A DNA stretch of 24,667 nucleotides, from IMG/VR virus record IMGVR_UViG_3300006802_000534, positions 1-24,667 of that record. The stretch is one strand, 5' to 3'. The translations under genes were made by a program, and so were the position numbers. The number at the start of each line of letters is the position of its first letter. Position 1 is the first letter of the stretch. This document shows positions 1-24,667 of the stretch, one piece after another. The notes under the pieces are model-generated. The model did not search any database. It worked only from the letters and a program-made list of their open reading frames with translations, and was not told the origin of the DNA. Origin of the DNA: a virus.

Positions 1-90
1 CCGGCCCGAGCTGGGTTGTGCCTGCTCGGCGATAATGATCGAGTCTGTGAGTTTAAACTCGCTCGGGTTGGTCGTGTTATAGATCGCCAT
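1..90 (-). CDS. Partial tail tube-like (major tail) protein, N-terminus only
   Basis: Thirty codons starting at an ATG (positions 90-88) run off the left edge of the window. The start is preceded on the minus strand by AGGTTAG, a plausible ribosome binding site, and lies 10 nt after the stop of the tail terminator-like gene. The visible N-terminus begins MAIYNTTNPSEF, a short polar start of the kind seen in many siphophage tail tube subunits. Position is the main argument: in SPP1/lambda-type gene order the tube protein follows the tail terminator. The fragment is too short for a domain assignment, so the product name is inference from gene order. Confidence 0.5.
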   Translation of the reverse strand, partial: MAIYNTTNPSEFKLTDSIIIAEQAQPSSGR

Positions 91-99
91 TTTCTAACC

Positions 100-678
100 T
101 CAAATTTCGACGGTATTGCTAACCGTGTTGGTGTTCGTGAACGTCGCCGGGCTGTGCTCCATTCTTACGACGTTCGGGACCGACGCCGAGAAAGAATAAA
201 GCAATCTGAAATAACCGTCACGCGCGCCGCCGGCGTCCTGTGTGTTCTTATCCACGATAAGCGCCCGAACCTTCACGTCGTACAGCGTGGAAAGAATCAG
301 AACAAGGCCGACCGAGCCCGGCGATTCGTTGCCATAGCTCGAAGGTTGACCGCCCTCGAAGAGTGTGTCGAGCGCGAGTTCGAGCGGTTCGCGCGTCGTC
401 TTCGACTTCGTCCAAAGTTCGATCGTGCCGACCATCTCGCGCCGAGAAGTTTCGTAAAGCGTTTCGATCTTGCCACTGCCGAGAATGGTCTCTCGGATCT
501 CGGTCTTTCGACGCTTCGCAACCGTTCCGGCCGACGCTGAGACCGAGATCGCCGGAAGTTCGAAAAGCTCGACCTCGGGAAACCCTCGATATACCTTCAC
601 GCCCGAAAGCGCGGCGACGGCCTCGATCGAAGTCGCGATCTCGTGAACAAGTGCATCTCTCGGCGTTGCTACTGTCAC
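100..678 (-). CDS. Tail terminator / minor tail-like protein
   Basis: This 192-residue protein starts at a GTG (678-676) that overlaps the upstream stop as GTGA, so the two genes are translationally coupled. The N-terminal half looks like an alpha/beta domain: a leading helix (about residues 6-24) followed by a strand-rich part (about 25-75), as in tail-terminator or gpU-like proteins. No catalytic motif is seen and none is expected. It lies between a gp10-like tail-completion gene and the probable tail tube gene, which is the classical slot for the protein that caps the tail tube and joins it to the head. The C-terminal 30 residues are Asn/Thr/Val-rich and low in complexity. The function is inferred mostly from position and overall layout. 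Confidence 0.55.
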   Translation of the reverse strand: MTVATPRDALVHEIATSIEAVAALSGVKVYRGFPEVELFELPAISVSASAGTVAKRRKTEIRETILGSGKIETLYETSRREMVGTIELWTKSKTTREPLELALDTLFEGGQPSSYGNESPGSVGLVLILSTLYDVKVRALIVDKNTQDAGGARDGYFRLLYSFSASVPNVVRMEHSPATFTNTNTVSNTVEI

Positions 679-1157
679 CAGTCCCCCAATGCTTTTTCGA
701 CCTGCTTCTTCGCTATCTCGGCGAGTTTCGGCAAGCTGTCTCGAACCATATAGTGTGGCCTCGTGCCTTCTGCCTCGATCTTCCGAACGATAGCTTTAGC
801 GATTCCGAATAGGTGCGGTTCAACTTCCGAGAAGTCGACGAACGACTTTTTACCCGTGCCGAACTTGCGAACGACCCATTCGAGGATCGGTCGAAGCGGT
901 GGGCGATGCGGGCGCGAACCGAGTTCGAGAATTCCCGCGTGGGGCGCATCGTTATAGAGTTCGGCGCCGGTCGCCGTAGGCGTAACCGCCCAAGCGTTCC
1001 GCGCTTGCCCTCGGTCGACTGGCGTCTTCTGAGCGACGATCGTCTCGCCAATTAGAGCGGCCTTGTACAACGCCCGAACGACGCGAGCCCGGCGATCTTG
1101 ATCGTCGAGCTTGAGTCGGGCGCCGTAGTTTGTGATCGAAACGGTTTGCGTGCTCAA
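675..1157 (-). CDS. HK97 gp10-like tail completion protein
   Basis: This 160-residue protein begins at a TTG (1157-1155) overlapping the previous stop as TTGA. It has features typical of the HK97 gp10 / tail-component family: an N-terminal helix with ALIGETIVAQKTPVDRG (residues about 34-50), where the TPVDRG-x-x-R-x-x-W pattern is the family hallmark. It is followed by a strand segment ending in the HAGILELGSRPH motif (about 73-84), and a C-terminal helix rich in Lys/Glu. Members of the family sit at the head-tail interface and are needed to complete the tail. Neighbours on both sides overlap by four bases and encode other connector proteins, consistent with this role. The use of TTG may lower its output relative to the capsid genes. 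Confidence 0.8.
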   Translation of the reverse strand: MSTQTVSITNYGARLKLDDQDRRARVVRALYKAALIGETIVAQKTPVDRGQARNAWAVTPTATGAELYNDAPHAGILELGSRPHRPPLRPILEWVVRKFGTGKKSFVDFSEVEPHLFGIAKAIVRKIEAEGTRPHYMVRDSLPKLAEIAKKQVEKALGDW

Positions 1158-1546
1158 TCGGTCTGCCTTCGAATCCGGTAGTTATAGCTTACAGCTTGCC
1201 CGTTTAATCTCGGGACGTCGATCGCCACGACTAGCCAAGGGTCGCCGGTCGCGATGCGAACCACGCGGTCGCCCTCGGCGAGTACGTCTTCGAGCGACAT
1301 TAGTATCAGTTCGCCCTGTATCTGACCGCCGACCTCGCGCTCGTTTCGAACTTCGTCGTCGAGCTTTCCGCGCCCGGTCGTTTCGATCATGAACAGATCA
1401 AGGGTTTCGGTCGAATCGGGTACAAGCTCGCCGAGATGGTTCTTTGTTCCGGTCGATCGCTCTCGCCGGAAGTTTGCAACGTCGGGAACGAATCCGCCGA
1501 GAGCATCAGCGCGAACCATTGCGAGCATAGCGTCGGCGATATTCAT
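1154..1546 (-). CDS. Putative head-closure / head-tail stopper protein
   Basis: This 130-residue protein starts at an ATG sharing ATGA with the upstream gene stop. After an N-terminal helix (NIADAMLAMVRADAL) the rest looks like a small beta barrel. It includes the stretch EGDRVVRIATGDPWLVVAID (about residues 91-110), resembling the segment in SPP1 gp16 / phage stopper proteins that describes a parameter value and then a strand. Proteins of this class plug the portal channel after packaging and accept the tail. The size fits the family (about 100-130 residues). The call rests on fold impression and on the order connector, stopper, gp10-like, tail terminator; no unique motif confirms it. Confidence 0.5.
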   Translation of the reverse strand: MNIADAMLAMVRADALGGFVPDVANFRRERSTGTKNHLGELVPDSTETLDLFMIETTGRGKLDDEVRNEREVGGQIQGELILMSLEDVLAEGDRVVRIATGDPWLVVAIDVPRLNGQAVSYNYRIRRQTD

Positions 1547-1827
1547 TCGAGAACCTGCCTTGGCCCTTGGAGCGCGGAACGCCTTACGCCGGTCTCGGCC
1601 TCGCGCTCGTACCTAATTGCTTCGTCTCGGCGCGCCGACCATACCTCGCGCTCTTTTCGAAGGTCCGTTAACCGGCCGACATAATGCGCATTTCCGACGC
1701 CAGGCACGCCGACGCCGACCGGCTTCGACGATAGCTCTGCGATAAGCGCGTCGACGCGTAAGATCTCGACCTTGCATTCGGCAAGGGTATAGAGTGGGGC
1801 GTCGATCTCGGAATATGTCGCGGCCAT
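1543..1827 (-). CDS. Small head-tail connector-region protein, function unknown
   Basis: This 94-residue protein starts at an ATG preceded by a good ribosome binding site (AAGGTGA, 4 nt before the start) that directly follows an intrinsic terminator. It is mostly helical with charged residues, and has a central Gly/Val/Pro loop (KPVGVGVPGVG, about residues 36-46) that separates an N-terminal helix from a long Arg/Glu-rich helix. This helix-loop-helix layout and size recall small joining proteins of the gpW / DUF6148 type. No specific signature can be claimed. It is the first gene of the connector/tail transcript if the terminator works, and overlaps the following gene by ATGA. Confidence 0.55.
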   Translation of the reverse strand: MAATYSEIDAPLYTLAECKVEILRVDALIAELSSKPVGVGVPGVGNAHYVGRLTDLRKEREVWSARRDEAIRYEREAETGVRRSALQGPRQVLE

Positions 1828-1838
1828 GTGTTCACCTT

Positions 1839-1863
1839 AAAAAAAGCCCCGGCGAGCACGGGG
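1839..1863 (-). terminator. Intrinsic terminator between head and connector/tail genes
   Basis: Read on the minus strand, CCCCG (1863-1859), a 7-nt loop and CGGGG (1851-1847) form a perfect 5-bp GC stem, followed after one C by seven T residues (1845-1839). This is the standard layout of a factor-independent terminator. It lies 36 nt after the stop of the 179-residue gene and 12 nt before the ATG of the next gene, so the ribosome binding site of that gene sits immediately behind the T tract. It probably reduces read-through from abundant capsid mRNA into the connector and tail genes. Confidence 0.85.
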
Positions 1864-1898
1864 AGACGATCCGCGCTAACCGGGACCAGTGTAGAACG

Positions 1899-2438
1899 TT
1901 ACCGCCCTACGACTTTGCGAGTTCGGGTTCCACGTGCCTGCAACTTGCGGACGCCCTCTTCCGATAACTTCGCGTGAACATGAGAGTCGACCAGCTCGGC
2001 GGTGGGATCGATTACGATCTCGCCGTACTGGTAGGAGCCGCCGAGCTTGTGCTCGCGGATCTGGATTGCGTAAGGCAGCGGCGTCTCTTCTGGTTCCACG
2101 TATGGAACGAACGGCGCGGGCGCCGGAGTCTTTGCAGGCTCGTCGGGTAGCTTTGCGAGTTCGCCGCTTTCGATCGACGCTTCGTGCACGACCGGGTCGG
2201 CAATGTCGCCGGGTTGATCGAGCGTCGCCGCTTCGTCGGGGTTAAGCTCGGCCGCGCCGATGCCATAAGCCGAGAGGGTCGACGCCCGATCGCCCTCGTC
2301 GACCTTGGCGAGCGCATCCTCGACCAGTGCGAGAAGGTCTTTCTTTTTGTTGGCTTTGAGTTCGGTCTCGGTCAACGCCTCAAGGTCGAAGGCCAGATCG
2401 CGAAGCTCTTTCATCTCTAGATCGTTAAGTGTTTTCAT
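1899..2438 (-). CDS. Hypothetical phage protein with Rho-N/SAP-like N-terminus
   Basis: This 179-residue protein starts at an ATG preceded by GAGAGACGAGAGA. Residues 1-45 resemble the short helical domain seen at the start of many phage head proteins and in the Rho N-terminal domain (LNDLEMKELRDLA, then a stretch of LKANKKKDLLALVEDAL). A Pro/Glu/Ala-rich linker follows (about 70-120), then a C-terminal beta-like segment with GGSYQYGEIVIDP (about 133-145). It follows the major capsid gene, where lambda has the FI gene and other phages have connector or accessory head proteins. The role is unknown. It is the last gene before the intrinsic terminator, so it is expected to be transcribed with the capsid genes. 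Confidence 0.6.
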   Translation of the reverse strand: MKTLNDLEMKELRDLAFDLEALTETELKANKKKDLLALVEDALAKVDEGDRASTLSAYGIGAAELNPDEAATLDQPGDIADPVVHEASIESGELAKLPDEPAKTPAPAPFVPYVEPEETPLPYAIQIREHKLGGSYQYGEIVIDPTAELVDSHVHAKLSEEGVRKLQARGTRTRKVVGR

Positions 2439-2504
2439 TCTCTCGTCTCTCGTCTGTTGCGTGCATTGCGCCGGACTAGAACGGAAGCTCTAAGCCAGCG
2501 CGAC

Positions 2505-2526
2505 GCACGCGACCGAAGTCGCGCGC
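2505..2526 (-). other. Stable UUCG-tetraloop hairpin after the major capsid gene
   Basis: On the minus strand the RNA would read a 9-bp stem (GCGCGCGAC / GUCGCGUGC, one G-U pair) closed by a cUUCGg tetraloop. It begins 7 nt after the capsid stop codon. There is no T tract, so it is not a classical intrinsic terminator. A hairpin of this stability at a 3' end commonly protects upstream mRNA from exonucleases or marks a processing point, which would suit an abundantly expressed capsid gene. Confidence 0.7.
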
Positions 2527-2532
2527 GAACCA

Positions 2533-3570
2533 TTACGCCTCGGTCGCTGCGTTCCAATGAAACACGACGTTCCGTTTCGCGATGCCGGGAATCCAGTTGT
2601 CATACATGCGATGCCCAATTTCGAACGGGTCGTTCGAGACTTCGAACGTGTCGTAATACGCCCGGGTCGGATTGTTCGCGTTCAACGCGTTAGAAGCTCG
2701 GTGCACCTTGAAGGGCTTACCGGCGACCTGCGAGTTCGGATCGAGAACATTCGAGACCGTGACGATCATTCGATTGTCGGCGATCGGCGCCTGAAGCGCG
2801 CCGGCGAGATCTGGGTATTCTTCGTGAAGGATAACCCACGTGATACCGTTCCACGTGAAAGACTCGAACATCGCGTTCGAGTTATCCGGATCGCTCGACT
2901 GCTGGGCGACGAACGCGGCGTTGACTTGCGGAATCCCGATAAATCGGCCGCCCGTGTACGCGTTCATGAACACCAGGTTAGGCGCTTGACCCGACTGGCG
3001 CAGATACTCGTTTTTCATCGAGAGGATATAAGGGAAGATCGTCGCCGACGCGTTGTTAAGCGCGAGTGTCGGCGGTGTCAGGTTCCCGATATCTTCCGTG
3101 AACGGAACAGTCACCAGAAAGTCGCCGTCCTGATAGGTGAACTGCTTGTCGTTGATCATCGACAAAACCGACCAGTGCATGAGGTTCATGCGCCGATCTT
3201 CTTGCATCTCGGTTGACATGCGAACGCCGTCGGCCGAGATCGCGTAGGAATTGCCCGAACGCTGAACCATCTTCGAATCGGTCGCTTTAAAACCTTCGTA
3301 GTTCTTGACGTGAAACGGCGAGCGATACGCCTTCTCGGTCTGTCGGCCTTCCGTTTTGATCGAGCTGTCGGCGAACCCGACAATATTCGCGAACCGATCG
3401 ACGGGTTGAATCAGGATATCGAGTTCGATCTTCTCGCTATCGTGCGAGACCGGGTCGACGAAGTTAAGGATCGCGCGCGGGCGATACTCAAGCTCGTCGG
3501 TCATGCCGTTAAGCAATTCCGGAGTGAGTTCCTCGGGTGTATAAAATTCTTTGATTCTTTGACGTGCCAT
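2533..3570 (-). CDS. Major capsid protein (lambda gpE-type, HK97 fold)
   Basis: This 345-residue protein is close to the usual size of lambda gpE-family capsid proteins (about 340). Family-like features are an N-terminal segment ending in an R-P-R-A-x-L-x-F pattern (about residues 30-37), an extended arm with YEGFKATDSKMVQR (about 90-104), a central helix-rich part with MNLMHWSVLSMI (about 127-139), and a C-terminal beta part that includes a conserved IADNRMIVTVSNVL stretch (about 263-276). It would form the icosahedral shell around the scaffold. It follows the decoration gene by 69 nt and has its own ribosome binding site (AGATAGGATC, then ACACA before ATG). The UUCG hairpin downstream fits a high-abundance product. 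Confidence 0.88.
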   Translation of the reverse strand: MARQRIKEFYTPEELTPELLNGMTDELEYRPRAILNFVDPVSHDSEKIELDILIQPVDRFANIVGFADSSIKTEGRQTEKAYRSPFHVKNYEGFKATDSKMVQRSGNSYAISADGVRMSTEMQEDRRMNLMHWSVLSMINDKQFTYQDGDFLVTVPFTEDIGNLTPPTLALNNASATIFPYILSMKNEYLRQSGQAPNLVFMNAYTGGRFIGIPQVNAAFVAQQSSDPDNSNAMFESFTWNGITWVILHEEYPDLAGALQAPIADNRMIVTVSNVLDPNSQVAGKPFKVHRASNALNANNPTRAYYDTFEVSNDPFEIGHRMYDNWIPGIAKRNVVFHWNAATEA

Positions 3571-3639
3571 TGTGTGATCCTATCTGGTTTCGGCCGCTCG
3601 GCCTTAGTGTTGTTGGTCAGCCATTGCCATGATCGCTGA

Positions 3640-4452
3640 TTAGGCGATCGTGCGTTGGTCGAAGATGATTCGGCCCGATAGCGCCGTCTTGATTGCGTCG
3701 GTAAGGCCGACAACCAAGATCTCTTTGACCCGTCCGATCGGGCGAGTCGGAATCAGTACATTCTGAGGGATTAGCTCAAAGTGATCGATCGTCACGGTCT
3801 TGTTCGTGATCTTGTACTGGGCATCAGAGTTCGACACGATCTGAGAGTTGTCCGCGATCGTAACAACCGCCGAGAGTGTAAGGGTGTCGGTCGCGATCGC
3901 CGTAATCGTTCGCGAGGTATCGCTCACGAATTCGAGTGTGTCGCCGACTTCGAACTTCGAGCCCTCGCCCGAGTCGAGAACAAGGGTCGCCGATGCGGTA
4001 AGCGCGCCGGCCGCCTGAGACCGCGAACGGCCCGAGTCGACGTTAAGCGCGTCGCCAGTAGCGAGCGAGAACGCGGCGCCGTCGAGGGTAAGTTCGTTCG
4101 TCGCGTAGTCGATCGCCGTCACCTTGCGGAAGCGCGAAGCGTCGGCGGTAAGCGTTTCGAGTTCGACGTATTGCCCGATCTCGAATTGCAGCACGTCGGC
4201 GACGGGCACCACGTTTGCCGAGGTAACGGTCGACTGCACGGTATCGCTTGCACAAGGGTAGTGGAGCCCGAGATCGTTTCGCTTCGCGAGAACGGTACCC
4301 TCGACGATCTGGCGGTATGCAGTCGAACCGCCATCGGCGGGCGAAGTGCCGACCGATACCGATGCGATCTCGTTGCTTCCGTTGGCTGTAAGCCAAACGG
4401 CGCCGCGCTGTTCACGGGTGCCGACGTATTGGTTCTGAACGGTGTTATTCAT
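3640..4452 (-). CDS. Putative capsid decoration / head accessory protein with repeated beta modules
   Basis: This 270-residue protein lies between scaffold and major capsid genes, the slot of lambda gpD and SPP1 gp12. It is nearly all beta: residues about 75-135 and 140-205 look like two diverged copies of one module, each with a pattern of the type F-E-[IV]-G-[QD]-x-[VL]-E followed by K/T-V/I-T-A-I and then T-L-[TD]-L-[DS]-A. The N-terminal part (to about residue 70) contains a GSTAYRQIVEGTVLAK segment like the start of other head-decoration or parallel-beta head-fibre proteins. The C-terminus (about 220-270) is a separate alpha/beta piece. The ribosome binding site is AGAGAG. A decoration role is inferred from position and fold impression. 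Confidence 0.6.
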   Translation of the reverse strand: MNNTVQNQYVGTREQRGAVWLTANGSNEIASVSVGTSPADGGSTAYRQIVEGTVLAKRNDLGLHYPCASDTVQSTVTSANVVPVADVLQFEIGQYVELETLTADASRFRKVTAIDYATNELTLDGAAFSLATGDALNVDSGRSRSQAAGALTASATLVLDSGEGSKFEVGDTLEFVSDTSRTITAIATDTLTLSAVVTIADNSQIVSNSDAQYKITNKTVTIDHFELIPQNVLIPTRPIGRVKEILVVGLTDAIKTALSGRIIFDQRTIA

Positions 4453-4486
4453 CTTTTAAGCTCTCTTAGGGTTGAACACGTGAATG

Positions 4487-5170
4487 TTAGAGTCGAGTTT
4501 TCTTTTTCTTGCTACCGGCCGCAAGTGCCTTGCCGAGTTCGTAGTCGGATTCGAATTCATCCGGCGCGCCGCCCGATCTGTCGCCAGGCTTTCCGGCGCC
4601 GCTGTTCGGGTTTGCAGTAGAGCCCGGCGCGCCAGTTCCGAAGAACTCGGGAAAATCTTTCTTGATCGTCTCGGCCGTTGCCGATGCGCCGACCATAGCG
4701 CCCGAGTCGTCGACGGTTATCGCCGACAAGTCTGCGACGCGAAGAACGGCCGCGATACGATCGGGGCGAACGCCGATAAGCGCCGCGGCGTCGCGTAGCG
4801 CGCTCTCGCGAAGCATCCCGGTTAACCTTGCCTCGGCGTCGGCGCGCTTCTTAGACTCGGCGCTCGCGAGTTCCTGAGCCCTTTCAAGTTCGGTCTTCTT
4901 GGCGTCGGCCGCTTCGTCGCGCTCGCGTTCGAGTTTCTCGCGCGCTTTGCGTTCGCGTTCGAGACTTAGTTCGAGCGCCTTTAGCTTGTCGGCCGCGCCA
5001 GTGTCGGGAACCACGACGGGCGGAATAGGATTAGTTTCGGCCGCTTGGCCCTTGGGTTGCGTCGTACTCGCGCCGCCGTCGGCGCCGGCGTCGTCTTCGC
5101 CCTCGGCCTTGAATTGGAACATGTGATCGATCTGGCGCTTCCAGTTCTTGTGCTTCTTATTCTTTCGCAT
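4487..5170 (-). CDS. Capsid scaffolding protein
   Basis: The chosen ATG at 5170 gives 227 residues and has GGAGAC about 10 nt upstream; an in-frame upstream extension to 5245 would overlap the 62-residue gene almost entirely and is less likely. The protein has a basic start (MRKNKKHKNWKRQ), an acidic Asp/Gly/Ala linker, a long coiled coil of Glu/Lys/Arg/Ala (about residues 65-135), then a more globular part with RDAAALIGVRPDRIAAVLR and a conserved-looking KDFPEFFG motif (about 180). A basic C-terminus ends KKKKTRL. This is the usual build of DUF4355/gp46-like scaffolds, where a basic tail binds capsid subunits. It overlaps the preceding gene by 14 nt. No capsid protease gene is visible nearby. 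Confidence 0.78.
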   Translation of the reverse strand: MRKNKKHKNWKRQIDHMFQFKAEGEDDAGADGGASTTQPKGQAAETNPIPPVVVPDTGAADKLKALELSLERERKAREKLERERDEAADAKKTELERAQELASAESKKRADAEARLTGMLRESALRDAAALIGVRPDRIAAVLRVADLSAITVDDSGAMVGASATAETIKKDFPEFFGTGAPGSTANPNSGAGKPGDRSGGAPDEFESDYELGKALAAGSKKKKTRL

Positions 5171-5345
5171 TGGTTTTTGTCTCCACTGGTTGATCTTCCC
5201 GATCGTCGCCAAACGAATGACGCGAATCGATCTTCTTACTGACACTTTTAGCGTCGAGGCTCAATAGCTCGGCCTCGATCTCGGTCTCGGGCCGAAGCGC
5301 GACGATCGTCTTTCCGTTGATCGTTTTGTATGTTCTAGTTTTCAC
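5157..5345 (-). CDS. Small hypothetical protein between MuF-like and scaffold genes
   Basis: This 62-residue protein starts at a GTG overlapping the MuF-like gene stop as GTGA, with GAGGGTGA just upstream as the ribosome binding site. The first 25 residues look like a small beta hairpin (TYKTINGKTIVALRP), followed by a charged helix. It overlaps the scaffold start by 14 nt, so it is embedded in a translationally coupled head cassette. No known family is recognised. Codon use matches its neighbours. Confidence 0.6.
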   Translation of the reverse strand: MKTRTYKTINGKTIVALRPETEIEAELLSLDAKSVSKKIDSRHSFGDDREDQPVETKTNAKE

Positions 5346-8086
5346 TTTTCACCCTCGGCCGCTTTAAGCGCGGCCGCCTTCTCTTCTTTGCGTCGGGCCG
5401 CTCTCGCGATAGACGCTTCGAACTCGGCCTCGGCGTCGGCGAGCGCCCTCTTCCGTTTAATGTCCTCGATCGAATCGCCCTTATCAACGATCGGCCCTTT
5501 CGCGATCTGCTCGTCGAGAGTCTTCTCGCGCGCGTCAGAAACGAACCCTCGCCCCTCGCCGTCGATCTTAAACCCGATCTCTTCCTTGCGTTCTTCGATT
5601 CGTTTCTTTTCTTCGATCGCCCGGCGTCGAGCGGCCTCTTCTTGGACTGAACGATCGAAGTCGATATCGCTGTAACGGTTGTATTTACCTCGCCGGATCG
5701 CGTCCATTCGATCTTCGACGGCTTTCTCGAACCGGTCTTCTGTTGATACCTCGGCGACCTTGTCCTTCATGGATTCGCGCGCCTGCTTTGCATAACCGGC
5801 CGAGGGTCCGCCAACTACCCGAGAGCCTAGCGCCGAAAGAAACGGATCGTCGTCGTCGCCCTTGTCCGGCTTCCTGAGCGCGACACTAAACCAATCATCG
5901 ACGTCGGCCGTTTCTTGGATCGATAGTGCGACGGCCGTTCGCGGGTCTTCGTTTTTAATAAAGGCCATGATCTTTGCGAAGTCGTCCTCTTTGCCGAGTA
6001 TGACCGCGCCCGTCGTCGGGTCGACGTAGTCTTCGAGCCTCTCAGCTAACCGCTTCATGTGGTCCAGTTTAAACCCGCCGATGTCGACGGGCACTCGGTT
6101 TCCGGCCGAATAATATGTTCGAGTTCCTGAGAATATCGGGTTGCCCGTCTTCATGTGAACAAGGGTAAACGAACCGTCGCCGACGCCGTCTTCTGTCGCG
6201 ATCCCGAAGTTCCCGCTTATGACGCCGCGGACCGAAACGGCCTCGTAACCCTCGGCCCGGTTCCTGAGTACGTTAAAACTTCGTCGAGACCAGGTACCCG
6301 GCGCCGCGGGTTTTACCTTCTCGTTAACAAGGCCGAGACGGTCGCCGAGAATGTCGATCGCCTTAACGCCGTTCACCTTCTCGGCGACGAAAGACTCGGG
6401 AATCGCCGCGGCGTATTGAATTCGAAGGGTATCGAGCGCGGCGTCGAGACTGCTCTCGCCGACCTTGGTTAACCCGTTCGCGCCGAACATGCCCGAGCGA
6501 TCGAGATACTTCGCGGCGTCCTGTAGCCCTTCCTTCGAATACTCTCGGCCCTGTAGGAGCGTTCGACCGCTTGGAGTGTGTTCGAGTCGCGCTCGGCCGC
6601 TAGAGTCTTCGAGAACGCCCCACGGGCCGGCCTCGATCGCGTCTGGGTCCAAGTCGCGAGCGTTAAACGGTCCAGACTGCCAGTCGCCAGAACCGAACCG
6701 AAGCGCGGGCGGGTCTGATAGCACCAGGAATTCGCGCTGGTTGCCGTAGCGACCGTTACGCCAGCCGGGCGCGTCGACGCTCGCGAGAATTCGTCGCGTG
6801 TCCATATCCGAATAGATTACGCCGCCGTCGCGCCCGGCGAACTTCTTCGCGACGTTAACATCGTCGGTCCACGCCTCGACTGTACCGTCGATCGTGGTTT
6901 GGCTTTTTACGCCACGATATAGGCGAACCGACTCGACGCCGCGGTAATGTTCCTGCGTGTCTTCGTAGGTTCGGCGCAAGTCTGAGCGCATCTCGCCGAG
7001 ATCGCCGGGAATCGCTCGGCCTCTCGGGTTCCAGACAGCGCCGTCGAGCTCGAACTCGGTTCGCGCCGCTTCTTTGATCGCGACGGCGCCGGCCGAGTTC
7101 GAACTGTTCGTCCAATCGAGGATCAAGTCTTCGCGGCGTCGGTCGAAGGTGTCGACGGGCGCGCGTGGTGCCTGAGTCGAGGCGGTTGTCGGCGCGACTG
7201 GCGCGCGGCCGGCGAGTTCGCGGTTGCGAGCCTTCTCGGCCTCGACCCGAGCGATACCCTCTTCGACCGGCACGAGTTCGAGATCCTCGCCGTCGTCAAT
7301 CCAAGGTATTTCTTTTTCTCGGTCGTTCGGCCGGCCGGGCGGGTGCAGGAATGAGCGCCCGTCGCCGTCGACGAAGTTCTCTTCGAGATCTCGTACTTGC
7401 CCTTGCATCGGGTAGGAGTCGGAACCGGTTCGAGAGTCGAACGTTACGATCGCCGACTTGCGGACCGGTATGTCGTAAATGTCCCGGGCGTTTTTGAGCC
7501 CTTCCAAGTGCGCGCCGTTGTACGCCGTGAATAGCTCGGTTCGAAAGATTCGATCCGCTTTCCACCGTTCGGCGCCGATCGCGCTTTGTAGCGTGTCGAT
7601 AATAGGGTCGGCGAACGTCTTCGTCGCCGTCGCCGCCGAGAGTTCCTCGCGAACCCGTCGAGCGATATCCGGCCCCCAAGTCGCGAGCGAACTCGGTATT
7701 CGTTCGATCGCAGTCTGTCTTGAGAGTTCGCCAAGCGACGCCAGGTTAAGCGGCCGCGATTCCGCGCCGAACCGGTTAAGCCACGACGAAAGCTCTCGCT
7801 CGGCGTGACTCGGCGCCATTAGGAGCCCTTCGCCGAGGATCTCTTCGAGCGCGGTCTCTAGGTCGACGGTCGTTTCGAGCGCGGTTAAGCGCGCCAAGAT
7901 CTCGACCTCGCTAGCTTGCAGCGCCTCGAAGTCGGAATACTGGCGGAACTGTTGATCGTTCTCGATTCGCGCGAGCGCCCGTTCGAGCGTTCGGCCGACC
8001 CGAACCCGGGCGTCGCGCTCAAGCCTGATTAGCTGGGCGTGATGCGTTCGCGCGAGCGCGAGTATTTCGTCGGGAACTTTCGGCAT
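5342..8086 (-). CDS. MuF-like head morphogenesis protein fused to an ADP-ribosyltransferase-like domain
   Basis: This 914-residue protein is far larger than a typical gp7/MuF protein (about 250-400). Residues about 1-265 match the phage head-morphogenesis domain: helical N-terminus, then RIFRTELFTAYN (180-190) and a segment ending in FLHPPGRPNDREKEIPW (246-262), the usual conserved C-terminal loop of the family. After a linker (about 275-315), residues about 320-460 resemble an R-S-E-class ADP-ribosyltransferase: LYRG with Arg391, an AWTDDVNVAKKFAG stretch (405-418) in place of the S-T-S strand, and a Q-x-E motif (Gln450, Glu452) before FLVL. The serine position looks like Ala405, so activity is uncertain. 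Residues 460-770 are unrecognised; 770-914 are highly charged and probably coiled coil. Its start overlaps the portal stop as TAATG. MuF proteins enter the capsid, so a fused enzyme could be delivered with the DNA. Confidence 0.8.
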   Translation of the reverse strand: MPKVPDEILALARTHHAQLIRLERDARVRVGRTLERALARIENDQQFRQYSDFEALQASEVEILARLTALETTVDLETALEEILGEGLLMAPSHAERELSSWLNRFGAESRPLNLASLGELSRQTAIERIPSSLATWGPDIARRVREELSAATATKTFADPIIDTLQSAIGAERWKADRIFRTELFTAYNGAHLEGLKNARDIYDIPVRKSAIVTFDSRTGSDSYPMQGQVRDLEENFVDGDGRSFLHPPGRPNDREKEIPWIDDGEDLELVPVEEGIARVEAEKARNRELAGRAPVAPTTASTQAPRAPVDTFDRRREDLILDWTNSSNSAGAVAIKEAARTEFELDGAVWNPRGRAIPGDLGEMRSDLRRTYEDTQEHYRGVESVRLYRGVKSQTTIDGTVEAWTDDVNVAKKFAGRDGGVIYSDMDTRRILASVDAPGWRNGRYGNQREFLVLSDPPALRFGSGDWQSGPFNARDLDPDAIEAGPWGVLEDSSGRARLEHTPSGRTLLQGREYSKEGLQDAAKYLDRSGMFGANGLTKVGESSLDAALDTLRIQYAAAIPESFVAEKVNGVKAIDILGDRLGLVNEKVKPAAPGTWSRRSFNVLRNRAEGYEAVSVRGVISGNFGIATEDGVGDGSFTLVHMKTGNPIFSGTRTYYSAGNRVPVDIGGFKLDHMKRLAERLEDYVDPTTGAVILGKEDDFAKIMAFIKNEDPRTAVALSIQETADVDDWFSVALRKPDKGDDDDPFLSALGSRVVGGPSAGYAKQARESMKDKVAEVSTEDRFEKAVEDRMDAIRRGKYNRYSDIDFDRSVQEEAARRRAIEEKKRIEERKEEIGFKIDGEGRGFVSDAREKTLDEQIAKGPIVDKGDSIEDIKRKRALADAEAEFEASIARAARRKEEKAAALKAAEGEK

Positions 8087-9522
8087 TATTTAGGCTCGGC
8101 GGTTCCCGATGCCATTACGCCGGAGTCGACCCGATCGAGAAACTCGCCCACGTCTTCGATATCGAGAAACGGCGCGAGATATTCGATCGCCTTCTGTCGA
8201 TCGATTAGACCGAGTTCGTAAAGCTGTACGATCGCCGCCGAGTGCTCTCGAAGGTCGACCGCCGTCGGTTCCACCACGGGCGGCCATACTGCCGAGATTC
8301 GGGTATCATCGCCAGCCTTCGAAGCGCCAGTCGCTCGAAGCATCTTTAAGAGAAGTCGGCCGAGCCCTTCTTCGTAACCGGGTCGAAGATTCTGCACCAG
8401 CAAAACCATAGGATAAAGAAGCCGTTCGAGCGCGACGCCAGAAGCGGCGCCGACGAACTGCGCCGGGTCGTGATCGACTACCTGCACGATCTCGTTAAAA
8501 AGGTTTCGAACCATTCGGGTGTAGTCCATCGCGCTTGCCGAGCCCGTTCCGTTCATCTCTAAGAGCTTGGCGTCGGCCTTGCCGCTTGCGTCGCCCGGGT
8601 CGTTTTGCACGAGTAGTGTATTGTTTCCGCCCCTTCGAATAGCGGCGTCGTTCGCCGGGTCGACGCCGACGAACAGTAGCGTCGGTTCCTGATTGTACCG
8701 AATACCGCGGCCGGTCTGCGAGAGTGTATAGTTGACTTCGTCTTCGAGACCGAACTCAACTTCTTCTACCAGCGGCGCGCCGTCGATATCGTGCGCGACT
8801 TCGATCGGCGTAATCCACTCGGCCGGCACGAACCCGAGGTTATGCGTTACGGTCGTCTCGACGTCTTCTTTCCATTTCACCTTCTCAGATATCGGCCCGG
8901 CGACCGGGAAATATTCGATCGTCGCGTTAACGGTCCAGTCTCGCCGATGCCAGGTCTCGACACGTTCGCCGGTCTCTTCGTCGTCTTTGAAGGTGCGCCA
9001 GTACTCGATCAATTCGAGAAGCTCGTCGAACGCGATACCGAGTTCGATCGCCATTGCCCGATCGTCTCGGCCGAACTTTGGTTCGGCCTTGCAGGCGCTT
9101 ATGATCTCGGTATCGATCCGGCCGTCCGAGAACACGTAAAAGCCGACCGCAACGGTCCCGTGCAGACAACCGAGTCGGCCGATCTCAAGGTATCGGCGCC
9201 GAAGTCCCGACGCCGAAACGATATCGGCGAGCGCCTCGTTTATGTCTTTGTCTTCCTGCTCGCTTTTCCACGTCGGCGCGTGACCCTCGCCGAAGAGGTG
9301 CGCGTTGATACGGTTGACCGCTTTACGGGTTAAACCGATCTGGATCGACGGCTTCTTCTCTCGAAGCGGTTTCTCGGGAGTATCCCAAGGTTCGAGATCT
9401 TCGTATTGCTTGCCCCAATAGTAGGCGCTCGCTCGATTGAAGCGCGCCTCGCGCTCGGTAAACCCTAAGACTTTCGCCATTTTCATTGCCTCGCGTAATT
9501 GTCGAACGCCGCTCGATTCCAT
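8086..9522 (-). CDS. Portal protein
   Basis: This 478-residue protein sits directly after the large terminase (one base between genes) and before the MuF-like gene, the standard portal position. It has the typical portal composition: a helical N-terminus with YYWGKQYEDL, an R-K-A-V-N-R-I segment (about 66-72) resembling the K-x-x-x-N-x-I motif of SPP1-like portals, a clip/stem part with strands around residues 120-260, and a C-terminal crown region rich in helices (about 340-478) including LLLKMLRATGA. It would form the dodecameric ring through which DNA is packaged and to which the stopper binds. Start ATG at 9522 is well placed. Family assignment rests on order, length and these segments. 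Confidence 0.85.
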   Translation of the reverse strand: MESSGVRQLREAMKMAKVLGFTEREARFNRASAYYWGKQYEDLEPWDTPEKPLREKKPSIQIGLTRKAVNRINAHLFGEGHAPTWKSEQEDKDINEALADIVSASGLRRRYLEIGRLGCLHGTVAVGFYVFSDGRIDTEIISACKAEPKFGRDDRAMAIELGIAFDELLELIEYWRTFKDDEETGERVETWHRRDWTVNATIEYFPVAGPISEKVKWKEDVETTVTHNLGFVPAEWITPIEVAHDIDGAPLVEEVEFGLEDEVNYTLSQTGRGIRYNQEPTLLFVGVDPANDAAIRRGGNNTLLVQNDPGDASGKADAKLLEMNGTGSASAMDYTRMVRNLFNEIVQVVDHDPAQFVGAASGVALERLLYPMVLLVQNLRPGYEEGLGRLLLKMLRATGASKAGDDTRISAVWPPVVEPTAVDLREHSAAIVQLYELGLIDRQKAIEYLAPFLDIEDVGEFLDRVDSGVMASGTAEPK

Positions 9523-9523
9523 C

Positions 9524-10993
9524 TTATGCCACCAGGTCGAAAGCGTCGAAGCTCAAGCCCTTCGTGATTTCTTCCGTTACGAAGAGTCGGTTTCGCTTCG
9601 CTTCTGTATAGACACCATAACGCAAAGCATCAACCGAGTGATCGCCCTCTTTGACCGGCTTGCCGCTGCTGTCGTCTTTCCAGCGGTACGAAGCAAGTTC
9701 TCGTCGAAGGTTCTTACAGTCTTCGTGGATATAGAGCGTCGGCCGCATAACACCATCAGCTCGGCGAACCGGCTTAAGCAGCGTCGCCAGAAGATCTATC
9801 CCGGGATTTACCGAGTTATCGGCGCGGCGAATATCGAGCTTTTCTTGTCTAAACATTACAATGTTCGCGGGCTCGCTCGGGTCGGCCCAAGCGTGCGCGA
9901 CGCCGCGCTTCTCGGCCGCCTTAAATCGGTCGCGCCACGAGTCGACGCCGATCGAATCGGGGGGAGGCATAAGAGGCAGCTCGCGTTGATAGTCTTCGCG
10001 GTAGGCGATCAAATAGCCTTCGAGCGTTAGACCGATCTCGATTTGCGAGCCCGGGTTACTGTGCCCCCAGTCGATCCCGGCGAACCTACGGTAAACGCTC
10101 GGCGGTATGCTCTTAACGATGTGCGTCGCGTCGTCGACGAAGTCTTCGAACACCTTACCCTCGAACGCGTCGAAGCTCGCTTCGTAGTTCCGAAGGTATA
10201 GCGCCTTCGAGAGTGTCGCCTTAGCCTCGGCCGCTTCTGCCACGAGATGCGGTAGCGAGGTATTGTCGACGGTTCTAAAGTGAATGTTCGCATAACCCTC
10301 GCGCGACTGAGCCCAAAGATCCGAATGTACCCAATTCTTGCCCATTGGCGTGGTTGTGAACAGCGACCAGCCTAGCCGATCGGATAGCGCCGGGCGCAAG
10401 TTATCGGCCCACGTTGCCGACTTGATTCGCGCCGCTTCGTCGAGCCAGGCACCATTGAGACCCGAACCCACAAGTCGAAGCGGGTTGTCGGCCGATTTGA
10501 ACTCGATCAAGATTCCTCCGCGCAGCCACAACGCGTTCTCGGTCGACGAATAACGAAGAATCAAGGGCGAGTCGACGCCGCCCAAGATCTCGAAGATCTC
10601 GCGCCGCTGGTAGACGCCGAGAGCATAGGTCGGCGCTACGCACCAATACCACGTGAACGGCTTAGTCTCGGCCGATATCCTCGCCGGTGCGGTCCACGTT
10701 GCACCCTTGCCGACCTCGGCCCAATAGTCGCGAACGATGCGTTTAAAGAACTCTCGGCCGCCGCCGTAGGTCTTGCCCGAGCGTCGACCGGCGACAACCG
10801 TAACGAAGCGGTTCTCAATCATTGCTTGCGCGAGGTTTTCCTGCGCGCCGTGCGGGTGGTACGTCGAAAGGTGTTCACGGGCGAACGCTTCGATCGAAGG
10901 GAAGCTCTCGCCGATCCCGCCCGTGATTCTTTGGAATAGCGGCGCCAGCTTTGCGAGCGCGCCGTTAGTGTAATTTCGTGAGTTTGTTTTCAT
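9524..10993 (-). CDS. terL: Terminase large subunit
   Basis: The ATG at 10993 gives 489 residues, overlapping the small terminase gene by 29 nt; the open frame continues upstream but that part is out of family and inside terS. The ATPase domain shows a Walker A-like GRRSGKT (69-75), preceded by VTVVA, and a Walker B LDEAAR (184-189) with the catalytic Glu next to Asp185, plus a coupling-motif-like FTTTPMGKNW (212-221). The nuclease domain has the RNase H-like acidic residues in FAGIDWG (Asp308), AWADPSEP (Asp371) and GDHSVDALRY (Asp451, Asp455). The protein pumps DNA into the prohead and cuts the concatemer. All key residues appear present, so it should be active. Confidence 0.95.
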   Translation of the reverse strand: MKTNSRNYTNGALAKLAPLFQRITGGIGESFPSIEAFAREHLSTYHPHGAQENLAQAMIENRFVTVVAGRRSGKTYGGGREFFKRIVRDYWAEVGKGATWTAPARISAETKPFTWYWCVAPTYALGVYQRREIFEILGGVDSPLILRYSSTENALWLRGGILIEFKSADNPLRLVGSGLNGAWLDEAARIKSATWADNLRPALSDRLGWSLFTTTPMGKNWVHSDLWAQSREGYANIHFRTVDNTSLPHLVAEAAEAKATLSKALYLRNYEASFDAFEGKVFEDFVDDATHIVKSIPPSVYRRFAGIDWGHSNPGSQIEIGLTLEGYLIAYREDYQRELPLMPPPDSIGVDSWRDRFKAAEKRGVAHAWADPSEPANIVMFRQEKLDIRRADNSVNPGIDLLATLLKPVRRADGVMRPTLYIHEDCKNLRRELASYRWKDDSSGKPVKEGDHSVDALRYGVYTEAKRNRLFVTEEITKGLSFDAFDLVA

Positions 10994-11531
10994 CGCCCAA
11001 AACTTCGAGAAGTGAGTCGACGGCGAGTGCTCTCGATTCCTGCTCGGCCGCGGTCTCGAAAAGTTTTGCGGTTGCTTGAATGAATTTCGGAAGTTCGCGC
11101 GGGCATAACACGAGTTCGGTGTCTTTCTCGAAGACTTCGAGCGAACGCTCAATAATTGCCATCGCTCGGATCGCGTTACGGGTCGACGCCTCGGCATAGC
11201 TGAGAAGTCGCTCGCGGAACCCGTTTAACTTGGCGACGTGGTCGATCTCCATTCGGGCGACGCTTGCGGCGTCCTGATACCGATCGAAGGCCAGCACGCG
11301 GGCGACCCAATCGTTCGCCGAACTCCACGCGGCGAAGTATCCCGGCGCCCGTTTGTTCTTTGGCGGTTCGCCGGTTCTCTCGACGGCGTAGGCGCTCCAC
11401 GCGGCGAGCATAGTCCGCTCGATCGGGACCATGTCGCGGTAATACTTAAACGCGGCCCATTGGGCGTCAGTTTCGCGCTGTAGGCGTTCCCAAGGTTCGG
11501 CCGGGCGTTCTGTCGTCTGTTCGTCTAACAT
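10965..11531 (-). CDS. terS: Terminase small subunit-like protein
   Basis: This 188-residue protein starts at an ATG with a clear GGAG (ACGGAGACGC) upstream. It is helical, with an N-terminal segment PWERLQRETDAQWAAFKYYRDM (read as two pieces around residue 20-37) followed by an R-x-x-x-x-A-x-x-W pattern and W-V-A-R-V-L-A-F-D-R-Y (about 75-85). Such Trp-rich helical stretches are common in phiKZ-unrelated siphophage small terminases that recognise the packaging site. The remaining 90 residues are long helices suited to ring formation. Immediate linkage and overlap with terL supports the name. The packaging site itself could not be located in this window. Confidence 0.75.
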   Translation of the reverse strand: MLDEQTTERPAEPWERLQRETDAQWAAFKYYRDMVPIERTMLAAWSAYAVERTGEPPKNKRAPGYFAAWSSANDWVARVLAFDRYQDAASVARMEIDHVAKLNGFRERLLSYAEASTRNAIRAMAIIERSLEVFEKDTELVLCPRELPKFIQATAKLFETAAEQESRALAVDSLLEVLGDENKLTKLH

Positions 11532-11579
11532 GCGTCTCCGTTGCTCTCGCTCGATATTAACCGCATGTAAGGGTAAAGG

Positions 11580-11732
11580 CTAGTCGCCCGACGCCAGGCT
11601 CTCGAACTCGGCGCGGAATCGGGCGACGGCATCTTTTCGGCCGCATCCAAAATATTTGCGAGTCACCCAACAACCCGCGCGAAGTTCCGAGATATACCAA
11701 CCGCCGCTGGTCGTTAGCTTTGCGACAATCAT
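11580..11732 (-). CDS. Very small hypothetical protein upstream of terS
   Basis: A 50-residue gene starts at an ATG overlapping the previous stop as ATGA, the same coupling used throughout this genome, and ends 48 nt before terS. The peptide contains GGWYISELRAGCWVTRKYFGCGRKDAVARFRAEF-like content (read as two short blocks at residues 10-24 and 25-43), suggesting a three-strand beta sheet followed by a helix. That pattern recalls small AP2-like or integrase arm-type DNA-binding modules, but the similarity is only impressionistic. Codon choice matches neighbouring genes. No function can be assigned. Confidence 0.6.
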   Translation of the reverse strand: MIVAKLTTSGGWYISELRAGCWVTRKYFGCGRKDAVARFRAEFESLASGD

Positions 11733-11995
11733 GATCGACCCACTTCTTCGCGAAGCTCGATCGCCGCGCTCAAGTTTTCGTTAACGATATCGAGGCAAGC
11801 GGCCCGAAGCTCGGGCGAGTCCTGCACAGAATGAAACCTCGAAACGCACTTCGAAAGCGTGCTCGCGATTCGGGGCGAGTTCTTAACGAGCGACGCCGAG
11901 CCGTAGTCGTCAAACGCCGACAAGAGGTAGGCAAGACCGACGATAAGGCTCTCGGTCCCGGATTCGGTCAAGTAGTCAATAACAAGCTGATTCAT
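11729..11995 (-). CDS. Small helical hypothetical protein, first gene of the late leftward unit
   Basis: The start at ATG 11995 gives 88 residues and is preceded by AAGGATCGACC; this leader is identical over 20 nt to the one before the 65-residue gene at 13030. An upstream in-frame start would fall inside the promoter. The protein is helical with Ser/Ala/Leu-rich segments (TESLIVGLAYLLSAF, about 14-28) and no recognised domain. It is the first gene after a strong promoter-like sequence (12031-12059), and no terminator is seen between it and terS, so its promoter may drive the packaging and head genes. Function is unknown. Confidence 0.65.
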   Translation of the reverse strand: MNQLVIDYLTESGTESLIVGLAYLLSAFDDYGSASLVKNSPRIASTLSKCVSRFHSVQDSPELRAACLDIVNENLSAAIELREEVGRS

Positions 11996-12073
11996 GGTCG
12001 ATCCTTCGATTCGTTTCTCGTTGCCAAGAGAAGTTAACAAAGGTGAAACACTGCGTCAACCATTATTATTGTT
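11991..12073 (-). repeat. Promoter/leader cassette, copy 2
   Basis: Two exact 20-nt blocks (11991-12010 and 12054-12073), separated by 43 nt, are repeated at 13026-13045 and 13091-13110, separated by 45 nt. The first block includes the ribosome binding site and start codon of the downstream gene; the second includes an AT-rich upstream element and the -35 box. The sequence between differs, apart from the -10 position. The two copies lie about 1.04 kb apart in direct orientation and bracket the methyltransferase pair. Confidence 0.9.
12031..12059 (-). promoter_or_regulatory. Sigma70-like promoter ahead of the small gene and packaging/head genes
   Basis: On the minus strand a TTGACG -35 (12059-12054) is followed after exactly 17 bp by TAACTT (12036-12031). 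An AT-rich stretch AACAATAATAATGG lies directly upstream of the -35, like an UP element. The predicted start of transcription is about 28-30 nt before the ATG at 11995. The -35 and upstream element are identical to the copy at 13091-13110. Confidence 0.6.
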
Positions 12074-12075
12074 CG

Positions 12076-12831
12076 CTAGCCTAAGAGCGCTTTTTTCGCG
12101 GTGGCCACTGTGTGGGGAGTCTGGGCGTTGCCAAGGGCCGTAAGTCGGTCCACCCGATCGGGAACCCCATAAGCCATTCGATCCATTCTGGGTTCAACGG
12201 TCCAGATACTACCATCGAGAGATTGACCTGTTTCCCGATCGCGATCCGGCGTTTCACGACCGGATCTTCTGGGTTGCCTCGATTCCGAGAGTCGGCGGCC
12301 GCAGGTGTCGGAACACTCGATATCCCGCAAGGTGGCGGCGATCCAAAGCCGATCGCGCTTATGCGGTGCGCCAACGTCGGCAGCTCCCAAGATTCCCCAC
12401 TCAAGATCATACCCGAGTTCGGCCAGGTCCCCGAAAACCGTTTCGATATATCTATGTTTCCCAGACATGAGGCCGGGCACGTTCTCCAAGAATAGGAATC
12501 GCGGCACCACTTGGCGAATGACTCTAACGGTAGCCGGCCACATGTTCCGCGTGTCGTCTGCGCCCTTCTGAGTTCCCGCCGTAGTGAAAGGCTGACACGG
12601 GAAACCGGCCGAAACGACGTCGACAAGACCTCGCCAAGCCGTACCGTCGAAACTTCGCACGTCATCCCAGATCGGGCACTCGTGCAGAAGTCCATCTGAC
12701 ATTCGAGCCTGAAGGATTGCGGCCGCGTAGCGGTTCCATTCGACGCAGCACACTGTATCCCAGTCGCCATACGTCCCCAGCAGACCGCCTCCAATACCTG
12801 CAAAGAGCGCGAGTTCTTTCGGCTTATCCAC
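12076..12831 (-). CDS. DNA (cytosine-5)-methyltransferase
   Basis: This 251-residue protein starts at a GTG just after the stop of the upstream gene. It shows the C5-methyltransferase motifs in order: motif I LALFAGIGGG (8-16, SAM binding), motif IV GFPCQPF (76-82) with catalytic Cys79, motif VI LENVPG (115-120), motif VIII KRDRLWI (158-164), and motif X GNAQTPHTV near the C-terminus (about 232-240). The part between motifs VIII and X is only about 65 residues, so the target-recognition region is short. It transfers a methyl group from SAM to cytosine, and in phages such enzymes usually protect DNA from host restriction. No cognate nuclease is nearby. A second frame is also open over the same DNA but lacks any of these motifs. 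The gene lies between two copies of a promoter cassette. Confidence 0.93.
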   Translation of the reverse strand: MDKPKELALFAGIGGGLLGTYGDWDTVCCVEWNRYAAAILQARMSDGLLHECPIWDDVRSFDGTAWRGLVDVVSAGFPCQPFTTAGTQKGADDTRNMWPATVRVIRQVVPRFLFLENVPGLMSGKHRYIETVFGDLAELGYDLEWGILGAADVGAPHKRDRLWIAATLRDIECSDTCGRRLSESRQPRRSGRETPDRDRETGQSLDGSIWTVEPRMDRMAYGVPDRVDRLTALGNAQTPHTVATAKKALLG

Positions 12832-12832
12832 A

Positions 12833-13030
12833 TTAAGACCCCGCGAGCGCGTCGAGCTGTGATAGTGCGTCGGCGGCGTTTCGATAGTGATTCATGATCC
12901 CGTGGACGAAGATCATGTCGAGCGCCGGAACAACTACGATCGTACCCTTGCCCATAACCTCGCCAAAACTCGGGTGCTGACCCGGTTTAAATCCGCGCTT
13001 TTCGAGTTCTTTCTTAAAATTCTTATTCAT
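12833..13030 (-). CDS. Small hypothetical protein paired with the cytosine methyltransferase
   Basis: This 65-residue protein starts at an ATG (13030) with the AAGGATCGACC leader and ends two bases before the methyltransferase start, so both are probably made from one transcript. It begins with a basic helix (MNKNFKKELEKRGFKPG), then shows a G-K-G-T-I-V-V-V-P strand and a C-terminal helix. No known domain is recognised. The genetic pairing suggests a partner or regulator for the enzyme, but nothing in the sequence proves it. Confidence 0.6.
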   Translation of the reverse strand: MNKNFKKELEKRGFKPGQHPSFGEVMGKGTIVVVPALDMIFVHGIMNHYRNAADALSQLDALAGS

Positions 13031-13110
13031 GGTCGATCCTTCGATGTTTGTTTCCTAACGCCCCCAGAAGATAGCGACGCCCTTCTCGCCCGTCAACCAT
13101 TATTATTGTT
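13026..13110 (-). repeat. Promoter/leader cassette, copy 1
   Basis: Matches the copy at 11991-12073 in two exact 20-nt blocks: 13026-13045 (ribosome binding site and start region) and 13091-13110 (upstream element plus -35). The second block overlaps the stop codon of the XF1762-like gene, which ends in TAA at 13103-13105. Confidence 0.9.
13068..13096 (-). promoter_or_regulatory. Sigma70-like promoter for the small gene and cytosine methyltransferase
   Basis: Minus-strand TTGACG (13096-13091), 17 bp, then TATCTT (13073-13068). An AT-rich element lies directly upstream. The -10 is closer to consensus than in the second copy. Predicted transcription start is about 30 nt before the ATG at 13030. 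Confidence 0.65.
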
Positions 13111-13555
13111 TAAGTTGAAGCGACCAGCGCGTCTTGACCTCGGGCCTTTCGGCGTTCTCACGATCACGTGAAACGCGGCCCCAGTTTCCGCCGCCCGCCT
13201 GTCCGTCGCTCACCCAGTTTGACGCCCTGAGGCTCGCGCCGCCCTCTTCTGGCAACGTATATGTGACGATCTTCTCATAGCCCATGCTCTTTGCGATCCT
13301 CACCGCGGCACCGTAAAGCATAGAGCAAGCGTTACGTGCGCCGTCAGTGGCAACGCGCGTAACTTCAAGCGTGAACCCGTCGTCAAGCATTCGCGCAACT
13401 GGTCGGCCGACAATGGCAACGCCTCGGATCTCACCGGCCTCGTCAGTCACTGACAAAACGAAGACCGCGCCGGCCGGAGCCCTTAAGTGTCGGTGATGGT
13501 CTGCGACGAAAGCCTTTGCGGCTTTATGTGTGATCGGGCTTAGCTTGATTCGCAT
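13103..13555 (-). CDS. XF1762-like (GNAT-fold) phage protein
   Basis: This 150-residue protein resembles the XF1762 family common in phages of Gram-negative hosts. Family-like features are KAAKAFVADHHRHL (residues 12-25), the strand FVLSVTDEAGEIRGVAIVGRP (32-52 region, read in parts), a core V-T-R-V-A-T-D-G segment (about 65-72), the helix CSMLYGAAVRIAKSMGY and a C-terminal G-G-N-W-G-R-V/R-W motif. The layout is that of an acetyltransferase-like fold with a candidate acyl-CoA loop, but the catalytic role is unknown for the family. It is the last gene of the early leftward operon, and its stop codon overlaps the next promoter's upstream element. An AGGTAGGT ribosome binding site precedes its ATG. 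Confidence 0.75.
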   Translation of the reverse strand: MRIKLSPITHKAAKAFVADHHRHLRAPAGAVFVLSVTDEAGEIRGVAIVGRPVARMLDDGFTLEVTRVATDGARNACSMLYGAAVRIAKSMGYEKIVTYTLPEEGGASLRASNWVSDGQAGGGNWGRVSRDRENAERPEVKTRWSLQLKQ

Positions 13556-13569
13556 GTACCTACCTCGCT

Positions 13570-14271
13570 TTAGATCTCGAATCTAGGCCAGGTCGTGAGC
13601 GTTCGCCCCTTCTCGCCGTGCTCTCGATCCCAAATAAACCATGCAGACGTGCAGTTATTCTGGTTCCTCGCGTTGATATAGTGAACCCTCGGGAGAATTA
13701 GGATCTCGGTCGGCGGATCGTCGAATAGGATCTGAGCCCGGTCTTTGCACGGTTCGAGCATCGTTAACCGCAAGAGCATCGCGACCGAAGCGCCCGTCGC
13801 TAACATCTTCTTAACGAAGTCGCTCGCCATAACGGTTCGCCCGTCGATCTTGATAACGAAAGGCGGGTTCGAGACGTACCAGTCGACGCCGGCGAAGGGT
13901 TCTTCGACCAGGAAGTCGCGCGCCGGCATATCGGCGCCCCTGCCTCGGTCTCGCGACCAGTGGAACGAATCGGCGCCCGGGTCGATATCCGTTCCGAGGT
14001 AGTGCGTTACGGGCTCGTGCATTCGAAGCGCGCGACCGATCCAGTCGGCCCCACAGCAAGGCTCGTGCACTTTGCCGGCGAGACGGTCGCCGAGGTACGC
14101 GAGAAGAGGCTCGGTCGCCGAGACGGGCGTGTAATACCGATCGAGAGAGTCGCGCTTCGACTTCTTCTTCTTTGGTTTCTCGACCTCGGCGTCGGCCGCG
14201 CAATAGGAGCACGGCCGCTCGAATATTTCACGAGAGCACTTGTCGCAGTGGTCGATCTCGTATTCGTTCAT
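13570..14271 (-). CDS. Putative N6-adenine-type DNA methyltransferase with N-terminal zinc knuckle
   Basis: The ATG at 14271 shares ATGA with the upstream stop and gives 233 residues; a GTG at 14280 in frame is an alternative. Residues 9-24 carry Cys9, Cys12, Cys21 and Cys24 in a C-x2-C-x8-C-x2-C arrangement, likely binding zinc. After a Lys-rich linker comes D-R-Y-Y-T-P (44-49), a HEPCCGADWIG motif I (69-79) for SAM binding, Y-L-G-T-D-I-D (91-97), and the catalytic motif IV S-N-P-P-F (134-138), typical of amino-methyltransferases. A C-terminal alpha/beta half follows. It probably modifies phage DNA, and may give protection together with the cytosine enzyme. The target base is inferred from S-N-P-P-F only; a protein or RNA substrate is not excluded. 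Confidence 0.75.
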   Translation of the reverse strand: MNEYEIDHCDKCSREIFERPCSYCAADAEVEKPKKKKSKRDSLDRYYTPVSATEPLLAYLGDRLAGKVHEPCCGADWIGRALRMHEPVTHYLGTDIDPGADSFHWSRDRGRGADMPARDFLVEEPFAGVDWYVSNPPFVIKIDGRTVMASDFVKKMLATGASVAMLLRLTMLEPCKDRAQILFDDPPTEILILPRVHYINARNQNNCTSAWFIWDREHGEKGRTLTTWPRFEI

Positions 14272-14480
14272 TTTACCCACCTTCCGTTCTTAAATTCTCG
14301 AAGCGATTCGCCGGGCTCGTCAATCCAGTCGACTGTCACAATATTAATTGATCCGCACTTTACACACGTAATCTTACCGACGTCGCGATCGGCCACAACG
14401 CCGATCCAGATCGAATAACACTCACGACAAACGAGCGTGATAGCGTTCCAGCCTATTCGGCCGACGACTTCGCCGCTCAT
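14268..14480 (-). CDS. Small zinc-ribbon protein
   Basis: This 70-residue protein has two Cys pairs, C-R-E-C (residues about 18-21) and C-V-K-C (39-42), separated by about 17 residues, as in a minimal zinc ribbon. Short beta strands flank the pairs. It overlaps both neighbours by ATGA, the characteristic coupling of this operon. Small zinc ribbons of this kind bind nucleic acids or partner proteins in many phages. No specific function can be claimed. Confidence 0.6.
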   Translation of the reverse strand: MSGEVVGRIGWNAITLVCRECYSIWIGVVADRDVGKITCVKCGSINIVTVDWIDEPGESLREFKNGRWVK

Positions 14481-14803
14481 CGGTCGACCCTGTTTCGAAA
14501 CATGGTCTTAGGATAGGCGCCGCTCTTAGGAATCACGATCCGATCGGGTTGCCCGTTAAGCTGCCAGAATTCCCAGATCTCGCCGGGTTGCGGTATGTCG
14601 TCGCCGTGTTGAACCGGGCTACTCTCATCAGGCCAAGCGCCGCGACCTCGCTCCTTCTTGCGTTCGAGTCGGTCGACTTGCGCCAGTGCGAAGGCTGCCA
14701 GCTCGATAAACTCGGCGGCATCTTTCGGCGCCACGTTAATTCGAGCGGTCTTGTCGAGCCTCTCGGCCGTCGCTCGAAGTCGGTTAAGTTTTTTCTGTTT
14801 CAT
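14477..14803 (-). CDS. Hypothetical early protein
   Basis: This 108-residue protein starts at an ATG whose A-T-G-A overlaps the end of the short frame upstream. The N-terminal half is a long basic helix (KQKKLNRLRATAERLDK, then a DAAEFIELAAFALAQVDRL helix), followed by a Pro/Gly-rich segment with QPGEIWEFWQLNG (about residues 71-83) and a basic end. This recalls small proteins with a C-terminal SH3-like strand pair (P-G-E-I-W motif). No family is recognised with confidence. Confidence 0.55.
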   Translation of the reverse strand: MKQKKLNRLRATAERLDKTARINVAPKDAAEFIELAAFALAQVDRLERKKERGRGAWPDESSPVQHGDDIPQPGEIWEFWQLNGQPDRIVIPKSGAYPKTMFRNRVDR

Positions 14804-14945
14804 GATTCGACCTCGGCGAGCGCGGTTAAGCGGTTGTTATGGTAGTCGACGCTCTCAAGTCTAGATCGGCGAAGAGTGCCAGTCGACGTGATCGCCCTTC
14901 CGATCTCTTCGCGGTCACTCGGCCGCGCTGCTTTTCTTCTGACAT
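14800..14945 (-). pseudogene. Small ORF apparently interrupted by a single-base frameshift
   Basis: The gap between two ATGA-coupled genes holds a reading frame that ends with TGA overlapping the next ATG (ATGA) and has phage-like codons through its last 30 residues (ending LTALAEVES), but has no start codon in that frame. An ATG at 14945 with GAGGGGTGAGT upstream lies in the neighbouring frame, which stops early. The two would join as MSEEK + AARPSDREEIG if the run of four A residues (minus strand; 14935-14932) were five. This is either a homopolymer sequencing error, a true mutation, or slippage at G-AAA-A. Confidence 0.5.
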
Positions 14946-14947
14946 AC

Positions 14948-15340
14948 TCACCCCTCGCTAATGTTGTTTAAGAAGCTGAACTCGCCCGCATCGGTCGCCC
15001 TGATCCGCTCGTTACACTCGGCAAGGTTGCGCGTCAAAATATCGTGCCAAACCTTCGTGCGTTCGTTCATTCGAGCGACCGCGGTCTCGACGGTCGGCCG
15101 CAAGATCCGCGAGTTGTACCCGTACCACTTCGACGGGCCGAACGGCCTCGCGCTGATGTTCCACCCGATAACGTCGTCGCCGTCATAGTCGAACGAATCG
15201 CACTGGCGAGCGTGGAAGCCTTGCGGCGTGCAAGCCGTCACGACGTAGCACTTGATCCGGATCTTGGTTTCGCCGACTTCCTGATTCCATCGCGCGTGAA
15301 AGGCGAAGTCGCCAGGCTCCAAAGTTTGAAGTATTTTCAT
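14948..15340 (-). CDS. Hypothetical early protein
   Basis: The start is taken at ATG 15340, which forms ATGA with the upstream stop; the open frame extends further upstream, but only inside that gene. The product has 130 residues. It opens with a beta-like segment (LEPGDFAFHARWNQEVGE), contains a C-Y-V-V-T-A-C-T stretch around residues 31-38 and a Trp/Tyr-rich middle (ARPFGPSKWYGYNSR), and ends in a long helix with ERTKVWHDILTRNLAECNERI. No known domain is recognised. It sits in the small-gene early operon and shares its codon use. Confidence 0.55.
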   Translation of the reverse strand: MKILQTLEPGDFAFHARWNQEVGETKIRIKCYVVTACTPQGFHARQCDSFDYDGDDVIGWNISARPFGPSKWYGYNSRILRPTVETAVARMNERTKVWHDILTRNLAECNERIRATDAGEFSFLNNISEG

Positions 15341-15678
15341 CGATCTACCTCGCAAGCCGGACAATTCTCGCCGAGTGAGTGTCGCCGCGAGTGCTCGGGC
15401 GAGTTCCTCGGGCAATCGAGCGCCCCTTCGACGTCCTCTAATGTCCATTCCGATACGTCACAATCGAACAAGTCGATCACGAGTCGCGAGACCAGAACCC
15501 GAAATCGCTCGAAGTCTTCGGCGTGTCGCCAGTCGCTAAGGTCTGCGTGCGCGTCGATGTGATGCGTCGCGCTATCCCAAGAGTGATCGAATTCCGAGAT
15601 CGATAGACCGCGATCGCGAACGAACGCGACCTTCTGCTCGGTCTTATGTATGAGCAGATCGCCCTTTTTAACTTCCAT
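15337..15678 (-). CDS. Hypothetical early protein
   Basis: This 113-residue protein starts at an ATG preceded by the recurrent leader AACGAGGGTCAGAAC. The N-terminus looks like a small beta barrel (MEVKKGDLLIHKTEQKVAF, typical of short phage proteins that begin with K-K-G-D-x-[VI]), followed by an acidic helical part containing several His and Asp residues (SATHHIDAHADLSDWRH, about 37-53). Two Cys lie in a C-terminal part (GENCPACEV, C-x2-C). Functional assignment is not possible. It opens a group of three coupled genes (15678 to 14800). Confidence 0.55.
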   Translation of the reverse strand: MEVKKGDLLIHKTEQKVAFVRDRGLSISEFDHSWDSATHHIDAHADLSDWRHAEDFERFRVLVSRLVIDLFDCDVSEWTLEDVEGALDCPRNSPEHSRRHSLGENCPACEVDR

Positions 15679-15726
15679 GTTCTGACCCTCGTTTTTGCGC
15701 CAGCTCGGCCGGCGCGGTTGTAATAT

Positions 15727-16032
15727 TTAGACCCGAAACGGGTTAACGTAATATGACCCGTTTGCGACGCGTGACTTCTCGGCGATAGCTTCGTCGAGAG
15801 CGCCGATAGGGTACTCGTGCAGTTTCAACGCGTAAAGCGCGAGCCTTGCCCACAGCTCGCACGACTCGCAATAACGGAACGTCTGGAAGCCGATTCGGGG
15901 CCACTTGCCCGAGAGCATCGGGTATCGTTCGCCGCGCTCGATTGTCAGAAGACACTCAAAACACGCATGATCGCGCTTCGCCCGTTGCCAGGTCCAGCGC
16001 GAGAAGATCGGCGGGTTAAGCTCGGCCTTCAC
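15727..16032 (-). CDS. Small protein with two Cys pairs, likely zinc-binding
   Basis: The start is a GTG at 16032 overlapping the upstream stop as GTGA, giving 101 residues. The protein has C-F-E-C (about residues 24-27) and C-E-S-C (about 55-58) pairs; the spacing and the basic/aromatic surroundings (FSRWTWQRAKRDHACFEC, ERGERYPMLSGKW) match small phage zinc ribbons such as those found beside recombination genes. It ends with a helix and YYVNPFRV. It is followed by a 48-nt gap holding the leader of the next gene. Confidence 0.6.
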   Translation of the reverse strand: MKAELNPPIFSRWTWQRAKRDHACFECLLTIERGERYPMLSGKWPRIGFQTFRYCESCELWARLALYALKLHEYPIGALDEAIAEKSRVANGSYYVNPFRV

Positions 16033-16679
16033 GGTTCGAGCCCTTCCTTCCAAGGAATCACGCCGACCGATTCCCAATTCGCCGAAGCGGTCGCCGCGGT
16101 CGCGGTATTCGGCGGATCAAGGTTGTTGGCGAGCCTTCGAAGCTCGGCGCCGATCTTGTTTGCTTCTCGAAGCACGTCGTCGCGTTGCTTCTTAACTTCC
16201 GAAAACTGTTCGAATGCCTTCGAGCTGGCTTCGTCGAACAGTCGCTTCGTCGTATCGAGTCGCGATTGTAGGCGGTCGGCCCGTTCGATTGCGGCGTCGC
16301 TCGGTAGCGACTTCGAGTCGAGAAGGTCTTCGAACGCCTTATTCGCGGCGAGCGTCGGGTCGAACCCGAGCGCGGCGACTATGTTTCGGTATTCTTTCGC
16401 GGCGTTCTGGCGGTTATCTGCGACCAGACTACCGACGAAGTATTCACACGCGGTTTTGAGTCGATCGAGAGTTACGCCGCTAACGTCCTGACTGCATCCG
16501 TTTTGGTGCGAGCATAGTGTAGGCGCGAGCGCGAGTTCGGCCTTCAACCGTTCGATCTCTTCGTCGGCCTGCTTCGAGACCGCGCTTATTCTGGCCTGCA
16601 GAGTGTCGACGGTCGCGTTGTAGTGTTCCAACCGGATAAAGCCGGGCGGAACTTCCTGATAGGGTTTCTCGCCACTCAT
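16029..16679 (-). CDS. Coiled-coil hypothetical protein
   Basis: This 216-residue protein starts at an ATG forming ATGA with the XRE gene stop. It is mostly helical: an N-terminal coiled coil (LQARISAVSKQADEEIERLKAELALA, read across residues 28-54), a middle helical domain with a single pair C-S-H-x-x-G-C (57-63 region), and a long C-terminal coiled coil (about 130-190). The last 25 residues are Thr/Ala-rich. Such proteins are common as uncharacterised early genes of siphophages. It is coupled with the regulator upstream and may act with it, but this is only inference from position. Confidence 0.6.
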   Translation of the reverse strand: MSGEKPYQEVPPGFIRLEHYNATVDTLQARISAVSKQADEEIERLKAELALAPTLCSHQNGCSQDVSGVTLDRLKTACEYFVGSLVADNRQNAAKEYRNIVAALGFDPTLAANKAFEDLLDSKSLPSDAAIERADRLQSRLDTTKRLFDEASSKAFEQFSEVKKQRDDVLREANKIGAELRRLANNLDPPNTATAATASANWESVGVIPWKEGLEP

Positions 16680-16897
16680 AGCGAACCGCCTTCGACCGGC
16701 GCGCCGATCGTGAACGAACCGAGTTCGGTCGAGAGCCTAAGAAGGCTCGTAATCGTCGGCGCGACTTCGCCCCGTTCCCACGCCCCTAGGTGGCCCTGCA
16801 TCGTTCCCACCTTCTCGGCGAGCGCCTTCTGAGATAGTCGAAGGTCGACTCGCCGTTCGCGAATTGCCTTCCCGAGTTCTTCGATGTTCTGGATCAT
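16676..16897 (-). CDS. XRE-family (Cro/CI-type) transcriptional regulator
   Basis: This 73-residue protein is essentially a single helix-turn-helix domain: AIRERRVDLRLSQKALAEKVG (residues about 11-31, read in two helices), then a turn and recognition helix MQGHLGAWERGEVAPTITSLLRLS. The L-S-Q-x-x-L-A-x-x-V-G and W-E-R-G patterns are diagnostic of the family. It lacks a dimerisation or peptidase domain, so resembles a Cro-like repressor or a plasmid/phage antirepressor partner. A good ribosome binding site (AGGAGACGAAC) precedes the ATG. It may bind operators in the 18.7-18.9 kb non-coding region; no operator match could be proven. Confidence 0.88.
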   Translation of the reverse strand: MIQNIEELGKAIRERRVDLRLSQKALAEKVGTMQGHLGAWERGEVAPTITSLLRLSTELGSFTIGAPVEGGSL

Positions 16898-16906
16898 GTT
16901 CGTCTC

Positions 16907-17401
16907 CTACTTGATTACGGTTCTATTCCACTGTGTTAACGTTTCGGCCTCTTCGAGAATCGCCACGTCGACCGCGCCGGACTTGAACGCCATTAACTCG
17001 ACTTGATCGAAGAGTTCGTCGCCGGACCGATTAGGCGCCGTCCCGAACTCTTCGAAGTATCGAATGACGTGTCTGGCGTCGATCCTGAATCGCTCGCGCT
17101 TGACCTCGTGCCGAACGTCGAGCCCGGCCGCTTTGCGATCGAGAGCAACGCGACAGAGTCGAACGTTGCCACCGTAACCATTTTCGCACCTAACGTCTAG
17201 CAGGTTGTCGGGCGATATCATGCGGCCGAGGTAGTGACAGCAAAAGTCAATATGGTCCGCCAGACTGTACGTCGGCAAGTTCCCGCGCTTCGACTTCGAG
17301 ACCGCGCCGGCCGCGGTTCGGTTTGGTTGATACAGCTCGGCGAGCCAGGTCTCGATCTGTTCGGCGATCTCGCGTTCGTCGGCCTTGGTTGTTACTCGCA
17401 T
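16907..17401 (-). CDS. Hypothetical early protein
   Basis: This 164-residue protein overlaps the upstream regulator gene by 10 nt. It has an N-terminal helix (DEREIAEQIETWLAELYQP), a middle part with two Cys near H-I-D-F-C-C-H-Y-L, a C-E-N-G-Y-G-G-N-V-R-L-C-R strand, and basic segments (DVRHEVKRERFRIDARHVIRYF, about 98-119). No fold or catalytic pattern is recognised. The location between two XRE genes suggests a role in early control, but only by association. Confidence 0.55.
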   Translation of the reverse strand: MRVTTKADEREIAEQIETWLAELYQPNRTAAGAVSKSKRGNLPTYSLADHIDFCCHYLGRMISPDNLLDVRCENGYGGNVRLCRVALDRKAAGLDVRHEVKRERFRIDARHVIRYFEEFGTAPNRSGDELFDQVELMAFKSGAVDVAILEEAETLTQWNRTVIK

Positions 17402-17727
17402 CGTAGTCGAGCCTCTTCTTTGGCCTTCCTCGACTGGTAGCGCGCTTCGTCTCGCTCGCTCAACGGGTAAAGCTCGGCGACCAGTGCGTCGATCCGTTGT
17501 CGGTTCGCTTCACGCTCGGCGAACGCTCGGTCGAATACGTCGCCGGCGCAATCGGCGATAATGTCGAGCACGGGTCGCTTGCCGGTCTCAAGAAGCGCAA
17601 CGTAGGATTGCGAAAGTTCCAGCCTCTCGGCAAGTTCGATCTGCGTCAGTCCGGCTTCGAGTCGGCATTCGCGAAGTGCAGCTATCACGCGGGCGCGCGC
17701 GAAGCGGGGCTCACTGTTTTTTGTCAT
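17392..17727 (-). CDS. XRE-family transcriptional regulator
   Basis: This 111-residue protein carries an N-terminal helix-turn-helix (residues about 14-55): ALRECRLEAGLTQIELAERLELSQSYVALLETGKRPVLDII, recognised in pieces by L-T-Q-x-E-L-A-x-x-L and S-Q-S-Y-V-x-x-x-E-T-G-K-R. The C-terminal half is an Arg/Glu-rich helical tail that may support dimerisation. It is coupled by ATGA to the upstream gene. With the second XRE gene at 16676 it forms a pair of regulators in one early operon, which is typical for a phage switch. Targets are unknown. Confidence 0.88.
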   Translation of the reverse strand: MTKNSEPRFARARVIAALRECRLEAGLTQIELAERLELSQSYVALLETGKRPVLDIIADCAGDVFDRAFAEREANRQRIDALVAELYPLSERDEARYQSRKAKEEARLRCE

Positions 17728-18419
17728 CGGTCGGCCTTATGTATAACGCCGGTTCCATCGCAAAAAGTGCATGAGAGACCGTTCGAATTATCTTCGATTC
17801 CTGACCCGTGACAGACCCCACAGGGAGCGCCTGAGAAGCCCCCAGATTGATTTGTTTCGACCGCCTTAGCACTCACGACGGCAAAGCCCTTCGAAGCGTC
17901 CTGCGTCGATTCTGGAGCGGTACACGGCTTAACCAATCGCTCGACGTCGGTTAACGAAAGTTGCAACGCTTCGAAAAGATTTTGCTCGAATATCCCAGAC
18001 CGGCCGAGCTTGTCAGCGTTCCGCAAAACATTATACCGCCAGCCTTCGTGACGCTTAACGCTTGCCCGGGCCGCGTAAAGCTCTCGGCGAACCTCGGCGA
18101 GTTCGACTCGAAGGTCGTTTCGTTCGGCCTCGTGCTCGGCGAGGATCTGCTCGCGCCACGATTGCGAATCATCGGCGTCGAGACCGACGTCGGCCGCAAG
18201 CTCTCGAAGTCGTTCCATCCTTTCGGGTTGTTTGCGAACGATAAACTCGTCGAAGGCGTTCGAGATCTGGTCGAAGTTGGGCTCGCCGTCGAGTGTGTAA
18301 CCCTTAGCGCCGAGCGCGTCGACCATTGCGACCTGAACTTCGTCTAAGCCAGGCTCGGCGGCCTCGGGCGATTTGGCGAAGATGTTAAGTTTTTGAAGTG
18401 TGGTTCGAATCGGTTTCAT
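17724..18419 (-). CDS. Hypothetical early protein with DnaJ-type cysteine motifs, first gene of the leftward early operon
   Basis: The ATG at 18419 gives 231 residues and is preceded by CGAGGGTCAAAAC; an upstream start would lie within the promoter. Residues 1-60 are helical with a possible small domain; a coiled coil spans about 90-130. The C-terminus contains two C-x2-C-x-G-x-G repeats, CGVCHGSG (200-207) and CTFCDGTG (217-224), as in DnaJ zinc fingers but with only one pair of repeats, so it should bind a single zinc ion. It is the first gene behind promoter 18448-18476 and is followed by an XRE regulator, consistent with an early role. Function is otherwise unknown. Confidence 0.65.
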   Translation of the reverse strand: MKPIRTTLQKLNIFAKSPEAAEPGLDEVQVAMVDALGAKGYTLDGEPNFDQISNAFDEFIVRKQPERMERLRELAADVGLDADDSQSWREQILAEHEAERNDLRVELAEVRRELYAARASVKRHEGWRYNVLRNADKLGRSGIFEQNLFEALQLSLTDVERLVKPCTAPESTQDASKGFAVVSAKAVETNQSGGFSGAPCGVCHGSGIEDNSNGLSCTFCDGTGVIHKADR

Positions 18420-18447
18420 GTTTTGACCCTCGTTTGTGAGGATCGAA

Positions 18448-18476
18448 GAAATAACCGCGCCGGTTGTTGGCGTCAA
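18448..18476 (-). promoter_or_regulatory. Sigma70-like promoter for the leftward early operon
   Basis: Minus-strand TTGACG (18476-18471), 17 bp, then TATTTC (18453-18448). Upstream is an AT-rich GTTAAAAGAAC. The predicted transcript starts about 20-25 nt before the ATG at 18419, leaving a leader that carries the CGAGGGTCA ribosome binding site. Confidence 0.6.
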
Positions 18477-18507
18477 GTTCTTTTAACGGTTCGTTCGATT
18501 TGGGTTG

Positions 18508-18711
18508 GTTCGACGGCGTAAGCGTCGATCGCTTCGACCGGCCGCTTCCCGCCTGAAAAGGGCCGAGGCGATAGCTTGAGCGACCTACAAGGGTCGAGGA
18601 CCGCAGTGTTAGCGCCAGCGGTAAACGAGGAGCCCGGCGAAGCAAGGGCGACAGGTTCGACACCCGGTAGGGCGGGACAGCTTTAGCTTCCCCCCTTTAG
18701 GGGGGAGAAAG
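18508..18711 (+). other. GC-rich, hairpin-rich non-coding block
   Basis: About 200 nt without a credible gene. Read on the plus strand it contains several local stems: TCGACG/CGTCGA (18510-18515 with 18523-18528), CGACC/GGTCG with a 6-nt loop (18581-18596), ACCGC/GCGGT (18600-18622), GCCC/GGGC (18632-18649), and a C6/G6 stem with TTTA loop (18690-18705) flanked by CTTT/AAAG. A possible long-range pairing TCCCGCC/GGCGGGA could close the block. This density suggests either a structured RNA or a DNA element of an origin; the sequence alone cannot tell. No T tract follows the last hairpin. Confidence 0.45.
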
Positions 18712-18714
18712 TGA

Positions 18715-18783
18715 CTGCACTAATTTAATGTGTGATCTCAGTGTGTTAGCTCGTTATATATAAATTAGTGAATTCTGCACTAA
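18715..18783. repeat. AT-rich block with inverted and direct repeats
   Basis: CACTAATTTA (18718-18727) and its exact inverse TAAATTAGTG (18761-18770) flank 33 nt that include TTATATATAAA. CTGCACTAA also occurs directly at 18715-18723 and 18775-18783. Together with the next repeats this is the most AT-rich spot in the window and a candidate unwinding element or operator cluster. Confidence 0.7.
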
Positions 18784-18802
18784 CTCGCTATTTTTCGCCG
18801 AG

Positions 18803-18832
18803 CGTATAGGGTAGCCTAGGGCTACCTATACG
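18803..18832. repeat. Imperfect 13-bp inverted repeat
   Basis: CGTATAGG-G-TAGCC and GGCTACCTATACG form a near-perfect palindrome with one unpaired G and a TAG centre. It may be an operator for one of the XRE regulators, or a cruciform element in an origin. It is not followed by a T tract in either direction. Confidence 0.7.
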
Positions 18833-18856
18833 GGTTTATCTCAAAATTCGAAAACC

Positions 18857-18889
18857 GAGATAGTGTTGCGGAAATAGAGATAGTGTTGC
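18857..18889. repeat. Tandem 13-nt direct repeats (iteron-like)
   Basis: GAGATAGTGTTGC occurs at 18857-18869 and again at 18877-18889, a 20-nt period (about two helical turns). An inverse half-site TATCTC lies at 18837-18842. Such in-phase repeats upstream of an operon are typical binding sites for an initiator or a regulator. They end 64 nt before the start of the MazG-like gene. Confidence 0.75.
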
Positions 18890-18953
18890 CGATAGGATCG
18901 TAACCGTGAAACTAGCTAATCAGGCTGTTTCTGTAATAAACGAGGGTCAAAAA

Positions 18954-19505
18954 ATGAGTAAAAGAATTACCGTTCGAGAGTATCGAGCGTTCTGTGAAAC
19001 CATGTATTCTTGCCCGCCAGGAACCGATCGAGAGACCTATCTCGAATGGTTGCTCGCCGAAGAGTTGGGCGAAGTCGCTTCGCTATTCTCGAAAGCAATA
19101 AGGGACGGCGCCGTCTTGTCGACGCACTTAGGCACGATCACCGTATACGGTCCCGACGCCGTTCTCGTGCACAACCGACACCTGCTAGAGAAAGAACTCG
19201 GCGACGTCATGTGGGCCGCGGTCATGATGGACCGGTACAACGTCCCGAGCGCCGGGAACGACTTCGACAAGTATCAGGATCAATGGCCTAGCGGCATGAC
19301 CGAGAACGTGCAGAACGCGAGCATGGAATTCCGCGAGTGGAATCAATACGTCTGGTCCCACCAGACCCATACCGAGTTCGAAGCGATTTGCGCGGTCTCG
19401 CGCGGGTTCGGGTTCGATCCTGAGCGAGTCGCGCTCGCCAACGTCGCGAAGCTCAAAAGCAGAAAGGCGCGCGGCGTCGTTCACGGCGCGGGCGGCGACC
19501 GATGA
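18954..19505 (+). CDS. MazG-like nucleotide pyrophosphohydrolase
   Basis: The ATG at 18954, with the AACGAGGGTCAAAAA leader, gives 183 residues; a GTG at 18906 would add 16 residues that span the leader and is less likely. The all-alpha metal-binding motifs are present: E-E-L-G-E (residues 36-40) in the first helix and E-L-G-D (81-84) in the second, forming the E-x2-E ... E-x2-D set that binds Mg2+. The C-terminal K-x-x-K-S-R-K-A-R-G-V-V-H-G-A-G-G-D-R resembles the tail of phage MazG proteins. The enzyme likely hydrolyses (d)NTPs or alarmones to monophosphates, altering nucleotide pools or host ppGpp signalling. It opens the short plus-strand operon ending at the exonuclease. Confidence 0.85.
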   Translation: MSKRITVREYRAFCETMYSCPPGTDRETYLEWLLAEELGEVASLFSKAIRDGAVLSTHLGTITVYGPDAVLVHNRHLLEKELGDVMWAAVMMDRYNVPSAGNDFDKYQDQWPSGMTENVQNASMEFREWNQYVWSHQTHTEFEAICAVSRGFGFDPERVALANVAKLKSRKARGVVHGAGGDR

Positions 19506-19696
19506 AAAGAAACCTTATCGCAAGCGCCGCGGCCGTTGCAGTATTCGCCGGCTCGATACCCTATGAGAAGCCGCCCAAGGGGCCGGCGTACGGTCCGCGG
19601 TTCCTTTATTGTGGCCAGTGCAAGAAGCGCATGAGCAAGCACCACAAGTGCCCCCCGCTCGACTTGTCGAAGTGGAGCGAACACCATGAGGATTAA
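19502..19696 (+). CDS. Small protein with hydrophobic N-terminus and zinc-knuckle-like Cys
   Basis: This 64-residue protein starts in the ATGA overlap with the MazG-like stop. Residues 5-20 (LIASAAAVAVFAGSIP) form a hydrophobic stretch after a basic start, like a short signal sequence or membrane anchor. The rest is soluble-looking with C-G-Q-C (37-40) and Cys50 beside several His and Lys residues, possibly a zinc knuckle. The combination is odd for a phage early protein and its location in the cell is unclear. No family is recognised. Confidence 0.55.
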   Translation: MKRNLIASAAAVAVFAGSIPYEKPPKGPAYGPRFLYCGQCKKRMSKHHKCPPLDLSKWSEHHED

Positions 19697-19853
19697 GAAA
19701 CGAATAACGACGATCGAAAAACTGAGAACCCGGCGCGAGTATCGAAAGACTTTAGCGCGACTTCGCGCCGAACATGAAAAACAAAAGCAACAAGAGAAGC
19801 GGCGAATCGCCGAACTACAATCGGGCCGAGAGGCTGAAAACGAGGGTCAATAA
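19686..19853 (+). CDS. Short basic coiled-coil protein
   Basis: A 55-residue gene starts 11 nt before the previous stop and ends TAA overlapping the next ATG (TAATG). The product is a single highly charged helix (start MRIKKRITTIEKLRTRRE), rich in Arg, Lys, Glu and Gln, with clear coiled-coil character. It resembles small helical phage proteins that bind nucleic acid or a partner. The tight coupling on both sides and matching codon use support it as a real gene. Its last codons also supply the GAGGGTCA ribosome binding site of the exonuclease gene. Confidence 0.6.
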   Translation: MRIKKRITTIEKLRTRREYRKTLARLRAEHEKQKQQEKRRIAELQSGREAENEGQ

Positions 19854-20419
19854 TGACAAAGCGAAAAGAACTTATTCTATGGATCGATCTTGAAACTACC
19901 GGGCTCGACCATGAGGCCGACCCGATTCTCGAAGTCGGTTACATTTTGACCGATACCGACCTCGCGAAACTCGCCGAGGGTTCGCACGTCGTACGAAAGC
20001 ACGCGAGCGCCGAGCGCCGACTCGCCGCTAACGATTACGTGCGAGCAATGCACAAGGCTAGCGGTCTTCTCGAAGAGCAAGAGAACACCTTCGATTGTAT
20101 GCACCTCGGAACCATCGAAGAGAAATTGATCGGACTACTCGACGAACACGGCGACGAAGACACCGTCGCTTACCTCGGCGGGAACTCGGTACACTTCGAT
20201 CGAAGGTTTATCGCGTACGATATGCCAGAACTCGACGCCAGGCTCTCGCATAGGCACTTCGACGTTCGAGTCTTCGAGCTTGCCGAGTCATTCTGGAGCG
20301 ACGATCGAAAGCTCGTGTCGTCCGGCGAGTCGAAGCACCGCGCGCTCGACGATATCAATTACAGCCTCGACGTCGCAAAGGCAGCGCGGGCTCGCCGGTT
20401 TAAACCTTCCGACCTCTAA
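19853..20419 (+). CDS. Oligoribonuclease-like DEDDh 3'-5' exonuclease
   Basis: This 188-residue protein is the usual size of oligoribonuclease (about 180). It shows all three exonuclease motifs: Exo I W-I-D-L-E-T-T-G-L-D (10-19; Asp12, Glu14), Exo II G-N-S-V-H-F-D-R-R-F (110-119; Asp116) and Exo III H-R-A-L-D-D (162-167; His162, Asp167), and the family-like ILEVGYILTD (25-34). Oligoribonuclease degrades 2-5 nt RNA to monophosphates; a phage copy could recycle nucleotides or clear nanoRNA and signalling dinucleotides. A role as a DNA exonuclease in replication cannot be excluded. Its 3' end overlaps the convergent primase gene by 20 nt. Confidence 0.88.
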   Translation: MTKRKELILWIDLETTGLDHEADPILEVGYILTDTDLAKLAEGSHVVRKHASAERRLAANDYVRAMHKASGLLEEQENTFDCMHLGTIEEKLIGLLDEHGDEDTVAYLGGNSVHFDRRFIAYDMPELDARLSHRHFDVRVFELAESFWSDDRKLVSSGESKHRALDDINYSLDVAKAARARRFKPSDL

Positions 20420-22745
20420 ACGGTAAGACGTTCGAATCAGGGTCGACCGACCCGATCTCGAATTCGTTGTCGTCGTAATGCCAGCGCGTCGCCAAAACTT
20501 CCGACTCGAACTCGACGAGATAACCGTTCGTCTTGTCTTTATAGTGCGTCGGCGCGCATGGCATTAGCTCGCCGTATTCGTCGGCGAGTTCGGTTAGTTC
20601 GGTTACGACGTACCCGTGACTTCGAGAGTCTAGCGCGCGCAATCCTAGCGCGGCGCCATCCGAAAAGCGGACATAACCGCGCGTCGCATACTCACTCAAG
20701 AGAACTTGAATTCGGCGCGGACCGGGTAAGTCGGTCTCGGCCGACAGAACCTCGGCGAGCTGTTTCGGGGCGTAGAGTTCGCCGCGCCGCGCTCGCTCGT
20801 TTATCTCAAGCAAGATCCGATTACGTTGTCGCCGACCCTCGGCGTTCCATGCTTGAAGCTGGGTCTCGCCCGCTTCGATCTCGTGGTCCTTTCCAACGTC
20901 GACGAAGTCGCCGTCGCGATACTCGACACGTTTCGGCCCGGGCGCCATGCCGGCCCGAGTGTCAAAAAACACCATTCGATCGTCTGTGTCTTCTGAGATC
21001 TTCGAGATGAAGATCGCGCTCGTGTAATAGCCTCGAAGCGCCGAAGCGCCGCGCAAAGCATTGAACGGATCTTCGATCATCTCGCGCCGGTTCGTCTTGT
21101 TCGCATGATGCAGGATAATGATCCCGGCGTCTGGGTTTATCAGGTCTCGGAACTCATCGAGAAGTCGAAGAAAGACGAACATCTCGGCGTTCGAATTTTC
21201 GTTCCCGTCGTACATGTTTTGGAGCGGGTCGAAGACCAGCACGTCGGGCGGTGCGCCCTTGTCTGGGTAGCTCGCTTGAACAAAGTTTAAGTAGTGCGGG
21301 AACGTGTCGCGATTGAACGGCGCGACGCACTTCTCGGTGTAGATAAAGTTCCGCGAAAGTCTGTCTTTTTCGGTCGGCGAGTACCCGGTTGTTTGCCTAA
21401 AATTGTGGATTCGAGAGCGCATCATATCGGCGGACATTTCGAACTGAATCAGGAACACGCGCAAAGGACGAAGTGGTGCGAATCCGAACCAGGGTTCGCC
21501 GATCGCCATTTTACAGGCCAGCTCTAAGAGCATGAGCGATTTTTGACTCTTAGGCGGACCGGCGATAACCGAGAGGGTACCTTTAGGCAGAAGGCTTTGG
21601 ATTAGGTGCGGTTCGTACGGCGTTCGATCTTCCCAAGCATCGGCGAACGACATCGTTTTAATATTCGAGAAGGGCGAACCGGCGACGCCGGCGTCGTGCG
21701 AAAGGGCTCGAAGGCTCTCGGCGTTGCCGAAGTCGGGGACCCGGCCCGAGCCTTCCGCCTGTCTTTGGATCGACTGCATAATCGAAGTCACGAACCCGAT
21801 CGCGTTGATAAATGGATCATTCGTCTTCGAATAGGGTTCGCTCGGGTCCAGAAATAACGGCTTATCATGCGCCCGCAAGTCGAACGCCACGATCTCGCGA
21901 GCTGTAATGCTGACGTCTTTACCAGCGGCGAGACAAGCGGCCGTCATAGCTTTTAAGGAATCGTTTCGACCTCTCGGCCCCGTAACGTCGCCGGGCGCGC
22001 TAGGCGCTCCACTGGCGCCCGTGTAAAGGTATTTGTCGGGCGACTCGCCGGCGAGAACAAGGTCGACAACCTCTTCGAACGTACTCCAATCGTATCGGAT
22101 GTTTTTGTCAGACTCGACGGTTACAACGTGTCCGCCCTCGCGCTTCCAGTTTATTAAGCCAGGCAGTCGAAGCAAGCACGCAAAGTTTCGGGTTATGTTC
22201 GAATCGAGACCGAAGCCAAACGCTCGCGCCGACTTCTGAAGCATAGCCTCGAAGAGGCTCGCGTCGCGCTTGCCTTCCATCCAATCACCGGCGCCAAAGT
22301 CGCGGGGCTCGGTCGCTCGCCAGTACAAGTGGAACCCGCCGCCCGAGTGTATGATCGTCGACGGCTTGATCGGGAGTGAAGCGATCCACGCTCGCGCAGC
22401 GTCGAAGGTGGGGGCGATTGCGCCGGCTTGCTTGTGTCCGCCCGCTTCGTATACGTCGACCTCGGCCCACATTCCCGGCGAGCACGAGACGAAGGATTCG
22501 TCGCCACGATCGCCGGGCGCCGGAAGTCTTGAGACCGGCGCGACCCTCAAGTAACAGTTATCGCCGTTCGCGTTTCGGCGGATCGCTTCTTCGACCGCCA
22601 TTTGATAACCCTCGGCGATCGCGTAACAGCTCGTCGAGACCCGGCCGTCGCGAATAAAGGTTAGCTGTAGATATCCACGATCGACGAATTCGAACCAATT
22701 CGTTAGGAATTCCGACGCGATTGCGCCGGCTTGGCTGCTTTCCAT
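20400..22745 (-). CDS. Primase/helicase fusion (AEP-like primase plus RepA/DnaB-type ATPase)
   Basis: This 781-residue protein has an N-terminal region resembling an archaeo-eukaryotic-type primase/RepB fold: an acidic pair in W-A-E-V-D-V-Y (Glu95/Asp97), H-S-G-G-G-F-H-L-Y-W (133-142) and L-L-R-L-P-G-L-I-N-W (191-200). The first acidic motif is E-V-D rather than D-x-D. A linker (about 230-365) leads to a hexameric RecA-like helicase: Walker A G-P-P-K-S-Q-K-S (396-403), Walker B D-V-L-V-F-D-P-L (501-508), I-I-I-L-H-H-A-N-K (542-550) and an arginine-finger-like R-G-A-S-A-L-R-G-Y-Y segment (565-574). It would prime and unwind phage DNA. It is transcribed opposite to the plus-strand genes on each side. 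A 7-bp hairpin lies before its start. Confidence 0.85.
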   Translation of the reverse strand: MESSQAGAIASEFLTNWFEFVDRGYLQLTFIRDGRVSTSCYAIAEGYQMAVEEAIRRNANGDNCYLRVAPVSRLPAPGDRGDESFVSCSPGMWAEVDVYEAGGHKQAGAIAPTFDAARAWIASLPIKPSTIIHSGGGFHLYWRATEPRDFGAGDWMEGKRDASLFEAMLQKSARAFGFGLDSNITRNFACLLRLPGLINWKREGGHVVTVESDKNIRYDWSTFEEVVDLVLAGESPDKYLYTGASGAPSAPGDVTGPRGRNDSLKAMTAACLAAGKDVSITAREIVAFDLRAHDKPLFLDPSEPYSKTNDPFINAIGFVTSIMQSIQRQAEGSGRVPDFGNAESLRALSHDAGVAGSPFSNIKTMSFADAWEDRTPYEPHLIQSLLPKGTLSVIAGPPKSQKSLMLLELACKMAIGEPWFGFAPLRPLRVFLIQFEMSADMMRSRIHNFRQTTGYSPTEKDRLSRNFIYTEKCVAPFNRDTFPHYLNFVQASYPDKGAPPDVLVFDPLQNMYDGNENSNAEMFVFLRLLDEFRDLINPDAGIIILHHANKTNRREMIEDPFNALRGASALRGYYTSAIFISKISEDTDDRMVFFDTRAGMAPGPKRVEYRDGDFVDVGKDHEIEAGETQLQAWNAEGRRQRNRILLEINERARRGELYAPKQLAEVLSAETDLPGPRRIQVLLSEYATRGYVRFSDGAALGLRALDSRSHGYVVTELTELADEYGELMPCAPTHYKDKTNGYLVEFESEVLATRWHYDDNEFEIGSVDPDSNVLPFRGRKV

Positions 22746-22766
22746 GTTTTCCCTATTTCTGCGAGT

Positions 22767-22784
22767 GACCCTCGGTTGAGGGTC
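22767..22784 (-). other. GACCCTC/GAGGGTC hairpin in the primase-helicase leader
   Basis: A perfect 7-bp inverted repeat with a 4-nt loop, 22 nt upstream of the ATG at 22745. The second arm on the minus strand is CGAGGGTCA, the same sequence that serves as ribosome binding site in front of several other early genes. Here that arm would be paired. It could lower translation of the gene or bind a regulator; the actual ribosome binding site appears to be AGGGAAAAC nearer to the ATG. Confidence 0.6.
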
Positions 22785-22850
22785 GAAGCTAACGATCTAG
22801 CGGCGTTCGAGCAAGCTCTAAAATAATCGAAGAAAAACAGCTTTGACACC

Positions 22851-22879
22851 TTGACCCGAACTAAAAGGGCAACTATAAA
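22851..22879 (+). promoter_or_regulatory. Sigma70-like promoter for the rightward recombination/replication genes
   Basis: TTGACC (22851-22856), 17 bp, then TATAAA (22874-22879), the best -10 in the window. A second TTGACA lies 8 nt upstream (22843-22848). Predicted transcription start is about 22886, leaving a leader of roughly 40 nt before the ATG at 22925. The divergent primase gene lies 105 nt to the left; no comparably good promoter was found for it. Confidence 0.7.
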
Positions 22880-22924
22880 CGGTGGGCATTGAGAGAACTC
22901 AAACCGCATACCGAGGATCGGAAC

Positions 22925-23341
22925 ATGCCAAGATTCAACGCACATCATTTAGCACAATCGCCGGTCGACTGGCTCGATTCCGTCGAGATCAACGTCGGCG
23001 ACCGAGTCGAAGCTATCGTTCGACGCAAGCGCGACGAAAGACTTCGAACCACGATCTCGACCATGCGATCGACCATGATCGTTCTCGAAGTCGGCGCCGA
23101 CTTCATTATCGCGAGAGACGAAGAGTCGGTCGACGATATTTTTCGCCGGCGCATGATCGTCAAGTTCGAGCTAACGCTCGTCGACATATCAAACGAATTT
23201 ACAGGCAGGGGCGCGCGAGTCGAGTTCTACGGGCTCGCCGGGCCGAAAGCCGAATACTGGGCCGCCGACCGTATCGTCGGGCTCGTGCGTCGCACTGAGC
23301 GACCCGAAACCACAACCGCTAACCAAGAGGCTGGGCAATGA
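22925..23341 (+). CDS. Hypothetical early protein
   Basis: The ATG at 22925 has GAGGATCGGAAC upstream and gives 138 residues; a TTG at 22889 in frame would start within the leader. The protein looks like a small alpha/beta or beta-barrel domain: VEINVGDRVEAIVRRK (about residues 20-35), STMIVLEVGADFIIAR (46-61) and IVKFELTLVDI strands, then a basic C-terminus. No family is recognised. It is the first gene behind promoter 22851-22879 and couples by ATGA to the next gene, so it belongs to the recombination/replication transcript. Confidence 0.6.
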   Translation: MPRFNAHHLAQSPVDWLDSVEINVGDRVEAIVRRKRDERLRTTISTMRSTMIVLEVGADFIIARDEESVDDIFRRRMIVKFELTLVDISNEFTGRGARVEFYGLAGPKAEYWAADRIVGLVRRTERPETTTANQEAGQ

Positions 23342-23724
23342 AAACCGAACTCGAACTCGCGCTTAAAGAATATTGCGTCGCGAAAGAAAACGAAGACTAC
23401 GCAAAAGAACGGCGTTACGCCGCCGAGGCGAAGATCTTAAACCTTGTCGACAAGAGATCAGAAGGCCAGGTCTCGGAACTTTGCGGACCTTATAAGGTTG
23501 TTACGAAGTACAAGATCAACCGAACGATCGACGCGAAGAAATGGGAACAGATCAAGGGCAACCTCCATCCGGACATTGCGAACCATATCGTCGACTATAA
23601 GCCGGCCTTGGTCCTGAAAGGATACCGCTGGATCGAAGAGAACGATCCGCAGTCTTTCGCCGAACTTCAAAAGGCGATAACCTCGTCGGCCGCAAAGCCG
23701 TCGATCAGTGTGGAGATCGTCTAA
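23338..23724 (+). CDS. Hypothetical phage protein upstream of Sak4-like ATPase
   Basis: This 128-residue protein starts in an ATGA overlap. The first half is a long charged helix (ELALKEYCVAKENEDYAKERRYAAEAKILNLV, read across residues 5-36). It is followed by strands with GPYKVVTKYKINRTIDAKKW (about 50-69) and a C-terminal helix with Y-R-W-I-E-E-N-D-P. Proteins of this type, helix plus a K-V-x-x-K-x-N-x-x-x-D-x-x-x-W core, are regularly found directly before AAA_24 ATPases in phage recombination clusters. Its own role is unknown. Its stop overlaps the ATPase start as TAATG. Confidence 0.65.
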   Translation: MKTELELALKEYCVAKENEDYAKERRYAAEAKILNLVDKRSEGQVSELCGPYKVVTKYKINRTIDAKKWEQIKGNLHPDIANHIVDYKPALVLKGYRWIEENDPQSFAELQKAITSSAAKPSISVEIV

Positions 23725-24416
23725 TGGCCTTCAACCTTCAACCCGTTAGCGAGCTGGCGCGCGCCCGTGGAATCAAGATCCTAATTCACGGCCCGCCCGG
23801 CGTAGGTAAAACCGTTCTGTGTTCGACCTCGGGCGTACAGGAGCAAACCGCCATGATCTCGGCCGAGGGCGGACTGCTCTCGATCGTTGGAACCGGTCTG
23901 GTCGGCGCCGAGATCCGAACCTTTAAGGAATTCGAAGAGTCTTACCGGTTCTTCGCATACGACGCCGGCGCTCTCGGTTGGTTCCATACCGTTTGCCTTG
24001 ATTCAATTTCCGAGATCGCCGAGATCTGCTTACAGCACGAACTCGCATCGGCGAAAGACCCTCGGCAGGCTTACGGCGAACTCGCCGTTAAGATGAAAAC
24101 AATGATCCGAGCGTTTAAGGATCTGCCTTACAATATTGTTTTCACGGCGATGCAAGAGAAGGAACAGACCGACGAAGGAACGAAGTTTTTTCCCGCCCTT
24201 CCCGGTCAACAGCTCTCGGGCAAGGTGAACTGGATCTCACACCAGTTCGACGAAGTATTCGCGTACCGAATGGTAAACGACGAAACGGGTAAACCTCGGC
24301 GATTGCTTCAAACGCAACCCGATGTAATGTATGACGCGAAAGATCGTTCGGGGCTTCTCTCGTTTTGGGAAGAACCGAACTTAGGAAATATTTTCACAAA
24401 GATTCTGGCCGGATAA
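23724..24416 (+). CDS. Sak4-like RecA-fold ATPase (AAA_24), probable single-strand annealing/recombination protein
   Basis: This 230-residue protein has a Walker A G-P-P-G-V-G-K-T (23-30) after an I-L-I-H strand, and a Walker B-like H-T-V-C-L-D-S-I-S-E-I (88-98, Asp93). The further order (F-T-A-M-Q-E-K sensor at about 145-151, L-P-G-Q-Q-L-S-G-K-V, then F-D-E-V-F-A-Y-R) is characteristic of AAA_24/Sak4 proteins. These are RecA-core proteins that promote homologous annealing with a phage single-strand binding protein. The following gene looks like the usual DUF669 partner. Length matches the family (about 220-240). Codon use is uniform with neighbours and no anomaly is seen. Confidence 0.85.
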   Translation: MAFNLQPVSELARARGIKILIHGPPGVGKTVLCSTSGVQEQTAMISAEGGLLSIVGTGLVGAEIRTFKEFEESYRFFAYDAGALGWFHTVCLDSISEIAEICLQHELASAKDPRQAYGELAVKMKTMIRAFKDLPYNIVFTAMQEKEQTDEGTKFFPALPGQQLSGKVNWISHQFDEVFAYRMVNDETGKPRRLLQTQPDVMYDAKDRSGLLSFWEEPNLGNIFTKILAG

Positions 24417-24463
24417 TTCGGCAGATAACCGCCCGATGTAGGGTCACAACGGAGAGACAGAAA

Positions 24464-24667
24464 ATGGCAAATTTACCAGGCAGTGGATTCAATCCCGGCG
24501 AAAACTTCGACGATGCGCTTCTCGCAACCGGCACGAGTCATGTGTTCGAGATCGTCGATTCGTCTTATGAGCAATCGAAGCACAAGGCCGGATCGGCTTA
24601 CATCAAGATCACTTTCGACGGCGTTAAAGGAATGTCGAGCGAGGGTCATCGAGTATGGCAAAACTTC
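24464..24667 (+). CDS. DUF669-like phage protein (possible ssDNA-binding partner), partial
   Basis: The ATG at 24464 has GGAGAGACAG upstream; 68 codons are present before the right edge. The visible part has an N-terminal M-A-N-L, then a strand F-E-I-V-D-S-S-Y-E-Q-S-K followed by A-Y-I-K-I-T-F-D-G-V-K-G and H-R-V-W-Q-N-F. This alternation (E-x-x-x-S-S, then a stretch of strand ending in a W/D-x-x-N/F) is the start of the DUF669 family, OB-fold-like proteins that usually follow Sak4-type ATPases. It probably binds single-stranded DNA. The gene is cut by the window edge. Confidence 0.7.
   Translation, partial: MANLPGSGFNPGENFDDALLATGTSHVFEIVDSSYEQSKHKAGSAYIKITFDGVKGMSSEGHRVWQNF

What the first reader, a model, noticed from the sequence alone, without database searches (positions are those of the whole stretch)
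5342..8086. Head morphogenesis protein fused to an ADP-ribosyltransferase-like domain
The MuF-like N-terminus (about residues 1-265) is followed by a region with LYRG (Arg391), AWTDDVNVAKKFAG and a Q-x-E (450-452), the layout of R-S-E-class ADP-ribosyltransferases; Q-x-E rather than E-x-E recalls C3-type enzymes that do not modify arginine. MuF proteins are packaged in the capsid and MuF-toxin fusions are an established theme, so this may be an enzyme injected with phage DNA to modify a host target. The serine of the S-T-S strand appears to be alanine, so the domain may be degenerate. Residues 460-770 match nothing I recognise and could be a further effector.
Basis: partly seen in the sequence, partly recalled or inferred. 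Interest (0 to 1): 0.72.

Follow-up and report, generated by a model that had tools for sequence, protein, structure and literature searches.

The report
Phage capsid protein carrying ADP-ribosyltransferase cargo
An environmental phage makes a minor head protein with an ADP-ribosyltransferase-like enzyme built into it, one of several interchangeable cargos that related phages carry at the same spot; it is probably injected with the DNA to modify host molecules, which is a known theme, here in a divergent enzyme branch that the standard protein-family databases searched do not recognise.

Summary
The gene is a 914-aa ORF on the minus strand (8086→5342), between portal and scaffold genes. The N-terminus (1-265) is a divergent MuF: the window itself is weak (Pfam E 0.057), but 7 of 8 relatives match MuF, best 3.6e-8. 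Residues 318-470 are a compact R-S-E-type ART. Arg, Q-x-E and the KFAG helix are invariant in the window and two relatives. More distant MuF-fused relatives have S-W-T and E-x-E at the same positions. A five-sequence AlphaFold model (pTM 0.65) has ART-like topology; ARTs head the PDB fold search (weakly, E 0.16), and profile comparison with phage ARTs beats shuffles. The Ala for Ser is not clear decay. Residues 480-700 hold a duplicated, non-catalytic-looking unit, not evidently a second effector. Related phages carry other cargo behind the same MuF (C39 protease, kinase-like, HELGH metallopeptidase-like) or none. One near-identical phage lacks exactly residues 321-776. MuF-ART fusions are already described, so this is a new member of a known kind. 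Activity, delivery and target are untested.

The parts
7292..8086 (-). MuF-type minor head protein domain, residues 1-265
   Evidence: Family A11: 7 of 8 members match Pfam Phage_Mu_F, best E 3.6e-8; window itself 0.057; PHROG head morphogenesis E 0.0054; follows the portal gene directly
7136..7291 (-). variable Ala/Pro-rich linker, residues 266-317
   Evidence: sequence; alignment to L003, L010, L013
6677..7135 (-). ART-like domain, residues 318-470
   Evidence: alignment A6, AlphaFold model with 5 sequences, pTM 0.65, fold searches, hhalign against phage ARTs with controls
6914..6916 (-). Arg391, predicted NAD-binding Arg (strand 1, LYRG)
   Evidence: invariant in all five aligned sequences
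6866..6874 (-). A405-W406-T407, position of the S-T-S motif
   Evidence: L010 AWT, L013 SYS, L021 and L022 SWT
6731..6739 (-). Q450-R451-E452, predicted catalytic Q-x-E
   Evidence: Q-x-E in window, L010, L013; E-x-E in L021, L022; a Pfam-recognised phage ART in Gordonia phage GMA2 also has Q-R-E
6467..6637 (-). first copy of a beta-rich unit, residues 484-540
   Evidence: hhalign with the second copy: P 8.1e-5, prob 61
5993..6292 (-). second copy of the unit, residues 599-698
   Evidence: conserved in L010 and L013
5345..5761 (-). C-terminal charged helical tail, residues 776-914
   Evidence: tblastn to L002, L010, L013; helical in the model (low confidence overall)
5757..7126 (-). 1370-nt cargo segment (residues 321 to about 776) absent from the 94%-identical phage L002
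   Evidence: blastn segments 13058-17541 and 18912-24666 of the reverse complement abut in L002 at 6960/6961
5157..5345 (-). 62-aa ORF whose GTG overlaps the stop of the MuF-ART gene; weak candidate for a cognate inhibitor
   Evidence: homologues only in L002 and L010 among the loci compared; no function tested
8086..9522 (-). portal protein, SPP1 gp6-like
   Evidence: Pfam SPP1_portal 1.1e-14
4487..5245 (-). scaffolding protein
   Evidence: Pfam Phage_scaffold 2.5e-13
2533..3570 (-). major capsid protein
   Evidence: Pfam Phage_cap_E 5.9e-6
9524..11197 (-). terminase large subunit
   Evidence: phrog_2 2.5e-31

Best explanation
The protein is a minor head (MuF) protein with an ADP-ribosyltransferase domain placed between the MuF domain and a helical tail. 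Inferred working: the MuF part places it in the head near the portal during assembly; the protein, or a processed cargo part, enters the host with the phage DNA; the ART domain binds NAD+ with Arg391 and the S-T-S-type strand and uses Glu452 to transfer ADP-ribose to a host molecule early in infection, as T4 Alt does. Gln450 in place of the first Glu predicts a target other than arginine (asparagine, another residue, or a nucleic acid base). The duplicated 484-698 unit and the tail are probably binding, packaging or linker parts. Shown here: domain architecture, motif conservation, ART-like topology, variable cargo and a cargo-less sibling. Inferred: packaging, injection, catalysis, target.
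For: Gene context portal - MuF - scaffold - capsid. MuF family membership through relatives. R391, Q450, E452 and the A-x-K-F-A-G helix invariant in window, L010 and L013; canonical S-W-T plus E-x-E in L021 and L022, which are clear MuF proteins (Pfam 1.8e-10 and 2.5e-11). AlphaFold with five sequences: pTM 0.65, mean pLDDT 69, strands at 386-393 (Arg), 403-407 (S-T-S position) and 451-456 (Q-x-E). Foldseek: the four best PDB matches are mono-ARTs (Vis, ExoS), with C3 exoenzyme and a KptA-type phosphotransferase also in the top ten; viral matches up to E 3.6e-5 include a head-morphogenesis fusion. hhalign against T4 Alt, ModA, ModB and GMA2 ART: score 37.0, against 17.7 for the best of 60 column shuffles and 14.4 and 11.3 for two unrelated alignments, with Arg and S-T-S motifs in register. 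ART and MuF domains diverge alike: 59.5/63.4% identity to L010, 39.9/42.0% to L013. Other cargo behind the same MuF: C39 protease E 2.2e-6 in L007; HELGH in L010 and kinase-like in L013 and L016 (weak, partly by eye). Published precedents: Bxa (PMC11699363), Percival gp4 (PMC7302621), ART survey (PMC9503650), T4 Alt (PMC5512222).
Against: No Pfam, NCBIfam or PDB sequence match to any ART. PDB fold matches are individually weak (best E 0.16; TM about 0.3-0.37 for the ART matches), and the model is only moderately confident. The first Ser of S-T-S is Ala, and the published CT/C2/C3 signature (PMC7764402) is not met. A very close phage (L002) lacks the cargo, so it is dispensable at least there. 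No data on virion content, delivery or activity.
Confidence: 0.72

Rival explanations
1. It is an ART fold that has lost catalysis and now serves only as a binding or structural part of the head protein.
For: Ala405 replaces the first Ser of S-T-S; Gln replaces the first Glu of E-x-E; L002 lacks the module, L013 has an in-frame TAG inside the cargo and L016 a frameshift.
Against: Arg391, Gln450 and Glu452 are invariant in three divergent copies; Q-x-E is a known active form (PMC7764402) and occurs in the Pfam-recognised GMA2 ART; Ka of the ART is close to that of MuF.
Confidence: 0.15
2. It is a MuF polymorphic toxin in the strict sense: a toxin-immunity pair that a temperate phage uses against competitors of its lysogens, with the 62-aa ORF downstream as the immunity gene.
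For: A small ORF overlaps the stop and is found in two ART-bearing phages and L002, but not in C39-, kinase-like- or cargo-free relatives; [quoted passage not shown]
Against: No phage integrase (PF00589) and no ADP-ribosyl hydrolase (PF03747) in 11 records searched, though many are fragments; the small ORF persists in L002 without the cargo, and window and L010 are close relatives, so the co-occurrence may be plain descent; the ART lies mid-protein, not C-terminal.
Confidence: 0.13
3. The region is not an ART; LYRG, KFAG and QxE are conserved for another reason in an unrelated alpha-beta fold.
For: No sequence-level match to any ART model; moderate model quality and weak PDB E-values.
Against: Strand order, register of three motifs, E-x-E and Ser at the same positions in relatives, and profile-profile signal above controls.
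Confidence: 0.07

Closest known systems
Bxa of Bacteroides stercoris prophage (MuF-ART; PMC11699363)
   Same: MuF-type minor capsid protein fused to an ART in the head gene cluster; relatives carry other enzymes on the same MuF
   Different: Bxa has its ART at the C-terminus, modifies arginine and has adjacent immunity genes including an ADP-ribosyl hydrolase; here the ART is internal, Q-x-E, and no hydrolase gene was found
MuF-VIP2 fusions of Microbacterium phages Percival, Goodman and Johann (PMC7302621)
   Same: MuF fused to an R-S-E-clade ART in phages; Floof, related to Percival, lacks the ART just as L002 lacks it here
   Different: Those ARTs are recognised as VIP2; this one is not detected by Pfam or NCBIfam
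T4 Alt (PMC5512222; fetched)
   Same: R-S-E ART thought to act early after delivery from the capsid
   Different: Alt has no MuF fusion, has a full S-T-S and E-M-E, and modifies host RNA polymerase; target unknown here
MuF polymorphic toxins (Jamet et al. 2017, PMC5576092)
   Same: MuF N-terminus with a swappable enzymatic part; small ORF downstream
   Different: Those are in temperate phages with C-terminal toxins; lifestyle unknown here, ART internal
Polyvalent proteins of phages (PMC5512222)
   Same: several enzymatic domains in one virion-linked polypeptide; relatives L010 and L013 combine MuF, ART and a further enzyme-like domain
   Different: the main polyvalent ART family described there has an H-Y-D active site, not R-S-E

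Membership tests
MuF (Phage_Mu_F, PF04233) | sequence match to the family model | tested here: met
   window E 0.057, below cut-off, but 7 of 8 members of its family match, best 3.6e-8
MuF (Phage_Mu_F, PF04233) | gene next to portal and before scaffold/capsid | tested here: met
MuF (Phage_Mu_F, PF04233) | protein present in the virion | not testable with these tools
   needs mass spectrometry
R-S-E ADP-ribosyltransferase | Arg in strand 1 | tested here: met
   R391, invariant
R-S-E ADP-ribosyltransferase | Ser of the S-T-S strand | tested here: not met
   A405 in window and L010; Ser in L013, L021, L022: not met in the window copy, met in the subfamily; third position T407 kept
R-S-E ADP-ribosyltransferase | [QE]-x-E before the last strand | tested here: met
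   Q450-R-E452
R-S-E ADP-ribosyltransferase | ART fold | tested here: inconclusive
   topology fits and ARTs lead the fold search, but E 0.16 at best in PDB; E 3.6e-5 in the viral library
R-S-E ADP-ribosyltransferase | NAD+-dependent activity | not testable with these tools
   needs an assay
CT/C2/C3 toxin signature [YFL]-R-x(27,60)-[YF]-x-S-T-[SQT]-x(32,78)-[QE]-x-E (PMC7764402) | whole signature | tested here: not met
   only about 13 residues between Arg391 and the S-T-S position, and S is A; read off the sequence
MuF polymorphic toxin (strict) | variable C-terminal enzymatic part on a shared MuF | tested here: met
MuF polymorphic toxin (strict) | small immunity ORF downstream | tested here: inconclusive
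   62-aa ORF present, function unknown, also kept in the cargo-less L002
MuF polymorphic toxin (strict) | temperate phage | tested here: inconclusive
   no PF00589 integrase in 11 records, many of them fragments

The most novel reading that the evidence does not exclude
A divergent, compact ART subfamily, unrecognised by Pfam, delivered inside virions by MuF, that switched from E-x-E to a conserved Q-x-E and so modifies something other than arginine (asparagine or nucleic acid), with the overlapping 62-aa ORF as its inhibitor during virion assembly.
Probability: 0.2. Interest if true: 0.6.

Novelty: new member of a known kind. Interest (0 to 1): 0.4.

Why it matters
It adds a subfamily that standard databases miss to the list of virion-linked phage ARTs. 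It also gives a clean natural comparison: two phages about 94% identical in DNA over the packaging genes, one with and one without the cargo, plus relatives with other cargo on the same MuF. A host for these phages would make the fitness value and target of such injected cargo directly testable.

Tried and rejected
Whole-protein structure prediction from the single sequence was useless (pLDDT 39). PDB sequence searches with the window, the 3- and 5-sequence profiles and the relatives gave no ART hit. Two genome-collection scans found no relative, so no host could be named. The weak Touem01 match (E 2) covers only the stretch before the motifs and was set aside. Degeneracy and a second effector at 460-770 were considered and judged unlikely. 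Deletion in L002 as an assembly artefact cannot be excluded: the junction shows no microhomology and leaves a frameshift, although the downstream 777-914 stretch still shows Ka/Ks 0.11. hhalign of the MuF alignment with the L022 MuF was not significant. The A2 row of the hhalign controls (score 33.0) is not a valid negative control, because one of its members (L003) contains the start of the ART module.

Full report
Observation. The finding is a single ORF on the minus strand, 5342..8086, 914 aa. The gene lies between an SPP1-type portal and a scaffolding protein, followed by head proteins including a major capsid protein, with a large terminase upstream. The window is a virus record of 24,667 bases, probably a fragment.

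MuF. Alone, the N-terminus is below any cut-off (PHROG 0.0054; Pfam 0.057). A family of eight related N-termini from viral contigs (33-63% identity to the window) matches Phage_Mu_F in seven members, best E 3.6e-8. Position and family together make MuF safe.

ART. The module at 318-470 recurs in L010 and L013 (61% and 41% identity). In these three the Arg, the Q-x-E and the KFAG helix are invariant. A further scan found L021 and L022/L023, MuF proteins by Pfam (1.8e-10, 2.5e-11), whose ART segment keeps LYRG and the KFAG helix, has S-W-T where the window has A-W-T, and E-x-E where it has Q-x-E. So the window belongs to an R-S-E-type group. The Ser-to-Ala change is shared with L010 but not with L013. 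AlphaFold with these five sequences gives pTM 0.65 and the order beta(Arg)-beta(S-T-S)-helix-beta-beta-beta(Q-x-E). In the PDB search the four best matches are mono-ARTs (Vis three times, ExoS), with C3 exoenzyme and a KptA-type phosphotransferase also in the top ten, though all with E above 0.1. In the viral library the best matches reach 3.6e-5 and include a phage head morphogenesis fusion; the Sinorhizobium phage phiM9 protein, found independently by sequence, is at rank 18. Profile-profile comparison with four phage ARTs (T4 Alt, ModA, ModB, Gordonia phage GMA2) gives score 37.0 with Arg and S-T-S positions in register; 60 column shuffles reach at most 17.7, and two unrelated alignments 14.4 and 11.3. 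GMA2's ART, which passes the Pfam cut-off, also has Q-R-E, so Q-x-E need not be a sign of decay. Published work links Gln at this place with targets other than arginine (PMC7764402).

Selection. ART and MuF domains are similarly conserved between window and L010 (59.5 and 63.4%) and between window and L013 (39.9 and 42.0%); synonymous sites are near saturation, so Ka/Ks ratios are rough. This argues for retained function.

The rest of the protein. Residues 484-540 and 599-698 each hold a short beta-rich unit around the pattern LxHxx[ST]Gxx[LI]xxG, alike by profile comparison (P 8.1e-5, prob 61). No enzyme motif was seen, so an accessory role is more likely than a second effector (inference). 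Residues 776-914 are a charged helical tail. Two relatives have a further domain after that tail: L010 a HELGH metallopeptidase-like region and L013 a kinase-like region, both weak in Pfam.

A variable cargo slot. Behind the same MuF other relatives carry a C39 protease (L007/L012, Pfam 2.2e-6), an unidentified part (L011), a kinase-like part (by eye) followed after a frameshift by another LYR...E-x-E segment (L016), or nothing (L014, L015). L002, a phage 94% identical to the window over the packaging genes, lacks exactly 1370 nt, residues 321 to about 776; its MuF reads 320 aa plus 23 out-of-frame residues. L003, at 70% identity, has the first 50 residues of the cargo before its contig ends, which suggests loss in L002 rather than gain in the window. 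Assembly error cannot be excluded.

Mechanism. By analogy with T4 Alt and the MuF fusions in the literature (PMC5512222, PMC9503650), the most likely role is an injected host-modifying enzyme. The steps of packaging, injection and catalysis are inferred. The 62-aa ORF overlapping the stop has homologues only in L002 and L010 among the loci compared and could be an inhibitor, but descent explains its distribution equally well. No integrase or ADP-ribosyl hydrolase was found in the records searched.

Novelty. [quoted passage not shown] What is added is a subfamily unseen by Pfam, its Q-x-E form, its internal position, and the natural cargo-less sibling. New member of a known kind.

Noticed in passing
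L022 656-3595 and L023 2478-5417: MuF protein fused to a type IB topoisomerase (Pfam 2.4e-22) and then to the same ART subfamily in one frame of about 979 aa.
   Followed up: partly
L007 8521-9864: Same MuF family fused to a C39-type cysteine protease (E 2.2e-6).
   Followed up: partly
L016 7001-9426: MuF, then a kinase-like region, then after a frameshift an ART-like segment with LYRS, SNS and ENE.
   Followed up: no
L013 6206-6208: In-frame TAG inside the cargo, after which homology continues in the same frame: nonsense mutation, recoding or assembly error.
   Followed up: no
L005 2770-3462 (Sinorhizobium phage phiM9 gene 063): Stand-alone hypothetical protein with LYRG and ESWTDDRKVAEHFAG, a likely ART.
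   Followed up: partly
window 13103-13555, 13570-14280, 12081-12833 (minus strand): Mom-like DNA modification protein (E 1.2e-35) next to two DNA methyltransferase-like genes, a probable DNA-modification cassette.
   Followed up: no
L010 7001-11158, about residues 1190-1202: HELGH metallopeptidase-like motif near the end of a 1385-aa MuF-ART protein.
   Followed up: partly

Follow-up and report, generated by a model that had tools for sequence, protein, structure and literature searches.

The occurrence of two sequence blocks of exactly 20 nt, each present twice around a methyltransferase gene of an uncultured phage, raised the question of what maintains a repeated promoter-like element and ribosome-binding site at this locus. 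The window, the whole stretch of DNA analysed, was the entire metagenomic virus record IMGVR_UViG_3300006802_000534 (24,667 bases) and is probably a genome fragment. A single close relative was found in IMG/VR (IMGVR_UViG_3300008255_000023; 45,487 bases), which is apparently complete since it has a 123-base terminal repeat. In the original prediction, the repeats were interpreted as the borders of a moron-type cassette, gained or duplicated with its own promoter, which recombination between the copies could delete cleanly. The features of the locus were as follows.

13570-14280, minus strand: probable adenine methyltransferase with an NPPF motif, left border, common to the relative (phrog_799, 4e-30)
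13103-13555, minus strand: 150-aa Mom-like DNA modification gene that the relative lacks (phrog_1384, 1e-35, tblastn)
13023-13111, minus strand: leader 1, whole; a 93.4% homology island with non-homologous flanks
13091-13110, minus strand: leader 1 module A, comprising the AT-rich box AACAATAATAATGG and the -35 hexamer TTGACG; exact repeat, identical in the relative
13068-13073, minus strand: leader 1 -10-like hexamer TATCTT, 17 nt from the -35 hexamer
13026-13045, minus strand: leader 1 module S, ATCGAAGGATCGACC, including the ATG of the 65-aa ORF; exact repeat
12833-13030, minus strand: 65-aa ORF, first gene after leader 1
12076-12831, minus strand: cytosine-C5 methyltransferase, 251 aa, motifs I-VIII and X (PF00145, 2e-35; phrog_363, 2e-59; TIGR00675 above the cut-off)
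12081-12833, minus strand: overlapping +1-frame ORF, up to 250 aa, with the motif-IX-like EWIEWLMGFPIGWTDL; candidate second methyltransferase subunit (phrog_1008, 5e-21)
12054-12073, minus strand: leader 2 module A; exact repeat
12031-12036, minus strand: leader 2 -10-like hexamer TAACTT, 17 nt from the -35 hexamer
11991-12010, minus strand: leader 2 module S, including the ATG of the 88-aa ORF; exact repeat
11729-11995, minus strand: 88-aa ORF behind leader 2, not in the relative
11580-11732, minus strand: 50-aa ORF, with the right breakpoint in its last codons
10965-11531, minus strand: terminase small subunit, conserved right border (phrog_6299, 1e-7)

The block pairs were confirmed in direct orientation on the minus strand: one block (AACAATAATAATGGTTGACG) occupies 13110-13091 and 12073-12054, the other (ATCGAAGGATCGACCATGAA) 13045-13026 and 12010-11991. 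With up to 3 mismatches allowed, the window contained no further copies of either block, and none were found in 100 dinucleotide shuffles (chance expectation, 0). As predicted, the 65-aa ORF (13030-12833) and the methyltransferase gene (12831-12076) lay exactly between the pairs, the methyltransferase stop falling 2 nt before the second module A block. Each leader consisted of AACAATAATAATGG-TTGACG, 17 nt, TATCTT (leader 1) or TAACTT (leader 2), a C, a 5' UTR with GAAACnA and ATCGAAGGATCGACC-ATG-AA, a layout that can be summarised as AACAATAATAATGG plus TTGAC-N18-TAnCTTC followed by the start-associated TCGARGGATCGACC-ATG. The -10 hexamers matched the E. coli standard poorly, and leader 2 did not pass a simple sigma-70 scan. 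The window leaders contained no terminator-like stem-loop, and a comparison of the window with Rfam gave zero matches. A candidate operator dyad in box A (AACAATAA/TAATGGTT) had 6/8 half-site matches, which was too weak to claim. The Mom-like gene ended in a TAA codon (13105-13103) inside module A; by supplying this stop, module A may allow upstream genes to join the leader without a long fusion.

Comparison of the two leaders detected identity at 40/40 block positions and 19/43 intervening positions (Fisher P = 2e-9), a contrast that makes a recent neutral duplication impossible. The predicted divergence between the blocks held in part: the 17-nt promoter spacing was kept, but the intervening sequences were not wholly unrelated, as both TAnCTTC (the -10 hexamer and the following C) and the GAAACnA stretch were shared. 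The 17-nt promoter spacer was the most diverged part, with differences at 14/17 positions, whereas colinear DNA of the window and the relative was mostly 91 to 96% identical (approximately 4 to 9% divergence in most blocks). As the spacer divergence was far above this orthologous divergence, the leader copies most likely predate the split between the phages. The direct orientation of the copies and the location of the genes exactly between them would fit a recent duplication of the neighbouring leader that brought in the 65-aa gene and the methyltransferase as a moron, subject to clean excision by inter-copy recombination, but the spacer differences indicated that any duplication was not recent and we consider this account quite unlikely. 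Duplication of one leader by the metagenomic assembler, conceivable for a metagenomic virus record, is extremely improbable given that the two leaders differ in both spacer and UTR and that an independent contig has a leader 1 ortholog and two further copies.

TerL was 96% identical between the window and the relative, while its best matches among known phages were at or below 28%, and a TerL scan of 84,980 genomes detected no prophage or host relatives. The promoter pattern had nine matches in the same genomes, scattered and chance-like. A 16-mer scan of IMG/VR returned 56 loci, of which the new ones were unrelated to the window by tblastx and were set aside.

The locus borders, the adenine methyltransferase on the left (13570, minus strand) and the terminase small subunit on the right, were common to both phages. 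Between these borders, only leader 1 (13023-13111, 89 bp) was homologous, with 93.4% identity over 91 columns. Upstream of this leader, the Mom-like gene intervenes in the window, while in the relative the adenine methyltransferase is followed directly by the leader. Downstream come the 65-aa ORF, the C5-methyltransferase, leader 2 and the 88-aa and 50-aa ORFs in the window; the corresponding segment of the relative contains ORFs of 101 and 108 aa (the latter phrog_9437), between which lies a hairpin with module S. The cargo proteins of the two phages were unrelated, and the relative lacked the 65-aa gene, the methyltransferase, the Mom-like gene and the 88-aa ORF. Leader 1, which had breakpoints at both edges, was therefore a homology island between non-homologous genes, retained through changes on either side, and this finding supported the proposal of a cassette equipped with its own promoter. 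No such support was obtained for clean deletion between the copies. Absence of the 12076-13090 segment, with breakpoints in the 20-nt blocks, had been proposed as a signature of such an event; both genes were indeed missing from the relative, but replaced by unrelated cargo, without a junction of leader 1 to the 88-aa gene, and the right breakpoint lay at approximately 11610, within the final codons of the 50-aa ORF and outside leader 2 and the 20-nt blocks. The excised-moron account, which the absence of both genes would otherwise favour, is further weakened by these observations.

Breakpoints were located within 30 bp of a leader element in 4/17 cases versus 0.43 expected (P about 0.001; one genome pair), an excess that is suggestive only, because exchanges favour gene borders anyway, and that is thin, because there is only one close relative. 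The conservation was confined to functional positions and module S was also present at conserved genes without a breakpoint, such as that at 22925. Both observations are in keeping with functional convergence only, whereby a shared promoter and ribosome site would be kept by selection for co-regulation with no role in exchange, and breakpoints would fall at gene borders for the usual reasons. This account appears unlikely, if worth bearing in mind, since leader 1 has breakpoints on both edges and the sharing of parts of the 5' UTR beyond the promoter and ribosome site suggests common descent of the leaders.

The explanation that we favour, and regard as reasonably probable, is that the block pairs represent the conserved portions of a lineage-specific, reusable leader that heads exchangeable accessory genes and possibly also provides homology for swapping them. 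Module A (AT-rich box, -35 hexamer, 17-nt spacer and TAnCTTC -10 region) would start transcription and module S (TCGARGGATCGACC) would set the translation start. The leader would head small groups of exchangeable accessory genes, which in the window are largely concerned with DNA modification. With the ribosome site and a promoter or regulator site both under purifying selection, the blocks would stay fixed while the spacer and 5' UTR drift. Since similar leaders are present at several locations, they may offer short stretches of homology through which phage recombination could swap cargo; and because the relative keeps the leader while both flanking genes differ, the leaders look like regulatory docking points for such swapping. 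The phage has an AAA_24 gene, which we take to be a Sak4-type annealing protein, and its DUF669 neighbour in the relative is presumably SSB-like. Sak4 and its SSB carry out single-strand annealing (PMC5928155), and use of short, diverged homology, a property that Sak4 might share, is described for Rad52-like phage recombinases (PMC3945230). This phage offers a concrete, testable case of a leader staying in place while the surrounding genes are exchanged, and a retained leader could let newly arrived DNA-modification genes be expressed at once.

A weight-matrix scan detected module A at five sites, two in the window (13110 and 12073, both minus strand) and three in the relative (41042 and 42965, minus strand; 14162, plus strand). 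These sites scored 52 to 66 bits with a matrix derived from the same five sites, compared to 9.3 for the next best real site and a maximum of 10.7 in five shuffles. The stretch of 14 nt that precedes the -35 hexamer was exactly conserved in 4/5 copies, which exceeds general AT-richness and suggests a protein site at box A; small HTH proteins are encoded by the phage. Among 2.9 million viral contigs, ATAATANTNGTTGAC-N17-19-TANCTTC matched only the relative, and exact-pattern scans of IMG/VR did not detect the leader pattern outside this lineage.

Module S (CGARGGATCG before ATG, with one base change allowed) was present at 10 starts in the two genomes, at least four of them without module A. 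A promoter-like site, TTGACC-17-TATAAA, with CGAGGATCGGAAC before the ATG at 22925, was observed at 22851-22927 on the plus strand of the window and was conserved in the relative; this site, likely an early promoter, differs from the leaders in that it is without box A. The third module, H, occurred as three copies of CGCAAG-N6-GCTTTTC-NN-GTGTAA in the relative (40625 and 42889, minus strand; 14583, plus strand), with differing, self-complementary stems of fixed geometry that were terminator-like yet lay directly upstream of genes or starts. These hairpins were found in the relative only, with none elsewhere in IMG/VR. The modules occurred in different combinations, A, H and S at 42965 (minus strand) and H and S at 40625 (minus strand) of the relative, and A and S in the window leaders. 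A second ribosome-site family, AAACGAGGGTCA before ATG, was present in the window at 15697 and 18438 (minus strand) and at 18936 and 19833 (plus strand); the AAACGAGGGTCA start at 19853 was a synteny breakpoint, the relative having the same gene with a different leader.

Two compensatory changes were detected among 9 sequences of a potential module S hairpin, but gene-start hairpins outside the module S family were not significantly enriched (4/66, P = 0.10), so the hairpin is to be taken as a possibility. A more elaborate scheme would be a kit particular to this lineage (box A, hairpin module H and start module S), freely combined before swappable counter-restriction genes, in which a dedicated phage regulator would read box A and module S would form a small RNA hairpin (UCGA-RGGA-UCGA) with the Shine-Dalgarno sequence in its loop as a translational operator. 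We hold this scheme to be distinctly doubtful.

The leader family is a fresh instance of an already known principle, its closest counterparts being the PeSL cassettes of T4 and the start-associated sequences (SAS) of cluster K mycobacteriophages. The PeSLs are reportedly to be credited to Arbiol et al. in 2010 and Comeau et al. in 2014. According to PMC4503421, the PeSLs of T4-like phages are short promoter cassettes that recur within a plastic region and are linked to gene shuffling. The leaders described here similarly lie at the borders of exchanged genes in a plastic region (one genome pair). In PeSLs, however, the promoter is joined to a stem-loop, whereas the window leaders are without one and module H is present in some relative leaders only; the sequence is also unrelated and the phage group is probably a different one, and the complete genome of the relative, at 45 kb, is far below the T4 genome size. 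The SAS are repeated ribosome-site sequences whose length exceeds what Shine-Dalgarno pairing can account for (Pope et al. 2011, PMC3203893); they adjoin the starts of differing genes, about half have a second upstream element at a variable spacing (ESAS), and they are special to one phage group (PMC3203893). Module S resembles them in being located directly upstream of the starts of unrelated genes, 10 in two genomes. The SAS/ESAS consensus GGGATAGGAGCCC and 17-bp inverted repeats (PMC3203893) were absent from the leaders, in which module S is TCGARGGATCGACC; moreover, the upstream element here is a promoter box and the copies are few. The leaders belong to neither the PeSL nor the SAS/ESAS family, given their unrelated sequences and, for those of the window, the lack of a stem-loop. 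In lambdoid phages, morons and boundary sequences place an accessory gene and a dedicated promoter between conserved genes. The present locus is comparable in having an accessory gene with its own putative promoter and conserved genes on either side, but here it is the leader that is repeated, and it remains in place when the cargo changes.

The recognisable cargo in the window was DNA modification genes (Mom-like and C5-methyltransferase), adjoining the conserved adenine methyltransferase, and the gene families suggest a likely anti-restriction role; the 65-aa ORF had zero Pfam or PHROG matches. Within the C5-methyltransferase frame, the PF00145 match ended at residue 178 and the motif X-like RVDRLTALGNAQTP was present, but motif IX was absent. 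The motif-IX-like EWIEWLMGFPIGWTDL was found only in the +1 frame, which is open for 250 codons from an ATG at 12833. When synonymous codons were shuffled in 14 phage methyltransferase genes, including that of the window, 60.4 ± 5.6 interior stops were expected in the +1 frame and 2 were observed, compared to 198 observed and 176 expected in the +2 frame; these numbers are not fully independent, as several of the homologs are related (three Vibrio phages). Alternative-frame similarity exceeded that of shuffles, with z values of 36 for the +1 frame (BLOSUM) and 20 for the +2 frame. For Pseudomonas phage phPA-G, the annotated protein is the +1 frame and not the methyltransferase frame. A sequencing frameshift was ruled out as the origin of the +1 frame because distant phages keep both frames open. 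This evidence of selection suggests that the +1 ORF with motif IX is a real coding sequence.

The methyltransferase and the putative +1 product would fit a split enzyme of the M.EcoHK31I kind, whose chains are encoded in overlapping frames. M.EcoHK31I consists of two polypeptides, a large chain with motifs I-VIII and X and a small chain with motif IX (PMC3404938). Similarly, the window has a large chain with motifs I-VIII and X and has motif IX in another frame; however, in the phages most of the second ORFs extend across almost the entire gene, and the phage pair is a putative one. A second conserved protein thus appears to be hidden in many phage cytosine methyltransferase genes and is sometimes annotated in place of the enzyme, and the overlapping ORF has to be considered whenever these anti-restriction enzymes are assayed for activity.

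Two further differences between the genomes were observed away from the locus. Approximately 1.4 kb within a large head-morphogenesis-like ORF of 914 aa (window 5756-7127, minus strand) was absent from the relative, which has a 343-aa ORF, a difference that represents a domain swap or an insertion. Approximately 508 bp of the window (17150-17658) was missing in the relative, in which the start of an HTH gene (17727, minus strand) appears to be fused to the end of a 164-aa gene (17401, minus strand).

Follow-up and report, generated by a model that had tools for sequence, protein, structure and literature searches.

A candidate replication origin in the largest gene-free gap of a phage genome record

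The largest gene-free gap of the window (the whole 24,667-base stretch of the phage record) extends over 534 bases between the likely starts of two divergent genes at 18419 (-) and 18954 (+). Judged from its sequence and from the sequences of two relatives, this gap is probably the replication origin of this phage group, with a rough probability of 0.6. It is under constraint, contains the AT maximum, and keeps its layout and spacing in a distant relative in which the letters of the short sites have changed and the flanking genes are different. Features known from the origins of IncQ plasmids and of the crenarchaeal pRN1 are joined in it, and it is therefore taken as an origin. The decisive features, namely the site array, the AT-rich stretch and the palindrome, are located to the right of the GC-rich element (18508-18711) that had been marked in a preliminary description of this DNA. 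The coordinates of all features are shown in Table 1.

Table 1. Features of the gap and associated genes (window coordinates; G001, close relative; G002, distant relative)
Feature	Position	Strand	Remarks
Whole gene-free gap, candidate replication origin	18420-18953		between divergent genes; layout matched in G001 and in G002 at the syntenic position
GC-rich block, imperfect end-to-end rod (predicted)	18541-18711	+	diverged homologue in G002
TCCCGCC/GGCGGGA closure	18547-53 / 18671-77		broken in G001 by G18551C
CGACC/GGTCG hairpin	18581-85 / 18592-96		broken in G001 by C18595A
ACCGC/GCGGT stem	18600-04 / 18618-22		broken in G001 by T18622C
C6/G6 hairpin, arms	18690-95 / 18700-05		flanks CTTT 18681-84 and AAAG 18708-11; intact in G001
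Perfect C6/G6 hairpin, right end of block	18689-18706		G002 counterpart CCCCTCTC..GAGAGGGG
Most AT-rich 100 bases of window (65% A+T)	18696-18795		counterparts are the AT-richest 100 bases of G001 and G002
Site 1, CACTAATTTA, i.e. TAAATTAGTG leftward	18718-18727	-	unchanged in G001
Site 2, TAAATTAGTG	18761-18770	+	unchanged in G001
Site 3, CACTAA	18778-18783	-	head to head with site 2; unchanged in G001
Palindrome CGTATAGGGTAGCC/GGGCTACCTATACG	18803-18832		counterpart in G002, its spacing to sites 3 and 4 nearly the same
Site 4 and first direct repeat, GAGATAGTGTTGC	18857-18869	+	unchanged in G001
Site 5 and second direct repeat	18877-18889	+	spacing from site 4, 20 nt; in G002, three copies spaced 21 nt
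781-aa primase-helicase, proposed origin user	20400-22745	-	primase-like N-terminal part and RepA-type AAA_25 helicase
Modification cluster genes	12081-12833, 13103-13555, 13570-14280

Extent, surroundings and conservation of the gap

With the longest possible reading frames in place of the likely starts, the gap shrinks to 429 bases. The next largest gap of the record has 254 bases, and the earlier statement that more than 500 nt without a gene are exceptional here is borne out. To the left lies a leftward operon, the first gene of which (17724-18419) has no assigned function; to the right lies a rightward operon starting with a MazG-like gene (18954-19505). Neither tRNA nor tmRNA genes were found in the window.

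Three sequences were compared, which amount to two independent ones: the window, a close relative (G001, IMGVR_UViG_3300008255_000023) and a distant relative (G002, IMGVR_UViG_3300013233_000361; 49,281 bases). The G001 contig of 45,487 bases has ends that overlap by 123 bases, and the genome is therefore probably closed at 45,364. G002 has the gene order in common with the window, with identities of 62% for the terminase, 60% for the portal, 59% for the capsid and 64% for the primase-helicase. Scans of the IMG/VR viral sequences gave no further relatives extending to the gap region, and an exact-pattern search of IMG/VR with the gap had one match, G001 itself. The same type of search in genome contigs had no match, and DNA searches with the gap found none in annotated phages or plasmids. 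A terminase profile search of genome contigs produced one remote match (28% over part); two terminase relatives (L043, L071) were too short to reach the gap. Among the 38 loci found via MazG, G001 was set aside and none of the rest was similar to the gap in nhmmer and blastn comparisons. In text searches of the literature, no paper was recognised as describing this gap element.

The gaps of all three sequences have a common layout, from left to right: a GC-rich block with an end-to-end rod fold, a GC hairpin without a T run, the AT-richest 100 bases of each sequence, short sites in a fixed array, a palindrome, and 20-21-nt repeats in direct orientation. In G002, too, the AT-rich stretch includes inverted copies of a short site. 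Genes on both sides of the gap (17724, 18954 and 19853) have no tblastn match in G002, in which the primase-helicase is matched at 64%. The layout is therefore not tied to the present neighbour genes, and the gap is not simply their control region. A relative of the first leftward gene was found in the viral scan in G001 only. At its end, the product of this gene carries two CxxCxGxG-like pairs; it matches the DnaJ zinc domain weakly (E 0.0048, below cut-off).

Fourfold-degenerate sites of 13 genes were used as a neutral yardstick, 303 of 1966 being different between the window and G001 (15.4%). Against this background, 12 of the 413 positions of 18541-18953 differ, with 7 of 171 in the GC-rich block (binomial 2e-6) and 5 of 242 in 18712-18953 (binomial 4e-12), indels not counted. 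The segment 18488-18540 changes at the neutral rate (8 substitutions and one indel in 53 bases). The conserved object, as delimited by this comparison, is thus 18541-18953, larger than 18508-18711 and shifted to the right. The preliminary bounds include the GC-rich left part but cut the object in half, leaving out its right half, which is the more constrained one.

Left of the neutral segment, 18440-18487 is unchanged in G001 and may hold the leftward promoter. A promoter-like TTGACG-17-TATTTC, reading leftward from 18475, was seen by eye; a search of the gap with the promoter consensus found none, with 0.5 expected. Both divergent first genes are preceded by a common 15-base leader, AAACGAGGGTCAAAA (18421-18435 and 18938-18952), the arms of which are 100% complementary. 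Parts of it occur again at 19838-19850 and 15683-15694, and in G001 at 42455-42474; the leader is probably the ribosome-binding consensus of the phage.

The detrended GC-skew minimum is located at 18224 in the window, at 411 in G001 (gap 640-1173) and at 6696 in G002 (gap 4978-5577). A minimum near the gap is only supporting evidence, since gene direction also flips here, and GC skew and AT-richness are expected at a divergent promoter region as well.

The GC-rich block and its predicted fold

All four pairings named in the preliminary description are present, but three of them lose a pair in G001, each through one substitution (Table 1), and the small hairpins are therefore not what is conserved; only the C6/G6 hairpin stays intact. 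The long-range TCCCGCC/GGCGGGA closure belongs to the minimum-energy fold of 18500-18715 and was rejected as broken in G001. The fold of the window depends on the ends chosen: slightly different ends also favour a rod, another choice does not.

On the + strand, the fold of 18500-18715 has a z of -2.31 and was equalled by 4 of 200 dinucleotide shuffles; the corresponding values for the - strand are -0.87 and 42 of 200. With RNA parameters, the z scores are -2.2 (window), -2.5 (G001) and -5.0 (G002) on the + strand vs -0.8, -0.8 and -4.9 on the - strand. The end-to-end character was expressed as the number of pairs between the first and the last third of the 171-181-nt block, in comparison with 100 shuffles. 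For the + strand, the number of such pairs is 21.1 in the window (reached by 5 of 100 shuffles), 35.2 in G001 and 39.2 in G002 (by 0 of 100 each), and for the - strand 13.3 (21 of 100), 13.7 (22 of 100) and 39.3 (0 of 100), respectively. With DNA energy parameters, the rod of G001 is not end to end (2.4 pairs, a number reached by 69 of 100 shuffles) and that of the window is weak (reached by 16 of 100), which argues against a purely single-stranded DNA role.

The block of the window aligns with that of G002 at a score of 56, reached by 1 of 300 shuffles (35.2, sd 5.7); to the left of the block the two sequences have no such likeness (score reached by 186 of 300 shuffles). A consensus of the three sequences is a rod of 54 pairs with 90.1% of cells paired, 15 of the 54 pairs being changed on both sides. 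As a null, the G002 sequence was shuffled and realigned in 100 sets. On the + strand, one set matched the energy and one the doubly changed pairs (null mean 8.6); on the - strand, none matched the energy and seven matched the doubly changed pairs. Both strands beat the null in consensus energy, so that + and - are both candidates for the strand of the rod. If the G001 fold is moved onto G002 via the alignment, 11 doubly changed pairs result, vs 10-19 in slid versions. Of 57 predicted pairs, 5 are at exactly the same place in G001 and G002, and 40 agree within two columns. On these three sequences, of which two are close, the rod form is thus supported at a level of roughly one in a hundred; compensatory changes pair by pair, the check proposed in the preliminary description, did not exceed the slid controls.

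No Rfam family matched at its gathering score anywhere in the window, in agreement with the earlier failure to recognise an RNA family; the best match below threshold was whalefall-1 (E 0.06, 18.1 of 37 bits). At the right end of the block, no T run comes after the C6/G6 hairpin, the next bases being AGAAAGTG (+) or AAGCTAAA (-), and the hairpin was not called as an intrinsic terminator. The GTG at 18711-18713 of the window is GTT in G001 (G18713T). To the left of the block in G002 (L072 4396-4442, minus strand), a strong hairpin and then six T, reading rightward, were seen by eye. The hairpin is not preceded by a rightward gene; it could be a terminator, or a hairpin at the 5' end of the leftward messenger.

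AT-rich stretch, site array and palindrome

In all three sequences the AT-richest 100 bases belong to the gap, where they adjoin the block on its right or share its last bases. The AT part of the window aligns with that of G002 at a score of 54 (shuffles 27.7, sd 4.8; 0 of 300 as high). All five short sites are unchanged in G001, and the sole G001 change in the palindrome, at 18819, is at its centre. The window and G001 have sites reading TTAGTG/ATAGTG, and G002 has TTAGGGAA/ATAGGGAA, a core change from TTAGTG to TTAGGG.

The geometry of the array is retained under this change of letters. Order and orientation are identical in the window and G002 (left, right, left, right, right), with a third right copy in G002, and the spacings are 46, 14, 81 and 20 vs 47, 13, 76 and 21. 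The centre of the palindrome is 36.5 and 44.5 nt away from its neighbouring sites in the window vs 34 and 42 in G002, and the hairpin end is 16 vs 14 nt away from site 1. When six sites were placed at random in 220 nt, orientation and spacing agreed within 5 nt in 4 of 200,000 trials. The gap contains 5 of the 6 site copies of the window, 5 of the 6 of G001 and 6 of the 8 of G002, figures that overstate the surprise, since the motifs were picked after seeing the repeats. Two direct repeats at 20 nt (window, G001) or three at 21 nt (G002) are accompanied by three single or inverted sites. A gap of Gordonia phage Sour, a distant parallel with a related helicase, has no repeats of this kind.

Interpretation and comparison with known systems

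The protein proposed to use the origin is a primase-helicase common to all three phages, the gene of which is separated from the gap by 1.4 kb in the window and by about 0.2 kb in G002. The protein matches AAA_25 at 1.5e-27 and has primase-type PHROG matches; residues 374-628 of the G002 protein have about 30% identity to a plasmid 'helicase RepA family protein' (E 1e-10). A possible winged-helix-like pattern was read by eye in the C-terminal sequence. In a sequence search of the PDB, the full-length profile had no match and the C-terminal profile nothing significant. AlphaFold2 models of the 781-aa protein and of its C-terminal 175 aa had a pLDDT of 39 and were not used.

In the proposed mechanism, a putative initiator would bind the five TTAGTG/ATAGTG sites of 18718-18889 (left, right, left, palindrome, right, right) and melt the adjoining AT-rich stretch, at which the fused primase/RepA-type helicase would enter. 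The GC-rich rod would then be exposed as a folded single strand, on which primase or helicase could assemble and the first primer be made, a role modelled on the ssi hairpins of IncQ plasmids and the stem-loop of pRN1. That the rod is a single-stranded DNA priming site is a tentative suggestion. As no end-to-end rod results for G001 with DNA parameters, a transcribed RNA acting at the origin is about as likely, and is itself a doubtful possibility.

The oriV of IncQ plasmids has an AT-rich part. Its likeness to the gap consists of a RepA-type helicase and of direct repeats of about 20 nt adjoining a hairpin structure, as known from RSF1010 with its iterons, ssiA/ssiB hairpins and RepA/RepB/RepC (PMC6925257, PMC4434180, PMC4234260). 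According to passages in two of these papers, RepC is the iteron-binding protein and RepA the unwinding one, and the hairpin sites are where the primase begins (PMC6925257, PMC4434180). In contrast to IncQ, primase and helicase are one protein in the phage, no RepC counterpart is among the proteins identified, the sites of the array point in both directions and include a palindrome between them, and the folded block has about 170 nt instead of about 40 nt. The GTG primer motif, which is found 3' of the RSF1010 ssiA hairpin, is present in the window but not kept in G001. With the pRN1 origin (and phage BIP-1) the gap has in common a fused primase-helicase replication protein and possibly a long stem-loop conserved in form more than in letters, which in pRN1 is needed by that protein (PMC4234260). 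The pRN1 protein differs in combining an AEP primase, an SF3 helicase and a winged helix, whereas the phage helicase is AAA_25/RepA-type. Furthermore, pRN1 has no iterons, and its stem-loop is close 3' of the replication gene, a position resembled in G002, with its gap near the 3' end of the gene, and not in the window. The proposed origin would work like those of both systems but belongs to neither group, since G001 lacks the GTG primer motif, the helicase is of another type than SF3, and the proteins identified include no iteron-binding one. The iteron origins of phages P4 and lambda, compared by description only, are alike in being phage origins with repeats bound by a phage initiator. The lambda iterons are located inside the O gene. 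P4 differs in its Toprim primase, part of a primase-helicase-origin-binding protein (PMC4234260).

The main alternative is a divergent early control region, in which the sites would be operators of a phage regulator for the leftward and rightward early promoters, with the GC-rich block as leader or spacer. The position between divergent operons, the HTH_3 regulators encoded at 16676-16897 and 17392-17727, the operator-like head-to-head arrangement of sites 2 and 3 and the promoter-like sequence leading leftward from 18475 all fit such a region. However, the array is kept in G002 although the flanking genes differ, and the single direct sites 20-21 nt apart suit iterons better; the consensus search, moreover, found no promoter in the gap. 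HTH_3 had no match over the 49,281 bases of G002 and one in G001, and seven early reading frames of G002 that were tested had none; the operator reading is weakened by this lack of a counterpart and is considered unlikely.

The preliminary description had left the choice between a new structured RNA, a DNA element of an origin and a packaging-related site; the origin is favoured by the present data. A rod-shaped small RNA encoded by 18541-18711, read rightward and independent of replication, would explain why the + strand folds better than the - strand, above all for the window and for G001, and why doubly changed pairs are in excess in the consensus rod. Against it stand the lack of a promoter-like site in the consensus search of the gap, neutral evolution of the 53 bases directly upstream, the missing terminator T run, the absence of an Rfam match and the failure of the transferred G001 fold to exceed the slid versions; an RNA of this kind is improbable. 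A packaging (cos/pac) site or packaged-genome end, suggested by inverted repeats in a gene-free gap, receives no support and is very improbable: the terminase genes are 7 kb off (9524-11531), the contig-end overlap of G001 is at another place, and the layout has nothing specific to packaging. Least credible is a decayed gene, the outcome that had been named as speaking against a functional element. A 92-aa frame (18385-18663, -) does overlap the block, but this frame conflicts with a better gene that it overlaps. The comparison with G001 gives indels at 18515 and 18554, substitutions that lack a three-base period, and constraint far above neutral, all of which oppose it.

If the gap is an origin, it could, as a speculative further step that is itself unlikely to hold, represent a new class of phage origins, in which a one-protein primase/RepA-type helicase uses a rod of about 170 nt (single-stranded DNA or RNA) as initiation platform beside sites of fixed geometry whose letters co-evolve with a putative initiator. 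Related phages would then have mutually incompatible origins. The origins of most uncultured phages stay unrecognised because their sequences do not align. The present element can be recognised by geometry and not by letters, and offers a handle for origins in phages with primase/RepA-type helicases. The TTAGTG/TTAGGG pair, moreover, amounts to a natural experiment in the joint change of specificity of origin and initiator.

Several proteins of these phages were noted in addition. A 914-aa head-region protein of the window (5342-8086) aligns to part of a 1385-aa frame of G002 (L072 13043-17200) with 52% identity over 828 aa, the G002 frame having a long extension. G001 encodes a 724-aa protein (L066 8869-11043) that starts with a NADAR domain at its N-terminal end (9.8e-27) and also matches PD-(D/E)XK nucleases weakly, below cut-off. 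The modification cluster is part of the leftward operon and consists of a Mom-like protein (PHROG 1384, 1.2e-35) flanked by two DNA methyltransferases; the early region of G002 contains an MT-A70 methyltransferase (L072:6539-7156).
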